In this document: positions 1 through 64,000 of the stretch, in pieces
How positions within the stretch are numbered: position 1 is the stretch's first letter
Layout: every line of letters begins with the position of its first letter
Origin: Brachybacterium fresconis
Lineage (GTDB): Bacteria; Actinomycetota; Actinomycetes; Actinomycetales; Dermabacteraceae
Reading direction: 5' to 3'
Assembly: GCF_017876515.1 (NCBI RefSeq)
Contig: NZ_JAGIOC010000001.1
Span: forward strand, 558,001 to 622,000
DNA length: 64,000 bases
Notes under the pieces: generated by a model
What the model saw: the letters and a program-made list of their open reading frames with translations, nothing else
What the model was told of the DNA's origin: nothing
The model's database searches: none
Position numbers and translations under genes: made by a program

Positions 1-531
1 CTCGGCCATCGCTTCGAGCACCTCGACCTCGCGCGGCGTCAGCCGGCTGAGCACCTGGCGCTGTTCGGGACTGCGCAGCAGGGTCCGCACCACGGCCGGG
101 TCGATGACGGTGCCGCCGGAGGCGACGGCGTGGACGGCGCCCAGGAAGCCGTCGATCTCGGTGATGCGGTCCTTGAGCAGGTACCCGATGCCGGGAGTGT
201 CGGCGCCGAGCAGGTCGCTGGCGTACTCGCGGGCCACGTACTGGGAGAGCATCAGCACGCCGACGTCCGGGTGCTCCCGCTTGATCCGCAGCGCCGCGAG
301 CAGTCCCTCGTTGGTGTGGGTGGGCGGCATGCGCACGTCGACGATGGCCAGCTGCGGCCGGTGACGGGCCACCTCCTGCAGCAGGGTCTCCCCGTCGCCG
401 ACGGAGGCGAGCACCTCGATGCCCTCGTCGACCAGGAGGCTGCGCACGCCCTCGCGCAGCAGCACGGCGTCGTCGGCGAGGACGACGCGCAGCGGCGGCG
501 TGCTCGCACCGGGGTCCTCAGGACGGGGCAC
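1..531 (-). CDS. NarL/LuxR-family response regulator (3' end outside window)
   Basis: Two-component response regulator, partner of the histidine kinase just upstream. The N-terminal receiver domain begins LRVVLADDAVLLREG, has the phospho-acceptor Asp in a VDVRMP motif and a conserved Lys in LLKDR. The last residues visible, LTPREVEVLEAMAE, are the beginning of the LuxR/GerE DNA-binding domain, most of which lies beyond the window edge. I chose the GTG at 531 because AGGGAG sits six bases upstream. In-frame ATGs at 546 and 606 are possible, and 606 would follow the kinase stop by only 7 bp. Receiver plus LuxR output means it should bind DNA once phosphorylated. Its target genes cannot be seen. 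Confidence 0.88.
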   Translation of the reverse strand, partial: MPRPEDPGASTPPLRVVLADDAVLLREGVRSLLVDEGIEVLASVGDGETLLQEVARHRPQLAIVDVRMPPTHTNEGLLAALRIKREHPDVGVLMLSQYVAREYASDLLGADTPGIGYLLKDRITEIDGFLGAVHAVASGGTVIDPAVVRTLLRSPEQRQVLSRLTPREVEVLEAMAE

Positions 532-613
532 GGAATTCTCCCTCATGTCGGGCTCACTGCGGTCGCTCTCCCTCGGGTCGGGCGTGCTCACGCCGGGTTC
601 CGTCATGCCGGGC

Positions 614-1786
614 TCAGTCACGGGGGATCTCCGCGGTGATGGTGGTCGGTCCGCCGAGCGGGCTGTCCACGCTCACGCTACCGTCCAGCGCCGCCACCCG
701 CCGGGCGAGGCCCTGCAGCCCCCCGCCCTCGGGGTCCGCGCCCCCGATGCCGTCGTCGGTGACCGTCAGCCGGAGCAGCTCGCGGTCGGCCTCCTCGATC
801 GTGACCAGGGTGAGGTCCACCCGGGAGGCGCCGGCGTGCTTGACGACGTTGGTCACCGCCTCGCGAGCCACGAAGTAGGCGGCCGATTCGACGGCCTGCG
901 GAAGCTCGTCCTCGAGGCGGAGGTCGAGATGCACCGGCACCGGGCTGGTCTCGGCGACCCCGTCCAGCGCCGAGGCCAGACCGTGCTCGTCCAGGGCCGT
1001 GGGATAGATCCGCCAGGCCACCTGCCGCACCTCCTCGATGAGGGACTGGGACTGGGTGTGGGCCTGGTCCAGCAGCGCGGCGGAGCGCTCCGGGTCGCCG
1101 GCGCGGCGGGCGCGGGCGAGGGTCACCGAGAGGGACACGACGTTCTGCTGGACCCCGTCGTGCAGGTCGCGTTCGATGCGCCGACGCTCGTCGTCGATGG
1201 CGACCACCACCCCGCGCCGGGTGGTCAGCAGACGGCTGATGCGGCTGTCCATCGCGTCGGCGCGCACCACGGAGGTCCACCGGCGCAGCAGCGTGGTCTG
1301 CAGCCAGACGACGAACTCGGCGTACAGCGCGGCGGCCAGCAGGCTCGAGGTGCCGAAGATCAGCAGCACGGCCGGAGCGGGACGGCTGATCGCCCACAGA
1401 TCGAACTCGATGATCACCGCACTGCCGTAGAGGGACTGGACGAGACTGCCGAGCACCACGGCGGCGACCAGCATCAGCAGGTCCCCCATCACGTATCCCA
1501 GCACGCCGGCGAGGGTGCCGTGCAGGAGGGACCGTCGGCCTCCGAGGAAGCTCCCGCCCGAGTCCTCAAGCTGCAGGCGGTAGGCCCAGCCCAGCCGAGC
1601 CAGCTCCCAGCGGCGCACGCGGCGGAACGGGCCGCGCCAGCGCACCAGCTGCAGCAGCGCGGTCAGCACCAGCAGCGGCCCCACCAGCAGACCCAGCAAT
1701 GCCCCGGCGACATGGCGCAGCGAGCGGCGCGCGAGCCGGGTGGGCTCGCGGGGCAGCTGGTGACCGGAGAGGTCGGGAAGGCGCAT
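614..1786 (-). CDS. NarL-type sensor histidine kinase (HisKA_3)
   Basis: Membrane sensor kinase of 390 residues. The N-terminal half has several hydrophobic segments (about residues 25-50, 105-130 and 150-180). The dimerisation/phospho-acceptor helix carries the HisKA_3 signature ERDLHDGVQQ, with the His near residue 215. The C-terminal HATPase has the N box EAVTNVVKHAG and the G box VTDDGIGG. The start ATG at 1786 has GGAG five bases upstream, and a longer frame from 1834 lacks such a site. It lies directly before the response regulator on the same strand, so the two form one operon. The signal sensed is unknown. The short loops between membrane segments suggest sensing in or near the membrane, as in actinobacterial cell-envelope stress kinases (inference). 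Confidence 0.9.
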   Translation of the reverse strand: MRLPDLSGHQLPREPTRLARRSLRHVAGALLGLLVGPLLVLTALLQLVRWRGPFRRVRRWELARLGWAYRLQLEDSGGSFLGGRRSLLHGTLAGVLGYVMGDLLMLVAAVVLGSLVQSLYGSAVIIEFDLWAISRPAPAVLLIFGTSSLLAAALYAEFVVWLQTTLLRRWTSVVRADAMDSRISRLLTTRRGVVVAIDDERRRIERDLHDGVQQNVVSLSVTLARARRAGDPERSAALLDQAHTQSQSLIEEVRQVAWRIYPTALDEHGLASALDGVAETSPVPVHLDLRLEDELPQAVESAAYFVAREAVTNVVKHAGASRVDLTLVTIEEADRELLRLTVTDDGIGGADPEGGGLQGLARRVAALDGSVSVDSPLGGPTTITAEIPRD

Positions 1787-2006
1787 GGGGACTCCAGGAC
1801 GGGAGGGGACGACGCCGCTCGGCGTCGCCTGCAAGCTACCAAGGCCTCCGCGGCGGGGGCAGGGGGCAGCCCTCAGCGGGCGTTACGGGTTTCCGTACGA
1901 GGGCCGCCGGTTCCCCGCCGCGGGCGGAGGGCCCGCCCCGTTCTGCCGCCGCCTGTGGCTCCGTAGCGTCGTCGGCGACGTATCACCCACCTTTGGAGAT
2001 CCCCTC

Positions 2007-2669
2007 ATGGACGCCGTGCTGCAGCTGGCCGAGACCCTGCTGGCCTCCCCCTGGCTCTACCTGCTCGTGATCGTCCTGACCCTGGTCGACGGCGTGCTGC
2101 CCGTGGTCCCGGCCGAGACCGTCGTGCTCACGACGGCCGCCTACGCCGTCACCGGCCAGCCCGACGCTCTGCCGCTGCTGGCGGCCGCCTGGCTCGGAGC
2201 TGTCGCCGGGGACGTGACCGCTCACCACATCGGCCGCGGTGCCGGTCCCCTCGCGCGCTGGGCCCGTCGGCGCCGCGCGATCGGTTCGCTGCTGGGATGG
2301 GCCGAGAAGGAGCTCATGGCGCGGGGCGGGATGCTCATCATCTCGGCGCGGTTCATCCCCGGCGGACGCACCGCCACCACCGTGGCCTCCGGGGTGATCG
2401 GCTACCCGCGCCGGCGCTTCGTGCTGTTCGCCGCGATCGCCGCGGCGGCCTGGGCCCTCTACTACGTCGGCATCGGGATGCTGGGCGGCCTCGCCTTCCG
2501 CGATCAGCCGCTGATCGGGGTGGCGCTCGGGATCGGCATGGCGCTCGCCGTCGGCGGGACGATCGAGGCGGTGCGGGCACTGCGCCGTCGACGCCGCCGT
2601 GGCGCGGACGTCAGTCGTCCGCGGCCCGCAGAGCGCGTCGCTTGTCCTGTACCTGCGCGAGGCGCGTGA
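2007..2669 (+). CDS. DedA/SNARE-associated (VTT) family membrane protein
   Basis: Integral membrane protein of 220 residues. It shows the DedA layout: an N-terminal hydrophobic helix, a VVPAETVVL segment like the family's re-entrant loop, then ISARFIPGGRT, which matches the conserved R-F-x-P-G-x-R motif. Two more hydrophobic helices follow and a very Arg-rich tail (about residues 195-220). DedA proteins are linked to phospholipid or undecaprenyl-phosphate translocation and membrane homeostasis, but the substrate here is not known. The ATG at 2007 has GGAG nine bases upstream; an open frame running upstream to 1785 has no support. Its 3' end overlaps the 3' end of the convergent dnaG by about 59 bp. 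Confidence 0.85.
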   Translation: MDAVLQLAETLLASPWLYLLVIVLTLVDGVLPVVPAETVVLTTAAYAVTGQPDALPLLAAAWLGAVAGDVTAHHIGRGAGPLARWARRRRAIGSLLGWAEKELMARGGMLIISARFIPGGRTATTVASGVIGYPRRRFVLFAAIAAAAWALYYVGIGMLGGLAFRDQPLIGVALGIGMALAVGGTIEAVRALRRRRRRGADVSRPRPAERVACPVPARGA

Positions 2670-4581
2670 GGATCTCCTGGTACCGCTCCGGGTCCGACGG
2701 GTCGGTGCGCTGCAGGCGCTGCTTGAGCACCGAGTACTCCCGGGTGATGGACAGCTCGGTGAGCCGATCCAGCAGGGAGCCCGCCAGTCTCTGCAGCCCG
2801 GCCTCGTCCCGGGCGGGCAGGTCGAGGTTCGCGATCTCCACGATCAGCGGACGCACCGTCTCCCCGGCGATCTCGAGGACCTGCTCGAGGTACCTCGCCG
2901 GGTGCAGTGTGCCGATCACGGCGTCGAGCAGGGTGCCGGCGGCCAGCATCACGTCCCACACCCCCTGCAGGGACGGCACGTGGAAGGCATCGTCCGGCAG
3001 CGCGGCGACCTGGTCGGTCTGCAGCAGCTGGGGAGCCTGCATCATCACGGCCAGGGACTGGGTCTCGACCTGGCCGACGGGATCGCGGGGGCTGACCACG
3101 TCCGCCAGCCGTGCCGGAGCGATGAGTCCGGGCTCCTCCGGGGGCTCCCCCGCCGGGGCGGTTCGCTGCGTGGACAGCCGCTCCTCAGGCCCCGGGGCGG
3201 GCCGGGCATTGCTGCGGGCGGCGTCGTGCACGGCGCGCAGCACGGTGCGCTCGTCCATGCCCAGCCAGCCCGACAGCCGCCGGGCGTACTCGGGGCGCAT
3301 CGCGCGGTCGCGGATGCGGGCCACCACCGGGGCGGCCATCCGCAGCCCGGCGACCTGGCCCTCGACGGTGTCGAGGTCCACCTGGGCGATGGCGGAGCGG
3401 ATCGCGAACTCGAACAGCGGTTTGCGGGAATCGATCAGGTCGACCACCGCCTGGTCGCCCTGCGTGATCCGCAGATCGCAGGGATCCATGCCGCCCGCTT
3501 CGACGGCCACGTAGGTCTGGGCGACGAACCGCTGGTCCTCCTCGAAGGCGCGCAGGGCGGCCTTCTGCCCGGCCTCGTCGCCGTCGAAGGTGAACACGAC
3601 CTCGCCGCCCAGGCCGCGCCCGTCGGTGTTCAGCCGCAGCCCGGCATTGGGGTTCGAGTCGCCCATCACGCGGCGGACGATCTTGACGTGCTCGGAGCCG
3701 AAGGCGGTGCCGCAGGAGGCCACCGCGGTGGGGACCCCGGCCAGGTGCGCGGCCATCACGTCGGTGTATCCCTCGACGACGACCACGCGGCGCTCGGCGG
3801 CGATGTCCTTGCGCGCCAGGTCCAGGCCGTACAGCACGGTGGACTTGTGGTAGATCGCGGTCTCGGGGGTGTTGAGGTACTTGGGGCCCTTGTCGGACTC
3901 CAGCAGGCGCCGTGCCCCGAAGCCGATGGTGTTGCCGGTGATGTCGCGGATCGGCCAGATCAGCCGGCCGCGGAAGCGGTCGTAGACTCCGCGCTGGCCC
4001 TGCGAGACGATCCCGCTGGCGGTCAGCTCCTCCTCGGTGAAGCCCCGCTTGCGCAGCACGTTCGTGATCGAGTCCCAGCCCTCGGGGGCGAAGCCCACGC
4101 CGAAGCGCTCGGCGGCGGCCCGGTCGAAGCCGCGCTCGGCGAGGAAGCGGCGGCCGATCTCGGCCCCCGGGGTGTCGAGCTGCTCGCGGTAGTACTCCTC
4201 CGCGATCGCGTGCGCATCCAGCAGGCGGCGCCGGGTGCCGAAGTCGGGGCGCTCCCCGCGGCCGCCACCGGAATCCTCGTAGGTCAGCTGGACGCCGTAG
4301 CGGCCGGCCAGCAGCTCGACCGCCTCGACGAAGCTGAGGTGGTTGATCTTCTGGACGAAGGAGATGACGTCCCCGCCCTCGCCGCAGCCGAAGCAGTGCC
4401 AGTGGCCCAGCTGGGGGCGGATGTTGAACGAGGGGGTCTTCTCGTCGTGGAAGGGGCAGAGCCCCTTCATCGAGCCGATGCCGGCGGTGCGCAGGGTGAC
4501 GTGCTCGGAGACGACCTCGTCCAGGCGCGAACGCTCCCGCACGAGGTCGACGTCGCTGCGTCGGATCAGTCCCTGGGCCAT
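2611..4581 (-). CDS. dnaG: DNA primase DnaG
   Basis: Replicative primase of 656 residues that makes the RNA primers for leading- and lagging-strand synthesis with the DnaB helicase. The N-terminal CHC2 zinc finger is visible as CPFHDEKTPSF followed by HCFGCGEGGD. The TOPRIM catalytic domain has the acidic motifs VVVEGYTDVMA and FTFDGDEAGQ. The C-terminal third is the variable helicase-interaction region. It is the last gene of a dus-dgt-dnaG run: its ATG is four bases after the dgt stop. Length and motif order are normal for the family. Confidence 0.97.
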   Translation of the reverse strand: MAQGLIRRSDVDLVRERSRLDEVVSEHVTLRTAGIGSMKGLCPFHDEKTPSFNIRPQLGHWHCFGCGEGGDVISFVQKINHLSFVEAVELLAGRYGVQLTYEDSGGGRGERPDFGTRRRLLDAHAIAEEYYREQLDTPGAEIGRRFLAERGFDRAAAERFGVGFAPEGWDSITNVLRKRGFTEEELTASGIVSQGQRGVYDRFRGRLIWPIRDITGNTIGFGARRLLESDKGPKYLNTPETAIYHKSTVLYGLDLARKDIAAERRVVVVEGYTDVMAAHLAGVPTAVASCGTAFGSEHVKIVRRVMGDSNPNAGLRLNTDGRGLGGEVVFTFDGDEAGQKAALRAFEEDQRFVAQTYVAVEAGGMDPCDLRITQGDQAVVDLIDSRKPLFEFAIRSAIAQVDLDTVEGQVAGLRMAAPVVARIRDRAMRPEYARRLSGWLGMDERTVLRAVHDAARSNARPAPGPEERLSTQRTAPAGEPPEEPGLIAPARLADVVSPRDPVGQVETQSLAVMMQAPQLLQTDQVAALPDDAFHVPSLQGVWDVMLAAGTLLDAVIGTLHPARYLEQVLEIAGETVRPLIVEIANLDLPARDEAGLQRLAGSLLDRLTELSITREYSVLKQRLQRTDPSDPERYQEILTRLAQVQDKRRALRAADD

Positions 4582-4585
4582 CGGC

Positions 4586-5959
4586 TCACAGCTCCGATCC
4601 GAGGCCGGGCAGCGGGGTGTCCGCGGCGGTGAGGTGGGTGATCTCGCGGTCGAACAGCACCTCGTGCAGCCGGCGCGCGGTGACGTCGGTGTAGGAGGCG
4701 ATCTGGTCGACGATCACCCGGCGCCTCGCGGTGTCGTCGGCGGCCGCCTCCCACAGCTCGGCGAACAGCGGGCTGAGGTACTGAGTGCCGGTGTTCCACA
4801 GGCGCGAGAACAGGTCGTGGATGATCTCCTCCTGCGCCTCGTACACCGGCTGCTGCGAGGCGGAGGACATGACGTAGGCGGCGGCCAGGCCCTTGAGCAC
4901 CGCGATCTCGAGATGGGTCTGCTCGGGCACCACCATGTCGCCGCCGTAGCGGGAGATCGGCCCCTCGCCGTGGGCGGCGCGGGTCGCGGTGATCGCGGAG
5001 CGGGTGAAGCGCCCGATCAGCTGGCTGGCCATGTTCTTCAGGGCCGCGGCGGAGCGCATCGACCCGGTGAAGGAGCGCAGCCAGCTGGGGTCCGCCTCGA
5101 GGCGCTGCAGCGCGGCATCGAGCGCGTCGATCGACTCGCCGGGCATGTACCAGTCCTGGACCACGTACAGCGCCGCGGCGCGCTCCATCGGGTCCTGGAG
5201 CTCGGCGAGGTCCAGGGTGAGTCCGGTGATCGCGTCCTCGATGTCGTGGACCGAATAGGCGATGTCGTCGGCCAGATCCATCACCTGCGCCTCGAAGCAC
5301 CGGCGCCCGGGCACGGCCCCCTCGCGGGCCCAGCGGTAGACGTCGAGGTCGTCGGCGTAGGCGCCGAACTTGGTCGAGGTCGGATCCGGGCCGTCCCCCC
5401 GGGTCCACGGGTACTTGATCGCCGCGTCGACGCTCGCGCGGGTGAGGTTCAGCCCGAAGGGCCGCTGGTCACCGAGGACCTTCGGCTCGAGTCGGGTCAG
5501 CAGACGCAGTGTCTGGGCGTTGCCCTCGAAGCCGCCGATGTCGGAGGCCAGGGCGTCGAGCACCTTCTCGCCGTTGTGCCCGAAGGGCGGGTGCCCGAGG
5601 TCGTGGGAGAGGCAGGCGGCATCGACCACATCGGGGTCGCAGCCGAGCTCGAGACCGATGTCGCGGCCCACCTGGGCGACCTCGAGGGAGTGCGTCAACC
5701 GGGTGCGGACGAAGTCGTTCGCGCCGGCGCCGAGCACCTGCGTCTTGGCCCCCAGCCGGCGCAGCGCCGAGGAGTGCAGCACCCGGGCCCGGTCCCGCTG
5801 GAAGGGGGTGCGGGCCTGGGACTTCGGGGGCTCGGCCGCCCAGCGCTCGAGGTCGGCGGTGGTGTAGCCGACCGGCGGAGCGGCGACGTGGCCGACGAGG
5901 GCGGCCCCGTCGGCGGAGGAGGTGCTCTCGGCGGAGGCGGTGCTGTCGGTGGGGCGCAT
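4586..5959 (-). CDS. dgt: Deoxyguanosinetriphosphate triphosphohydrolase-like HD protein
   Basis: dNTP triphosphohydrolase of the HD superfamily, 457 residues, expected to split dNTPs into deoxynucleoside and triphosphate and so help control the dNTP pool. The metal site is visible: RTRLTHSLEVAQV gives the first His, ACLSHDLGHPPFGHNGE gives the HD pair, and a later ADDIAYSVHDIED gives the distal Asp. The open frame continues upstream into the dus gene, but homology begins at MRPTDS, so the ATG at 5959 is used. It starts four bases after the dus stop and ends four bases before dnaG. The dgt-dnaG linkage is common in actinobacteria. Confidence 0.93.
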   Translation of the reverse strand: MRPTDSTASAESTSSADGAALVGHVAAPPVGYTTADLERWAAEPPKSQARTPFQRDRARVLHSSALRRLGAKTQVLGAGANDFVRTRLTHSLEVAQVGRDIGLELGCDPDVVDAACLSHDLGHPPFGHNGEKVLDALASDIGGFEGNAQTLRLLTRLEPKVLGDQRPFGLNLTRASVDAAIKYPWTRGDGPDPTSTKFGAYADDLDVYRWAREGAVPGRRCFEAQVMDLADDIAYSVHDIEDAITGLTLDLAELQDPMERAAALYVVQDWYMPGESIDALDAALQRLEADPSWLRSFTGSMRSAAALKNMASQLIGRFTRSAITATRAAHGEGPISRYGGDMVVPEQTHLEIAVLKGLAAAYVMSSASQQPVYEAQEEIIHDLFSRLWNTGTQYLSPLFAELWEAAADDTARRRVIVDQIASYTDVTARRLHEVLFDREITHLTAADTPLPGLGSEL

Positions 5960-5963
5960 CGGC

Positions 5964-7175
5964 TCAGCCCCCCGACGTGTCGAGCTCGGCCTCGTGGAGG
6001 CGGGCGGCGTGATCGGGGTCGAGCTCTCGGGTGTCCATCCAGCCCTCGGGCACCATGGCGCGCTTGGGGGTGCCGGCCCGGCCGCGGGGCCCCTCGACCG
6101 CTGCTCCCGGGTAGGGGCTGGACAGGTCGAGCTCGGCGAGCTTGGCGTCGAGGTCCGTGAGGGACTCCATCGTGGCGAGGCGATGGCGCAGGTCCCCGCC
6201 GACGGGGTAGCCCTTGAAGTACCAGGAGACGTGCTTGCGCAGGTCACGCAGGGCGCGCCCCTCGTCCTCGTAGAACTCGACCAGGAGCTCGGCGTGGCGG
6301 CGCAGGGTCTGCGCGACCTCCCCCATGGAGGGCCGGATCCGGTCCGGCTTCCCGGCGAAGCCCGCGGCGAGGTCGGCGAACAGCCAGGGTCGCCCCTGGC
6401 AGCCGCGGCCGACGACGACGCCGTCGCAGCCGGTCTGCTCCATCATCTCCAATGCGTCCTCGGCGGACCAGATGTCGCCGTTGCCGAGCACCGGGATGTC
6501 GGTGACCAGCTCCTTGAGGTCGGTGATGGCCGACCAGCGGGCCTGGCCGGAGTAGTGCTGGACGACGGTGCGGCCGTGCAGGGCGATCGCGCTCGCGCCG
6601 ACCTCCTGGGCGATCAGCCCGGCGTCGCGGTAGGTCTGGTGATCGTCGTCGATGCCGATGCGGGTCTTGACGGTCACCGGCACCTCGTCCCCGGCCGCCT
6701 CGACCGCGGCGCGCACGATCGAGGTGAACAGCTCCGTCTTCCAGGGCAGCACGCCGCCGCCCCCGCGGCGGGTGACCTTGGGGACCGGGCAGCCGAAGTT
6801 GAGGTCGATGTGATCGACGACGTCGCGCTCGCGCAGCATCTGCACGGCGCGGCGGACGGTGGCGGGGTCCACCCCGTACAGCTGCACGGAGCGGGGCGTC
6901 TCCCGCTCCCCCATGGTGACCATCCGCCAGGACTCCCGGTGGTCCTCCACCAGCGCGCGGGTGGTGACCATCTCGGAGACGTACAGGCCGCCGTCGTCCT
7001 GGCTGTGCAGGGCACCGAACTCGCGGCACAGCAGGCGGAACGCCATGTTGGTGATCCCGGCCATCGGTGCGAGCACCACCGGGGTGTCGACCGTGCGGGG
7101 GCCGATCGTCAGGGTGCGTCGACTCGCGCCGTCGGGGACGGCGACGGGGGCGGGTGCGGCGTCGAGGGTGGTCAT
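5964..7175 (-). CDS. tRNA-dihydrouridine synthase (DusB-like)
   Basis: FMN-dependent enzyme that reduces specific uridines in tRNA to dihydrouridine, 403 residues. The TIM barrel has VVLAPMAGITNMAFRLLCRE near the N-terminus, the substrate/FMN segment INFGCPVPKVTRRGGG containing the catalytic Cys, and VKTRIGID and GNGDIW further along. I used the ATG at 7175 (MTTLDAAP); an alternative GTG at 7205 would add ten residues. It is the first gene of the dus-dgt-dnaG operon and diverges from the beta-galactosidase gene. Assignment to the Dus family is certain, the DusB subgroup less so. Confidence 0.92.
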   Translation of the reverse strand: MTTLDAAPAPVAVPDGASRRTLTIGPRTVDTPVVLAPMAGITNMAFRLLCREFGALHSQDDGGLYVSEMVTTRALVEDHRESWRMVTMGERETPRSVQLYGVDPATVRRAVQMLRERDVVDHIDLNFGCPVPKVTRRGGGGVLPWKTELFTSIVRAAVEAAGDEVPVTVKTRIGIDDDHQTYRDAGLIAQEVGASAIALHGRTVVQHYSGQARWSAITDLKELVTDIPVLGNGDIWSAEDALEMMEQTGCDGVVVGRGCQGRPWLFADLAAGFAGKPDRIRPSMGEVAQTLRRHAELLVEFYEDEGRALRDLRKHVSWYFKGYPVGGDLRHRLATMESLTDLDAKLAELDLSSPYPGAAVEGPRGRAGTPKRAMVPEGWMDTRELDPDHAARLHEAELDTSGG

Positions 7176-7345
7176 CGGCTCGATTGTCCCACCTGGCCCC
7201 GTCATCCGGGAGAGGCATCGGGGGTGATGTGCATCGAGAGGGCTGGGGAGGACGGCCTGCTACTTTGTTGCGCAGGTGAATGAACTCGGTCCCGAGCCGG
7301 CGAGGCTGCGAGGAACCGCCCCTGCCCACCCGTCCCGGAGCTGCG

Positions 7346-9412
7346 ATGCCGTCCCTGCCCTACACCCCCGCCCAGCTGCTCTTCGGCGGCGACTACAACC
7401 CCGAGCAGTGGCCTCGCGAGATCTGGCGCGAGGACATCGAGCTGATGCGGCGCGCCCGCGTCAACACGGTCACGCTCGGGGTGTTCTCCTGGTCCCGCCT
7501 CGAGCCCTCCGAGGGCGTCTACGAGCTGGGCTGGCTGGACGAGGCGATCGAGCTGCTCACGGCGGCCGGGATCGGGTTCTTCCTGTCCACCCCCACCGCC
7601 TCGCCGCCGCCGTGGTTCACCCTCGCCCACCCCGACGCGATGCCGGTGCGGCCCGACGGCACGGTGCTCAGCCACGGTTCGCGGGACACCTACGCGATCA
7701 GTGCCCCCGCCTACCGCGAGGCCGCCCGGCGGATCGCCCGTGTGCTCGCCGAGCACTACGGGGATCATCCCGGACTGCGCGGCTGGCACGTGCACAACGA
7801 GTACGGCACCCTCGACCACGGCCCGCACGCCGCCGTCGCCTTCCGGCGCTGGCTGCGCGCGCGCTACGGCACCCTCGAGGAGCTGAACGAGGCGTGGACG
7901 ACGGCGTTCTGGTCCCAGCGCTACGGCTCCTTCGAGCAGATCCTCCCGCCCCGGGCGACCCAGTACCTGGACAACCCCGCCCACGCCGTGGACTTCCGCC
8001 GCTTCTGCTCCGACGAGATGCTCGCGGCGATGTGCGAGCAGCGGGACCAGATCCGCGCCGCCGGGTCGTCGGCCCCGATCACCACCAACTTCATGCTGGC
8101 CTCCTGGAACCATCTCGAGCAGTGGGCCTGGGCCGAGGAGCTCGACGTGGTCTCGATCGACCACTACCTCGACACCCCGGGGGCCGACGGGGAGGCCCAC
8201 GTGGCCTACGGCGCCGACCTCACCCGGTCCTGGGCGGGCGGGCCGTGGGTGCTGATGGAGCAGAACGCGCGCGGCATCATCACGGCCGACCGCACCCACG
8301 CGAAGACCCCGGACCGGATGATCCGCAACGCCCTGGGCTATATCGCCCGCGGCTCGCAGTCCGCGCTGTTCTTCCAGTGGCGCGCCTCGGCCGGCGGCGC
8401 CGAGCAGTGGCACGGGGCCCTGGTGCCCCACGCGGGCGGTCAGGACGAGCAGTTCGAGCCCGTGGTCGAGCTGGGGCGCATCCTCGAGGCGATCAGCGAG
8501 GTCACCCGCCCTCCCGCCGAGGGGGTGCTGAACCCGGCCGAGGTCGGGATCCTGTGGCACGCGGACTCCTGGTGGACCCTGGAGACCCCGTCCATGCCGC
8601 ACGACTCCCTGACCTATCGCGACGAGGTGCGCTCCGCCCACCGCTCCTTCTGGCGCGCCGGGATCGCGACGGACTTCGTGCGCCCCGGCGGCGACGCCGG
8701 CAGGTACCGGCTGCTGGTGGTGCCGGCGCTCATCGTCGTCACCGAACAGACCGCGGTGTGGCTGCGGGAGTACGTCGAGGCCGGCGGTCACCTGGTCGTC
8801 ACGTATCTCTCGGGGCTGACCGACGAGCACCAGCGGGTGGGCCTCGGCGGATACCCGGCCCTCCTGCGCGATCTGCTGGGGGTCACGGTCACCCAGCACC
8901 TGCCGCTGGGCGAGGGTGAGCAGGGGGTGCTGTCCGACGGGTCCGCGGTCACGCAGTGGGCGGAACGGGTCCGGGTCCGCGGCGCGGAGGTGCTGGCCGC
9001 CTACGAGGACGGGCCGGGTGCCGGCTCGCCCGCCATCACGCGGAACCTCCGCGGCGCCGGACGCGCCGTCTATCTCTCCGCGCACCTGGAGCAGGACTCC
9101 TGCGACGCCTTCCTCCTCGCCCAGGCGCAGGCCGCCGGCGTCTCCCCGGTCGTCCCCGGCGCGGCCGCCCTCGGCGTGGAGGCCGTGCGCCGACGCAGCG
9201 CCGAGGCCGACCATCTGTTCCTCCTGCACCACGGCCGCGAGGACGTCGTGGTGCGGGGCACGGGCGTCGACCTGGTGACCGGGACGGACCTCGGTCAGGG
9301 GTCGGACCTCATCGGCGGGAAGGATTCGGCCGACGGGCTGCACCTCGCCGCGGGCGGCGTCGCCGTGATCCGGGTGTCGCGGGGAGCCGAGGTCGAGCTC
9401 GCCGCGCGCTGA
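7346..9412 (+). CDS. Glycoside hydrolase family 42 beta-galactosidase
   Basis: Cytoplasmic beta-galactosidase of 688 residues, within the usual GH42 size. The TIM barrel opens with LLFGGDYNPEQWP, which is characteristic of the family. The acid/base Glu is in HVHNEYG (about residue 153) and the nucleophile Glu in WVLMEQNARG (about residue 305). A trimerisation domain and a small C-terminal beta domain follow. There is no signal peptide, so the substrate (lactose or short galacto-oligosaccharides) must be imported, but no sugar transporter or LacI/GntR regulator is adjacent. The ATG at 7346 has CGGAG five bases upstream; earlier in-frame starts lack this. The 170-bp gap to the divergent dus gene should hold both promoters, but I cannot place them. 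Confidence 0.94.
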   Translation: MPSLPYTPAQLLFGGDYNPEQWPREIWREDIELMRRARVNTVTLGVFSWSRLEPSEGVYELGWLDEAIELLTAAGIGFFLSTPTASPPPWFTLAHPDAMPVRPDGTVLSHGSRDTYAISAPAYREAARRIARVLAEHYGDHPGLRGWHVHNEYGTLDHGPHAAVAFRRWLRARYGTLEELNEAWTTAFWSQRYGSFEQILPPRATQYLDNPAHAVDFRRFCSDEMLAAMCEQRDQIRAAGSSAPITTNFMLASWNHLEQWAWAEELDVVSIDHYLDTPGADGEAHVAYGADLTRSWAGGPWVLMEQNARGIITADRTHAKTPDRMIRNALGYIARGSQSALFFQWRASAGGAEQWHGALVPHAGGQDEQFEPVVELGRILEAISEVTRPPAEGVLNPAEVGILWHADSWWTLETPSMPHDSLTYRDEVRSAHRSFWRAGIATDFVRPGGDAGRYRLLVVPALIVVTEQTAVWLREYVEAGGHLVVTYLSGLTDEHQRVGLGGYPALLRDLLGVTVTQHLPLGEGEQGVLSDGSAVTQWAERVRVRGAEVLAAYEDGPGAGSPAITRNLRGAGRAVYLSAHLEQDSCDAFLLAQAQAAGVSPVVPGAAALGVEAVRRRSAEADHLFLLHHGREDVVVRGTGVDLVTGTDLGQGSDLIGGKDSADGLHLAAGGVAVIRVSRGAEVELAAR

Positions 9413-9454
9413 GCGAGCTGCGTCGACGGATCCTTCCGCTCACAGCAGAGCGCA

Positions 9455-9483
9455 CTGTCAGGTGCCGGGCCCGGGCGTAGCCT
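9455..9483 (+). promoter_or_regulatory. Predicted promoter of the clgR-like gene, leaderless
   Basis: CTGTCA at 9455-9460 and TAGCCT at 9478-9483 are separated by 17 bases, a reasonable sigma-70-type promoter for a high-GC actinobacterium. The ATG at 9490 begins only six bases after the -10 element and no ribosome-binding site precedes it, so the transcript probably starts at or next to the start codon. Leaderless mRNAs are common in this phylum. This is prediction from pattern only. Confidence 0.45.
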
Positions 9484-9489
9484 CAGGCC

Positions 9490-9888
9490 ATGACTGGGCA
9501 TCTGGAGCCGTTGCTGCGCGAGCTGGTGGGCGCGGTGCTCCGCGACGAGCGCCGACGACAGGGCCGCACGCTGGCCCTGGTCGCCCAGGCGGCGGGCATC
9601 AGCATGCAGCATCTCTCGGACGTCGAACGCGGACGCAAGGATCCTTCCTCCGAGCTGCTCGCCGCGATCACCGGTGCCCTGGGCGTCAGCGTCCCGCAGC
9701 TCCTGCTCCGTGCCGCCGACGATGCTCCGCTGCCCACGGAGGTCACGGAGCTCCCGGCGGTCCTCGAACTGACCTCCGTCGGCGGTCCCCGCAGCCCTCG
9801 ACGCTCTTCCGGCGGCGAGGTGTCGCTCGCCGCCCGGGGCCTGCCGGACACCGCCCGACCCGGGCTCACCCTGCTGTCCGCCGCCTGA
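9490..9888 (+). CDS. XRE-family regulator, ClgR-like
   Basis: Small transcription factor of 132 residues. The helix-turn-helix (about residues 15-75) reads LRDERRRQGRTLALVAQAA then SMQHLSDVERGRKDPSSELL. The order and spacing closely resemble ClgR/PopR regulators, which activate clp protease genes in Corynebacterium, Mycobacterium and Streptomyces. The C-terminal half is short and shows no ligand domain. It converges on the clpP pair, with its last 23 bp overlapping the second clpP gene. That position fits a regulator of those genes, although the family resemblance is from memory. The name ClgR is therefore a working label. Confidence 0.8.
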   Translation: MTGHLEPLLRELVGAVLRDERRRQGRTLALVAQAAGISMQHLSDVERGRKDPSSELLAAITGALGVSVPQLLLRAADDAPLPTEVTELPAVLELTSVGGPRSPRRSSGGEVSLAARGLPDTARPGLTLLSAA

Positions 9889-10468
9889 TCAGCACCTCGT
9901 CGGCCAGGCCGTACGCAACGGCCTGCTCGGCATCCAGCACCTGCTCGCGCTCCAGATCGCGTCGCACCTGCTCCAGGGAGCGGCCCGAGTGCCGGGCGAT
10001 CAGCGCCTCGAGGGCCCGACGGATGCGCTGCACCTCCTCGGTGGCCAGGATCAGATCCGGCACCGCGCCGCGGCCCTGGGCCTCCAGCGGATGCAGCACC
10101 ACGCGGGTGTGCGGCAGCACGGCGCGCATCCCCGGGGTGCCGGCCGCGAGCAGCACGACGGGTGCCGCGACCGCCTGGCCGACGCAGGTGACGGCGACCG
10201 CGCTGCGCACGTAGGTGAGCGTGTCGTAGATGGCGAGAACGGCCTGGGCGTCGCCGCCGCTGGAGTTGAGGTAGAGCCGGATCGGGGCGTCGGCCACATC
10301 GTTCTCCAGGTGCAGGATCTGGGCGATCACGGTGTTGGCGACCCCGTCGTCGATGGGGGTGCCGACGTAGACGATGCGATCCGAGAGCAGCCGCGAGAAG
10401 ACGTCGGCGCTGCGCTCGAGACCGGTGTGGGTGCGTTCGATGACGCTGGGGATCGTGTAGCTGCTCAT
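9866..10468 (-). CDS. ClpP paralog lacking catalytic Ser and Asp (ClpR-like)
   Basis: ClpP-fold subunit of 200 residues. The overall sequence is clearly ClpP (YLNSSGGDAQAVLAIYDTL, CVGQAVAAPVVLLAAGTPG, LPHTRVVLHP). Aligned on GQA, however, the nucleophilic Ser is Ala101. His126 is kept at the correct +25 spacing. The third triad residue, at +74, is Glu175 instead of Asp. The dimer-handle region after HPLEAQGRG is also atypical. It should not act as a normal serine protease by itself. It could be a structural partner in a mixed ring with the intact ClpP encoded just upstream, whose stop codon overlaps this ATG by four bases. Inactive ClpP relatives (ClpR) are known in cyanobacteria and plastids. 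The Ala codon (GCG) was read directly from the bases. Confidence 0.88.
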   Translation of the reverse strand: MSSYTIPSVIERTHTGLERSADVFSRLLSDRIVYVGTPIDDGVANTVIAQILHLENDVADAPIRLYLNSSGGDAQAVLAIYDTLTYVRSAVAVTCVGQAVAAPVVLLAAGTPGMRAVLPHTRVVLHPLEAQGRGAVPDLILATEEVQRIRRALEALIARHSGRSLEQVRRDLEREQVLDAEQAVAYGLADEVLIRRRTAG

Positions 10469-11175
10469 CGGGGGTCTCCTGAGGGGTTCTCGTCGCGGGC
10501 GGGCGGGGCGCTGGTCAGTCCGAGCGAGGGCACCCCGCGGGGAGCGGTCCCGTAGGGCAGGACCTCGTCCAGCGAGGTGACGACGCGATCGCAGAAGCCG
10601 TACTCGACGGCCCCCGCGGCATCCCACATGCGGTCGCGGTCGGAGTCGCGGGCGATGGTCTCCTCGCTCTGCCCGGTGCGCTCGGCGGTCAGGCGGATCA
10701 GCAGGTCACGGTTGTGTCGCAGGTCCTCGGCCTGCAGCTCGATGTCGGCGGCGCTGCCCCCGAAACCGGCCGAGCCCTGGTGCATGAGCACCCGACCGTG
10801 CGGGAGGATCAGGCGCTTGCCGGGCGTGCCGTGGGTGAGCAGGAACTGTCCGGCGCTGTAGGCCATGCCCAGCGCCACGGTCCGCACGTCGCAGGGCACC
10901 AGGTCCATGAGATCCCCGATGGCGAGCATGGCCGGCACCAGGCCGCCCGGGGAGTTGATGAGCACGGTGATGTCGCGCCGGGGGTCCTCGGCGGCCAGCA
11001 TCAGCAGCTGGGCGCTGAGGCGTGCCCCGTTGTCCTGATCGAGCTCCCGGTCCAGCAGCAGGATCCGGTGGTGGAGCAGGCCGGTGGCGGTGAGCGCGGC
11101 GAGCCCGTCGGGGGTCGGAGCGTCGGGCGAGCTGTCGAGGCGGGGTGGGGACGGAGGTGTCGTCGTCGGTGTCAT
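10465..11175 (-). CDS. clpP: ATP-dependent Clp protease proteolytic subunit (intact triad)
   Basis: ClpP peptidase of 236 residues with a complete triad: Ser107 in GMAYSAGQFLL, His132 in RVLMHQG and Asp181 in DSDRDRMW, at the standard +25 and +74 spacings. The segment SAADIELQAEDL matches the handle helix that joins the two heptamer rings. A 20-25 residue Pro/Ser/Thr-rich extension precedes the fold and may be a propeptide. It is the first gene of a two-gene operon with the inactive paralog, linked by an ATGA overlap. Housekeeping clpP1P2 genes usually sit next to tig/clpX, so this pair is more likely an accessory set like Streptomyces clpP3P4 (inference). Confidence 0.93.
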   Translation of the reverse strand: MTPTTTPPSPPRLDSSPDAPTPDGLAALTATGLLHHRILLLDRELDQDNGARLSAQLLMLAAEDPRRDITVLINSPGGLVPAMLAIGDLMDLVPCDVRTVALGMAYSAGQFLLTHGTPGKRLILPHGRVLMHQGSAGFGGSAADIELQAEDLRHNRDLLIRLTAERTGQSEETIARDSDRDRMWDAAGAVEYGFCDRVVTSLDEVLPYGTAPRGVPSLGLTSAPPARDENPSGDPR

Positions 11176-11202
11176 GTCCCCACACTCGACCTGTCCCGCT
11201 CC

Positions 11203-11239
11203 GAACGGGGCGTTCTCCGTCCAGCGCTGATCAGCGCTG
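11203..11239 (-). promoter_or_regulatory. Two palindromes upstream of the clpP operon (candidate operator)
   Basis: The short gap between clpP and glyS holds a perfect 18-bp palindrome at 11222-11239 (CAGCGCTGATCAGCGCTG) and an inverted repeat GAACG-3-CGTTC at 11203-11215, which is 28-40 bp before the clpP start. The second lies where a promoter or operator is expected. The first could bind a dimeric regulator or form a hairpin ending the glyS side. CGCT/AGCG half sites are reminiscent of ClgR-type sites, but the spacing does not match the corynebacterial consensus exactly as I recall it. Confidence 0.4.
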
Positions 11240-11302
11240 AGCAGAGCGGGCCCGGGTCAGGACCCGGCGAGACGGCAACGGGCGGCGGTGACCCCGTCGG
11301 CC

Positions 11303-12694
11303 TCAGGCGCCGAGGAGGCGGGCGGCGAGGTAGGACTCGACCTGGTCCAGGGCCACGCGCTCCTGGGCCATGGTGTCCCGCTCGCGGATCGTCACGGCCT
11401 GGTCCTCCGCGGTGTCGAAGTCGACCGTGATGCAGAACGGGGTGCCGATCTCGTCCTGGCGGCGGTAGCGCCGACCGATCGCCTGCGTGGCGTCCATCTC
11501 CACATTCCAGTGCGTGCGCAGCTGATCGGCGAGCTGGGTGGCGCGCGGGACCAGGTCCTCGCTCTTGGACAGCGGCAGCACCGCGGCCTTCACGGGAGCC
11601 AGACGCGGGTCGAGCTTCAGCACGGTGCGCTTGTCGACGCCGCCCTTGGTGTTGGGGGCCTCGTCCTCGGTGTAGGCGTCGACCAGGAACGCCATCATCG
11701 AGCGGGTCAGTCCGAAGCTCGGCTCGATCACGTAGGGGGTGTAGCGCTCGCCGGAGGCCTGGTCGAAGTACTGCATCTTCGTCCCGGAGGCCTCGGTGTG
11801 GCTGCCGAGGTCGAAATCCGTGCGGTTGGCGATGCCCATGAGCTCGCCCCAGTCGCTGCCCTGGAAGCCGAAGCGGTACTCGAAGTCGATGGTGCCGGTG
11901 CTGTAGTGCGCGCGCTCGTCCTCGGGGACGTCGAACCGACGCAGATTGTCCGGGTTCATGCCCAGGTCGATGAACCAGTTCCAGCAGGACTCCACCCAGT
12001 TCGAGAAGTGCTCGTCCGCGTCCGCTGGCGGGGTGAAGAACTCGATCTCCATCTGCTCGAACTCGCGGGTGCGGAAGATGAAGTTGCCGGGGGTGATCTC
12101 GTTGCGGAACGCCTTGCCGACCTGGCCGATGCCGAACGGGGGCTTCTGGCGCGTCGCGGTGACGACGTTGAGGAAGTTCACGAAGATGCCCTGCGCGGTC
12201 TCGGGCCGCAGGTAGGTCAGGCCGGCCTCGGTGTCCACCGGGCCGAGGAACGTCTTGATCAGGCCGGAGAACTGCTGCGGATCGGTGAAATCGCCGCGCG
12301 TGCCGCAGTTGGGGCAGGGCACCTCGGCCAGCCCGCCCTCGGGGTCGCGACCCTTCTTCGCCTGGAACGCCTCGATCAGGTGATCCTCGCGGAAGCGGTT
12401 GTGGCAGCTGCGGCACTCCACCAGCGGGTCGGTGAAGGTCGCGACGTGGCCGGACGCCTCCCAGACCCGCTTGGGCAGGATGATCGAGGAGTCCAGGCCG
12501 ACCATGTCGGCGCGGGAGGTGACGAAGGTGCGCCACCACTGGCGCTTGATGTTCTCCTTGAGCTCCACCCCGAGCGGTCCGTAGTCCCAGGCGGAACGGG
12601 TACCGCCGTAGATCTCACCGGCCGGGAACACGAAGCCGCGCTTCTTGGTCAGAGCGATGACGTTGTCCAGCGTGCTGGCGGGGGCCTTGGCCAC
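11303..12694 (-). CDS. glyS: Glycyl-tRNA synthetase, single-chain type
   Basis: Class II synthetase of the dimeric alpha2 type, 463 residues, charging tRNA-Gly. Visible motifs are [25 protein letters not shown] at the N-terminus (quoted part: [17 protein letters not shown]), a zinc-like [18 protein letters not shown] insertion, motif 2 in [20 protein letters not shown] (class II Arg), and motif 3 with GLTRSMM. The C-terminal anticodon-binding domain contains [12 protein letters not shown]. The start is the GTG at 12694 ([11 protein letters not shown]), which has GGAG seven bases upstream; homology does not extend into the longer frame. It ends about 130 bp before the clpP operon and is transcribed in the same direction, probably as its own unit. 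Confidence 0.96.
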
Positions 12695-12794
12695 GGGGGG
12701 ACTCCTGGTGACGGGGTGGTCGGAACCCGTCCAGCATAGCGACGGCGTCGCTGTGACGGTGCCCACGCGCACCCGCCCCACGGGGCCCGTCGAC

Positions 12795-12823
12795 TTGCAT
12801 GCACCCTGGGCACTGGTGAGAAT
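12795..12823 (+). promoter_or_regulatory. Predicted znuA promoter
   Basis: TTGCAT (12795-12800) and GAGAAT (12818-12823) are separated by 17 bases. Transcription would begin within a base or two of the znuA ATG at 12831, and no Shine-Dalgarno sequence precedes that ATG. This predicts a leaderless znuACB mRNA. The -10 element lies inside the Zur-like box, so bound Zur would block RNA polymerase. Confidence 0.5.
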
Positions 12824-12831
12824 GATTGTCA
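12817..12831 (+). promoter_or_regulatory. Zur-like box overlapping promoter and start codon of znuA
   Basis: TGAGAATGATTGTCA is a 7-1-7 inverted repeat with six of seven matching pairs, and fits the Fur/Zur type TGAnAATGATTnTCA. It covers the predicted -10 element and the first base of the znuA start codon. A Zur-like gene lies downstream in the same cluster. In zinc-replete cells Zur would be expected to sit here and silence znuACB. Confidence 0.7.
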
Positions 12832-13826
12832 TGTCGTTGATGCCCGGCCCCTCGCGCCGCTCCCTGCTCACCCTCGCCGGTGTCGGAGCCGGTGCCATCG
12901 TGCTCTCCGCCTGCGGTGACGGGGGCGGCGGCGGCACCGGGTCCGGGGACGCACTCACCGTCGTGACCTCGAACTATCCGCTGAGCTATGTCGTCGACCG
13001 CGTCGGCGGAGATCGGGTGGAGGTCACCGACCTCGCCACTCCGGGGGCGGACGCCCATGGGCTCGAGCTGTCCGTGAAGCAGGTGATGGCGGTCCAGGAA
13101 GCAGCACTGGTGCTGCAGATCCCGCGCTACCAGGCGGCGCTGGACGATGCGATCTCCTCGGGTCCTGCGGACAACGTGCTGGATGTCTCCTCGATCATCG
13201 AGATGCTCCCGGCCGACGGCGGCGACGAGCACGGCCATGACGAGCACGCGCACGCCTCGGACGGCGGGGACGCGGAGCACGCCGACGAAGAGCACTCAGG
13301 CCATGACCACGGCCCCACCGACCCGCACTTCTGGCACGACCCGCTGCGCCTGGCCGAGGTGGCCGATGCGCTGGCCGCCCGGCTCGGAGAGATCGACCCC
13401 GAGGGGGCGGAGGCCTTCACCGCCGCGGCGGCCGAGGTCCGCTCCGATCTCGAGGCGCTCGATGCCGAGCTGGACGAACAGTTCGACACCGTCGACGGTG
13501 ACCGGACATTCATCACCAGCCACGCCGCCTACGCCTACCTCGCCGCCCGCTACGACCTGCACCAGGTCGGCATCGCCGGGGTGGACCCGGAGACCGAGCC
13601 GTCGCCGCGGCGGCTGCTCGAGCTCGAGCAGGTCATCGACGAGGAGGGGGTCACCACGATCTTCTTCGAGACCACGGCGTCCCCGAAAGTCGCCCAGACC
13701 CTCGCGGAGAACGTCGGCGTCGACAGCGCGGAGCTGGACAATCTCGAGACACGGCTGGACGAGGATGCCGACTACCCTGCCGTGATGCGGAACAACTGCC
13801 AGAAGCTGCTGGAGAGCTGGGCATGA
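12831..13826 (+). CDS. znuA: Zinc ABC transporter substrate-binding lipoprotein
   Basis: Extracellular zinc-binding lipoprotein of 331 residues (cluster A-I). The signal sequence has [10 protein letters not shown], a hydrophobic stretch and the lipobox LSAC at Cys28, followed by a Gly-rich linker. The middle carries a His/Asp/Glu-rich loop (about residues 128-160, for example [12 protein letters not shown] and HSGHDHG), the mark of zinc-specific ZnuA proteins, then a metal ligand in DPHFWHDP. The C-terminal lobe supplies TSHAAYAYL and [11 protein letters not shown] with further ligands. It is the first of three genes with 4-bp overlaps. The Zur-like box at its start supports zinc over manganese. 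Confidence 0.93.
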
Positions 13827-14596
13827 GCGCCCCCATCGCCCCTCCCGCCCCCGTCCTCGAGGTCTCCTCCCTCGCCGTCGCCCGGGGCGGCGCCCGCGTG
13901 CTGCACGAGGTCGACCTGCGGATCCAGCCCGGCGAGCTGGTCGCCCTGCTCGGGGCCAACGGCTCCGGCAAGTCCACCCTGCTGCGCGCCGTCGTCGGGG
14001 TGCTGCCCATCGAGGCGGGCACCGCGCGGCTGTTCGGGCAGAGCGTGAACCGCTCCCGCGCCCACGACCGCCTCGGCTATGTCCCCCAGGACTCGATCGA
14101 GGGCGGCTCGATCCCCGCCACGGCTCGCGAGACCGTCGCCGGCGGTCTGCTCGGCTCCCGGTCCTGGTTCCCCCGCACCCGTGATCCGCGCGTGCTGCAG
14201 GCGCTGGCCGACGTCGGCCTCGAGGACCTCGCCGGGCGCCCCGTGACCCGCATGTCCGGGGGGCAGCGCCGTCGCGTGATGATCGCCCGCGCCCTGGTGC
14301 GCGATCCGGAGTTCCTGGTGCTGGACGAGCCCTTCTCCGGCGTCGACCTGCCCACCCAGCGCCTCATCGCCGAGCTCTTCCGCGAGCTCTCCGCCCGCGG
14401 CACCACCATCTTGGTGGTCCTGCACGGGACCGGCCCGCTGGCCGGCGACATCGGGAGAGTCGTGGTCCTGGACCGCGGGCGCGTCGTCCACGACGGCGCC
14501 GAGACCGATCGCCCCCACCTCGACCCCGGCCACGACCATCTCGAGGACGCGGCCCCGCTGGACGAATGCCTCGGACAGGAGATCCACCCCGCATGA
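13823..14596 (+). CDS. znuC: Zinc ABC transporter ATP-binding protein
   Basis: ATPase of the zinc importer, 257 residues. Walker A is GANGSGKST, the signature motif MSGGQRRRVMIARAL, Walker B FLVLDEPFSGVD, and the switch His is in VVLHGTG. It ends with an acidic/His-containing tail of about 35 residues. Its ATG overlaps the znuA stop by four bases and its stop overlaps the znuB start by four bases, so translation is probably coupled across the transporter. Confidence 0.93.
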   Translation: MSAPIAPPAPVLEVSSLAVARGGARVLHEVDLRIQPGELVALLGANGSGKSTLLRAVVGVLPIEAGTARLFGQSVNRSRAHDRLGYVPQDSIEGGSIPATARETVAGGLLGSRSWFPRTRDPRVLQALADVGLEDLAGRPVTRMSGGQRRRVMIARALVRDPEFLVLDEPFSGVDLPTQRLIAELFRELSARGTTILVVLHGTGPLAGDIGRVVVLDRGRVVHDGAETDRPHLDPGHDHLEDAAPLDECLGQEIHPA

Positions 14597-15504
14597 TCTC
14601 CCCCCTCGACATCCTCACCTCCGACCTGATGCGGTATCCGCTGATCATCGCGGTGCTGATCGGGCTGACCGCTCCCGTGGTCGGCACCTACCTGGTCCAG
14701 AAGCGACTCTCCCTGCTCGGCGACGGCCTCGGCCACGTGGCCCTGACGGGTGTGGCCGTCGGCTGGCTGGTCGGCGCCTGGACCACCGCCAGCCCGGCGG
14801 ACCTGCTCGCGATCCCGGGAGCGCTGGCCGCGTCCGTGATCGGCGCGGTGGCGATCGAGTACGTCCGCGAGGTCAGCCACACCAGCCGCGACGTGGCGCT
14901 GGCGATCATGTTCTACGGCGGCATCGCGGGCGGCGTGGTGATCATCCAGCTCGCCGGCGGGACCTCCCAGAATCTCATGGGCTACCTCTTCGGCTCGCTG
15001 TCCACGGTGACCGCCCCCGACCTGGTCATCGCCGTCGTGCTCGCGGTGGTCGTGCTCGGGATCGGGATCGGCCTGAGCAGTCTGCTGTCCGCCGTCACCG
15101 GGGACGAGGAGTTCGCCCGCGCCTCCGGACTGCCCGTCCGAGCCGTCAACGTGCTGATCGCCGTGATGGCGGCGCTGACGGTGACCCTCTCGATGCGGAT
15201 CGTCGGCGCGCTCATGGTCTCGGCGCTGATGATCGTCCCGGTCGCCGCCGCGCAGCAGCTCGTGGTCGGCTTCGTCCGCACGATGCGCACGGCAATGGTG
15301 ATCGCCGTCTTCTGCGCGCTGGGCGGATTGCTGGTCACGGTCTACGTGGACCTGCCGCCCGGCGGCGTGATCGTGCTGCTGTCGATCGCCGTGTACGTGC
15401 TGGCGATGCTCGCCCGCGCCGTGCTCCCGAGCCCCGGATCCGCTGCGATCGGCGAGGGCGGGCCCGGCCCCGTCGCCGAGCGGGACGCGGCGCGCAGCCG
15501 CTGA
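14593..15504 (+). CDS. znuB: Zinc ABC transporter permease
   Basis: ABC-3 family permease of 303 residues with about eight hydrophobic segments. Family hallmarks are KRLSLLGDGLGHVALTGVA near residue 35, MFYGGIAGGVV, YLFGSLSTVT and MRIVGALMVSALMIVPVAAA. It forms the membrane channel through which ZnuC drives zinc from ZnuA into the cytoplasm. The ATG at 14593 overlaps the znuC stop (ATGA). The gene ends about 125 bp before the zur-like gene. Confidence 0.92.
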   Translation: MISPLDILTSDLMRYPLIIAVLIGLTAPVVGTYLVQKRLSLLGDGLGHVALTGVAVGWLVGAWTTASPADLLAIPGALAASVIGAVAIEYVREVSHTSRDVALAIMFYGGIAGGVVIIQLAGGTSQNLMGYLFGSLSTVTAPDLVIAVVLAVVVLGIGIGLSSLLSAVTGDEEFARASGLPVRAVNVLIAVMAALTVTLSMRIVGALMVSALMIVPVAAAQQLVVGFVRTMRTAMVIAVFCALGGLLVTVYVDLPPGGVIVLLSIAVYVLAMLARAVLPSPGSAAIGEGGPGPVAERDAARSR

Positions 15505-15535
15505 GCGGGAGGGGGACGCAGCCGCTGACCGGGAG
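15493..15535 (+). repeat. Direct repeat at the znuB 3' end
   Basis: CGCAGCCGCTGAGCGGGAG at 15493-15511 is followed by CGCAGCCGCTGACCGGGAG at 15517-15535 (18 of 19 identical, period 24). The first copy contains the znuB stop codon. The arrangement looks like a local duplication, with no sign of a mobile element. Confidence 0.6.
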
Positions 15536-15629
15536 TCGGGACGCCGCCGAGCGGGGAGCGGGAGCCGCCGGGCACGCCCCCGCGCACCCCGCGTCGATCA
15601 CCTCACGAGGGATGGAGGTCCCGACCGCC

Positions 15630-16070
15630 ATGCAGGACAATGGCCCCATGCAACGGAACACCCGCCAGCGCGCCGCGATCCTCGAGACGCTGTCCCGGCA
15701 GGACGATTTCCGCAGCGCCCAGCAGATCCACGAGCAGATGAAGGCCGACGGCGAGACCGTCGGCCTGGCCACCGTGTACCGCAACCTCCAGGCGCTGAGC
15801 ACCTCGGGGCGGCTGGACGTGCTGGTCGCCGGCGACGGCGAATCCCTGTACCGCCAGTGCGAGGACACCGGCCATCATCACCACCTGGTGTGCCGCGAGT
15901 GCGGCCGCACGGTCGAGTTCCTCGCCCCCAAGCTCGAGAGCGCCATGACCTCGATCGCGCAGGAGCACGGGTTCACCGACGTCGACCACACGCTCGAGGT
16001 CTTCGGGCTGTGCACCGAGCACGCCGGGACCGGGCATCCCGACGCCGCAGAGGGCTCTTCGTCGCGATGA
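15630..16070 (+). CDS. zur: Fur-family regulator, probably the zinc uptake regulator Zur
   Basis: Fur-fold repressor of 146 residues from the chosen start. The winged helix contains NTRQRAAILETL and GLATVYRNLQAL. The hinge and metal sites appear as EDTGHHHHLVCRECGRTVEF. The C-terminal part reads DVDHTLEVFGLCTEHAG. The first CxxC (CREC) is present, but the second structural pair is only CTEH. Genes for zinc uptake immediately upstream and the 7-1-7 box at znuA make Zur more likely than Fur. I chose the ATG at 15630, with GGAGG eleven bases before it; ATGs at 15612 and 15648 are alternatives. The stop overlaps the start of the next gene (ATGA). Confidence 0.82.
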   Translation: MQDNGPMQRNTRQRAAILETLSRQDDFRSAQQIHEQMKADGETVGLATVYRNLQALSTSGRLDVLVAGDGESLYRQCEDTGHHHHLVCRECGRTVEFLAPKLESAMTSIAQEHGFTDVDHTLEVFGLCTEHAGTGHPDAAEGSSSR

Positions 16071-16738
16071 TGGAGTGGGTGCAGTCGCTGCCGCTGCTGC
16101 CGGCTGTCGGCTTCCTGTACGTGGTGATCTGGCTGCGCGCCGGTGCCACCTACGCTCTGGGGCGCGCGGCGCGTCGGGCCGCCCGACGCGGCCAGGTCGC
16201 GGCATTCCTGGAATCCCCGCGCGTCCAGCGGGCGACCGAGATCGTCCATCGCTGGGGCGCGCCCGTGGTGGCTCTCAGCTTCCTGACCGTCGGATTCCAG
16301 ACCGCCGCCAACGCCGCGGCCGGCCTCACCGGGATGCCGCTGAAGCGGTATCTCCCGGCCCTCGCGCTCGGCGGGCTGGCCTGGGCCGTCATCTACGCGA
16401 CGATCGGCCTGGTGGCCTTCGCCGCCTGGTTCGAACTGTTCCTGCGCTCCCCCTGGGCCGCCGTCGCGGTGCTCGCCCTGGCCGTGGTGCTGATCGCCGT
16501 GCTGCTGCGTCACCGGCGCCGCAGCGGAGGCGTGCTCGCGGCGCAGGACGAGAACGACGACGAGGACGCCGAGAAGACCTCCCCCGCCGCGGAGGTGCCG
16601 TCCTCGGACGAGGCGAGCGTCGACCGCGCCCCGGACGTCGGCGCGTCGGCCGATCCGGTCAGTCGACGTCCAGCGCGTCCTGACCCGGGGCATCGATCGC
16701 GCCCCCGTACCGACGATCACGGCGCGCATACTCGGTGA
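16067..16738 (+). CDS. DedA-like (VTT family) membrane protein
   Basis: Membrane protein of 223 residues. It has an N-terminal hydrophobic helix, then [26 protein letters not shown], which occupies the place of the DedA family's conserved central segment but lacks the F-x-P-G-x-R motif (quoted part: [20 protein letters not shown]). Two more hydrophobic helices follow, ending near residue 148. The last 75 residues are hydrophilic, acidic then Arg/Pro-rich, and probably cytoplasmic and disordered. Its start overlaps the zur stop by four bases, so it is co-transcribed with zur, though a role in zinc handling is unproven. The 3' end overlaps the convergent uppS by about 80 bp. The DedA assignment is moderate. 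Confidence 0.65.
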
Positions 16739-17471
16739 CCGCTCGCCAGAGCACCACGCGGTCCACGTCCGGCCACAGCTCGGGCACGAACACCAGCTCC
16801 GCATAGGCCGCCTGCCACAGCAGGAAGTTCGAGGTGCGCTGCTCCCCGCTGGTGCGCAGGAACAGGTCGACATCCGGCATGTCAGGATCACTCAGATGCT
16901 TCGCGAGACTCTTCTCGGTGATCCCGCGGCCGCTGATCCGCCCGGCCCGGGCCTCCTCCGCGATCTCGCGGACCGCATCGACGATCTCGGCGCGACCGCC
17001 GTGGTTCACGCACATGTACAGCGTCATGGCCGTGTTGGTCCGGGTGAGCTGCTCGGCCTCCTTCAGCTCCTTGATCACCGAGCTCCACAGTCGCTGCTCG
17101 CGGCCGATCCACACGATCCGCACGCCCCAGGAGTTCAGGGTGTCGCGCTGGCGGCGCAGCACCCGTCGGGAGAAGCCCATCAGGAACCGCACCTCCTCCG
17201 GGGAGCGCTTCCAGTTCTCGGTGGAGAAGGCGTACGCCGACAGGTGCGTGACGCCGATCTGCAGCGCGCCGGCGACGACGTCCAGCAGCGCGGCCTCCCC
17301 CGCCTCGTGGCCCGCGGTGCGGGGCAGTCCGCGCCGGTTCGCCCAGCGGCCGTTGCCGTCCATCACCACGGCGACGTGCCCGGGGATCGTGGGGGCGGGA
17401 AGCTGCGGCGGCCGGGCACCGCTGGGGTGGTCGAAGGGCTCCTCGTAGCCGTGCGCGGATCCTCCGCTCAT
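16659..17471 (-). CDS. uppS: Isoprenyl transferase (Z-polyprenyl diphosphate synthase)
   Basis: cis-Prenyltransferase of 270 residues that extends an allylic diphosphate with isopentenyl units to make the long-chain Z-polyprenyl diphosphate carrier for peptidoglycan and other wall polymers. Motifs: [12 protein letters not shown] with the catalytic Asp, [15 protein letters not shown], and the C-terminal [19 protein letters not shown]. The start ATG at 17471 has a strong AGGAGG six bases upstream. It lies downstream of recO on the same strand, a common actinobacterial pairing. Actinobacteria often carry two paralogs making C15 and C50/C55 chains; chain length cannot be told here. Confidence 0.94.
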
Positions 17472-17502
17472 GCGTGTCCTCCTGGGTCGGGTGCGAGGCG
17501 CT

Positions 17503-17553
17503 CTCGGGGGTCGACGTGGCTCGGGGGTCGACGTGGCTCAGCGTTCGACGTAG
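17503..17553 (-). repeat. Three 17-bp tandem units at the recO/uppS junction
   Basis: Two perfect copies of CTCGGGGGTCGACGTGG (17503-17519 and 17520-17536) are followed by a diverged copy (17537-17553) that forms the last codons and stop of recO. The pattern suggests tandem duplication of the recO 3' end into the spacer. No function is evident. Confidence 0.6.
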
Positions 17554-18272
17554 CTCAGCGAGCGCACGGAGCGCTCGAGGTGCCAGGTCACGGTATCGGC
17601 GATGAGGCGGCCCGCCTCCTGCATGATGGTCTCGTCGGCATCGACCACATTGTCCCAGTCCCCGGCGAGCAGGAAGATCATGTGCTCGATCGTCCCCTGG
17701 CGCACAGCGGTCGCGCCGGGCCGTCGGCAGGAGGTGCACACCAGCCCGCCGGCGCGGATGTCCAGGGCGTGGTGCGGTCCGGGCGCGCCACAGGTGGCGC
17801 AGACCTGCAGTTCGGGTGCCCAGCCGGAGACGGCGAGGGTGCGCAGCAGGAAGGAGTCCAGCACCAGGGGTGGGGCGATGCGGCCCTCGGCCATGGCGCG
17901 CAGGGCGCCCACCAGCATGAGGAAACCGCGCTGGTTGGGGTCGACGACCTCGTCGGTGAGGCGGTCGGTGGTCTCGAGCATCGCGCTGGCGGCGGTGTAG
18001 CGGCCGTAGTCGGCGCAGATGCCGACGGCGAAGGCCTCGATGGCGACCACCTGGGTGACGGTGTGCAGGTTGCGGCCGGCATGGAGCTGGACGTCGACGA
18101 GGCTGAACGGTTCCAGGCGGGCGCCGTAGCGGCTGCCGGTGCGCCGGACGCCCTTGGCCACCGCGCGGACCTTGCCGTGGCGGCGGGTCAGCAGCGTGAT
18201 GATGCGGTCGGCCTCGCCCAGCGGGTGGGTGCGCAGGACGATCGCGTCGTCCCGGTAGAGCTTCTGCATCAT
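17538..18272 (-). CDS. recO: DNA repair protein RecO
   Basis: Recombination mediator of 244 residues that, with RecR, loads RecA on SSB-coated DNA. The N-terminal OB fold shows YRDDAIVLRTHPLGEADRII and GKVRAVAKGVRR. The C-terminal helical part has a zinc finger, CATCGAPGPHH followed by CTSCRRPG. The second of two adjacent ATGs (18269) has better spacing from GAGGGA and may be the true start. Upstream of uppS on the same strand. Confidence 0.93.
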   Translation of the reverse strand: MMQKLYRDDAIVLRTHPLGEADRIITLLTRRHGKVRAVAKGVRRTGSRYGARLEPFSLVDVQLHAGRNLHTVTQVVAIEAFAVGICADYGRYTAASAMLETTDRLTDEVVDPNQRGFLMLVGALRAMAEGRIAPPLVLDSFLLRTLAVSGWAPELQVCATCGAPGPHHALDIRAGGLVCTSCRRPGATAVRQGTIEHMIFLLAGDWDNVVDADETIMQEAGRLIADTVTWHLERSVRSLSYVER

Positions 18273-18537
18273 GGTCCCTCGAGCCTACGACCGCGCCCGC
18301 TCCCGCCGCCGGAGGTCGGGGCGGTGTCGGCCGCGAGGTCCCTCACGGCCACGAGGTGCGCGCGCCCCGACGGCGCCGGCCGGAGAGCCCGAGCGCCCGA
18401 GAGCCCCAAGACCCGTGCGCCGTCAGGAGCCGCCGCACCGAACGGTCGAGCCCGGGCGCGGCAGGGTCCGACCCGTGCATGATGGGGGTATCATCCGTCG
18501 GCTGCGGCCGACGGCCACCGATCCGGAGGGAGGCGCC

Positions 18538-19260
18538 ATGGGGATCCTCGGGATGCTGCGCCGCGACGACAGGACCACGGATACCGCCCGCGAGGCGCTG
18601 CAGGAGGCCCGGCGCACGAAGGGCTCCGACCCGTCCGACGGCGGCGCCCTGCAGCGCCTGGTCGAGACCTTCCGCGATCTGGGCCTCGACGGGAAGCTGG
18701 CATACTCCTCGGCCCAGGACGTCGCGCGGCGGGCTCAACGGGGACGGGCCCGCAAGCGACCCGAGAAGGCGATCCGTCGCCTGGTGCGCAAGCATCGTCG
18801 TGGTGTGACCGTGGCGGGTTTCCTCACCGGTCTCGGCGGCATCTTCACGCTGCCGATCCTGCTGCCCACGAACGTCGTCGAGTTCTACGTGCAGTCCACC
18901 CGGATGGTCGGCGCGATCGCCGTGGTGCGGGGCTACGACCTGGACGACGAGGAGATCCGCGTGCGGGTGCTGGCCGCCCTGCTCGGGGAGGAGTCCGGGG
19001 ACGTGCTGAAGAACATCGGTCTCGGACCGGTGGCGGGCGCCGCGACGCGCACCGTGGCCCGGCGCCTGCCCACGAGCACCGAATCGGCGGTGGCCAGTGC
19101 GATCGGGGGCCGGATGCTGCGGAAGTTCGGCCTGCGCTCGGTGCGTCTGTTCGGCAAGGCGATCCCGGGTCTGGGCGGTGTGCTCGGGGCGATCTCGGAC
19201 CGCCGCCAGCTGGCGAAGATCGCGAAGGCGGCGAAGGCTGGGTTCCCGGCGGTGCGCTGA
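18538..19260 (+). CDS. EcsC-like protein
   Basis: Protein of 240 residues with no catalytic motif I can name. After a charged N-terminal third (about residues 1-75, rich in Arg/Lys) comes a hydrophobic TVAGFLTGLGGIFTLPILLP. Then come VEFYVQSTRMVGAIAVVRGYD and a Gly-rich second half (GRMLRKFGLRSVRLFGKAIP, GLGGVLGAISDRRQL). This order resembles EcsC-domain proteins, whose biochemical role is unclear. The ATG at 18538 follows a strong GGAGGGAGG. The 265-bp region before it contains TATCAT at about 18489-18494 as a possible -10 element. Confidence 0.6.
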   Translation: MGILGMLRRDDRTTDTAREALQEARRTKGSDPSDGGALQRLVETFRDLGLDGKLAYSSAQDVARRAQRGRARKRPEKAIRRLVRKHRRGVTVAGFLTGLGGIFTLPILLPTNVVEFYVQSTRMVGAIAVVRGYDLDDEEIRVRVLAALLGEESGDVLKNIGLGPVAGAATRTVARRLPTSTESAVASAIGGRMLRKFGLRSVRLFGKAIPGLGGVLGAISDRRQLAKIAKAAKAGFPAVR

Positions 19261-19552
19261 CACGCCGCTGACCCGCCGCGCTGATTCAGCGTTCGGCGGC
19301 GCCTGATCGGCCTCTGCCCGGCCGCCGTGCCACGGCGCACCGGCCGCGGAACGGCGGCACCGCCCCGTGGTCGGGGTGGGCTGCGGGCGATAGGTCCCGG
19401 AAATCGGCCGTGCAGCCGCGCGCGCCCAGAGCACGTACGACGTCATCCCGGCGACCAATCCGATTCCGCTTTCGCTGCGAACCACTCCGTCGCCGCGGGA
19501 AAGACCTCGCGGTGTCAGACACCGTCTCGCACCATCCCAGGAGTCACCGATC
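19261..19552 (+). other. Intergenic region upstream of the NRPS operon
   Basis: A non-coding stretch of about 290 bp separates the EcsC-like gene from the secreted peptide. It should hold the operon promoter, but no convincing -35/-10 pair stands out. No iron box of the DmdR/IdeR type (TTAGGTTAGGC and its complement) was seen. The one clear element is the 15-bp palindrome at 19510-19524. Confidence 0.5.
19510..19524 (+). promoter_or_regulatory. 15-bp palindrome before the NRPS operon (candidate operator)
   Basis: CGGTGTCAGACACCG is a perfect 7-1-7 inverted repeat ending 28 bp before the ATG of the secreted-peptide gene. It is a plausible site for a dimeric repressor, or it could form a small hairpin in the mRNA leader. 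No regulator gene lies in the cluster, so the binding protein is unknown. Confidence 0.45.
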
Positions 19553-19765
19553 ATGACCCAGCGCACCCGACGCCTCGCCGTCACCACCGCCGCCCTCTCC
19601 CTCGCGGGGATCACTCTGGCCGCCCCGGTGGCGGGCGCCGCCGAGACCCCCTCCGCCACGAGCAGTTCCGGATCCTCGCTGGTCCAGGGCCCTGTCATCG
19701 ACGGGCCGCTCGTGAGCATCGACGGGCTGGTGGAGACCCTGCAGCTGGGCCAGTTCCAGCAGTAG
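19553..19765 (+). CDS. Small secreted peptide upstream of the NRPS
   Basis: Unrecognised 70-residue protein. It has a Sec signal peptide: Arg-rich start MTQRTRRL, a hydrophobic core ending in ALSLAGITLAAPV, and a likely cleavage site AGA/AET after residue 29. The mature part (about 41 residues) has a Ser/Thr-rich stretch and then VQGPVIDGPLVSIDGLVETL, with the repeated short motif V/S-I-D-G. It has no Cys or Lys. AGGAG nine bases upstream of the ATG supports expression. The gene ends 55 bp before the NRPS start on the same strand with no terminator seen, so co-transcription is likely. A role in the NRPS pathway is inference only. Confidence 0.7.
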   Translation: MTQRTRRLAVTTAALSLAGITLAAPVAGAAETPSATSSSGSSLVQGPVIDGPLVSIDGLVETLQLGQFQQ

Positions 19766-19820
19766 CTCCCCGGCGCGCCGCCAGCCCACCCGTCGCCGTC
19801 CAGCGAAGGAGATCCCCTCC

Positions 19821-22800
19821 GTGACAAGGCGCACGTCCCCGGACGCATCCACGGTCACCGACCGCATCCCGCTCACCGCCGCCCAGCGCGGCATCTGGTA
19901 CGCCCAGCACCTGGACCCCGACAACCCGACCTTCCAGATCGGTCAGTACCTCGACCTGAGCGGAAGTATCGACCCCGCCCTGCTCCGTATCGCAGTGACC
20001 AAGATGGTCGCCGACATCGATGCGCTCAGCCTGCGCATCCACGAGGACGCCGATGGTCCCTGCGGACAGATCCGCCGTCCGCAGCCCACGGCGGATCTGC
20101 TGCGGGTTCGGGACCTGCGGGACCTGGATGAGGACCGCGCCGAACAGGACGCCCTGGCCGCCATGGACCGGGAGATGTCCACCCCGCGGGCGCTGGACGG
20201 CGAGGACCTCTTCGGGGCGACGCTCTTTGTGGTCTCCGAGGACCGAGCCCTCTTCTTCCTGCGCGTCCACCACATCCTGCTCGACGGGTACTCCGCAGTC
20301 ATCGCCCTGCGCTATGTGGCCGAGACCTACTCCCGGATGGCCCGGCTCCTCCCGCGCACCCGGCTGCCGCGTCCTCTCGCCGCCGGACTCGCCCACGTCC
20401 TGGCCGCCGTGCCCTCGCCGCTGCCCACGCTCGGCGCTCTGCTGAGCGATCTCGAGGACTACGAGAACTCCGAGCAGCATGGCGCCGATGCCTCCTACTG
20501 GACGCAGGCCCTCGCCGAGGCGGAGCCTCCCGAAGGACTCGAGGGGCGGTCCCAGGGCATCGCGGCGACCGTCGTCCGTGTCGGTCTCCCCATCGGGCCC
20601 GAGCGGGCCGAGCGCCTCGCCGCCCTCGAGAGCACCCTGCCCAAGACCGTCATCGCGGCGATCGCCGTCTACCTGGCACGATTGACGGGGACCGAGGACG
20701 TGCCCATCGGTCTCCCGGTCACCGCTCGTCGGGGACAGGTCGCGAAGACGACGCCGTCCATGCTCTCGAGCGTTCTCCCGCTGCGCGTGCCGGTACGCCT
20801 GTCCGACACGCTCGCCGACGTCGTCACCAGTTCCGGTGACGCCGTCCGCGCCGCTGTCGGCCATCAGCGCTTCCGGCTCGAGCAGATCGACGCCGCCCCC
20901 ACGCACCCCGGGCCGTCGGTCAATCTGCTGCCGGTCATCGACGATCTCCGCCTCGGCACCGTTCGTGGGACCGTGCACATCCTGTCGACCGGCCCCGTTC
21001 GCGATCTCTCGATCGTCCTCAGCGACCTGCGCAGCGGTGCCGCCGACCCCGTGCTGCGGCTCGAGGGCGACGCCTCGCTGCACACCACGGAGACCCTGCA
21101 CGACCACGGCACGCGTCTGCTCCGCCTGCTGGACGCGATGCTCGAGGCTCCGCAGGACACGTCCGCCCTCCTCGCCCCGCTGACGGGGGACGAGGAGCGG
21201 GAGGCGCTGCTCGCCCTGGGACACGGCGCCCGGGACCCCGCTCCGGCGGGCACCATCCTCGAGGCCGCCGCCGAGACCGTGCACCGTCGAGGCACGGACC
21301 GGGCGGTGGTGGCCGACGACGGTCACCGCAGCTTCGCCGACCTCGAGGCCGAGTCGACCCGCCTGGCCCACTACCTCATCCGGGAGGGCGTCGAGCCCGG
21401 TGACCGGGTGGCGGTCCGCGTCGGTCGCACGGTGCGCCTGCCCGAGATCGTCCTGGGGATCCTGCAGGCAGGAGCCGCCTACGTGCCCTTGGACCCCGCC
21501 TACCCGGTCGGCCGCGTCACGCACATGCTGGAGGACGCCGCCCCCGCCGCGCTGCTGACCACCGTGGACCAGCAGGCGCAGGACCGCGAGGACGGAGCAG
21601 CGTGGACCCTGCCCATCCTGCTGGTCGACTCCGAGACGGCGTCGTGGCGCCGCGCCTCCGCCTCGGCCACGCACCTGCCCCCGGTCGGACCCGAGGACCT
21701 CGCCTACGTGATCTTCACCTCCGGCAGCACCGGTCGACCCAAAGGCGTCGCCGTCGAGCATCGGTCCCTGCGTGTTCTCCTGGAGCAGCACCGCCGGACG
21801 ATCCATGATCCCGCCACCGCTCGACTGGGCCGACCGCTGCGCGCAGCCCACACCGCGGGCCTCTCGTTCGACGCCTCGTGGGATCCCCTGCTGTGGCTGG
21901 TCTCCGGCCACGAGCTGCACGTCATCGACGACGAGGTGCGCCGCGACCCCGAACGGCTCGCCGCGCATCTCGCCGATCAGCACATCGACGCCGTCGAGAC
22001 CACCCCCTCCTTCGCCGAGGCCCTGCTCGCGGCCGGAATGCTGGAGCGTGGCCACCACCCGACGGAGATCGCACTCGGCGGGGAGGCCGTGGGAGATGCC
22101 CTCTGGAACACCCTCGCCGCCCGGGAGGATGTCCATGCGGTGAACCTCTACGGCCCCACCGAGTCGACGGTGGACAGTCTGGTCGCCCCCATCCAGGAGG
22201 GCAGGCGGCCCCACCTCGGGCAGTCCGTGGACGGCAGCCGTCACTATGTCCTCGACGCCGGACTCTCACCGGTGCCCGACCGTGGGATCGGCGAGCTCTA
22301 TCTCGCCGGCCACGGCGTCGCACGCGGGTACATCGGCCGCCCGGGACTGAACGCCCAGCGCTTCGTCGCGGACCCCTTCGCGGCCGACGGCTCGCGCATG
22401 TACCGCACGGGTGACCGCGTCCGCCGCCGCGCCGACGGGACCCTGCGGTTTCTCGGACGTCAGGACGATCAGGTCAAGATCCGCGGCTATCGCGTCGAGA
22501 TCGAGGAGGTCGAGACGGCGATGCGCCGCCATCCCGGCATCACCTCCGCCGCCGCGATCGTCCGGGGCGAAGGCGCGACGGCCCGTCTGATCGGCTACGT
22601 CGCCGCGGCCTCCGGGCATTCGGACGCCGAGCTCGCCGCCGAGGTCCGTGACGGGCTGCGCGATCAGCTCCCGGAATACATGGTGCCGTCTGCGGTGCTC
22701 GCCCTCGAGCGGCTTCCGGTGACCGCGAACGGCAAGCTCGATCGGGCGGCGCTGCCCGATCCGGGCACCGCGGGCGTTCGCGGCACCAGAGCGCCCCGCA

Positions 22801-25800
22801 CCGCGACGGAGCGCGCCGTGGCCGCGGCGTTCTCCGCGGTGCTCGAGCAGGAGGGCATCGGAGCAGAGGACGACTTCTTCGCGGTGGGCGGCCACTCGCT
22901 GCTGGCCACCCGCCTCGCGGCGCGCTTGACGGACGACCTCGATCGCACCGTCTCCGTGCGGGACGTCTTCGAGCATCCCACCGTCGCGGCCCTCGCCCGC
23001 GTCCTGAACGGCTCCCCCGGCGGCCGAGCGATGACGCGGCCCGAACGCGGGGAGCGCCCCGACCCCGTCCCCGCCTCGCTGAACCAGCGTCGCCTGTGGT
23101 TCCTGAACCGCCTCGAGCCCGATTCCGCGGCCTACGCGGTCCCGGTCGTCCTGGAGCTCGAGGGCGAGCTCGACACGGCCGCCCTGCGCGGCGCGCTCGA
23201 GGACGTCCTGGCCCGCCACGAGCCGCTGCGCACCGTGCTGCCCGCGGTGGACGGCGAACCCGTCCAGCGCATCCTTCCCGCCGACGGGATCGCGTCCCCG
23301 CTCCTGGCCGTCGACGTCCCCGCCGACCGCCTCGACGCCGTCGTCGCCGCGGAGATCCACCGGCCGTTCGACATCACGCGGGAGATCCCGCTGCGCGCCG
23401 TGCTGCTGCGCACGACCCTCCAGCACGCGGTGCTCGTGATCACCATGCACCACATCGCCACCGACGGCTGGTCCCTGGCGCCGCTCGCCCGTGACCTCGG
23501 GGAGGCGTATACGGCCCGCACCGCCGGCCGTGACGCATTCCCCGAGCCGTTGGCCGTCGACTACGCGGACGCCGCGATGTGGCAGCGTGGCCGCCTGGGC
23601 TCCGCGGACGACCCGGACAGCGAGCTGTCGCGCCAGAGCGCCTTCTGGCGTCGCGCCCTCGCGGACGCACCGCCGGAGATCTCCCTGCCCCGCGATCGAG
23701 CCCGTGGGACCGCGGATCCCGAGAACGCCGACCAGCGCGGCGTCGGCGAGATCCGTCTCGACCTGGACCCGCAGCACCACGCCGCCCTGCGCTCCCTGGC
23801 CGCCGAGCACCGCACCAGCCTGTTCATCGTGCTGCACACGGCCCTCACCACCGCCCTGCATCAGCACGGCACGGGGGACGACGTGGTGATCGGCACCGCG
23901 GTGGCCGGGCGCGGCGATCCCCGGTTGGACGACATCGTGGGCTTCTTCGTGAACACCGTCGCCCTGCGCACCTCGCTTCATGGCGACCCGAGCCTCTCCG
24001 AGCTCATCGAGCGGGTACGGGTGGCGAACACCGAGGCCTACGCCCATCAGGAGCTGCCCTTCGACGTCGTCGTCGACTCCGTGCGGCCGCCCCGGGACCC
24101 GGACCGGCCCCCGGTCGTCCAGGTGCTGCTGACCCTGCAGAACGCGCCGTCGGCCCGACTCGAGCTCCCGGGCGTGCAGGTCCGGGTCCCCACCCCCACG
24201 ACCAGCGCCGGGGTGAAGGCGGACCTCATGATCGACGTCACCCCCGAGGGCGGCGACGGTCCGCTCTCCGTCGTCCTGGGGTACGACCGGGGCATCTTCG
24301 ACGGGTCCACGGTGGAGCGTCTGCGGGATTCCCTCGATCGCGTCCTCGCTCAGTTCGTCGCCGACCCCGAAGCACGCCTCGGCGACCTGCCCACCGTCGG
24401 ACCGGAGGCCCTGCGCCGATTCGCGGAGCGGGAGCAGGGGCCCGCGGCACCGGCCCCCACGACGGTGCTGGACCGGCTCGCCCGCACGGCCCAGGAGCAG
24501 CCCGACGCGCCCTCCCTCCGCGATTCCCGCGGCGAGCTCACCGCCGCCGAGCTCCTCGGCCGGGTCGAATCCTTCGCCGCCGGGCTCGCTGAGATCGGTG
24601 TGCGCCGCGGGGACCACGCGGTCATCGCCCTGCCCCGCACCGCCGATGCCGTCACCGTCCTTCTCGGTGCGCTGCGCGCCGGCGCCGTCGCGGTCCCCGT
24701 CGACTCCGCTCATCCCGACGCCCGGCTCACGCGGGTGCTCGCCGCGGCCGGGGCGCGCGTGATCGTCACCGCCGACCCCGCGCGCTTCGCCGCGCTGCTG
24801 ACCACCTCGGACGGCGCGCCGGCCGCACCGGTGCTGGCCGTGGAGGACCTCCCGACCGGTGGAGCCGTCCCGGCGCCGCCGGGGCCGGAGGACGCCGCAT
24901 ATCTCGTGCACACCTCGGGCACGACCGGTGCCCCCAAGGGGGTCCAGGTCTCCCACCGAGCCCTGGGCACCGTGCTGGTCCAACACGAGGAGACCCTCAT
25001 CGGCCCTCTGCGCGAGCGGCTGGGTCGGGCCCCGCGCATGCTCCACCTCTCCGGTCTCTCGTTCGACGCCGCTTGGGACCCGGTCCTGTGGCTCGTCGCC
25101 GGCAGCGCCCTGCTCATCGCCGACGACACCGTGCACGCCGATGCCGAGTCCGTCGTGCGCCTGGTGCAGGAGGAGCGCATCGACGTCGTCGAGACGACCC
25201 CGTCCTACGCCGCGCAGCTGGTGGCCGTCGGGCTCGAGGACGCGGTCGCCGACGGGTCCGGGCGGCTGCTGCTGGCACTCGGGGGCGAGGCCGTGCCGCC
25301 GTCGCTGTGGGATCTGACGGCACGCTCCGAGGCCCTGGACGGGTGGAACCTGTACGGCCCCAGCGAGTCCACGATCGACGCCCTGGTCGCCCCGATCGTG
25401 CCCGGCCCCGTGGTGATCGGAGACCCCGTGGCCGGTGTGCGGGCGCGGGTGCTGGATCGTCTCCTGCGCCCGGTCCCGCCCGGCGTCGAGGGTGAGCTGT
25501 ACCTCTCCGGGGCGACCCTCGCCGACGGGTACCGGAGCCGCGCGGCCGAGACCGCGACGCGCTTCGTGGCCGATCCCACCGCCGACGGCGAGCGGATGTA
25601 CCGCACCGGCGACATCGTGCGCCGTTCGCCGGAGGGCGCCCTGCGCTTCCTGCGCCGCGCCGATGATCAGGTCAAGCTGCGCGGCTACCGCATCGAGACC
25701 GGCGACATCGAGAGCGCGCTGGAGCGATCACCGGGGGCCCGCGCCGCCGTCGCCCTGGTCACGGCGCCCGGAGGACCGGGCACCGAGCGCATCGCGGCCT

Positions 25801-28800
25801 GGGTGGCCGGGGTCCTCGAGGTGGATTCGGTGCGGGAGACGGCGCGCCGAGAGCTGCCGGCCTATATGGTCCCCACCACGATCTCCGTCCTCGGCCAGCT
25901 CCCTCTGACCTCGAACGGCAAGGTCGATACGGCCGCGCTGCCCGAGCCGCAGCGCGAGCCGTCGTCCGAGCGTGCCCCCCGCGAGGAGGCCGAGAAGCGG
26001 ATGTGCCGTCTCCTCGCCGAAGTGCTCTCGATCTCCTCCGCGGGCCCCGAGGAGGATTTCTTCGCCCTCGGCGGCCACTCCCTGCTCGCCGTCGAGCTGG
26101 TCGGCCGCATCCGCGACGAGTTCGGAGTCGGCCTGCCGGTGCGCACAGTCTTCGACTCCCCCACCCCGGCGCAGCTGCTCGCCGCGGTGCGCGGGGGCGA
26201 TCACGCACGCGGCCGCGCCGTGGTGGAGGCCGACCCGCCCGTTCCTTCCGCCCCGGTGCGCCTGCGCGAGTGGGCCCGGGAGAATCCGCGCCCTCCCCAC
26301 GAGGAGCTCCCCCTCTCCCCCGACCAGGCGCGACTGTGGTTCCTCCACCAGCTGGAGCCGGACTCCGCCGAATACACGGTGGTCCTCGAGGCCGACCTCG
26401 AGGGCGACCTCGACGTCGATGCCCTCGGGAGCGCGGTCGACGACCTCGTGGCCCGTCACGAGATCCTGCGCACCAGCTTTCCCGAGATCGGCGGGCGCCC
26501 CGTCCAGCGGATCCAGGATCCGCCGTCGGGCATCCTGCGCCCGGGCCCCGTCGACGTCACCGCCGGATTCCCGCTCGCCACCGGGATCCCCCTGCGCGCC
26601 GGGCTGACGGAGACCGGCGCGCACCGCTGGCGTCTCACGCTCGCCGTGCACCACATCGCCACGGACGGCGCCTCGCTCGCCCCGCTGGTGCGCGATCTCG
26701 CCACGGCGTACGGAGCCCGCACCGCGGGGATGCGCTCCGCGCGGCGCCCGCTCGACGTGCAGTTCGCCGATCATGCTCGCCACCAGCAGGCCCTGCACGG
26801 TGAGCGGCGCGATCACGACCGGCATCTCGAGGCCTGGACCGAGCGCCTGCGGGATGCGCCCCAGGAACTGGACCTTCCCGCCGACGGGCGGCGTCCCGAG
26901 GCCACCACGCGCCACGCACGCACGCTGCGCTTCTCGCTCCCGGAAGCGGTCACACGTCCTCTTCTCGCCACCGGTGCGGCGCGCGGCGCCAGCGGCTTCC
27001 ACACCTGGTTCGCCGCTCTCGCGGGCTATCTGCAGCGCATCGGCGCGGGGGACGACCTCGTCATCGGCACCCCCTCCGCAGGCCGTTCCGATCCCGATCT
27101 CACCGACCTCATCGGCTTCTTCGTCACCACGCTGCCGATCCGGACGCACGTCGACGGTGAGCAGCCGTTCCACCACGCCGTCGGGCGGGCGCGCGAGGCC
27201 GTCCTGCACGCCATGGAGCACGACGGCGTGCCCTTCGAGCGCATCGTCGAGGCGGTGGCCCCCGCACGGCAGCTGGGCCGCCACCCGCTGTTCCAGACCA
27301 TGCTCTCCGTGGAGGAGGCGAGCGGCTCGGCCCTCGAGCTGCCGGGAGTGGCCGTCACCCGCGTGGAGCCCGACTCGACCGGGGCGGCCAAGGTGGACCT
27401 CTCCATCACCCTCCGCCCCCGCGACCAGGACGGGGTGGACGGCGTGCTCGAGTACGACGCGAATCTGTTCAGCGAGGACGCGGCGCGCGGCTTCGTCGAC
27501 CGCTGGGTCGGCTTCCTCGAAGGCATCGCCACGGATCCCGGCCGCAGCCTGCAGGAGATCCCTGCCGGTCCGCCGTCGACGCCCGTGGAGCCGTGGCAGG
27601 CCACCATCGCCCCTCAGAGCGTGCTCGAGGCGCTGTCCGCCTCCGCCGCGGACCGGCCCCGGTCCACCGTGCTCGTCGGGGATGAAGGCACCCTCACCGC
27701 GGGGGAGCTCGCCGCGCAGGTCGATGTCATGGCGGGCGGGCTGCGGGCAGCGGGCGCCCTCGCCGGTGACCGCATCGCACTGGCCGTGCGCCGCGGCACC
27801 GAGTCCGTCGCCGGCATGCTGGCCATCTGGCGGGCCGGGGCGGTCGCCGTCCCCGTGGACATCACCCTGCCCGGTCCGCGGATCGCGGCCATGCTGCGCA
27901 CCGCCTGCCCCTCGTGGGTGCTGCGCACCGGAGATGCCGCCGAAGAGGGGGCGGCGCGAGCCGCCCGGGAGGCCGGGATCCCTGCCGATCGCATCCTGCG
28001 GTGCGCGGAGCTGCCCGCAGGGACGGCACCCGTCGACCTGCCGACGGGCTCCGAGGCGGCGTACCTCATCTTCACCTCGGGCACCACCGGGATGCCGAAG
28101 GGCGTCCAGGTCCCCCACCGGGCGCTGACCCAGCTCCTCATGAGCCACCGCTCGACCCTGCTCCCCGCCCCCGATCGGCGCCGGCTGCGCCTCGCCCACA
28201 CCACGGGGGTCGGCTTCGACGCCTCTCTGGATCCGGTGCTGTGGGCGGCGGCGGGCCACGAGGTGCACGTCATCGGCGACGACGTGCGCCGGGATCCCGA
28301 GGCCCTGGTATCCGCCCTCGCGAGACACCGCATCGATGCCTGGGAGACCACACCTGGCTACGTCGACGCCCTGCGCGGGCAGACCGCGCTCGCCGATCTC
28401 CTCGACGCCCGGGCCCCCGAGGACCCCTTCGTCCTCCTGCTCGGCGGCGAACCCGTTCAGCCGGCCCTGTGGTCCTGGGTGCACCAGCGCCGGGCCGTCC
28501 AGGGATGGAACCTCTACGGCCCCACCGAAGCAGGGGTGGACACCCTGGTCGCGGCGATCGACGAGAACCCCTCCCCCGTCCTCGGGGCACCGACCTGCGG
28601 CACGGTCGCCCGTGTCCTCGATGCTCACCTGCGTCCGGTTCCCGTGGGCAGCGTCGGAGAGCTCTGGCTCGCCGGAGACCAGCTCGCCGACGGCTATCTC
28701 GGTGCCGCGCCCGCTACCGCCGAGCGCTTCGTCGCCGACCCGTTCGCGCTCGACGGATCGCGCATGTACCGCACCGGCGACCTCGTCGCCGTGCGCGACG

Positions 28801-30320
28801 CGCTCCCCGGCCTCCGCCCCCGAGTCGTCGCACTCGGCCGCAGCGACGATCAGGTCAAGATCCGCGGGCACCGCATCGAACCGGGTGAGGTCGCCGCGGT
28901 GCTCGAGGACCGCCCCGAAGTCGCACAGGCCGTGGTCCGCCCGGTCCCCAGTCCACGCGGAACGGTCCTGGCCGCGTGGACGGTGCCGACCGAGCGGGCT
29001 GATGTCGTCGCGCTGCCGGATCTGCTCGAGCAGGTCGCCGCCGCCCATCTGCCCGAGTACATGCAGCTCGCCGCGATCACCGTCGTCGACACCATCCCGC
29101 TGACGAGAAATGGGAAGGTCGACGTCCAGGCGCTGCCCGGACCCACCTTCGCCGGGGGCGGCGGACGTGCACCGCGGGACGGGGCCGAGGCCGCCGTGGC
29201 CGCAGCGTTCGCGGAGGTGCTCGGGGTCCAGGACGTCCGAGCCGACGATTCCTTCTTCGCCCTCGGTGGCCACTCCTTCGTCGCCCGACCGGCAGTGGCC
29301 GCGATCGGTGACGCCCTGGGCCGGGATGTCCCCGTCCATGCCCTGTTCCGCGCCCCGACCGTGTCGCAGCTCGCGATCGAGGCCGACGGCGCCCCTCCGC
29401 GCTCTGGCGACGGCGTCGGCAGCCGGGACCGGCCTGCGGCGCCCGATCTCGAGGAATCGCTGTCGTCGCTGCTGCCCCTGCGTCCTGACGGGCGGGGGCA
29501 CCCGCTGTTCGCCGTGCACCCCGCGAGCGGACTCGCCTGGAGCTTCTCGAGCCTTCTCCCGCACCTGCGCATGCCTCGCCCCGTGGTCGGACTGCAGATG
29601 CCCGGGCTCACCACGGACGAGCCGCCTCACGGCACAGAGCGGACGCTCGACGAACTGCTGGATCACTACCTCGAGGCGATGCGCACCGTCCAGCCGCACG
29701 GCCCCTACCACCTGCTGGGGTACTCGCTCGGCGGCAGGATCGCGCACCATCTCGCCGCCCGCCTGCAGGCCGACGGCGAGGAGATCGCCCTGCTCGCCGT
29801 GCTCGACTCCTACCCGCGACGGGAGGGGTCGCTGCGGGGCGCCGAGGACGAGCAGGCGCGGTGGCGGGGCCCCCTGGAGGCTCTGGACGTCCCCGTTCCC
29901 GAGGGCGAGCTGGATGCCGCGGCGGCGGTCGGCGCCCTGCGCGCGGCCGGCAATGCTCTCGGGCAGCTGCCCGTGCGCACGGCGGAACGCATGGCCTCGC
30001 GCTTCACCCACCTCGGAGAGCTCCTGGACGCCGCGGGCACCCCCGTCGTCGACAGTGACCTGGCCGTTCTCGAGGCGACCCGGGACGTTCCTTGGGACCG
30101 ACCTGGCCCGGATGCCTGGATCCCTCACGTCACCGGCGAGGTCGCCGTGCGCCGGATCGATGCCCGCCACGACGACCTGCTCGACGAACCGGCGGCGCAG
30201 AAGGTCGCCGGCGCCCTGGATGCGCTGGCGAAGAGCGACGGAAACGACCAAACCGCAGGCGAGTCCGCTCCGAACCACCGGGAACGCAATACCACCGATG
30301 GAGACGGGACCACCAGATGA
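19821..30320 (+). CDS. Three-module non-ribosomal peptide synthetase with thioesterase
   Basis: NRPS of 3499 residues. Domain order with approximate residues: C1 15-450 (HHILLDGYS), A1 480-990, T1 1000-1065 (GGHSLLAT), C2 1085-1530 (HHIATDGWS), A2 1550-2040, T2 2055-2120 (GGHSLLAV), C3 2150-2580 (HHIATDGAS), A3 2600-3100, T3 3115-3190 (GGHSFVAR), TE 3215-3470 (GYSLGG). There are no epimerase, methyltransferase or oxidase domains. The ten-residue specificity codes, read by aligning to GrsA, are DADEAGLVDK, DADEAGLIDK and DADELGLVDK. They are near identical and have acids at positions 239, 278 and 331, so all three modules may load the same, perhaps basic, amino acid (inference). C1 and the TE (HPASGLAW, QPHGPYHLLGYSLGG) resemble EntF. 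C1 suggests an acyl or aryl starter supplied in trans. Start is GTG with GAAGGAG nine bases upstream. Confidence 0.95.
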   Translation: MTRRTSPDASTVTDRIPLTAAQRGIWYAQHLDPDNPTFQIGQYLDLSGSIDPALLRIAVTKMVADIDALSLRIHEDADGPCGQIRRPQPTADLLRVRDLRDLDEDRAEQDALAAMDREMSTPRALDGEDLFGATLFVVSEDRALFFLRVHHILLDGYSAVIALRYVAETYSRMARLLPRTRLPRPLAAGLAHVLAAVPSPLPTLGALLSDLEDYENSEQHGADASYWTQALAEAEPPEGLEGRSQGIAATVVRVGLPIGPERAERLAALESTLPKTVIAAIAVYLARLTGTEDVPIGLPVTARRGQVAKTTPSMLSSVLPLRVPVRLSDTLADVVTSSGDAVRAAVGHQRFRLEQIDAAPTHPGPSVNLLPVIDDLRLGTVRGTVHILSTGPVRDLSIVLSDLRSGAADPVLRLEGDASLHTTETLHDHGTRLLRLLDAMLEAPQDTSALLAPLTGDEEREALLALGHGARDPAPAGTILEAAAETVHRRGTDRAVVADDGHRSFADLEAESTRLAHYLIREGVEPGDRVAVRVGRTVRLPEIVLGILQAGAAYVPLDPAYPVGRVTHMLEDAAPAALLTTVDQQAQDREDGAAWTLPILLVDSETASWRRASASATHLPPVGPEDLAYVIFTSGSTGRPKGVAVEHRSLRVLLEQHRRTIHDPATARLGRPLRAAHTAGLSFDASWDPLLWLVSGHELHVIDDEVRRDPERLAAHLADQHIDAVETTPSFAEALLAAGMLERGHHPTEIALGGEAVGDALWNTLAAREDVHAVNLYGPTESTVDSLVAPIQEGRRPHLGQSVDGSRHYVLDAGLSPVPDRGIGELYLAGHGVARGYIGRPGLNAQRFVADPFAADGSRMYRTGDRVRRRADGTLRFLGRQDDQVKIRGYRVEIEEVETAMRRHPGITSAAAIVRGEGATARLIGYVAAASGHSDAELAAEVRDGLRDQLPEYMVPSAVLALERLPVTANGKLDRAALPDPGTAGVRGTRAPRTATERAVAAAFSAVLEQEGIGAEDDFFAVGGHSLLATRLAARLTDDLDRTVSVRDVFEHPTVAALARVLNGSPGGRAMTRPERGERPDPVPASLNQRRLWFLNRLEPDSAAYAVPVVLELEGELDTAALRGALEDVLARHEPLRTVLPAVDGEPVQRILPADGIASPLLAVDVPADRLDAVVAAEIHRPFDITREIPLRAVLLRTTLQHAVLVITMHHIATDGWSLAPLARDLGEAYTARTAGRDAFPEPLAVDYADAAMWQRGRLGSADDPDSELSRQSAFWRRALADAPPEISLPRDRARGTADPENADQRGVGEIRLDLDPQHHAALRSLAAEHRTSLFIVLHTALTTALHQHGTGDDVVIGTAVAGRGDPRLDDIVGFFVNTVALRTSLHGDPSLSELIERVRVANTEAYAHQELPFDVVVDSVRPPRDPDRPPVVQVLLTLQNAPSARLELPGVQVRVPTPTTSAGVKADLMIDVTPEGGDGPLSVVLGYDRGIFDGSTVERLRDSLDRVLAQFVADPEARLGDLPTVGPEALRRFAEREQGPAAPAPTTVLDRLARTAQEQPDAPSLRDSRGELTAAELLGRVESFAAGLAEIGVRRGDHAVIALPRTADAVTVLLGALRAGAVAVPVDSAHPDARLTRVLAAAGARVIVTADPARFAALLTTSDGAPAAPVLAVEDLPTGGAVPAPPGPEDAAYLVHTSGTTGAPKGVQVSHRALGTVLVQHEETLIGPLRERLGRAPRMLHLSGLSFDAAWDPVLWLVAGSALLIADDTVHADAESVVRLVQEERIDVVETTPSYAAQLVAVGLEDAVADGSGRLLLALGGEAVPPSLWDLTARSEALDGWNLYGPSESTIDALVAPIVPGPVVIGDPVAGVRARVLDRLLRPVPPGVEGELYLSGATLADGYRSRAAETATRFVADPTADGERMYRTGDIVRRSPEGALRFLRRADDQVKLRGYRIETGDIESALERSPGARAAVALVTAPGGPGTERIAAWVAGVLEVDSVRETARRELPAYMVPTTISVLGQLPLTSNGKVDTAALPEPQREPSSERAPREEAEKRMCRLLAEVLSISSAGPEEDFFALGGHSLLAVELVGRIRDEFGVGLPVRTVFDSPTPAQLLAAVRGGDHARGRAVVEADPPVPSAPVRLREWARENPRPPHEELPLSPDQARLWFLHQLEPDSAEYTVVLEADLEGDLDVDALGSAVDDLVARHEILRTSFPEIGGRPVQRIQDPPSGILRPGPVDVTAGFPLATGIPLRAGLTETGAHRWRLTLAVHHIATDGASLAPLVRDLATAYGARTAGMRSARRPLDVQFADHARHQQALHGERRDHDRHLEAWTERLRDAPQELDLPADGRRPEATTRHARTLRFSLPEAVTRPLLATGAARGASGFHTWFAALAGYLQRIGAGDDLVIGTPSAGRSDPDLTDLIGFFVTTLPIRTHVDGEQPFHHAVGRAREAVLHAMEHDGVPFERIVEAVAPARQLGRHPLFQTMLSVEEASGSALELPGVAVTRVEPDSTGAAKVDLSITLRPRDQDGVDGVLEYDANLFSEDAARGFVDRWVGFLEGIATDPGRSLQEIPAGPPSTPVEPWQATIAPQSVLEALSASAADRPRSTVLVGDEGTLTAGELAAQVDVMAGGLRAAGALAGDRIALAVRRGTESVAGMLAIWRAGAVAVPVDITLPGPRIAAMLRTACPSWVLRTGDAAEEGAARAAREAGIPADRILRCAELPAGTAPVDLPTGSEAAYLIFTSGTTGMPKGVQVPHRALTQLLMSHRSTLLPAPDRRRLRLAHTTGVGFDASLDPVLWAAAGHEVHVIGDDVRRDPEALVSALARHRIDAWETTPGYVDALRGQTALADLLDARAPEDPFVLLLGGEPVQPALWSWVHQRRAVQGWNLYGPTEAGVDTLVAAIDENPSPVLGAPTCGTVARVLDAHLRPVPVGSVGELWLAGDQLADGYLGAAPATAERFVADPFALDGSRMYRTGDLVAVRDALPGLRPRVVALGRSDDQVKIRGHRIEPGEVAAVLEDRPEVAQAVVRPVPSPRGTVLAAWTVPTERADVVALPDLLEQVAAAHLPEYMQLAAITVVDTIPLTRNGKVDVQALPGPTFAGGGGRAPRDGAEAAVAAAFAEVLGVQDVRADDSFFALGGHSFVARPAVAAIGDALGRDVPVHALFRAPTVSQLAIEADGAPPRSGDGVGSRDRPAAPDLEESLSSLLPLRPDGRGHPLFAVHPASGLAWSFSSLLPHLRMPRPVVGLQMPGLTTDEPPHGTERTLDELLDHYLEAMRTVQPHGPYHLLGYSLGGRIAHHLAARLQADGEEIALLAVLDSYPRREGSLRGAEDEQARWRGPLEALDVPVPEGELDAAAAVGALRAAGNALGQLPVRTAERMASRFTHLGELLDAAGTPVVDSDLAVLEATRDVPWDRPGPDAWIPHVTGEVAVRRIDARHDDLLDEPAAQKVAGALDALAKSDGNDQTAGESAPNHRERNTTDGDGTTR

Positions 30321-30532
30321 TGAACCCCTTCGACGACACCGACGCCACCTTTCGTGTCCTCGTCAACGAGCGCGGACAGCACTCCCTGTGGCCCGAGGCC
30401 GCGGACCTGCCCCGGGGGTGGGTCGCCGTCTTCGGTCCAGCGGCCCGTGCCGAATGCCTCGAGTACGTCGAGGCCTCCTGGCTCGACATCACGCCCCGGC
30501 GTCTGGACGACGGAGCGCGAGCCGCCTCGTGA
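30317..30532 (+). CDS. MbtH-like protein
   Basis: Small NRPS accessory protein of 71 residues that binds adenylation domains and is often needed for their folding and activity. The family signature is complete: NPFDDTDATFRVLVNERGQH (20 residues from position 3), SLWPEA, PRGWVAVFGPA and CLEYVEASWLDITPRRL. Its ATG overlaps the NRPS stop by four bases and its stop overlaps the next GTG, which ties it to this NRPS. Confidence 0.95.
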   Translation: MMNPFDDTDATFRVLVNERGQHSLWPEAADLPRGWVAVFGPAARAECLEYVEASWLDITPRRLDDGARAAS

Positions 30533-31536
30533 TATCCCTGCGCGGCGTCGTCAAGCACTACGGCGACCGGACAGCGCTCGACGGGGTCGATCTCGAGGTG
30601 CCCGCGGGCACCGTGCAGGGACTGTTGGGACCCAACGGCGCCGGAAAGACCACGATCGTGCGGGTGCTCACCACGCTCCTGGCACCGGACCGGGGGGACG
30701 CGCTGGTCGCAGGTTCCTCGGTGCGCACTGACCCCGCCGGCGTGCGTCGCGGCCTGGGAGTCTCCGGCCAGTACGCCGCCGTCGACGAGAAGTTGACGGG
30801 TTTCGAGAACCTGCACATGGTCGCCCGCCTGTACGGCATGCCGCGACGTGCTGCCGCGGGCCGCGCCCGGGAGCTTCTCCACGACTTCCGCCTCGACGAC
30901 GTCGCCGACAGTCTCCTCGCCGGACAGTACTCCGGCGGGATGCGCCGGCGACTCGACCTCGCCGGAGCCGTCATCGCCCGTCCTCCGGTCGTGATCCTCG
31001 ACGAGCCCACGACCGGGCTCGATCCGCGAGGTCGCCGCGACACCTGGGATGCCGTGACGTCCCTGACCGATGACGGGGTCACCGTGCTGCTGACCACTCA
31101 GTATCTGGAGGAGGCCGATCAGCTCGCCGACTCGATCGCCGTGATCGACCACGGCCGGATCGTCGCCGACGGGACTGCGGCCGCGCTCAAGAAGCGGGTC
31201 GGAGGCTCACGGATCGACATCACCCTCGCCGATGCCTCCGACGGCGCCGCGGCGCAGGACGCCCTCGCCCGCGCCGGGCATGATGCCGAACCGGATGAGC
31301 GCAGCAGACGGCTCACGCTCGCCGCCGACGACGGCGGACCAGGACTCTCGCGAGTGCTGACTGTCCTCGAGCGCGCAGGGATCGACGTCGAGGAGGCAGC
31401 GCTGCGACGCCCCACGCTCGACGAGGTCTTCCTCGGTCTCACCGGGGAGCCGACCCCGGAGACCGTCCCGGAGGAGCCCGACACCCCTCGGGCGCACCGC
31501 GTCGGCGCCGACGAGAGCGCGGAGGTCGCACGATGA
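30529..31536 (+). CDS. DrrA-type ABC transporter ATP-binding protein
   Basis: ATPase of an exporter, 335 residues. Walker A GPNGAGKTT, signature YSGGMRRRLDLAGA, Walker B VVILDEPTTGLDPRGR, and the C-terminal PTLDEVFLGLTGE typical of the daunorubicin-resistance DrrA group. The start is a GTG sharing four bases with the mbtH-like stop; a longer open frame upstream is the NRPS region in another phase. With the following permease it probably exports the NRPS product, and so may confer self-protection if the product is toxic. Confidence 0.92.
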   Translation: MISLRGVVKHYGDRTALDGVDLEVPAGTVQGLLGPNGAGKTTIVRVLTTLLAPDRGDALVAGSSVRTDPAGVRRGLGVSGQYAAVDEKLTGFENLHMVARLYGMPRRAAAGRARELLHDFRLDDVADSLLAGQYSGGMRRRLDLAGAVIARPPVVILDEPTTGLDPRGRRDTWDAVTSLTDDGVTVLLTTQYLEEADQLADSIAVIDHGRIVADGTAAALKKRVGGSRIDITLADASDGAAAQDALARAGHDAEPDERSRRLTLAADDGGPGLSRVLTVLERAGIDVEEAALRRPTLDEVFLGLTGEPTPETVPEEPDTPRAHRVGADESAEVAR

Positions 31537-32330
31537 GACCGGTCCGTGCCCTGCGCGACGGAGCCGTCATCGCCCGCCGCAACCTCATCGGCCTGCGCCG
31601 CACACCGGGCGCGCTGGTCACCGGGATCGCGCAGCCGATCCTGTTCGTGATCATCCTGGCGTACGTGTTCGGCGGCACGCTGGGTGGCGGGGCCTATCGG
31701 GAGTACCTCGTCGGAGGCATCCTCGCGCAGACCCTCACGTTCAACTCCTCCTTCACCGCGGTCTACCTCGCCAAGGACCTGCAGTCGGGGCTCATCGACC
31801 GTTTCCGCGCCCTGCCCATGTCACGGGTGGGCGTGATCCTCGGGCGCACCGTCTCCGACCTGGTGATGAGCGCAGTATCGGTGCTCGTCATCCTCGGTTG
31901 CGGGCTCGCCATCGGGTGGAGGGCGTCCACGGGGCCGGGGTCCGTCCTCCTCGCCTGCGCCCTCCTGCTGCTGTTCGCCTTCGCCGTGTCCTGGATCGGT
32001 GCCGTCATCGCGCTGACCGCCCGCTCCGTGGAGGTGGCGCAGAGCCTGGGGCTGCTGTGGCTGTTCCCGGTGTGCTTCATCTCCGGCGCGTTCGTCTCCG
32101 CTGACTCGCTTCCTTCTCCTCTGCAGGCCGTCGCGCGGTGGAACCCGATCACCGCGGTCGCGACCGCGGCGCGGCAGGGGTTCGGCAACGAGGTCCCACC
32201 CGGCTTCATGAGCCCGGGCGGGTGGCCGGGGGACAACCCGGTGCTGTACTCCGTCATCAGCTGCGCCGTCCTCATCGCGGTGTTCGCTCCCGCAGCGGTC
32301 TTCCAGTACCGGCGCATCAGCCGGCGATGA
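31533..32330 (+). CDS. ABC-2 type (DrrB-like) permease
   Basis: Membrane component of the exporter, 265 residues with six hydrophobic segments. An N-terminal RNLIGLRRTPGALVTGIAQP precedes the first helix, and LQSGLIDRFRALPMSR is the conserved cytoplasmic loop of the DrrB/ABC-2 family. The ending VAVFAPAAVFQYRRISRR-like tail (in the sequence LIAVFAPAAVFQYRRIS) is typical. Its ATG overlaps the ATPase stop by four bases and its stop overlaps the phosphopantetheinyl transferase start, so all are one operon. Confidence 0.9.
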   Translation: MRPVRALRDGAVIARRNLIGLRRTPGALVTGIAQPILFVIILAYVFGGTLGGGAYREYLVGGILAQTLTFNSSFTAVYLAKDLQSGLIDRFRALPMSRVGVILGRTVSDLVMSAVSVLVILGCGLAIGWRASTGPGSVLLACALLLLFAFAVSWIGAVIALTARSVEVAQSLGLLWLFPVCFISGAFVSADSLPSPLQAVARWNPITAVATAARQGFGNEVPPGFMSPGGWPGDNPVLYSVISCAVLIAVFAPAAVFQYRRISRR

Positions 32331-33028
32331 TCCGCATCCTGTCGACCACGGTGCCTGCGGTGCTCGAGGAATCGGGGAGGTTCGGCGGAGCCGCGAGCTT
32401 CGTGGCACCGGAGGACCTCATCGCGGCTCACGCACGGCGCGGCTCCCACGGGAACCGCACCCTTGCCGGCCGGGTGGCGCTGCGCCTCCTGCTGGCCCAT
32501 GCGCTCGGCGAGGCGCCCGCCCGGGCACGGGACATTCCCGTGGAGCGCACGTGCGAGCGCTGCGGGGCACCTCATGGGCGCCCCCGTGCCCCCGGGGTGT
32601 CGCTGTCCGGCTCCACCTCGGAGGATCAGGTGCTGGTGGCGGTCGCCGCACAGGAGGTGCAGGTCGGCGTCGACGTCCAGGCCCTTCCCACCAGGCTGTG
32701 GCCCGGCTTCGACGCTGCTGTCCTCCATCCGCGCGAGCGCACGCCTCGCCAAGCCGCTGGTCTGCCATCGGCCATCGCGGTGTGGACCCGCAAAGAGGCC
32801 TTGCTGAAAGCAGCGGGCGTCGGCCTGCAGATCAATCCCTCCCGGATCCCCCTGGAGAGCCGTTCCGAGACAGGGACAACCTGGTGGTCGACTGCCCGGG
32901 ATGCGCCCGAGGAGACGCGTGGCCTGCATGTGCGCGATCTCCCGGGTGCCGTGCCGCGGGCCGTCGCAGCTTCGGCGATCGTCCCCGTGCACGACATCGA
33001 CCTCGCCTCTGTGCTCTCGGCCCGGTGA
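32327..33028 (+). CDS. Sfp-type 4'-phosphopantetheinyl transferase
   Basis: Enzyme of 233 residues that moves phosphopantetheine from CoA to the Ser of carrier domains, here most likely the three T domains of the NRPS. Visible motifs are CERCGAPHGRP, VGVDVQ (metal-binding Asp; the usual second acid of D-x-E is Gln) and WTRKEALLKAAGVGL (the W/KEA motif of Sfp-type enzymes). The last gene of the operon, its ATG overlaps the permease stop. Having its own transferase makes the cluster self-sufficient. The Gln change is not necessarily damaging, because the Asp and the KEA Glu are kept. Confidence 0.88.
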   Translation: MIRILSTTVPAVLEESGRFGGAASFVAPEDLIAAHARRGSHGNRTLAGRVALRLLLAHALGEAPARARDIPVERTCERCGAPHGRPRAPGVSLSGSTSEDQVLVAVAAQEVQVGVDVQALPTRLWPGFDAAVLHPRERTPRQAAGLPSAIAVWTRKEALLKAAGVGLQINPSRIPLESRSETGTTWWSTARDAPEETRGLHVRDLPGAVPRAVAASAIVPVHDIDLASVLSAR

Positions 33029-33240
33029 GCGGCGACGGTCCGCCTGCCCTCGGGTCATCCGTGCTCCGGCGCAGGAGCCCTCGTGCGTGACCGCGCTGTC
33101 ACCGGTGTGAAAATCGCGGCCCGCCGCGGAGTCAGGGCCCCACCGCCCCTCGAGCGCCGCCAGGATTCGCTCCGCGCGGTCGATCCTGGCTTGATGGCGG
33201 GGGCCACGGGGAGCAGAACCCGCTCGGCTGCCCGCCGCCC

Positions 33241-34026
33241 TCATCGTGTCCGACCGTCCCCGGCGCTCCAATGCGCCACGGCGAAGACGCGGCGGAACGG
33301 CATCAGGACCCCACGACCGTCATCGGGGTACGCCGCGCACAGCCGTGCCCGGAACTCGGCCTCGAAGGCAGGACGCAGGGACGCGGGCAGAGCCTGGAGC
33401 GTGGGCCGGGCCCCGGTGCCGGAGACCCATTCGAAGACCGGATCCCTCCCGTGCAGCACATGAAGGTAGGTCGTCTCCCAGGCGTCGACCTCGAGTCCGA
33501 GTCGCTGCAGCGCGCGGACGTAGGTGCTCGCGTCGTACGAGGCGGGATGGGCGACGCCGACGAGATGCTCCGCGTACGGGTCCTCGGCGGCCAGGTCGTG
33601 GCGGATCGTGTGGATGGGCTCTGCGAAGTTTCCGGGGACCTGCATGGCCAGTACGCCACCCGGGGAGAGCAGGCCGGCCAGACGGGGGAGCTGCTCGAGA
33701 TGGTCCGGGACCCATTGCAGGGCCGCGTTGCTGACCAGGACGTCGATCGGCGCCGGGGGCTCCCAGGTGCGCAGGTTGCCGAGCTCGGCGTGGATCCCCG
33801 CGACGGACTCGGCACGGGCGATCATCTCCGGGCTGGAATCCACGGCGAGCACGCGGGCCGACGGCCACCTGGCGGTGAGGGCCGCAGTGAGGGTTCCCGG
33901 CCCGGCGCCGAGGTCGACCACCAGCTCCGGGGCCTCAGCGTCCACACGCGCGAGGAGGTCGGTGAAGGGTCTGCCCCGTTCGTCGCCGAACTTCAGGTAC
34001 TGCTCCGGGTCCCAGGCGTGCACCAT
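33241..34026 (-). CDS. tam: Trans-aconitate 2-methyltransferase
   Basis: SAM-dependent methyltransferase of 261 residues. It begins WDPEQYLKFGDERGRPFTDLL, highly characteristic of Tam, followed by the SAM-binding VVDLGAGPGTLTAAL and acidic loop AVDSSPEMI, then VSNAALQWVPDH. Tam esterifies trans-aconitate, a spontaneous inhibitor of aconitase, and so protects the TCA cycle. The ATG at 34026 has GGAGGGAG just upstream; a longer frame starting at 34080 would run through the operator. A 26-bp palindrome overlaps the -35 element. It faces the NRPS operon tail to tail across about 210 bp in which I see no gene. Confidence 0.92.
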   Translation of the reverse strand: MVHAWDPEQYLKFGDERGRPFTDLLARVDAEAPELVVDLGAGPGTLTAALTARWPSARVLAVDSSPEMIARAESVAGIHAELGNLRTWEPPAPIDVLVSNAALQWVPDHLEQLPRLAGLLSPGGVLAMQVPGNFAEPIHTIRHDLAAEDPYAEHLVGVAHPASYDASTYVRALQRLGLEVDAWETTYLHVLHGRDPVFEWVSGTGARPTLQALPASLRPAFEAEFRARLCAAYPDDGRGVLMPFRRVFAVAHWSAGDGRTR

Positions 34027-34052
34027 GGGTGCTCCCTCCGTCGTCCGATGTC

Positions 34053-34088
34053 GTCCTATCCAGATGTATCTTGACTTCAAGATACATC
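34053..34088 (-). promoter_or_regulatory. tam promoter with palindromic operator
   Basis: On the minus strand TTGAAG (34075-34080) and TAGGAC (34053-34058) are 16 bases apart and form a good promoter. A perfect inverted repeat with 12-bp arms GATGTATCTTGA and a 2-base centre spans 34063-34088 and covers the -35 box. It is AT-rich against a GC-rich background. The layout is that of a MarR/UrtR-type repressor site, as described for TamR in Streptomyces, but no such regulator gene is adjacent. Confidence 0.75.
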
Positions 34089-34214
34089 ACCGAGGACATC
34101 ACCATCGTCCGACAGGCGAATCCGATCGGTGCGTCGCGCCCGGGCCGCGTCGTGACGGTGCCGCTTCCAGGATCTCCTCGCGCTCTACAGGGAAGAGAAG
34201 CGGCCCGCGCCGGT

Positions 34215-35141
34215 TCAGCCGGCCAGGCGTTCGAGCCCCTGCAGCTCCGTGACCATCCCGCCGGCCTCGAGGAGCGCGGCGCGGAAGGCGAGGAGCGAGG
34301 GATGCGAGGCCGCCCCTGCGCGCGCCGCGGTGTACAGCGAGCGGTGCGGGTCGCCGGGCAGACGCACCGGCCGGGTCCCGCCGAGGTGCTCGGAGGCGAT
34401 GATCCCCGGGACGAAGGCGACCGCGTGCCCCGAGCGGACCAGGTGCACCTGCAGAAGCGGGTCCGGTGTGTCGAAGCGGACCCATGGCTCGACCCCGGCG
34501 GAGCGCAGATAGGTGCGCTCCCAGATCCCGGTGCGAGCACCTTCGGGATCGAGCGCCCACGGGGCGTCGGCCAGCTCCGCGACGGACCGGACCCGCGACC
34601 ACGGGCCGTGGTCGGGCAGCACCAGGAGCATGGGATCGCGCAGCAGTCCCTCCCGGTCGGTGCCCCGGCGCACCACCCTCTGCCCGCCCGGGTAGTCCTC
34701 CCCCAGGATCACCTCGAAGCGGTGGGCGAGCAGCCCCTCGTAAGCGCCTTCGACCTCGCGCTGGGCGAGCTCGATCCGCAGCTGCGGATGGCGCTGCTCG
34801 AGCACGCTGATGGCGGCGGGGGCCAGCGCGATAAGAGGCGTCTGGAAGGAGGCGACGCGCAGCACGCCGCCGACGTCCCCCTGAGCCTCCTTCAGCTCGC
34901 CCTCCGCGGACTCGAGCAGGCCCAGCATGTCCTCGGCGCGGCGGGCCAGTCGCACCCCGGAATCGGTGAGCACCACCCGGCGTCCGGCCTGCTCGAACAG
35001 GGTGACCTTGGTCTCCCGCTCCAGCTGGGAGAGCTGCTGGGACACCGCCGACGGTGACATCGAATGGGCCTGCGCGACGGCCGACATGGTCTCCAGCCTG
35101 TGCAGTTCGTGCAGCAGGAACAGGCGATGCAGGCTCAGCAC
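34215..35141 (-). CDS. LysR-family transcriptional regulator
   Basis: LTTR of 308 residues. The N-terminal winged helix reads LHRLFLLHELHRLETMSAVA and SPSAVSQQLSQLERE. The effector-binding part has two alpha/beta lobes (from about residue 90). The start is GTG with AGGAGG five bases upstream. It diverges from the EamA transporter with a 91-bp gap that should carry both promoters. LysR regulators commonly control the divergent gene, so that transporter is the probable target. No effector can be named. Confidence 0.9.
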   Translation of the reverse strand: MLSLHRLFLLHELHRLETMSAVAQAHSMSPSAVSQQLSQLERETKVTLFEQAGRRVVLTDSGVRLARRAEDMLGLLESAEGELKEAQGDVGGVLRVASFQTPLIALAPAAISVLEQRHPQLRIELAQREVEGAYEGLLAHRFEVILGEDYPGGQRVVRRGTDREGLLRDPMLLVLPDHGPWSRVRSVAELADAPWALDPEGARTGIWERTYLRSAGVEPWVRFDTPDPLLQVHLVRSGHAVAFVPGIIASEHLGGTRPVRLPGDPHRSLYTAARAGAASHPSLLAFRAALLEAGGMVTELQGLERLAG

Positions 35142-35232
35142 GGGGACCTCCTAAGACCGGTCATATCTACTTCACGGTACACCTCGGGAACAATCGCTAG
35201 ACCTGGCGGTACTGGCGAGGCACAGTGGCATC

Positions 35233-36297
35233 GTGACCACTTCGACGACATCCTCTTCCACCGGCAGCGTGCCGGCGGTCGGCTCGGCTCCCGGCAGCGC
35301 CGGGGGCGGCCTGCCGATGACTCCCATCCTCTTCGTCCTGGGCTCGTGCACCTCGCTCCAGATCGGTGCCGCGCTCGCCACCGGGCTGTTCGACGAGCTC
35401 GGCGCTTTCGGCACCACCACGCTGCGCCTGGCCATCGCCGCGGTCATCCTCCTGGTGATCGTGCGCCCCAAGGTCCGCAGCTTCACCCGCGAGCAGTGGA
35501 TCGCCATGATCCTCTTCGGCGTCGTGGTCGGCGCGATGAACGGGAACTTCTATGCCGCGATCGAGCGGATCCCGCTGGGCACCGCCGTCGCCTTCGAGTT
35601 CCTCGGTCCGCTGACGGTCGCGGCCGTGCTGTCCACCCGGCGCAGCGATCTGCTGTGGGTGGCCCTCGCCCTGGCCGGGGTGAGCCTGTTCGGCATCGAG
35701 TCGCTCACCGGTGCCGCCTCCCTCGACCTCATCGGGGTGATGTTCGCCCTCATCGCGGCGGTCTTCTGGGGGCTGTACGTGCTCACCAGCGCCCGGGTGG
35801 GTCGCCTGGTCCCCGGCCAGGACGGCCTCGCGGTCGCCATGGCGGTCGGTGCCCTGACCGTGCTGCCCTTCGGCACCGAGGGCGCGCTCGTCGGCCTCAT
35901 GGACTGGCGTCTGCTGGCGCTCGCCGCCGCCACCGCGATCATGGCCTCCGTGCTCCCGTACACGCTCGAGCTGGCGGCCCTGCGCCGACTGCCGCGGCAC
36001 GCGTTCGGCATCCTGCTGAGCCTCGAGCCCGTCCTGGCGCTGATCGCCGGCGTCCTGCTGATCGGTCAGGACGCCACGCCGCTGCGCGTGCTGGCGGCGG
36101 TCCTGGTGGTCGGAGCGAGCGTCGGCGTGACCCTCACCGCCCGCAGCAGCGCCCCGGACGAGCCGCAGCCGGTCGACGAGGAGCCGGGCTGGGACATGCC
36201 CATCCCCACCCACGCGACGGTCACCGGCGAGATGCCGGTCGTCTTCTCCGACGAGGAGCTGTGGGACGAGGTGGACAGCAGGCCCACGCGGGACTGA
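35233..36297 (+). CDS. EamA/DMT-family transporter (RhtA-like)
   Basis: Ten-helix membrane transporter of the drug/metabolite superfamily, 354 residues. Two EamA repeats are visible, with FGTTTLRLAIAAVILLV, MNGNFYAAIERIPLGTAVAFEFLGPL and LPRHAFGILLSLEPVLALIAG (quoted in part: AIERIPLGTAVAFEFLGPL). These features recall RhtA threonine/homoserine exporters, but substrate is not provable. The N-terminus has about 28 Ser/Thr/Gly-rich residues, and the acidic C-terminal tail of about 45 residues is probably cytoplasmic. Start is GTG. Divergent from a LysR gene that probably regulates it. The gene ends at a strong palindrome shared with leuA. Confidence 0.88.
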   Translation: MTTSTTSSSTGSVPAVGSAPGSAGGGLPMTPILFVLGSCTSLQIGAALATGLFDELGAFGTTTLRLAIAAVILLVIVRPKVRSFTREQWIAMILFGVVVGAMNGNFYAAIERIPLGTAVAFEFLGPLTVAAVLSTRRSDLLWVALALAGVSLFGIESLTGAASLDLIGVMFALIAAVFWGLYVLTSARVGRLVPGQDGLAVAMAVGALTVLPFGTEGALVGLMDWRLLALAAATAIMASVLPYTLELAALRRLPRHAFGILLSLEPVLALIAGVLLIGQDATPLRVLAAVLVVGASVGVTLTARSSAPDEPQPVDEEPGWDMPIPTHATVTGEMPVVFSDEELWDEVDSRPTRD

Positions 36298-36310
36298 CCG
36301 GTCCTCGCGG

Positions 36311-36370
36311 CCCGCTCCCCCGAACCCGCTCTCCCGAGATCCCGCTCCCCTGAGCCCGCTCTCCCGCCAC
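36311..36370 (+). repeat. 30-bp tandem duplication between eamA and leuA
   Basis: Positions 36311-36340 and 36341-36370 match at 25 of 30 bases. Each half contains two CCCGCTC starts, so the unit may be a 15-mer repeated four times. The last unit runs into the 52-bp palindrome. No function is apparent. Confidence 0.55.
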
Positions 36371-36415
36371 GTCGAAGAAGGTGCCACCGCGGTGGCACCT
36401 TCTTCGACGTGGCGG
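36364..36415. terminator. 52-bp perfect palindrome, likely bidirectional terminator
   Basis: Two 26-bp arms are exact reverse complements with no spacer (centre between 36389 and 36390). It lies between the convergent eamA and leuA genes, 66 bp after one stop and 10 bp before the other. In RNA it can form a very stable hairpin in either direction, as expected for a bidirectional terminator. There is no U-run, which is usual in actinobacteria. Confidence 0.75.
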
Positions 36416-36425
36416 ACCTGCTCCC

Positions 36426-38393
<1,968 letters not shown>

Positions 38394-38462
38394 TCACGGT
38401 AGCACCGTCGCCGCGGCGGCTCGGAGCCGCTCACGATGCGAACGCCGCATCGCGCCGACGGG

Positions 38463-39494
38463 TCAGAACCCCAGGCGCCCCAGCTGCTTGGGATCGCGCT
38501 GCCACTCCTTGGCCACCTTGACCCGAAGATCCAGATGCACCTTGCGACCGATCAGCTGGTTGATCTCGGCGCGTGCGCGCGAGCCGACCTCTTTCAGCCG
38601 CGACCCGCCCTTGCCGATGATGATGCCCTTCTGACTGTCCCGCTCGACGTACAGCATCGCTCGCACCACCAGGCGTCCTTCGCCCGGGGCGAGGACGGCG
38701 AAGGGGTCCCCGTCGGGGTCGGTCTCGACGACCTCCTCGACCACGACGGCGATCGAATGGGGCAGCTCCTCGCGCACCCCCTCCAGGGCGGCCTCGCGGA
38801 TCAGCTCGGAGATGCGGTCGTCCCGGGATTCCTCGGTGAGCTGGTCGTCCGGGTACAGCTGCGGGCTGACGGGCAGATGCCGGGCGACGACCTCGAGCAG
38901 CACGTCGACCTGCTCGCCGGTGACGGCCGAGATCGGCACGATCTCGTCGACGTCCAGCAGCTCGTCCACGGCCATCAGATGCTCGGCCAGTCGATCGCGG
39001 CCGACGAGATCCGTCTTGGTGACGATGGCGACCACGCGCGGGCCGCGGCGGCCGGTCCGCATCTCGGCGAGGTCCTGGGCGATGAACCGGTCGCCGGGCC
39101 CGATCTTCTGGTCGGCGGGCAGGCAGAAGCCGACCACGTCGACCTCGGAGAGGGTCTCGCGCACCAGGTCGTTCAGCCGCTCCCCCAGCAGCGTGCGGGG
39201 GCGGTGCACGCCGGGGGTGTCCACCAGGATGATCTGGGAGTCCTCCCCGGTGACGATCCCGCGGATCGCGCGGCGAGTGGTCTGCGGCTTGCTGGAGGTG
39301 ATCGCGACCTTCTCCCCCACCAGCGCGTTGGTCAGCGTGGACTTGCCGACGTTGGGTCGGCCCACGAGGGCGACGAACCCGGCCCGGTGAACGCCGCGCG
39401 ATCCGGTGCCGTCGGCCGCGGCATCGTGCTCGGGGGCGTCCGACGCAGGATGCGAGCCGGCGCCGTCGTCGGCGGGCGTGAGGGAATCAGTCAT
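38463..39494 (-). CDS. era: GTPase Era
   Basis: Ribosome-biogenesis GTPase of 343 residues that binds 16S rRNA near its 3' end during 30S maturation. G1 GRPNVGKST, G3 DTPGVHRPR and G4 TKTD are present, and the C-terminal KH domain has QKGIIIGKGGSRLKEVGSRAR. About 35 residues of Ala/Asp/Gly-rich sequence precede the GTPase domain. The ATG at 39494 has AGGAGAG upstream and overlaps the end of the corC-like gene by eight bases. Gene order HIT-phoH-ybeY-corC-era is a classic actinobacterial arrangement. Confidence 0.96.
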   Translation of the reverse strand: MTDSLTPADDGAGSHPASDAPEHDAAADGTGSRGVHRAGFVALVGRPNVGKSTLTNALVGEKVAITSSKPQTTRRAIRGIVTGEDSQIILVDTPGVHRPRTLLGERLNDLVRETLSEVDVVGFCLPADQKIGPGDRFIAQDLAEMRTGRRGPRVVAIVTKTDLVGRDRLAEHLMAVDELLDVDEIVPISAVTGEQVDVLLEVVARHLPVSPQLYPDDQLTEESRDDRISELIREAALEGVREELPHSIAVVVEEVVETDPDGDPFAVLAPGEGRLVVRAMLYVERDSQKGIIIGKGGSRLKEVGSRARAEINQLIGRKVHLDLRVKVAKEWQRDPKQLGRLGF

Positions 39495-40824
39495 CGGGGC
39501 TCTCCTGGTCGGCATCATGCGGGTGCGGTCCCGGCTCCGGGGCACGGGAGACGATCACGGTGGACAGTCGGCGGCGGCGCCCCGAGGTCTTCTCGGCCTC
39601 GAGGACGAGGCCGTGCGTCTCGGCGCGGGACCCGACGATCGGCACCTGGCCGATCGTCTTGCCCAGCAGGCCGCCGACGCTGTCGATGTCGTCGTCCTCG
39701 ATCTCGAGGTCGAACAGATCGCCGACCTCGGTCAGCCCGGCGCGGGCGGGTGCCCGGTATCGGCCCTCGCCGAGGTCCTCGATCTCGGGCTCGTCCGGGT
39801 CGTGCTCGTCGGCGATCTCCCCGACGATCTCCTCGAGGATGTCCTCGATGGTGACGACGCCCGAGACACCCCCGTACTCGTCGACCACCACGGTGATGTG
39901 CACGTGGCTGGTCTGCATCTGGCGCAGCACCTCGTCGGCGGCGACGAACTCGGGCACGAACCGCGCCGGGCGCATGATCTCGCTGACGGGGCGCTCAGGG
40001 CGCGGGTCCCACGGCGAGTGGATCGCCTTCATGACGTCCTTGGCGTACAACATCCCCCGCAGGTCATCGACGTTCTCCCCGATCACGGGGACGCGGGAGA
40101 AGCCGGAGCGGACGAACAGGCGCATCGCCTTCTTCGCCGAGGCGTCGACGTCCAGGGCGACCATGTCGGTGCGGGGCACCATCAGCTCGCGGACCATCGT
40201 CTCGCGCAGATCGAACACCCCTTGGATCATGTCCCGCTCCCCGTCCGCGACGTGCTCGTCCTCGAGGGCGCGGTCGACGTTCTGCCGCGCCTTCTCCGCA
40301 CCGTCCTCGGACCCTTCGGAGCCCCCGGGCCGGGACGCGAGGTTCTCGCCGACGCTGGTCAGCGCGCTGGCCGGCAACCAGAGGACCAACCGGGCGGCGG
40401 CCACCAGGAACCGGGTGGAGATCAGCACCGACTCGGGGCGGTCCCGCCCGATGGTGCGCGGGGAGATGGCCAGGACCACCAGCAGCAGCAGGCCGGCCAG
40501 CACGATGGTGATCAGCAGCGGCACGGCCCAGGCGCTGTCGGCGCCCAGCTGGTCGAAGACCAAGAAGGTGATCGCGGCGACGGAGGCGATCGTGACGGCC
40601 TCGGCGAGCATGCGCCCCAGCGAGACCGAGGCGAGGGTGCGGGCACCATCGCCGTGCTGGTCCAGGACACGGGCGCGCACCGGGCCGGGCTGATCGGCGA
40701 CGGCCTTCTCGAGCGAGCCGCGGGAGACGGCCAGGTGGGCCGCATCGACCGCGGTCAGCACGGCCGCGACCACCAGCCCCGCCAGGCCCAGCGGGATCAG
40801 GACGAGCAGCGGGGCGGTCAGCAT
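39487..40824 (-). CDS. CorC/HlyC-family protein with CBS domains
   Basis: Membrane protein of 445 residues. It has an N-terminal CNNM/DUF21 domain with hydrophobic segments (about 5-30, 75-130), then a CBS pair (MVPRTDMVALD, SRVPVIGENVDDLRGMLYAK, HITVVVDEYGGVSGVVTIED) and a C-terminal CorC/HlyC domain (DSVGGLLGKTIGQVP). Members are linked to magnesium/cobalt export or to membrane-bound regulation; function here is not settled. It sits between ybeY and era in a conserved ribosome-biogenesis run. The 136 bp before it contain only a Pro/Ser/Gly-rich open frame. Confidence 0.9.
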   Translation of the reverse strand: MLTAPLLVLIPLGLAGLVVAAVLTAVDAAHLAVSRGSLEKAVADQPGPVRARVLDQHGDGARTLASVSLGRMLAEAVTIASVAAITFLVFDQLGADSAWAVPLLITIVLAGLLLLVVLAISPRTIGRDRPESVLISTRFLVAAARLVLWLPASALTSVGENLASRPGGSEGSEDGAEKARQNVDRALEDEHVADGERDMIQGVFDLRETMVRELMVPRTDMVALDVDASAKKAMRLFVRSGFSRVPVIGENVDDLRGMLYAKDVMKAIHSPWDPRPERPVSEIMRPARFVPEFVAADEVLRQMQTSHVHITVVVDEYGGVSGVVTIEDILEEIVGEIADEHDPDEPEIEDLGEGRYRAPARAGLTEVGDLFDLEIEDDDIDSVGGLLGKTIGQVPIVGSRAETHGLVLEAEKTSGRRRRLSTVIVSRAPEPGPHPHDADQESPDD

Positions 40825-40960
40825 GGGCGCCGCCGTCCCGCAGGGGCCACGTCGGTGCCAGGGACGGTGCCGGAGCCGGCGGCAGGGCCGGAACCAGCGC
40901 CGGAGGAAGGACCGGAGTCAAGGGCAGGAGGAGGGTGAGGGTCGTCGGGCATGGGGGCGA

Positions 40961-41422
40961 TCAGCTCGTCTCTCGGGAGGCGAGGAAGGTCAGCAGGAGC
41001 TTGCGCTGGAGGTCGAACATGACCGTGCGCTCGTCCTCCTCCATGTGGTCGTAACCCAGCAGGTGGAGGATGGAGTGGCAGGTCAGCAGCAGCATCTCCT
41101 CGACCGTGCTGTGGCCGGCCTCCGCCGCCTGCTGGGCGGCGACGCTCGGGCACAGCACCACGTCGCCCAGCAGCCCCTCGGGGGCCGGATGCTCGGCGCT
41201 GCCGGGCGTCAGCTCGTCCATCGGGAAGCTCATCACGTCGGTGGGGCCCGGCAGGTCCAGCCACTGCACGTGGAGCTTCTCCATCGCGTCCTCGTCGACG
41301 AAGAGGATCGACATCTCGGTGGCGGGGTGCAGATGCATCGCCTCGAAGACGAAGCGGGCGCAGTCGACGAACTCGTTCTCGTCGACCACGGCGGTGGTCT
41401 CGTTGCGGATCTCGATGGTCAT
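40961..41422 (-). CDS. ybeY: Endoribonuclease YbeY
   Basis: Zinc-dependent endoribonuclease of 153 residues acting in 16S rRNA maturation and ribosome quality control. The zinc motif HSILHLLGYDH (H-x3-H-x5-H) is present near residue 115, with the family stretch PTDVMSFPMDE and GDVVLCPSVA before it. It follows phoH by about 100 bp and precedes the corC-like gene on the same strand. Confidence 0.95.
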   Translation of the reverse strand: MTIEIRNETTAVVDENEFVDCARFVFEAMHLHPATEMSILFVDEDAMEKLHVQWLDLPGPTDVMSFPMDELTPGSAEHPAPEGLLGDVVLCPSVAAQQAAEAGHSTVEEMLLLTCHSILHLLGYDHMEEDERTVMFDLQRKLLLTFLASRETS

Positions 41423-41526
41423 GGTTCGGTGCTCAGCTCTCGGCGTTCGGTTCTCTGGTCACGGGGGTCGGGGCTCGGTGTCCCGGGATCGAGGTCCGGC
41501 CTCTGATCTCGGCCACGGACTGCCGC

Positions 41527-42573
41527 TCAGGTCCCCGGCGAGGGGCGGTGACGACTCTCGCGGTTGCCGCCGGGATCGATCTCCCATCGCCCGTAGGCCT
41601 CGACGATGTCGCTGACCAGCCGGTGGCGGACGACGTCGCGGGAGGAGAGGCGGCAGAAGGAGATGTCGTCGATGCCGCTGAGGACCTGCTCGACGACCCG
41701 CAGCCCGCTCTTCTGGGAGCCGGGCAGGTCGACCTGCGTGACGTCGCCGGTGACCACCATGGTGGAGTTGAAGCCCAGGCGGGTCAGGAACATCTTCATC
41801 TGCTCGGGCGTGGTGTTCTGGGCCTCGTCGAGGATGATGAAGGCGTCGTTCAGGGTGCGACCGCGCATATACGCCAGCGGGGCGACCTCGATCGTGCCGG
41901 CGTTCATCAGGCGCGGGATCGATTCGGGGTCGAGCATGTCGTGCAGGGCGTCCAGCAGCGGGCGCAGGTAGGGGTCGATCTTCTCGTTCAGCGATCCGGG
42001 CAGGAAGCCCAGCCGCTCCCCCGCCTCCACCGCGGGCCGGGTGAGGATGATCCGGTTGACCTGCTTGCTCAGCAGCTGCTGCACCGCCAGCGCGACGGCC
42101 AGGTAGGTCTTGCCGGTGCCGGCCGGGCCGATCCCGAAGGTGACGGTCGAGGATTCGACGGCCTCGATGTACTTCTGCTGGCCCAGCGTCTTGGGCCGGA
42201 TGCTGCGGCCCCGGGAGGACAGCACGGTGCGCGAGAGCACCTGCTCGAGCTTCCGACCCGAACCGCGGTCGTCCCCGTAGAGGTTCGCAGCGCGCTGGAC
42301 CGCCTCGGCGGTGACGGCCTGGCCGGTCCCGGCCAGGTCGATCAGGCTGCGCATGATGTGCTCGCTGCGTCGCAGGGCGTCCTCGGTGCCGCACAGGGTG
42401 ACCTGGTGGCCGCGCACATGAACGTCCGTGTCCGGCACGGCGTCCTCGAGGGCGGCCAGCGCCTGGTCGTTCTCGCCGAGCACCTGGAACGGGCTGAGGT
42501 GCTCGGGGATCGCCAGCTTCCGTTCGCGCGCCTGCGGGGCGCGGCCCGGGGCCGGGGTGAGCGGATCAGTCAC
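41527..42573 (-). CDS. PhoH-family ATPase
   Basis: PhoH-like protein of 348 residues, an ATPase commonly encoded next to ybeY and considered to act in RNA metabolism. Walker A GPAGTGKTYLA, Walker B DAFIILDEAQNT and the sensor VVTGDVTQVDLP are intact. The N-terminal quarter is the KH-like domain typical of PhoH. Its ATG overlaps the stop of the upstream HIT gene by four bases, so the two are translationally coupled. Confidence 0.94.
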   Translation of the reverse strand: MTDPLTPAPGRAPQARERKLAIPEHLSPFQVLGENDQALAALEDAVPDTDVHVRGHQVTLCGTEDALRRSEHIMRSLIDLAGTGQAVTAEAVQRAANLYGDDRGSGRKLEQVLSRTVLSSRGRSIRPKTLGQQKYIEAVESSTVTFGIGPAGTGKTYLAVALAVQQLLSKQVNRIILTRPAVEAGERLGFLPGSLNEKIDPYLRPLLDALHDMLDPESIPRLMNAGTIEVAPLAYMRGRTLNDAFIILDEAQNTTPEQMKMFLTRLGFNSTMVVTGDVTQVDLPGSQKSGLRVVEQVLSGIDDISFCRLSSRDVVRHRLVSDIVEAYGRWEIDPGGNRESRHRPSPGT

Positions 42574-42932
42574 ATCTCTCCTTCCGCGAGCATCCCGCCC
42601 GCGAGGACGTGCGCGTGCACATGGAACACGGATTGGCCGGCGCCGGCGCCGGTGTTGAAGATCAGGCGGAAGTCGCCGCCTGCCTGGTCAGCGGCGATCT
42701 GCCCGGCCACGGTGGCGACATGGGCGAGCAGCTCCGGCTCCTCGGCGAGCTCCCGTACGTCGCGGCGGTGCTCGCGCGGGACCACGAGGACATGGACCGG
42801 CGCCTTCGGGTTCAGGTCCTTGAAGGCGATGACCTCGTCATCCTCATGGACACGGTCCGACGGGATCTCGCCCGCGAGGATCTTGCAGAAGATGCAGTCC
42901 GGGTCATAGTGGTCGGTGGCGGTCTCAGGCAT
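42570..42932 (-). CDS. HIT-family nucleotide-binding protein
   Basis: Histidine-triad protein of 120 residues, probably a nucleoside phosphoramidate/monophosphate hydrolase. It begins with CIFCKILAGEIPSDRVHED and has the triad SVFHVHAHVLAGG (His-x-His-x-His) at the C-terminus. It is the first gene of the HIT-phoH-ybeY-corC-era run and diverges from the FMN reductase gene across 77 bp. Confidence 0.94.
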   Translation of the reverse strand: MPETATDHYDPDCIFCKILAGEIPSDRVHEDDEVIAFKDLNPKAPVHVLVVPREHRRDVRELAEEPELLAHVATVAGQIAADQAGGDFRLIFNTGAGAGQSVFHVHAHVLAGGMLAEGEM

Positions 42933-43009
42933 GCCCCGAAGTCTACGGGAGCGACTCTTCGCACAGCCGTTTTGGGATCCTCCCGACAGTATGAGAAGTT
43001 TAAATCATC

Positions 43010-43552
43010 ATGACGAAGCTCGGAATCATCATCAGCAGCGCCCGCCCGAACCGCGTCGGGGAGAAGGTGGCCCACTGGGTCGCCGACACCGCCGGGGACC
43101 GGTTCGACCTGGACCTCATCGACCTCCGCGAGATCGCCCTGCCGGCCTTCGACGAGCCGGCCAGCCCGAAGTCCGGCGCGGACAAGACGACCTCGCACGG
43201 CCTGACCTGGGGCGAGCGGATCGGCGCCCTGGACGCCGTGGTGATCCTCACTCCGCAGTACAACGGTTCCTACCCCGGTGCCCTGAAGAACGCGATCGAC
43301 TTCCTGTATGCGGAGTGGAGCGGCCTGCCCACGGTGCTGCTCGGCTACGGCTGGGGCGCGGCGGGCGAGGTGCTGCCGCAGCTGGAGAAGCTCATGGTGC
43401 GCCTGGACGCCGAGGTGGTCGGCAGCGTCGGCCTCGGTTTCCGCGAGGACCTCTCGGTCGAGGGCGAGCTGTTCATCACCGAGGAGAAGGCCGCCGCCCT
43501 GGAGAGCGCGCTCGTCGCGGTCGAGTCGAAGGTCCTCGCCCCCGTGGCCTGA
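43010..43552 (+). CDS. NADPH-dependent FMN reductase-like flavoprotein
   Basis: Flavodoxin-fold reductase of 180 residues. The FMN phosphate loop is SSARPNRVGEKVA, and TPQYNGSYPGALKNAID is the second flavin contact, diagnostic of the FMN_red family. Members reduce quinones, azo compounds or metals with NAD(P)H; the substrate is unknown. The DNA just upstream (about 42988-43009) is unusually AT-rich for this window and should hold the promoter, with TATGAG at 42990-42995 as a weak -10. There is no clear ribosome-binding site. A hairpin follows the gene. Confidence 0.9.
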   Translation: MTKLGIIISSARPNRVGEKVAHWVADTAGDRFDLDLIDLREIALPAFDEPASPKSGADKTTSHGLTWGERIGALDAVVILTPQYNGSYPGALKNAIDFLYAEWSGLPTVLLGYGWGAAGEVLPQLEKLMVRLDAEVVGSVGLGFREDLSVEGELFITEEKAAALESALVAVESKVLAPVA

Positions 43553-43564
43553 CGCTCCCTCGAT

Positions 43565-43628
43565 GACAGAGCGACCGCCGCTCTGTCCATGTCCCCCGGC
43601 CCCGTCGGCGCTCTGCGTCGGCGGGGCC
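43565..43628 (+). terminator. Two hairpins after the FMN reductase gene
   Basis: GACAGAGCG and CGCTCTGTC (43565-43573 and 43579-43587) form a perfect 9-bp stem with a 5-base loop, 12 bp after the stop. A second stem, GGCCCCG/CGGGGCC (43598-43604 and 43622-43628), follows. They lie between convergent genes and could serve both directions. Confidence 0.6.
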
Positions 43629-43663
43629 TCGTCGTCGCCTGCTCCGCGCCCCTGGGGCGCCGC

Positions 43664-44521
43664 TCAGTGCCCCGGGCTCGCGTAGAACCGCGAGAGGTAC
43701 CGGAACACCGCCACCCCGGCGAGGAGGATCAGCGGCCCGGCCAGCGGGGAGGCGAGCGCGAGCCGGAGCGGCACCACGAGCTCCCCGGTGTGGCCCAGCA
43801 CGATGGCGGCGGGCAGGTAGGCCATGAACGCCAGGGGCAGCAGGAAGGTCAGCAGGTAGGTCCCGGCGGTGCCGAAGATCGTCATGGGGTAGGCGCCGAA
43901 ATCCGTCAGCACGCGATCGATGGTGTCCTTGACGCGGGTCGTCGGCCCCATCCGGAAGTCCAGTCCGGAGATGCCGATCTGCAGACCGGCCTCGACCAGA
44001 CCTCCCCCGATCGCGGCTGCCGCCACGTACGCCGCGATCCACACCGACCAGTCGATGCCGACCTGCGAGGCCGCCACGCCGAGGATCGCCAGGCCGAGGA
44101 CCAGGTCCCCGAGCGTGCCCGGGTTGAAGAAGCGCGTCAGCAGCTGCATCAACGGCGGCGCGGGACGCAGCAGGTAACGGTCCCAATCCCCATCGCGCAC
44201 CACGTTCGCGCTGGCCCGGTGCTGGCCGAAGTTGATCGTGCACACGCCGTGGGCGGTCAGCCGCAGCCCGTACAGGAACGCCACCTCGTACACCTCCCAG
44301 CCCGCGATGGTGCCGAAGGCGCCCAGCAGCACCCCGATGAAGGCCAGCTGGGTTCCCTGGAGAGCGGCGCTGCCCAGGAAGGTGAGGATCAGGTTCATGC
44401 GGTGGACCCGCATGCTGCGCCAGGTCGCCCCGAGCAGGATCGCGTAGGTGCGCCAGGGCGGGATCGGCCGGGCGAGCGAGCCGCGGCGGACGGGCGCGGC
44501 GCCGGCTGGGGCGTCAACCAC
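43664..44521 (-). CDS. ABC-2 family permease
   Basis: Membrane subunit of an ABC transporter, 285 residues with about six hydrophobic segments. It lacks the DrrB-type loop and instead matches the ABC-2 group with a long N-terminal cytoplasmic start, RMNLILTFLGSAALQGTQLA and a DGDWDRYLLRPAPPLMQLL loop. That loop is typical of permease pairs that work with a single ATPase. Its start overlaps the end of the preceding permease gene, third in an ATPase-permease-permease operon. Substrate unknown. Confidence 0.85.
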   Translation of the reverse strand: MVDAPAGAAPVRRGSLARPIPPWRTYAILLGATWRSMRVHRMNLILTFLGSAALQGTQLAFIGVLLGAFGTIAGWEVYEVAFLYGLRLTAHGVCTINFGQHRASANVVRDGDWDRYLLRPAPPLMQLLTRFFNPGTLGDLVLGLAILGVAASQVGIDWSVWIAAYVAAAAIGGGLVEAGLQIGISGLDFRMGPTTRVKDTIDRVLTDFGAYPMTIFGTAGTYLLTFLLPLAFMAYLPAAIVLGHTGELVVPLRLALASPLAGPLILLAGVAVFRYLSRFYASPGH

Positions 44522-45341
44522 CGAAGATCACCAGGCGGCGGATGGCCCGTCGCCACACCAGGGCGGCCAGGGCGATGAGCACCACGATCCAGAGGGCCTG
44601 CATCCCGATCGCCTGGACGGTGTGCCATCCGGGGTCGCGGTCCACGTAGATCGACAGCGGCACGAAGACCTGCGCGGAGAACGGCAGCAGGGTGAGGACG
44701 CCCGTGAGCCAGTCGGGCATGAACCACAGCGGGATCAGCGCCCCGGAGGAGAACTGGGCGAGCATCCGGTAGATGAGGAACGCGCCGCCCACCTCGAGGG
44801 TCCAGAACCCCACCAGGCCCACGGTGAAGTTCACCAGCAGCGCGATGACGAAACCCAGCGACAGCGAGAGCAGGCAGGCCAGGCCCGAGAGCCAGGATCC
44901 CGGCAGGGCGATCGCTCCGAGCGCCAGGCCCACCCCGAGGGCGGTGGCGGCGGCGGGCAGCTGGCCCACGGTGCCGCCGACCTGGCGGGCCAGGGCCAGC
45001 GGCACGGCGGAGATCGGTCGCATCACATCGAAGGCGATGGCTCCGGTGCGCAGCCGTCCCAGCATCGAGTCGAACATGAACGGCTGGAAGACGGTGGTGG
45101 TCAGCACGCCGAGAACGGCATAGGTGATGGCGTCGACCTGGGCGACGCCGGCGACGTCGGTGCGGCCGCCGTAGACCGCGCTCCACACCAGGTGCACGAG
45201 GATCACCTGCAGCACGCAGCCGACGATCCCGGTCCAGGTCGAGGCGCGGAAGGCGAACTGGGCGCGAGCGGCGTGGGCGATGGAGGCCCGGATGCCCTCG
45301 AGCAGCAGGGCGTCCTGCCGCGGAGGTGCCGCGATGCTCAC
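44514..45341 (-). CDS. ABC-2 family permease
   Basis: Second membrane subunit, 275 residues and six hydrophobic segments. It contains GAIAFDVMRPISAVPLALARQ, aligned with the DGDWDRYLLRPAPP loop of its partner, so the two are distant paralogs forming a heterodimer (quoted part: GAIAFDVMRPISAVPLALAR). The ATG overlaps the ATPase stop by four bases and its stop overlaps the next gene by eight bases. Confidence 0.85.
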   Translation of the reverse strand: MSIAAPPRQDALLLEGIRASIAHAARAQFAFRASTWTGIVGCVLQVILVHLVWSAVYGGRTDVAGVAQVDAITYAVLGVLTTTVFQPFMFDSMLGRLRTGAIAFDVMRPISAVPLALARQVGGTVGQLPAAATALGVGLALGAIALPGSWLSGLACLLSLSLGFVIALLVNFTVGLVGFWTLEVGGAFLIYRMLAQFSSGALIPLWFMPDWLTGVLTLLPFSAQVFVPLSIYVDRDPGWHTVQAIGMQALWIVVLIALAALVWRRAIRRLVIFGG

Positions 45342-46333
45342 GCCCGCACGCCCCGCTCCGTGTAGATCTGACGGATGACGTCCTCGACGTTCGGTTCGCG
45401 GGAGGAGAGATCGGTGATCTCCAGGGTGCCGGTGAGGCGCCCGATCGCGGCCGGGGCCGGGACCTCGGCCGGGTCGAAGCGGAACGTGGCGCGCATCTCG
45501 TCACCGGCGGGGACCAGGCGCGTCAGCGTCAGTCCCGGCACGTCGACGTCCTCGGAGACCGCCGGGGCGCTGACCACGATCTCGCGGAAGGGGGCGTAGC
45601 GGGCGCGGAGGCTCTCGAGGTCGCCGTCGTAGAGGATCCGTCCTTCGTCGATGATGACCACGCGCTGGGCGAGCTGCTCGACGTCCGCGATGTCGTGGGT
45701 GGTCAGCAGCACCGTGGTGCCCTCGGTGCGGTTCTGCTCGGCGATGAAGTCGCGGATCCGGGCCTTGGCGACGACGTCGAGTCCGACGGTGGGCTCGTCG
45801 AGATAGAGCACCGGGGGCCGGTACAGCATCGCGGCGACGATGTCTCCGCGCATCCGCTGTCCCAGCGACAGCGACCGCACGGCGGTGTCCAGGAACGGGC
45901 CCATCTCCAGCAGGTCCACGAAGGTCTCCAGCGAGCGCCGGTACTCGGCGGCGCCCATTCCGTACAGCTTGGCGATCAGGGCGAAGGATTCCCGCAGCGG
46001 GAGGTCGGTCCACAGCTGGGTGCGCTGGCCGAACACGGCCCCGATGCTGCGGGCGTTGGCCCGGCGGTCCTTCCACGGCACGATCCCCTCGACCTCGATG
46101 TGCCCGGAAGTGGGCACGAGGATGCCGGTGAGCATCTTGATGGTGGTGGACTTCCCCGCGCCGTTGGGGCCGAGGTAGCCCACGATCTCTCCGTCGTCGA
46201 TGCGCAGCGAGATGTCGTCGACGGCACGGCTGGTGACGGTCCGGGTGCTGAGGAAGGAGCGCAGTCCGGAGAAGCGACCCTGGACGCGCTGGGGCCGGGT
46301 GAACTCCTTGACCAGGTTCTCGGCGAGGATCAT
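45338..46333 (-). CDS. ABC transporter ATP-binding protein
   Basis: ATPase of 331 residues for the two permeases downstream. Walker A GPNGAGKSTT, Q-loop VFGQRTQLWTDLPL, signature LSLGQRMRGDIVAAML (LSLGQ in place of LSGGQ, as in this subfamily) and Walker B VLYLDEPTVGLD. A C-terminal accessory domain of about 90 residues ends with EPNVEDVIRQIY. I used the ATG at 46333, preceded closely by GAGGGG, because homology starts at MILAENLVKEF. The 200-bp gap to rsmE upstream shows no gene. The transported compound is unknown; related systems export drugs or lipids. Confidence 0.9.
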   Translation of the reverse strand: MILAENLVKEFTRPQRVQGRFSGLRSFLSTRTVTSRAVDDISLRIDDGEIVGYLGPNGAGKSTTIKMLTGILVPTSGHIEVEGIVPWKDRRANARSIGAVFGQRTQLWTDLPLRESFALIAKLYGMGAAEYRRSLETFVDLLEMGPFLDTAVRSLSLGQRMRGDIVAAMLYRPPVLYLDEPTVGLDVVAKARIRDFIAEQNRTEGTTVLLTTHDIADVEQLAQRVVIIDEGRILYDGDLESLRARYAPFREIVVSAPAVSEDVDVPGLTLTRLVPAGDEMRATFRFDPAEVPAPAAIGRLTGTLEITDLSSREPNVEDVIRQIYTERGVRA

Positions 46334-46534
46334 CGCCCCTCGCCCCTCGTCCGTCCTGACGCGGAGGCGGCGGGCAGCAGGGCGTCCGGGGTCATGGTGA
46401 CCGACCCTACACAGCAGGGTGCCGCGGATCACCCGCTTTTCGCAGATCGCGGGGACGCCGGACGGCCCGCGGGAGGCGATGTCTGGGTCCCGACGGGCGG
46501 TGGCGAGTCGGCCCCGGCGGGCGGTCGGGCCCGC

Positions 46535-47323
46535 TCAGCCCCAGCGGCCGACGAGGCTGCTGAGCACCGCGAGCGCGGCGGGACCGGCGGTCGAGGAGCG
46601 CAGCACCTCGGGGCCCAGCAGCACCGAGCGGGCGCCGGCCGCGCGGAGGGCGTCGAGCTCGTCGGGGTCGATGCCGCCCTCGGGGCCGACGATCACGACG
46701 ATCTCCTCGATCCCGTCCGCGCTGGCCGCACGCAGCTGCTCGCCGAGGCTCATCAGCGCCACCGATTCCTGCTCGTGCAGGACCAGCACGAGGGTCCGGT
46801 CGGCGGCGAGCTCACCGAGAGCGTCGGTGAGCTGGGCGCCCGTCACCGGGGCATCGACCGCAGGGATCCCGGGACGGCGGCACTGCTTCACGGCCGCCCG
46901 CACCGTCCCTGCCCAGCGGGCGCGGCCCTTGGCGAGCTTCTCCCCCCGCCAGATCGAGACGGAGCGGCGTGCGATCCACGGCACCACCCGGTCGACGCCG
47001 AGCTCGGTGGCGGATTCGATCGCCTGCTCGTCGCGACCACCGGTGGCCAGGGCCTGGACCAGACTCAGGCGCGGCAGGCGCTCGACCGCGGGACTCGGGT
47101 CAGCCAGCAAGGACAGCTCGAGCGACTCCTTGCGGGCGGCGGTGACCTCGGCGAGCACCTGACGCCCGGGGGCGTCGGTGAGGAGGATCTGCTCCCCCAC
47201 GCCGAGGCGCGCGACCTTGGCGGCGTGCCGCCCCTCCTCCCCGTCCAGGGTCAGGGCCTCGCCCTCGCGCGCGGCGGCGAGGGCGTCGTCGAGGATCAGG
47301 AACCCGGGCGGGGTGGTGGGCAT
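46535..47323 (-). CDS. rsmE: 16S rRNA (uracil1498-N3)-methyltransferase
   Basis: SPOUT methyltransferase of 262 residues that methylates U1498 of 16S rRNA. The N-terminal PUA-like domain is followed by the SPOUT core, with VVPWIARRSVSIW, KQCRRPGIPAV, IVIVGPEGGIDPDEL and the knot segment LGPEVLRSSTAGPAALAVL. It follows dnaJ by 27 bp; the hrcA-dnaJ-rsmE order is common in actinobacteria. Confidence 0.95.
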   Translation of the reverse strand: MPTTPPGFLILDDALAAAREGEALTLDGEEGRHAAKVARLGVGEQILLTDAPGRQVLAEVTAARKESLELSLLADPSPAVERLPRLSLVQALATGGRDEQAIESATELGVDRVVPWIARRSVSIWRGEKLAKGRARWAGTVRAAVKQCRRPGIPAVDAPVTGAQLTDALGELAADRTLVLVLHEQESVALMSLGEQLRAASADGIEEIVVIVGPEGGIDPDELDALRAAGARSVLLGPEVLRSSTAGPAALAVLSSLVGRWG

Positions 47324-47350
47324 GTCAGACCTGCTGCCGTCGTCGGTCGC

Positions 47351-48487
47351 TCAGAGGTCGCGCAGGCGATCGCGGAGCTTGGAGAAGGGGCCGTGGCCCT
47401 TGCGGCGGGTGGTCTCGTCCCCGCGCAGCGCGGCGAACTGCTCGAGCAGCTCACGCTCCTGCTCGCTGAGCGTGGTGGGAACGTCGACGTCGAGGACCAC
47501 ACGGATGTCGCCGCGGCGCTCGCGGCGCAGCGGGGTCACGCCGAGGCCCTTGAGGGTGATCTCGTCCCCGGGCTGGGCGCCCGGCTTGACGTCGATGTCC
47601 TGATTGCCGTCGAAGGTCTCAAGCGGGATGGTCGCACCGAGGGCGGCGGAGGTCATCGGGACCGCCATGGTGGTCACGAGGTCCTCGCCGTCGCGGTCGA
47701 ACATCTCGTGGTCGACGACGGCGAGCTCGATGAAGAGGTCTCCGGAGGGGCCGCCCGCCTCGCCGACCTCGCCCTGGCCGCGCAGCTGGATGCGGGTGCC
47801 GTTCTCGACCCCGGAGGGGACCTTCACGGTGACGGTGCGCTCGGCCGGGGTGCGACCGTGCCCGGAGCAGCTGGTGCAGGGGCTCTCGATGACGTCGCCG
47901 TGACCCTCGCAGGTGGGGCACGGGGCCATGGTCACCATCTGCCCCAGCAGCGACTGGGCGACGCGCTGGACGTGGCCGGAGCCGTTGCAGGCGGTGCAGC
48001 GCGTGGGGCTGGTGCCCGGCTCGCAGCAGGAGCCGTCGCAGCGCTCGCACTGTTCGGCGGTGCGGAAGGTGACCTCCTCCTCGGTGCCGAAGACCACGTC
48101 GCGCAGGTCGATCCGCACCCGCCGCAGCACGTCGCCTCCGCGGCGCTGCCGCGGCACGGGGCCCTGGCCGCGTCCGCCGCGCATGCCGGCGGCGCCGGCG
48201 AACATGTCGAAGATGTCGTTGACGTCGAAGCCGGCGCCTCCGCCGAAGCCGCCGAAGCCGCCACCGCCGCCCGTGCCCGGGCCGCCGCCCATGTCGTACT
48301 GGCGGCGCTTGTCGGAATGGGAGAGCGTCTCGTAGGCCTGGGAGACCTTCTTGAACTTCTCCGCCGCCTCCGGGTCGGGGTTCACGTCGGGGTGCAGCGT
48401 CCGGGCGAGCTTCCGGTACGCCTTCTTGATCTCCTCGGTGGAGGCGTCGCGGGAGACGCCGAGGAGCTCGTAGTAGTCGTCGTTCAC
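47351..48487 (-). CDS. dnaJ: Chaperone DnaJ
   Basis: Type I J-protein of 378 residues, co-chaperone of DnaK. The J domain has the HPD motif in [11 protein letters not shown], then a Gly/Phe-rich linker ([13 protein letters not shown]). The zinc region has four repeats: [24 protein letters not shown] and CTSCSGHG (the first is imperfect). The substrate-binding domains follow. As the copy next to hrcA it is the dnaJ2-type gene; another dnaJ with dnaK is expected elsewhere. The GTG start lies about 105 bp after hrcA, and both are likely under HrcA control. Confidence 0.95.
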
Positions 48488-48593
48488 GGTGAGGATTCCT
48501 TACCGGGGAGTCGGGGTGGCCGGGCCGCGGCGTGCGGCGGCGGGCACCGGGCGGTGGGGCTGGCGGATCGGCGCGCGAGCGCGCGCCGGGAGG

Positions 48594-49631
48594 TCATTCG
48601 AGGTAGCGGGACACGTAGCGGGCGATGGCCTGGACGGTCGAGATACCTGCGGCGTAGTCCATGCGGCTGGGGCCGAGGATCGCCAGATGCGATCCCGCAC
48701 CATATCCCGCGCCGACGAGCGCGGCCTGATGCAGGGCGCGATCATGCAGCTCCGAGCCGATCCGCACCTCGACCGCTCCGGGCGAGGCGTGCATCTCGGT
48801 GAACAGGCGCATCAGCACCAGCTGCTCTTCGAGCACGTCCAGCAGGGGCTCCACGTTGCGGGCGAAGTCCTCGGCGGAGCGGGCGATGTTGGCGGTCCCG
48901 GCCAGCATGATCCGGTCCTCCGCCCGCGTCGCCGCCAGGGACACGAGCGCATCGGCCACTTCCTGGGCCGAGGTCCGCTCGAGCGCCGGGAGCGTCTCGA
49001 GCAGGGTGGCCAGGGGCGTGGCGAGATCGGTGACCTCTCGGCCGGAGATGGCCCGATTCATCTGGTCGCGCAGGTCGAGGTAGTACTCGGCGGGCTGGGC
49101 CGCGAGCACCGGGACGGTGCGCTGATCGACCCGACCGGACTCCGTGATCAGCACGACCAGGAGCAGCGAATCGGCGACCTTGACCAGCTCGACGTGGCGG
49201 ACCCGAGCCTGACGCCGGGACGGGTACTGCACCATCGCGACCTGCTGGGTGAGCTGCGCCATCAGGCGCACGGTGCGGCCGAGGAGCTCCTCGACGTCAC
49301 CGGAGTCCTCCAGCAGGGTGCGGATCGCGCTGCGCTCGGGGGCCGACAGCGGCTTGACGGTCGCGACATGGTCGACGAAGGCGCGATACCCCTTGTCGGT
49401 GGGAACACGGCCGGCGGAGGTGTGGGGCTGATGGATCAGCCCCTCCTCCTCGAGCAGCGACATGTCGTTGCGCACCGTGGCGGCGGAGACCCCGAGCTCG
49501 TGACGGTCCAGCAGGGACTTGGAGCCGACGGGCTCACGGGTGGAGACGTAGTCCTCGACGATCGCGCCGAGGATCTGCAGCTTCCGGGCGTCCGTGTCCC
49601 TCACCTCCTGCGTTCCGTGCGTTGCGGTCAT
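48594..49631 (-). CDS. hrcA: Heat-inducible transcription repressor HrcA
   Basis: Repressor of 345 residues that binds CIRCE elements and controls chaperone genes with help from GroEL. The N-terminal winged helix reads LGAIVEDYVSTREPVGSKSL and SAATVRNDMSLLEEEGLIHQ. PHTSAGRVPTDKGYR is a family hallmark, and the GAF-like effector domain follows. I used the ATG at 49631; an in-frame GTG 27 bp later (VRDTDARKL) is an alternative. A CIRCE-like sequence 40 bp upstream suggests that HrcA represses its own operon. Confidence 0.95.
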   Translation of the reverse strand: MTATHGTQEVRDTDARKLQILGAIVEDYVSTREPVGSKSLLDRHELGVSAATVRNDMSLLEEEGLIHQPHTSAGRVPTDKGYRAFVDHVATVKPLSAPERSAIRTLLEDSGDVEELLGRTVRLMAQLTQQVAMVQYPSRRQARVRHVELVKVADSLLLVVLITESGRVDQRTVPVLAAQPAEYYLDLRDQMNRAISGREVTDLATPLATLLETLPALERTSAQEVADALVSLAATRAEDRIMLAGTANIARSAEDFARNVEPLLDVLEEQLVLMRLFTEMHASPGAVEVRIGSELHDRALHQAALVGAGYGAGSHLAILGPSRMDYAAGISTVQAIARYVSRYLE

Positions 49632-49670
49632 CGGGTCCGACGGGCGTGACCAGCGTCGCCAGGACGAGAT

Positions 49671-49697
49671 CTGGCACCTGCCCGTGCCGAGTGCCAA
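49671..49697 (-). promoter_or_regulatory. CIRCE-like HrcA operator
   Basis: On the minus strand a perfect left half TTGGCACTC is followed by nine bases and a right half AGGTGCCAG, which matches GAGTGCCAA at six of nine positions. The 9-9-9 geometry is exactly that of CIRCE. It ends 40 bp before the hrcA ATG. Confidence 0.65.
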
Positions 49698-49745
49698 TCC
49701 TACGCGCCCCCGGCGATGCTCGCGGGGAGGCGTTCGCCACGGGGG

Positions 49746-49751
49746 TAAGGT
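49746..49751 (+). promoter_or_regulatory. Possible -10 element of the DUF3097 gene
   Basis: TAAGGT lies seven bases before the GTG at 49759, the spacing expected for a leaderless transcript. The same bases also supply AAGG, which could act as a ribosome-binding site. No clear -35 is seen. The divergent hrcA promoter shares this gap. Confidence 0.3.
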
Positions 49752-49758
49752 GTCGCGC

Positions 49759-50646
49759 GTGCCTGCAGCTTCCGATCGCTTCCCCGACCGGTACGGCCCC
49801 GACGTGCTGTCCTCCGGTCCGCCCGCCCATCATCGTCGCCGCCCCGTCGCCCGCGAGGTCCCCGCCCAGCGCGACCTCGTCGTCGAGGAGGCCGGCACCG
49901 GCTTCACCGGTGCCATCACCCGCGTGGAGAAGATCGCCGGAGAGGTGGTCGTCGAGCTCGAGGACGGCCGTGGCGCGCGCCGCACCTTCCCGCTCGGTCC
50001 GGGCTTCATGATCGACGGGGAACCGGTGCTGCTCACCCGGGCCGCACCGCGCGCTCTGGCCCCGGTGCGCAAGCGCTCCGCGAGCGGCTCCGTCTATGTC
50101 GAGGGGGCGAGGGCCCGCACCGCCCGTGCCTCGAGGATCTGGGTCGAGGGCACGCACGATGCCGAGCTGGTGCAGAAGGTGTGGGGGCACGACCTGCGCA
50201 TCGAGGGGATCGTTGTCGAGCAGCTCGAAGGCGCGGACAACCTCGTCGAACGCGTCGAGGCCTTCGGTCCGTCGGCCGGTCGCCGGCTCGGCATCCTGGT
50301 CGACCACCTGGTGCCCGGGTCGAAGGAGTCGCGCATCGCGGCCGAGGTCATGAAGCTGCCCGGTGCCCGCGGGAACGTCGAGGTGCTCGGACATCCCTAC
50401 GTCGACGTCTGGCAGGCGGTGCGCCCGGCGCGCGTCGGGCTGCGGGAGTGGCCGCACATCCCCAAGGGCACCGACATCAAGGTCGGCTCCCTCGCGGCGC
50501 TGGGCTGGCCGCATGAGGACTCGGCCGACATCGGCATCGGCTGGCAGCGGATCCTGTCGACCGTGCGCTCCTACGCCGATGTCGAACCCTCCCTGTCGGG
50601 GCGCATCGAGGAGCTCATCGACTTCGTGACGGTCGATCCGTCCTGA
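49759..50646 (+). CDS. DUF3097 family protein
   Basis: Conserved actinobacterial protein of 295 residues of unknown function. After about 30 variable residues it has VVEEAGTGFTGAITRVEK and VELEDGRGARRTFPLGPGF. Then comes a segment resembling a TOPRIM/DUF core: IWVEGTHDAELVQKVWGHDL, VVEQLEGADNLVERV and LGILVDHLVPGSKESRIA. The acidic residues in VEGTHDAEL and VDHLVPGSKE recall metal-binding TOPRIM motifs, which is my inference. Divergent from hrcA. The 132-bp gap after it shows no gene; TAGGCT at 50719-50724 may be the -10 of the next gene. Confidence 0.8.
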   Translation: MPAASDRFPDRYGPDVLSSGPPAHHRRRPVAREVPAQRDLVVEEAGTGFTGAITRVEKIAGEVVVELEDGRGARRTFPLGPGFMIDGEPVLLTRAAPRALAPVRKRSASGSVYVEGARARTARASRIWVEGTHDAELVQKVWGHDLRIEGIVVEQLEGADNLVERVEAFGPSAGRRLGILVDHLVPGSKESRIAAEVMKLPGARGNVEVLGHPYVDVWQAVRPARVGLREWPHIPKGTDIKVGSLAALGWPHEDSADIGIGWQRILSTVRSYADVEPSLSGRIEELIDFVTVDPS

Positions 50647-50778
50647 CGCCCAGGACCTGGGGGCAATCCCCCACCCGACATGGCGGCACGCCCCGGGGAC
50701 GACCGGGATCTCACTGGCTAGGCTGAGGGGGTCAGTCCGACGTCGGCCCTCCCGGTCGGCCCGTTCGAAGAAGGAACC

Positions 50779-51753
50779 ATGAGCCAGACTCCGCACCCGC
50801 ACGACCCGTACGGAACCGAGCCCGGCAGCGCCTCCCCCGAGCAGCAGAGCCCGGGCTGGACCGCCGCGCCCCAGGACGCCCCGGCGCCGCAGGGCGACCC
50901 CGAGCAGCAGGGCCTCCCCGAGCAGCACCAGGGCAGCCCGACCTCCAATCCGGCGCTGCATCCGCACGATCCCTACGCCTACGACGACAGCACGGGGAGG
51001 GCCCCCGCGGCCCAGGGCTTCTCCGCCCCGTCCCCGTCGACCGGTCAGGACCCCTACGGCGCTCCTGCCGATGCCCCCGGTCCGCGGGGCCAGGCTGGTC
51101 CGCAGAGCCCGTACGGCGCTCCCGGTCAGCAGGGTCAGCCGGGTCAGCAGACCGGACCCGGCTCGACCGACGCCTCGCAGGCCTCCTATGATCCGCTGGC
51201 CATCGACGACCCTCAGGGCACCTACGACGCGCAGGGCGCGCCCGGCCCCCAGGCCACCTACGGTCCGCAGGGCTCGTACGGGGGCGGCCCCGAGGGGTAC
51301 GCCGCACCCGGCGCCGTCGACCTGAACACTCCCCCGCCCGGCTTCAAGGGCATCTACGAGGGCCCGCTGTCCGGGCAGGGGATGAACGACTCCGACGCGA
51401 AGACGTGGGCGCTCGTGGTGCACCTGGCCGCGCTGCTGCAGTTCGTCATCCCGTTCATCGGCGGTCTCATCGCCCAGATCGTGCTGTTCGTGGTGTTCAA
51501 GGACCGCCACCGCTTCGTGCGCTACAACGCCGCCGAAGCGCTGAACGGCACCATCGCCGCGCTGATCGTCTCTCTCGTGATGGGCGTGCTGTTCACGATC
51601 ATCACGATCGTCACCTTCGGCATCGGCGCCGTCCTGTTCGGATTGATGTTCGTGCCGACAGTGGTCCAGGCGATCTTCGCGATCATCGGCGCCGTCAAGG
51701 CCTACCAGGGTGAATGGTGGAACTACCCGGTGAACCTGCGGATGTTCCGCTGA
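50779..51753 (+). CDS. DUF4870 membrane protein with long disordered N-terminus
   Basis: Protein of 324 residues. The first 200 or so are low-complexity, rich in Pro, Gln, Gly, Ser and Tyr, with repeated PYG and QG motifs (HPHDPYGTEP, HPHDPYAYDD, GPQGSYGG). The C-terminal 120 residues are a DUF4870 domain: DAKTWALVVHLAALLQFVIP, FKDRHRFVRYNAAEALN and three or four hydrophobic helices ending EWWNYPVNLRMFR. The conserved core is of unknown function. The disordered part is probably cytoplasmic. AAGGA precedes the ATG, and a strong hairpin terminator follows. Confidence 0.85.
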   Translation: MSQTPHPHDPYGTEPGSASPEQQSPGWTAAPQDAPAPQGDPEQQGLPEQHQGSPTSNPALHPHDPYAYDDSTGRAPAAQGFSAPSPSTGQDPYGAPADAPGPRGQAGPQSPYGAPGQQGQPGQQTGPGSTDASQASYDPLAIDDPQGTYDAQGAPGPQATYGPQGSYGGGPEGYAAPGAVDLNTPPPGFKGIYEGPLSGQGMNDSDAKTWALVVHLAALLQFVIPFIGGLIAQIVLFVVFKDRHRFVRYNAAEALNGTIAALIVSLVMGVLFTIITIVTFGIGAVLFGLMFVPTVVQAIFAIIGAVKAYQGEWWNYPVNLRMFR

Positions 51754-51775
51754 TCGCCGCAGCCTGCGGGCAGTG

Positions 51776-51822
51776 AACGCCGCGCCCCCGGAGATCGCCA
51801 CGGTCTCCGGGGGCGCGGCGTT
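51776..51822 (+). terminator. Strong hairpin terminator after the DUF4870 gene
   Basis: A perfect 19-bp stem (51776-51794 with 51804-51822) encloses a 9-base loop. It begins 22 bp after the stop codon and is followed by TTGTCG with no long U-run. It lies between convergent genes and may end both transcripts. Confidence 0.85.
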
Positions 51823-51866
51823 GTCGTGGGTCAGCGCTTCTCGCTCCCGCTGCGCGGTCGCCCGGG

Positions 51867-52238
51867 CTACATCCAGGTCACGCCGCGCTGCTCGTACTCC
51901 GTCAGACGGTAGGCGACCATCCGGCGCAGAAGATCCGTCGGAATGGGCTGGTCGTAGGGCAGCTTCACCGTGCCCTTGCCGGTCTCGAACTCCGCGAGCT
52001 CGGCGGTGAAGGCCTCCCGGGTGCTCGGCGTGACGGCGAGATTCGCGTGGCCGGCATAGGTCCCCACGATCACCAGGATCATCCCGCTGGGGTGGAGGAA
52101 GGCCGGGTTCCCCCACTTGAGGGCTTCGGTCACCTCCGGGGCGGCGTCGTGGATCAGAGCACGCAGCTCACGCAGCCGGGAGGCGGCGCGTTCGTCGAGG
52201 CCTGCGAGGTGCTCGTCGATCGTGGTGGGTTTGGTCAT
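51867..52238 (-). CDS. DUF1801 family protein
   Basis: Small protein of 123 residues in the DUF1801/YdhG-like family. It has TIDEHLAGLDERAASRLREL, then APEVTEALKWGNPAFLHPSG with the conserved W-G-x-P-x-F, and a C-terminal GKGTVKLPYDQPIPTDLL. Some relatives are described as iron-chaperone-like, but function is uncertain. The ATG at 52238 is used; a GTG immediately before it would add one residue. Confidence 0.82.
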   Translation of the reverse strand: MTKPTTIDEHLAGLDERAASRLRELRALIHDAAPEVTEALKWGNPAFLHPSGMILVIVGTYAGHANLAVTPSTREAFTAELAEFETGKGTVKLPYDQPIPTDLLRRMVAYRLTEYEQRGVTWM

Positions 52239-52317
52239 CACCCCAGTCTGGTCCTCGTCCGCCCGGCCGTCGAGACCCGGTCGAGCTCGGTGGCGGTCAC
52301 GACGCGATCGACGTCTG

Positions 52318-53493
52318 TCAGAGCACGAGGTCGCGGATCACCGCGTCGGCCAGCAGCCGGCCCTGGCGGGTCAGCACCGCGCGCCCGGTGGCGAGGGCCT
52401 CGGCATCCAGATGCCCCCGTTCGCGGTGGACGTCGAGCATGCCGCGGGTCTGCTCCGGAACGGCCTCGACGGGGAGCCCGTCGGCGATCCGCAGCTCGAG
52501 CATGATCCGCTCGACCTGTCGGTCCTGCGCGGCGACCCGCTCGGACTCCGCGACCGGCATCTCGCCCGTGGCGAGCATCCGCGCGTACCGGCTGGGGTGC
52601 TTCACGTTCCAGGCGCGCAGGCCGTCGCGGTGGCGGTGCGCGCCGGGGCCGATCCCCCACCAGTCGCCGCCGCGCCAGTAGGCGAGGTTGTGGCGGGAGC
52701 GCTGCCGCTCGGTGCGCGCCCAATTGGAGACCTCGTACCAGGTCAGGCCGTCCGCCGCGGCAAGGTCGTCGATCAGCTCGTACTTGTCGGCCATGTCGTC
52801 GGGGTCCGGGGCCTCGAGCTCGCCACGCCGCAGCTGGCGGGCCATCGCCGTGTTCCCCTCGATGATCAGCGAGTACGCCGACATGTGGTCGACCCCGCAG
52901 GCCAGAGCCGCCTTCACGGAGGTCTCGACGTCGGCGACGGTCTCTCCCGGGGTGCCGTAGATCAGGTCCAGGCTCACGTCCAGCCCGGCCTCTCGCGCCC
53001 AGGCGACCGCTTGCGGGACCCGCTCGGGGTCGTGGGTGCGGTCCAGGGTGGCCAGGACCGAGGGCACGGCGGACTGCATGCCGAAGGAGACCCGGGTGAT
53101 GCCGCCCGCCGCCAGACGGGACAGGGAGGCGCGGGTGACGGAGTCGGGGTTCGCCTCGGTGGTGATCTCGGCGTCCTCGGCCAGCGGCAGCAGCGTGCGC
53201 AGGTGGGCGAGCATCGCGACCAGGTCGTCGGCCGGCAGCAGGGTGGGCGTGCCACCGCCGAAGAAGACGGTCGAGACCTGGTCGTAGTCGTAGCCGGCGG
53301 CGCGATCGGCGGCCAGCGTCAGGTCCATCTCGGCCATCGCATTGGCGGGATACTCGGCCTGGGAGCCGCCGCCGCCGAGCTCGGTCGCCGTGTACGTGTT
53401 GAAGTCGCAGTACCCGCAGCGCACGGCGCAGAACGGAACGTGGATGTAGACGGAGAGGTCGCGGGAACCGCCGTCCGCGGGACCCGCCCTCAC
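52318..53493 (-). CDS. hemW: Radical SAM protein HemW (coproporphyrinogen III oxidase-like)
   Basis: Radical SAM protein of 391 residues. The [4Fe-4S] motif is CAVRCGYCDFN (C-x3-C-x2-C), preceded by LSVYIHVPF. FFGGGTPTLLPADDL and EANPDSVTRASLSRLAAGGI are typical, and the HemN C-terminal domain follows. HemW is a heme chaperone-type relative of HemN. The start is a GTG at 53493 sharing bases with the MOSC gene stop. The frame stays open far upstream, but homology begins here. Last gene of lepA-MOSC-hemW. Confidence 0.92.
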   Translation of the reverse strand: MRAGPADGGSRDLSVYIHVPFCAVRCGYCDFNTYTATELGGGGSQAEYPANAMAEMDLTLAADRAAGYDYDQVSTVFFGGGTPTLLPADDLVAMLAHLRTLLPLAEDAEITTEANPDSVTRASLSRLAAGGITRVSFGMQSAVPSVLATLDRTHDPERVPQAVAWAREAGLDVSLDLIYGTPGETVADVETSVKAALACGVDHMSAYSLIIEGNTAMARQLRRGELEAPDPDDMADKYELIDDLAAADGLTWYEVSNWARTERQRSRHNLAYWRGGDWWGIGPGAHRHRDGLRAWNVKHPSRYARMLATGEMPVAESERVAAQDRQVERIMLELRIADGLPVEAVPEQTRGMLDVHRERGHLDAEALATGRAVLTRQGRLLADAVIRDLVL

Positions 53494-54242
53494 AGGCCCA
53501 TCCCCAGTCCGAGGCCGCGCCCGGTCGAGCGCAGCCGCTGCGGGAAGTCCGTGTTCTCGCCCGCCCGGCGCAGAGCGGTCTCGGCCCCGCGGACCAGGGA
53601 CTCGTACAGCACGGTCCCGGTGGCCTGCGCCCACTGCAGCAGGGCGCGCGCCTGCTCGGCGTCCAGGCCCCGGAAGGCGTCGCCGATGGTGACGCCGTGG
53701 TCGGGACGGGTGAGCACCTCGATCGCGTCGCCGGCGCGGGTCTCCCCCGGAACCAGCACGCGGAAGTAGGCGCCGGCGCGGCCGGCGGCGGTGAAGGTCC
53801 TGCCCCAGCGGCGATCCCCGATCCAGGCCGCGAAGGTGCCGCAGGGATTGCGCGCCGTGGTGGCCTCGAGCTCGGCGCCGCCGATCCGCCACCGCTCCCC
53901 GATCACGGTCTCGTCGGTGTCCTGCCCCGTGGTCACGAGGTTCTCTCCGAAGGACCCGTCGGGCAGGTCGAGCTCGCGCTCGCGGGCGTGCGCCCGCCGG
54001 GTCTCGCGGGAGAAGGCGTAGACGGCCTTGAACACGCCTCCGTGGTTCTCGCGATCGCCCTGGACGTCGCCGAGCACCCCATGGGTGAGCAGACGGACGG
54101 GACCGTCGACGGGCCGCTTGTCGATCCCGCTCATCAGACCGCTTGCAGCGACCGGGAACAGCTGGCCGACGGTGCAGACCGCCGCGATCGAGCCGCCGGT
54201 GGACGGATCGATCCGGATGCTCATCGGAGCAGGTGCGCTCAT
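53490..54242 (-). CDS. MOSC-domain protein (YiiM-like)
   Basis: Protein of 250 residues with a MOSC domain, associated with molybdenum-cofactor sulfur transfer or N-hydroxylated substrate reduction. GVLGDVQGDRENHGGVFKAV and LPDGSFGENLVTTG are the family core, and ARNPCGTFAAWIG carries the conserved Cys expected to bind the cofactor. Its ATG overlaps the lepA stop (TGATG) and its stop overlaps the hemW start, so it is embedded in the lepA-hemW operon. The electron-transfer partner is not visible. Confidence 0.88.
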   Translation of the reverse strand: MSAPAPMSIRIDPSTGGSIAAVCTVGQLFPVAASGLMSGIDKRPVDGPVRLLTHGVLGDVQGDRENHGGVFKAVYAFSRETRRAHARERELDLPDGSFGENLVTTGQDTDETVIGERWRIGGAELEATTARNPCGTFAAWIGDRRWGRTFTAAGRAGAYFRVLVPGETRAGDAIEVLTRPDHGVTIGDAFRGLDAEQARALLQWAQATGTVLYESLVRGAETALRRAGENTDFPQRLRSTGRGLGLGMGL

Positions 54243-56116
54243 CACTTCTTCTTGGAATCCTTGGGCATGTCGCCGGCGTCGGAGGACAGCGCGGCGATGA
54301 AGGCTTCCTGCGGCACCTCGACGGAACCGATGTTCTTCATCCGCTTCTTGCCCTCCTTCTGCTTCTCCAGCAGCTTGCGCTTGCGGGAGATGTCGCCGCC
54401 GTAGCACTTGGACAGCACGTCCTTGCGCATCGCGCGGATGTTCTCGCGAGCGATGATGCGCGCCCCGATGGCGGCCTGGATCGGCACCTCGAACTGCTGG
54501 CGGGGGATCAGCTTCTTCAGCTTCCCGGCCATCTCGACGCCGTAGCTGTAGGCCTTGTCGCGGTGGACGATCGCGCTGAAGGCGTCGACCGGCTCGCCCT
54601 GCAGGAGCATGTCGACCTTGACGAGGTCCGCGATCTGGGTGCCGGAGACGTCGTAGTCCAGCGAGGCGTAGCCGCGGGTGCGGGACTTCAGCTGGTCGAA
54701 GAAGTCGAAGACGATCTCCGCCAGCGGCAGGGTGTAGCGCAGCTCGACGCGGTCCTCGCTGAGGTAGTCCATCCCGCCGAGGTTGCCGCGCTTGGACTGG
54801 CACAGCTCCATGACGGCGCCGATGAACTCGCTGGGCACCAGGATGGTGGCGGAGGTGAGCGGCTCGGTGATCGAATCGACCTTGCCCTCGGGGAAGTCGG
54901 AGGGGTTCATGACCTCGACCTCGGTGCCGTCCTCCATCGTGACCTGGTAGACCACGCTGGGGGCGGTGGAGATCAGGGAGAGGTTGAACTCGCGCTCGAG
55001 GCGCTCGCGGATGATCTCCAGGTGCAGCAGGCCCAGAAAGCCGACGCGGAAGCCGAAGCCGAGCGCGGTGGAGGTCTCCGGCTCGTAGTTCAGGGCGGCG
55101 TCGTTGAGCTTGAGCTTGTCGAGGGCGTCGCGCAGGATCGGGTACTCGGAGCCGTCGATGGGGAACAGGCCGGAGTACACCATCGGCTTGGGCTCGGAGT
55201 AGCCCGGCAGCGGCTCCTGGGCGCCACGCACCGAGGTGGTGATGGTGTCGCCGACCTTGGATTGGCGCACGTCCTTCACACCGGTGATCAGGTACCCCAC
55301 CTCGCCGGGGCCGATGCCCTGGGTGCGGTGCGGCTCCGGGGAGCTGACCCCGATCTCCAGCAGCTCGTGGTGCGCACCGGTGGACATCATGTCGATGCGG
55401 TCGCGGGACTTCAGGAACCCGTCGACGACACGGATGTAGGTGACCACGCCGCGGTAGGTGTCGTACACGGAGTCGAAGATCATCGCGCGGCACGGGGCGT
55501 CCGGCTCCCCCACGGGCTCCGGCAGGGTGTTGACCACATGGTCCAGCAGGTCCTCGACGCCGAGGCCGGTCTTGCCGGAGACGCGCAGCACGTCGTCGGG
55601 GTCCACGCCCACCAGCTGCCCGATCTCGGCGGCGTACCGCTCCGGCTCCGCGCCGGGCAGGTCGATCTTGTTCAGCACCGGGATGATGGTGAGGTCGTGC
55701 TCCATGGCGAGATACAGGTTCGCCAGGGTCTGCGCCTCGATGCCCTGGGCGGCGTCGACCAGGAGGATCGCGCCCTCGCAGGCCGCGAGGGAGCGGGAGA
55801 CCTCATAGGTGAAGTCCACGTGCCCGGGGGTGTCGATCATGTTCAGGGCGTAGTTCGTGCCATCGACCTGCCACGGCATCCGCACGGCCTGGGACTTCAC
55901 GGTGATGCCGCGCTCACGCTCGATGTCCATCCGGTCGAGGTACTGCGAGCGCATGGCACGCTCCTCGACGATCCCGGTGATCTGCAGCATGCGATCGGCG
56001 AGCGTGGACTTGCCGTGATCGATGTGCGCGATGATGCAGAAGTTGCGCAGCCGCTCCTGGGGTGTCGACGCGGGAAGGATGTCCCGGGCCTCATCGGCCG
56101 CGATCCTCGGGGTCAC
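54242..56116 (-). CDS. lepA: Elongation factor 4
   Basis: Translational GTPase of 624 residues, thought to back-translocate or help ribosome assembly under stress. G1 AHIDHGKST, switch [14 protein letters not shown]3 DTPGHVDF and G4 NKIDLP are intact. The EF4-specific C-terminal domain ends [17 protein letters not shown] followed by [12 protein letters not shown]. The start is GTG at 56116 with AGGA eight bases upstream. First gene of lepA-MOSC-hemW. Confidence 0.97.
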
Positions 56117-56288
56117 CGGCTACGTCCTCTCGTCGCTGGGGGCCGCAGCGCAGGCGCGCGCGGCATCGGTCCATCGTCTCACGGGGGGTGCTGGGACTCC
56201 CAGTCCGCCGCGGCCGACGGACCGACGTCACACGGGCCGGGCCCGATCGGAACGCTCGGGCGCACGGTCGCTCGAGGACCGACGTCCC

Positions 56289-56975
56289 TCAGGGCATGTC
56301 GAGAATCTCCCCGCTGCGCGGCAGTCCGCCCGGGAGGGTGATCGCCACGGGGCGGGCGGCCGACGGGTCGGCGGCGGTCATCGCCTGCAGGTGCAGGTGC
56401 GGCTCGGTGCTGTTGCCGGAGTTGCCGCAGGCGGCCAGCCGCTCCCCGGCCGCCACCCGCTGCCCGGGGCGCACGGCGAGGCTGCCGCGCCGCAGGTGGC
56501 ACAGGGCGAGGTGCACGGCGCGGACGTCGCCGGACGCACCGGCGTCGCCGAGGTCATCGGGAGCACCGTCCTCGGCCAGGGGCCGCGGTGCCGTCACCCG
56601 CAGGATCACGTGGTTCCCGGCCAGGCCGGCCCAGCCGTCGGCGAGGCGGCGGCGCTGGGTCAGCGCGTAGCCGACCGAGGGAAGACCCCGGTGCGCCGGA
56701 TGGTCGGGCTCGCCGTCGTGCGCCGCTACCACCTCGCCGTCCAGCGGCACCAGCAGCTCCCGCCCGAATCCGGGGAACGCCTCGGGGGGTTCCGGGGCCA
56801 CCAGGGAGCGCAGGCGCACCGGTGCCGTGCGGCCGCGGTCGTCGACCGGAACGAGGTCGATCGAGTGGTCCAGGGCGAACAGGGAGGTGCCGTGGCTCGG
56901 CACCCGATCCGCAGGGCTGTTCTGCACCAGCCAGCGCCCGCGGCCCGGGGATCTCAGACGCAGCGGCGCCGTCAT
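56289..56975 (-). CDS. M23 (LytM-like) peptidase-domain protein
   Basis: Protein of 228 residues with a LytM-type fold. The first metal-ligand region is in VPSHGTSLFALDHSIDLVPV, and the C-terminal GNSTEPHLHLQ gives the H-x-H motif. RVAAGERLAACGNSG is the typical turn before it. There is no signal peptide, so unlike secreted cell-wall endopeptidases it may be cytoplasmic, or the leader is missing. The ATG at 56975 has GGGAG five bases upstream; an ATG at 56990 is possible. Confidence 0.78.
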   Translation of the reverse strand: MTAPLRLRSPGRGRWLVQNSPADRVPSHGTSLFALDHSIDLVPVDDRGRTAPVRLRSLVAPEPPEAFPGFGRELLVPLDGEVVAAHDGEPDHPAHRGLPSVGYALTQRRRLADGWAGLAGNHVILRVTAPRPLAEDGAPDDLGDAGASGDVRAVHLALCHLRRGSLAVRPGQRVAAGERLAACGNSGNSTEPHLHLQAMTAADPSAARPVAITLPGGLPRSGEILDMP

Positions 56976-57051
56976 CCCCGCTCCCGCCATACCCGCTCCC
57001 GTCGTTCTCGCACCCGTCGTTCCCGTTCTGCCCCGTTCTACGACCGGGTGC

Positions 57052-57946
57052 TCAGTTCGCAGGGTGGAAGTAGGTGCCGCCGAGCGCCCGGGTGATGGCG
57101 CCGGTGACCCGCTGCAGCTGGTCCATCTCGTCGTCGAAGTCGGCGACGATGTCCTCGAGAGATCGGAAGCGCAGGCTGGCGGTGGCGCGGCCGACGATCC
57201 GGCGGCCCGGCTCCGCGGTGCCCATCCGGTCGAAGCTGCTGCCGTGGAGCTTGGCGAGGGTGTCGAGGGCCTCGTCGATCTCGAGCAGGCAGTGGGCGGC
57301 CGAGCGCGGGAAGATCGAGTCCAGCAGGAGGAACTCGATCGCCTGGGAGGCCCGGACGCGTCCGCGATAGGAGCGGATGTAGGCCTCGTGGGCGCTGCAG
57401 CTGCGCAACAGCATCACGGTCGCCGCGTCGGAGGAGTCCTCCAGGTCATGGGCCTGCAGGATCCGGGCGTTCATGTCCACCCGCTCCAGCAGCTGACCGA
57501 TCCGCAGGAACAGCCACGCCTCGTCGCGGGTCATGGAGGCATCGACCAGCCCGTTGACCACGGCGCAGCGGTCCTTGGCGAACTGGAAGGCACCGTGCAT
57601 ACGGGAGGGCCGCACCCCGCGGGGCATGCCCAGGGTGGTGGTGTTCAGCGATTCCCAGACCTCGGTGGTCAGCACCTCGCGCGCGCCGCGGGCGTTCTCG
57701 CGGGCGGTCTGCAGCGCCCCGGCCACGGACGAGGGGTTCTGGCGATCCGTGACCAGACGGTCGAGCACCCGCTGCACGGTCAGCTCAGCGTCGGATGGGT
57801 CGGCGACGCCGAAGATCTCGTAGACCCCGGCGCAGGCGACAGGCTCCTCCTGTGCGGCATCTTCGGTGATCGACTGCAGCCTCACGTCGAGGATGCGGGC
57901 GGTCTGGTCGGCGCGCTCGACGTAGCGGCCGATCCAGAACATGGAA

Positions 57947-57966
<20 letters not shown>
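57052..57966 (-). CDS. Alpha-E domain protein
   Basis: Helical protein of 304 residues, beginning MLSRIADSMFWIGRYVERAD, which is diagnostic of the Alpha-E family. Its role is not established; it is regularly encoded beside a circularly permuted ATP-grasp enzyme and often a transglutaminase-like protein, and may help make or modify a peptide. The start overlaps the end of the ATP-grasp gene by 20 bp, so translation is coupled. No transglutaminase-like gene is in the window. Confidence 0.9.
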
Positions 57967-59731
<1,765 letters not shown>

Positions 59732-59778
59732 ACCGTCCTCCGGCCGCCGTGGGCATACCCGCCCAGGAAGCGAGAACC

Positions 59779-60405
59779 ATGTCCCTGTCCTCCCGCCTCA
59801 TCTCCCTGGTGCGCACCGCGGCCCGCTCCCCCGTCGTGCGCCGCGGGGTCCGCGACCTGGGCCGTTCCGCGACTCGCGCCGTCCGACGCTCGCGGGGGGA
59901 CGACGCAGCCGGCTCCCCCCGGTCCGGCGGCGCCGACCGGGGTCGACGCGATGGAGAAGGATCCGCGGCGCTGCACGACCGCGACGGGTCCCGACCGCTC
60001 GCGATCTCCTATGCGCCGCATGAGGACCACCGCCCCGATCCGGGCGAGGTGGTGTGGGCGTGGGTGCCCTATGAGGAGGACATCACCCGCGGCAAGGACC
60101 GGCCGGTGCTGGTGCTGGCCCGGGAGCAGGCCTCCGACGGCTCCGGCGACGTGCTGATCGCCCTGATGCTCACCTCCCGCGATCGGGCCGACAGCGGCGA
60201 GGTGATCACCGATGAGCACGGATCGAGCTGGGTCGACATCGGCTCCGGGGACTGGGACCGGCAGGGCCGTCCCTCCGAGGTGCGCGCCGATCGCCTGCTG
60301 CGCCTGGATCCGGAGACGGTGCGCCGCGAGGGCGGGCGCCTGGACGAGCCGCGGTTCGATCGGGTGGCGAAGGCGGTGCGCGGCGTGCACGGCGCGCGAG
60401 GCTGA
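59779..60405 (+). CDS. PemK/MazF-like protein without adjacent antitoxin
   Basis: Protein of 208 residues. The C-terminal 115 residues resemble the PemK-like fold of MazF-type toxins: GEVVWAWVPYEEDITRGKDR, PVLVLAREQ and VRADRLLRLDPETV. The N-terminal 85 residues are basic and low-complexity, longer than a normal toxin. No antitoxin gene is adjacent. Such lone PemK-like proteins are frequent in actinobacteria and may not be toxins. The ATG at 59779 has GGAAGCGAG upstream. Confidence 0.75.
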   Translation: MSLSSRLISLVRTAARSPVVRRGVRDLGRSATRAVRRSRGDDAAGSPRSGGADRGRRDGEGSAALHDRDGSRPLAISYAPHEDHRPDPGEVVWAWVPYEEDITRGKDRPVLVLAREQASDGSGDVLIALMLTSRDRADSGEVITDEHGSSWVDIGSGDWDRQGRPSEVRADRLLRLDPETVRREGGRLDEPRFDRVAKAVRGVHGARG

Positions 60406-60765
60406 GACGTCGAAGCGGCCGCGACCTGCGGGCGCGCACGCCCGCGCCGACCGCCGCCGCCCTGTGGCTCCGACTCCGGCTCCGACTCTGACCTGCTGGG
60501 ACCACCACGAGACACGCCGCACACGAAGCGTGCCCCCGGGAGGGATTCTGGTAAGGTCACGTCTCGTATGTGTGACATACCGTTCGGTGTGCGCATGCCG
60601 TGTCCCCGCCGTGTCTCAGGGGGTGACGGTGGTGCGACCCGGGCGTGTACCCGTGGCAGCGACCCGGTACCGGCGTCTCCAGGCGAATCCCCACCGCCGT
60701 CCCCGTCGGATCCGTCCTCGGCCGTCCCGGATGATCCACCTCAGCAGCACTAGAGAAGAGTCTTC
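60406..60765 (+). promoter_or_regulatory. Non-coding region and leader of rpsT
   Basis: This 360-bp gap holds no gene. An extended -10 TGGTAAGGT at 60549-60557 probably starts the rpsT transcript near 60564, which gives a leader of about 200 nt. Just inside the leader is the inverted repeat GTATGT-3-ACATAC (60566-60580). No clear -35 is present. S20 regulates its own synthesis in E. coli, so the leader could be regulatory (inference). Confidence 0.5.
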
Positions 60766-61032
60766 GTGGCAAACATCAAGTCCCAGATCAAGCGGAACAA
60801 GACCAACGAGAAGGCGCGTCTGCGCAACCGGGCCGTGAAGTCCGAGCTCAAGACGTACAGCCGTAAGGTCCGCGCAGCCGTCTCCACCGGTGATGCCGCC
60901 GCGGCCGACGAGGCGCTGAAGACCGCGTCCCGCAAGCTCGACAAGGCCGTCTCCAAGGGCGTCATCCACCAGAACCAGGCCGCGAACCGCAAGTCCGGTC
61001 TCGCCAAGCTGGTGGCTCGCGCGAGCGCCTGA
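60766..61032 (+). CDS. rpsT: 30S ribosomal protein S20
   Basis: Primary 16S rRNA-binding protein of 88 residues. It begins [20 protein letters not shown] and is strongly basic and helical, as expected. The start is GTG. Diverges from the ATP-grasp side and ends at a strong terminator, convergent to holA. Confidence 0.97.
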
Positions 61033-61050
61033 GCGTCCCGCACGACCTCT

Positions 61051-61087
61051 CGAGGCCCCGCACTCCACGATGGTGTGCGGGGCCTCG
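61051..61087 (+). terminator. rpsT terminator
   Basis: CGAGGCCCCGCAC (61051-61063) and GTGCGGGGCCTCG (61075-61087) form a perfect 13-bp stem with an 11-base loop, 18 bp after the stop, followed by TTCTGCG. It can act in both directions. The 177 bp between this hairpin and the holA stop show no gene. Confidence 0.85.
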
Positions 61088-61264
61088 TTCTGCGTGTCGG
61101 CCGGGGTGCTGAGCCACGTCGTGCTCCGGTCGTATCGCACCAACGGGCACTGTTCCAGCAAGCACCCGTTGCATCGGGCCTCCCTGCCGGCGGAGCGCCC
61201 ATGGATGCGACCCGCCCCGGCGCTCAGCGGCTGACCGGACGGCGGCAGGACCCGCCGGTCCGTC

Positions 61265-62251
61265 TCAGCGGGCGCGACGGGCGCGGCAGATCTCCATCAC
61301 CATGCGCTGCACGGACCAGCGCGGATCGCGTCCGGCGCCCTTGACCTCGTGATCGGCCCGGGCCACGGCCTCCAGCGCACGAGCCAGGGAGCGGTCGGTC
61401 CAGCTCCTCGCCTCCCGGGAGAGGTTGCGCAGCATCCAATCGGGCATCCCGAGACTGCGCGGACCGGCCTCCGGGGCGGTGACCTTCGCCAGCGAGCGCA
61501 TCTTGGAGGCGATCGCGGCGACGATCGGGACCGGATCCGCCCCGGCGAGCTGGGCCTGGGCGAGCAGCTGGAGCGCATCCTGCTCCTTGCCCGCGATCGC
61601 GGCGTCGGCCACGGCGAAGGCGGTGGACTCCACGCGGCCCGCGGTCACGGCGTGCACGTCCTGGGTGGTGATCCGGGCGGCCTGTTGGCCCTGGTCCGGT
61701 GTGGTGTCCTCGATGAGCTGGCGGCTGATGGCGGCGAGCTCGGCCAGATCGGTGCCGAAGGCGTCGACCAGGGCGGCCACCGCCTCGGGCTGGATGCGGC
61801 GCTCGGCGCGGGCGAACTCGGCGGCCACGAAGGCCTGCTTGTCGCCGGCGCGCTTGACCGGACGTGCATCGACCCGGGGTACTCCTGCCTTCTTCAGGGC
61901 ATCGAGCAGCTTCTTGCCGCGGTTGCCGCCACGGTGGACCAGCACCAGCGTCACGTCGGTCTCGGGGTTCTTCGCGTAGTCCTGGATCTCGAGGACGAGG
62001 GCGTCGGGGGCGGACTGCAGATCGGGCACGACCACGAAGCGGGGCTCTCCGAACAGGGAGGGACTGGCCACCTGGGTGAGTGATCCGGGCCCGGCGGCCT
62101 CCCCGGAGAGGTCGTGGATCGCGACCGAGGGATCGGCCTCCTTCGCCAGCGTCCGCAGTCGTCGCACCGCCCGGTCCGCGATCAGCGTCTCGGTGCCGTG
62201 GACGAGCACGATCGGTGCGAGGGCGACGCTGTGCCACTCGACATCGCTCAC
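61265..62251 (-). CDS. holA: DNA polymerase III subunit delta
   Basis: Clamp-loader subunit of 328 residues that opens the beta clamp. It shows LVHGTETLIADRAVRRLRTL, VVPDLQSAPDALVLEIQDYA, TDLAELAAISRQL and the C-terminal domain III. The start is GTG at 62251 (VSDVEWHS) with AGGAG five bases upstream; the frame is open further but runs into comEC. The comEC-holA-rpsT neighbourhood is conserved in actinobacteria. Confidence 0.93.
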   Translation of the reverse strand: MSDVEWHSVALAPIVLVHGTETLIADRAVRRLRTLAKEADPSVAIHDLSGEAAGPGSLTQVASPSLFGEPRFVVVPDLQSAPDALVLEIQDYAKNPETDVTLVLVHRGGNRGKKLLDALKKAGVPRVDARPVKRAGDKQAFVAAEFARAERRIQPEAVAALVDAFGTDLAELAAISRQLIEDTTPDQGQQAARITTQDVHAVTAGRVESTAFAVADAAIAGKEQDALQLLAQAQLAGADPVPIVAAIASKMRSLAKVTAPEAGPRSLGMPDWMLRNLSREARSWTDRSLARALEAVARADHEVKGAGRDPRWSVQRMVMEICRARRAR

Positions 62252-62286
62252 GGGGACTCCTGACTGCTCGGGGACGAGAGACGATC

Positions 62287-64000
62287 CTATCGGGCCGGGC
62301 CGACGGATCGCGCCGTGGCGGGGTCGGCCGCCTGCAGCACGACCGTGCCGTGGACATCGGTGCGGATCACGGGCGTGCCCAGACCGGCCAGCATGCCGAG
62401 CGTCTCCTCGGTGGGATGCCCGAAGGTGTTCTCCTGGCCGACGGTGATCAGCGCGAGCTCCGGGTCCAGACGCCGGTACAGCTCCTCGTCCTGGCGGCGG
62501 GAGCCGTGATGGGCGACCTTGACGATGTCCGCGGTGCCGGGGCCTTCGGCCAGCACCTCGGCCTGCGCGGCGGGCTCGAGGTCGCCGAGGGCGATCAGAC
62601 GGGTGCCGTCCGCCCAGCTGGCCGCGAGGGCGACGGAGCAGTCGTTCGCCGCGTCCCCCTCCCCGGTCCCCTCCTCCCGTGCGGTCGCGGACAAGGCGTC
62701 CGCGGCCGAACCGGGCCACAGCACGGTCAGGCCGATCCCGTCCTCCTGCCAGGAACGGCCGGTGGTGGCCACGGTCGTCGGGACCCCGGGGACCACCGCG
62801 TCCGCGGCCTCCGGCAGCGGGCAGATCCACTGCGCAGCGGGGACGCGGTTCCCGGTCAGGGCGGTGCGGCCACCGGCGTGGTCGAGGTGCGGGTGGGTCA
62901 GGACGAGCAGGTCGATGCGCGCCACGTGCAGGGTGTCCAAGCAGCGGTCCAGCGCGGCGGGTTCCGGGCCCGTGTCGATCAGAACGGTCGGTGCGTGCTG
63001 CGGATCCCCCCTCGCGCGCAGCAGCACCGCATCGCCCTGGCCGACCGCGCAGACGGCGAGGGTCCACTCGGGAACGCCCGCGATGGGCAGCACCCTCCCG
63101 ACGCCCGGGGCGAGCGCCGCCACGAGCACGGCGGCCGTCACCCAGCGCACCAGCGGGACCCGCCGGGCGGCGATCGCGAGGGTCAGGCCCAGCAGCACGG
63201 CGATCGCCAGCAGAGCGCCCGCCGCGCCCTCGGGCACGGCGATCCGCGATCCCGGCAGGGAATCCGCGGTGCGCGCGATGAGCAGCACCAGGTGCGCTCC
63301 CCCGGCGGCGACCGTGTCCAGCAGCTGCGCCGCCGCCGGCCAGACCAGGCCGATCACGAGGGCCAGCAGCCCGATCACGGTGGTGGGGCCGACGAGCGGG
63401 GCGACCAGAAGATTGACGGGGACCGCCCATGCGGAGACCTCGGGGGTCAGCAGGATCAGCAGGGGTGTGCAGGCCAGCTGGGCGACCAGCGGCACCGCGA
63501 TCACCAGCGCCGCCGTCCTCCCCAGCCGTCCTCCGCCGAGCTCGACCAGGACCCCCGCCACCGGGGGCGCGGCCAGCAGGATCGCCGCGGTGGCGAGGGC
63601 GGACAGCAGGAATCCGACGGAGGCGGCGGTGACCGGGTCCAGGACGGACCACAGGGCGACGGTCAGTGCAAGGGCCGCGACCGGGGAGGCGCGCACCCCG
63701 GCGAAGCGAGCGGCCAGCAGCGGCGCGGCCATGGTGGCGGCGCGCTGGACGCTGGGCTCGTCGCCGACCAGCCACACATACCCCGCCATCACCGCGCCGG
63801 CGATCACCAGGCGGGGTCGGCGCCGCACCCCGGCCAGCAGCAGCGGTCCCAGGACGGCGGCGAGCACGAGCGCGATGTTCGCCCCGGAGACGGCGATCAG
63901 ATGGGAGATCCCCGCGCGCCGCATCATCTCCTCGCTCTCGGTGCCGAGCCCGACGGTGTCCCCGGTGGTCATCCCGCGCACCAGCGCCGCCTCGTCGGCG
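62287..64000 (-). CDS. comEC: ComEC/Rec2-family competence protein (5' end outside window)
   Basis: C-terminal 571 or so residues of a ComEC-type DNA-uptake channel. The Competence domain has IAVSGANIALVLA and many hydrophobic helices. It is followed by a metallo-beta-lactamase-like domain with LVLTHPHLDHAGG and VKVAHHGSRR, as in full-length ComEC proteins. The N-terminal helices and OB fold lie beyond the window end. The gene stops 35 bp before the holA start, on the same strand. Whether the organism is transformable cannot be told. Confidence 0.93.
   Translation of the reverse strand, partial: ADEAALVRGMTTGDTVGLGTESEEMMRRAGISHLIAVSGANIALVLAAVLGPLLLAGVRRRPRLVIAGAVMAGYVWLVGDEPSVQRAATMAAPLLAARFAGVRASPVAALALTVALWSVLDPVTAASVGFLLSALATAAILLAAPPVAGVLVELGGGRLGRTAALVIAVPLVAQLACTPLLILLTPEVSAWAVPVNLLVAPLVGPTTVIGLLALVIGLVWPAAAQLLDTVAAGGAHLVLLIARTADSLPGSRIAVPEGAAGALLAIAVLLGLTLAIAARRVPLVRWVTAAVLVAALAPGVGRVLPIAGVPEWTLAVCAVGQGDAVLLRARGDPQHAPTVLIDTGPEPAALDRCLDTLHVARIDLLVLTHPHLDHAGGRTALTGNRVPAAQWICPLPEAADAVVPGVPTTVATTGRSWQEDGIGLTVLWPGSAADALSATAREEGTGEGDAANDCSVALAASWADGTRLIALGDLEPAAQAEVLAEGPGTADIVKVAHHGSRRQDEELYRRLDPELALITVGQENTFGHPTEETLGMLAGLGTPVIRTDVHGTVVLQAADPATARSVGPAR

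Follow-up and report, generated by a model that had tools for sequence, protein, structure and literature searches.

Which product does an operon make when a tiny ribosomal peptide stands in front of its nonribosomal peptide synthetase (NRPS), and what switches such an operon on? The question is raised by six plus-strand open reading frames at positions 19553-33028 of the window, the 64,000-nt stretch of Brachybacterium fresconis DNA analysed here. Our best explanation, which we hold as a whole with a probability of about 0.5, is a SigK/RskA-controlled operon that releases a lipotripeptide together with a dedicated partner peptide.

A conserved six-gene operon headed by a small peptide

The operon starts with a small secreted peptide of 70 aa (19553..19765, +), which has a signal-peptide-like N-terminus by eye and a C-terminal GQFQQ. 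After an intergenic gap of 55 nt follow the NRPS (19821..30320, +; 3499 aa, GTG start), an MbtH-like protein of 71 aa (30317..30532, +; PF03621, 91.4 bits), a DrrA-type ABC exporter ATPase of 335 aa with a GTG start (30529..31536, +), a DrrB-like ABC-2 exporter permease of 265 aa (31533..32330, +; PF01061, ABC2_membrane, 105.5 bits) and a 4'-phosphopantetheinyl transferase (PPTase) of 233 aa (32327..33028, +; PF01648, ACPS, 35.8 bits, cut-off 25). The sequence-only reading had described six genes on one strand with 4-bp stop/start overlaps from the NRPS on; its coordinates proved exact in an ORF check, and the overlaps are present at all four junctions from the NRPS stop to the PPTase start (ATGA, GTGA, ATGA, ATGA). 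Its names for the NRPS, MbtH, exporter and PPTase genes are each supported by Pfam families. The ATPase passes the drrA model TIGR01188 (323.7 bits, cut-off 312.45) and Pfam ABC_tran, and the permease passes ABC2_membrane while scoring below the cut-off of the drrB model TIGR01247 (79 of 223.05 bits). In PADLOC the ATPase matches four ABC-ATPase-type defence models, which we took as shared ATPase similarity rather than as a sign of a defence gene; neither the peptide nor DrrB was matched there. The PPTase has NCBIfam matches below cut-off and is probably of the Sfp type, judged by length and context. Only one further ACPS-superfamily gene, a shorter one located elsewhere, was found in the genome, and the NRPS is the sole NRPS found there, judged by the Condensation family.

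A peptide homologue lies 5' of the NRPS in all 29 relative loci, which represent six families and comprise 20 loci from a 396-genome draw of the order, eight from 324 genomes of a second family, and G020; six of the 29 are in presumed Brevibacterium genomes. The gene-neighbourhood search that had been suggested from the window returned the constant order peptide-NRPS-MbtH-DrrA-DrrB-PPTase in 29/29 loci as far as the contigs go, with the part from NRPS to PPTase complete in 28 and cut by a contig end in G001. Because the same order recurs at every locus, the operon is more than a chance arrangement. Flanking genes were common to 18 of 43 same-genus locus pairs and to 0 of 335 different-genus pairs, in a comparison of 28 of the 29 loci (without G341) that reached some 5 kb to either side within the limits of the contigs and skipped the first ~1.6 kb past the PPTase. 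Thus, the core of assembly, carrier activation and export that had been read from one window is conserved across the relative loci, and the flanks are not shared between genera. For G170, G292, G890 and G001, where genes are cut, split or in part out of frame, the longest open frame was used unmended. One true peptide case, G204, was missed by the peptide profile and recovered by tblastn; weak peptide matches in G219 and G184, with no NRPS in the neighbouring stretch, were taken as chance. A contig scan with the NRPS as query returned only six distant NRPS loci. The linkage of peptide and NRPS is solid, and the peptide is a hallmark of the operon.

The conserved segment of the peptide is C-terminal (19679..19762, +; profile conservation). 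Residues G51, P52, G66, Q67, F68 and Q69 are invariant in profiles A3 (18 sequences) and A5 (35 sequences, namely 34 of 47 database matches plus the window peptide); further profiles held eight (A2) and 14 sequences (A4). In A3 and A5 conservation extends to the C-terminus and the N-terminus is variable. A signal-peptide-like N-terminus was seen by eye in 24 of 29 peptides and none was evident in five, so that the label "secreted" given from the window holds for most members and may not hold for this remainder. No Pfam or NCBIfam family was matched over its cut-off by the 18 members scanned; the best NCBIfam match was MelC1 (E 4.9e-4; window peptide residues 1-40, 17.2 of 120 bits) and the best Pfam match had E 0.022. 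AlphaFold2 predictions from the single sequence and from 35 sequences reached pLDDT 58 and did not agree on a fold. Among 11 pairs, two close ones had a pN/pS near 1 (1.08, 1.04) and one of unequal length had 0.83, values that weigh against our best explanation; the pair G239/G204 was compared without a gap and is unreliable. No RiPP-type modifying enzyme was found beside the peptide, the conserved unit holding only NRPS, MbtH, exporter and PPTase. Apparently, the peptide is an undescribed, always-present secreted mini-protein.

One adenylation signature in three modules

Pfam finds three AMP-binding domains, three PP-binding domains, Condensation (five stretches for three domains) and one Thioesterase in the NRPS, giving the layout C-A-T-C-A-T-C-A-T-TE on the plus strand. 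The first condensation domain, C1 (19860..21158; HHILLDG), is closest in the PDB to two starter C domains, those of CDA synthetase I and RzmA, followed by EntF. C2 (23067..24401; Pfam 1083-1527), used as a control, is not closest to starter domains, and its PDB relatives are elongation C domains. C1 therefore resembles a lipid-loading starter-type domain. C3 (26268..27590, approximate; HHIATDG) was placed by Pfam and motif, as were the carriers T1 (22812..23015, approximate) and T3 (29199..29390, approximate), both with GGHS; T2 lies at 25998..26189 (Pfam 2060-2123). The thioesterase (29502..30215; Pfam 3228-3465; GYSLGG) has 7crn and the EntF TE as PDB relatives.

The adenylation domains were read by motif, for A1 together with the customary numbering scheme, and have approximate borders: A1 (21273..22760) carries the signature DA(W)E-I-L-L-V-D, A2 (24483..25946) DA(W)E-L-L-L-I-D and A3 (27648..29120) DA(L)E-L-L-L-V-D. 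By motif the code reads DA(W/L/M/I)E-h-(L/V)-(L/F)-(V/I)-D. Of 120 NRPS matches listed (of 1777), 56, including the protein of the window itself, have 3300-3700 aa. When these 120 were split into family and other NRPSs by length alone and the A-domain positions were read by motif, the combination FDA[SA]hDP + E278 + D331 was present in 166 of the 169 A domains that belong to family-sized NRPSs and in 0 of 263 A domains of the others; among the same matches listed, each module separates as one group. With one signature shared by all modules, a single amino acid should be loaded by all three. A one-residue deletion near position 238 makes the substrate code ambiguous, as position 239 is then W/L/M/I or D. 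The nearest codes are those for Gln (DAWQFGLIDK) and Orn (DVGEIGSIDK); possible substrates are Gln, Orn, Lys and Arg. Linear gramicidin synthetase A and the other solved structures closest to A1 do not settle the substrate. We infer that the NRPS is homotrimodular, and the predicted product is an exported N-acyl homotripeptide. For module 1, EntF is also among the high-ranking NCBIfam models, which counts against our best explanation.

A SigK-type promoter motif

The SigK-type motif CCAATCC-N16-CGAAC (19455..19482, +) lies some 70 nt 5' of the peptide start; it has no second match in the window, and 100 shuffles gave a mean of 0.01. The published consensus for SigK (ECF18/19) is CCATCC-N16-CCGAAT. 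With a pattern that was written, and later widened, after the upstream sequences had been looked at, the motif stands 5' of the peptide in 23/29 loci in its first form and in 28/29 in the widened form (0.15 expected), G890 being the locus without it. The strict form also occurs within ~4 kb of rskA in all six operon-bearing Brachybacterium genomes. Strict matches away from both rskA and the operon number one in G000, two in G389, two in G240 and one in G126; five of these six are in three non-Brachybacterium genomes, and a reversed control pattern gave one match in nine genomes. A sigK-region stretch of Brevibacterium (L131) holds only loose, unconvincing sites; this and the five stray matches weigh against our best explanation. 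The genome's sigma factor is just over the NCBIfam SigK cut-off (227.6 vs 226), and its anti-sigma factor passes RskA_C, a family found in 12 of 12 operon genomes tested (of 29) vs 2 of 14 control genomes.

Probably, the operon is regulated in trans by the stress-type regulator SigK/RskA, and its expression may depend on SigK. The sequence-only reading had listed no tailoring, regulator, resistance or uptake gene; for the conserved unit this holds, except that a regulator probably acts in trans. The portions of PMC12943173 and PMC10449499 available to us do not link RskA or SigK to a nonribosomal peptide, and no SigK promoter consensus is given in the available portion of PMC7406223.

A candidate lipopeptide-peptide system and its known relatives

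In the best explanation, the SigK/RskA regulon would drive one transcription unit that yields two exported products. The PPTase would activate the NRPS and MbtH would support its A domains; primary metabolism would supply the acyl group that the starter C domain loads, the three modules would each incorporate one and the same polar or basic amino acid, and the TE would release an N-acyl homotripeptide, which the DrrAB-like exporter would send out. Acylation, homotripeptide and export are predicted from domain architecture and gene content. The first gene would provide a short acidic peptide, mostly without basic residues, which in most lineages would reach the envelope or the outside via a Sec-type signal or membrane anchor. 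There it may be the obligate partner of the lipopeptide, as carrier, counter-ion, co-effector or producer protection, although any role beside the lipopeptide is a guess. It is tempting to speculate, with a good deal more doubt, that the GQFQ peptide and the lipotripeptide form a single agent in two parts: a two-component hybrid natural product, perhaps even with its halves linked covalently, that has become fixed in several families of actinobacteria and is released in response to an envelope or redox signal through SigK/RskA. Such a two-part biosynthetic unit was not found in the literature searched.

The invariant C-terminus would also suit a cis-acting leader whose translation, possibly arresting at GQFQ near the stop, sets NRPS expression, and of the 20 loci (of 29) whose peptide-NRPS gap was folded, seven show hairpins that by eye are strong (z -1.8 to -4.6). 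However, no notable hairpin stands out in the other 13 gaps, among them that of the window, the gap ranges from 46 to 162 nt, Rfam has no match at the gathering threshold and 24 of 29 N-termini look like signal peptides by eye, which makes a leader improbable. We rate about as low the proposal that a short peptide signal is cut from the C-terminus of the peptide, with the NRPS product as its output: a secretion signal with a C-terminal GQFQ resembles the layout of secreted Gram-positive pheromone precursors, but the conserved unit lacks a receptor gene, leaderless forms exist, and the C-terminus is nearly invariant across families where pheromones usually diverge.

The one-to-one pairing could instead mean that the peptide is a covalent substrate to which the NRPS or TE attaches the tripeptide, giving a hybrid ribosomal/non-ribosomal product, and leaderless peptides could remain in the cytosol with the NRPS. 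We consider this very unlikely, as the operon has no ligase, the peptide core has no invariant Lys, Ser or Cys, and most peptides carry Sec-type signals and would exit before meeting the NRPS. Least likely is an ordinary EntF-like siderophore operon with the peptide as unrelated passenger, even though EntF and MxcG are high-ranking NCBIfam models for the NRPS and its TE is similar to that of EntF. A catechol siderophore is disfavoured because a DHB-AMP ligase over the TIGR02275 cut-off was found in 0 of 21 genomes (of 29); weaker relatives (E 1e-60 or better) occur in five of the 21, the nearest in G388 with 576.3 of 723.55 bits. Moreover, the conserved unit has no hydroxylase or uptake gene, C1 is starter-type, the SigK-type motif is present, and retention in 29/29 loci is hardly to be expected of a passenger.

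A sharply defined small-protein family accompanies one NRPS at every locus examined. Cluster mining could easily overlook this pairing, since the peptide is tiny, in many cases unannotated and without a family match. The fixed pairing is a good experimental target, and an orphan cluster gains a testable regulator, product class and composition. If our best explanation is true, the SigK/RskA system would extend from surface antigens to secondary metabolism in bacteria such as Brachybacterium and Brevibacterium, where its signal, still unknown according to the available part of PMC7509140, could be sought.

A conserved orphan NRPS cluster of Brevibacterium with unknown product and no MIBiG link has been described (94 clusters, 80/98 strains; PMC10588199, available in part), and it is probably the present operon. 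The sequence-only reading had not recognised the cluster as known; it is accordingly not unique to this genome, and no product was found in the literature searched. The accessible part of that account does not mention the peptide, SigK or the wider distribution; the accessible parts of two papers on cheese-rind bacteria (PMC12911348, PMC12889095) hold nothing on the cluster. The SigK/RskA regulon of M. tuberculosis includes mpt70/mpt83 (PMC7509140, in part). The present system shares SigK and RskA relatives, a fasciclin gene adjoining them in G020 and the same promoter-motif type, whereas in the present case it would also take in a biosynthetic operon ~2.2 Mb away. Raman in 2006 reportedly described NRPS genes of M. 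tuberculosis that SigM controls; there too an ECF sigma factor would govern NRPS genes, albeit a different one. With EntF (enterobactin) and DhbF the NRPS has in common the C-A-T...TE layout and a related TE, but it has three modules of one signature, a starter-type C1 and no aryl donor that was found. Starter-C lipopeptide synthetases of the RzmA/HolA type work without a dedicated ligase or ACP (PMC7804268, available in part). Like them, the present unit has a C1 nearest to Cs domains and conserves neither acyl ligase nor ACP; unlike them, it combines three modules of one A signature with MbtH, DrrAB, a PPTase and a ribosomal peptide in front.

The six-gene unit and its distribution

The small peptide encoded by the first gene (19553-19765) is the hallmark of the operon. 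In 29/29 relative loci examined, the NRPS gene is preceded by a homologue, and these loci span six families by the family codes used (f1, f6, f7, f9, f13 and f19). Twenty of them come from a draw of 396 genomes of the order, eight from 324 genomes surveyed in family f19, where all eight NRPS loci carry the peptide, and one (G020) from a search of 47 genomes. In the order draw, a profile of the peptide C-terminus matched 21 genomes, 19 of which encode the NRPS. A query with the thioesterase (TE) end, independent of the peptide, gave matches in 25 of these 396 genomes (E 1e-25); 20 of these stand well apart (1.5e-54 or better versus 2e-36 for the next) and were taken as the NRPS family in this survey. 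The twentieth genome, G204, has the peptide, though the profile missed it. In another genome, G341, the two genes sit on separate contigs, each at a contig end, an arrangement that fits a contig break in between. In a class-wide draw of 394 genomes, a profile search of uncertain sensitivity (E 0.001) gave the window's own genome as sole match (1/394). Within Brachybacterium the operon is patchy (6/38 genomes). Locus L162 (G060:C200) encodes a more remote NRPS, in a 2396-aa frame, with relatives of MbtH, DrrA and DrrB behind it; tblastn found no GQFQ peptide there, and the locus is possibly an outgroup of the system.

All six ORFs of the sequence-only reading (the peptide, the NRPS at 19821-30320, then MbtH, DrrA, DrrB and PPTase to 33028, all on the forward strand) were present as placed, as were the 4-bp overlaps at the four junctions from NRPS through PPTase. 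Pfam and NCBIfam confirm the layout C-A-T-C-A-T-C-A-T-TE for the NRPS; downstream of it they identify MbtH, the ATPase DrrA, a permease of ABC-2 type and a PPTase of the ACPS superfamily. A search by Condensation family found no second NRPS in the 4.63-Mb genome, and a genome search found one further ACPS-superfamily gene, which is AcpS-sized. A Brachybacterium sacelli protein is 86% identical to the window's NRPS. The order NRPS-MbtH-DrrA-DrrB-PPTase downstream of the peptide is kept in 29/29 loci as far as contigs reach; the G001 contig ends inside DrrA, so that DrrB and PPTase are visible in 28. Flanks of about 5 kb match at gene level in 18 of 43 same-genus pairs and in none of 335 different-genus pairs (28 loci), and thus the six genes move or are retained as one unit. 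The window's own flanks (17538-19260 and 33490-35141) look ordinary and unrelated, with recO, an EcsC-family gene, a methyltransferase and a LysR regulator.

Features of the peptide

Leu, Ile, Gly and GP abound in the last 25-30 residues of the peptide, and in 29/29 loci no more than two residues follow the GQFQ at its C-terminus. G51, P52 and G66-Q69 show no variation among 18 sequences from the loci, nor among 35 sequences including 34 database matches. In two Microbacteriaceae loci, L174 (G1038) and L180 (G775), the peptide ends in GQFQNK instead of GQFQ or GQFQQ. Judged by eye, a cleavable-looking signal peptide is present in 24/29; the peptides of G183, G170, G292 and G230 are leaderless (33 aa, with good Shine-Dalgarno sequences), that of G388 is without a typical leader, and in some relatives from Citricoccus and Nesterenkonia the N-terminus is hydrophobic, with no obvious cleavage site. 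Cys is absent from all peptides of the 29 loci. The last 40 residues hold 2-7 Asp/Glu; they are free of Lys, Arg and His in 21/29, and the other peptides have no more than two of these. When 11 pairs were compared over the final 28 codons, pN/pS was 0.06-0.36 for eight of them, 1.08 and 1.04 for two pairs of very close sequences, and 0.83 for one whose members differ in length. Thus, selection on the peptide sequence is visible at depth, not at the tips. Family libraries gave no hit over cut-off. UniRef labels Citricoccus peptides of this family (P0153, P0154) 'ABC transporter permease', which for a 79-aa peptide is evidently a misnomer.

A putative SigK-type promoter

The sequence-only reading listed no regulator gene; the promoter motif instead points to a SigK-type regulator that would act in trans. 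Upstream of the peptide gene lies a bipartite motif (CCAATCC, CCATCC, GCAATCC or CAATCC, N13-18, CGAA), composed after viewing the initial loci. This first form occurred within 150 nt upstream in 21/21 loci against about 0.11 expected, as computed from 51 other matches in 1.46 Mb, but in only 2/8 Microbacteriaceae loci. Widened by CCAAACC, again after viewing sequences, it was found in 28/29 loci against 0.15 expected, and the listed distances to the start codon are 74-112 nt; the G890 locus lacks it even in widened form. The window's copy (19455-19482) is the sole match to its form in the 64 kb. By its consensus, we take the motif to be of the SigK promoter type. SigK sites are described as highly conserved between Actinobacteria (PMC7509140).

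As an operon-independent test, a strict form of the motif was searched genome-wide. A match lies no more than about 4 kb from rskA in 6/6 operon-bearing Brachybacterium genomes, whose 12 matches fall near rskA (nine), at the operon (two) and elsewhere (one). Two of the three matches in the window's genome adjoin the sigK-rskA pair, one of them reading into fasciclin-gene remains; in G020 the corresponding sites face a complete fasciclin gene and one for a CHRD-domain protein. These remains (L129, G000:C1:2826028-2826242, minus strand; MPT83-like) are a 59-aa ORF with most of the fasciclin domain missing, and G020 has a 215-aa fasciclin protein in the same place. The sigma factor passes the NCBIfam SigK model, though narrowly. 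RskA was present in 12/12 operon genomes tested versus 2/14 control genomes. Against the SigK reading stand five strict matches in G389, G240 and G126 at neither rskA nor operon, the one match in nine genomes obtained with the reversed control pattern, and the one Brevibacterium sigK region inspected, which showed no convincing motif site.

Predicted product and comparison with known systems

D235, A236, E278 and D331 align in 87/87 A domains of the 29 NRPSs. Among the 120 database matches listed, FDA[SA]-hydrophobic-DP with E278 and D331 occurs in 166/169 A domains of the 56 family-length NRPSs and in 0/263 A domains of the other 64; 32 of these 263 domains have E278 and D331 without the motif. 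A1, A2 and A3, the adenylation domains of modules 1-3, each form one group in the tree (support 1.0, 0.62, modest for A2, and 0.94), which argues for an old three-module design whose positions look alike in substrate. The acidic pocket residues suggest a basic or amide side chain, with Orn, Lys, Arg and Gln as candidates. The nearest solved relatives of C1 are the starter (Cs) domains of CDA synthetase I (E 6e-46) and RzmA (8e-39), then EntF (9e-32); C2, as control, matches elongation domains, with neither starter domain in its list. The 7C1 structure entries are RzmA-Cs, such domains can use acyl-CoA, and the RzmA cluster is, like this operon, without ligase or ACP (PMC7804268). Active-site motifs of C, T and TE are kept except in partly broken frames, which were analysed unmended in G170, G292 and G890 (C1 of G170 and G890, T3 and TE of G292), and in one C3 (NHIASDG, G204). 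The predicted product is therefore an N-acyl homotripeptide, released by the TE and exported.

In the proposed mode of action, SigK/RskA would release peptide and NRPS product at the same time. The operon begins with the peptide gene, and in 7/20 measured loci there is a strong hairpin behind this gene, as if more peptide than enzyme were to be made. The seven loci with such a GC-rich hairpin in the gap from peptide stop to NRPS start are those of G183, G170, G292, G230, G239, G126 and G204; the window and 12 further loci of the 20 lack one. Composition alone suggests that the acidic, base-poor peptide and a possibly cationic lipotripeptide may form a physical pair; a leader peptide, a pheromone, a hybrid conjugate and a plain siderophore were also considered.

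The literature searched showed no sign of the peptide, of the operon as such or of an NRPS controlled by RskA or SigK. SigM reportedly controls NRPS genes in M. tuberculosis. An NRPS family in 80/98 Brevibacterium strains is described as having no MIBiG link and an unknown product (PMC10588199). Since six of our 29 loci, including those of G389 and G240, lie in a genus inferred as Brevibacterium, that cluster is probably this one. NRPS operons are already known; what appears new here is the combination with a fixed peptide partner, a trimodule of a single signature and a promoter of SigK type.
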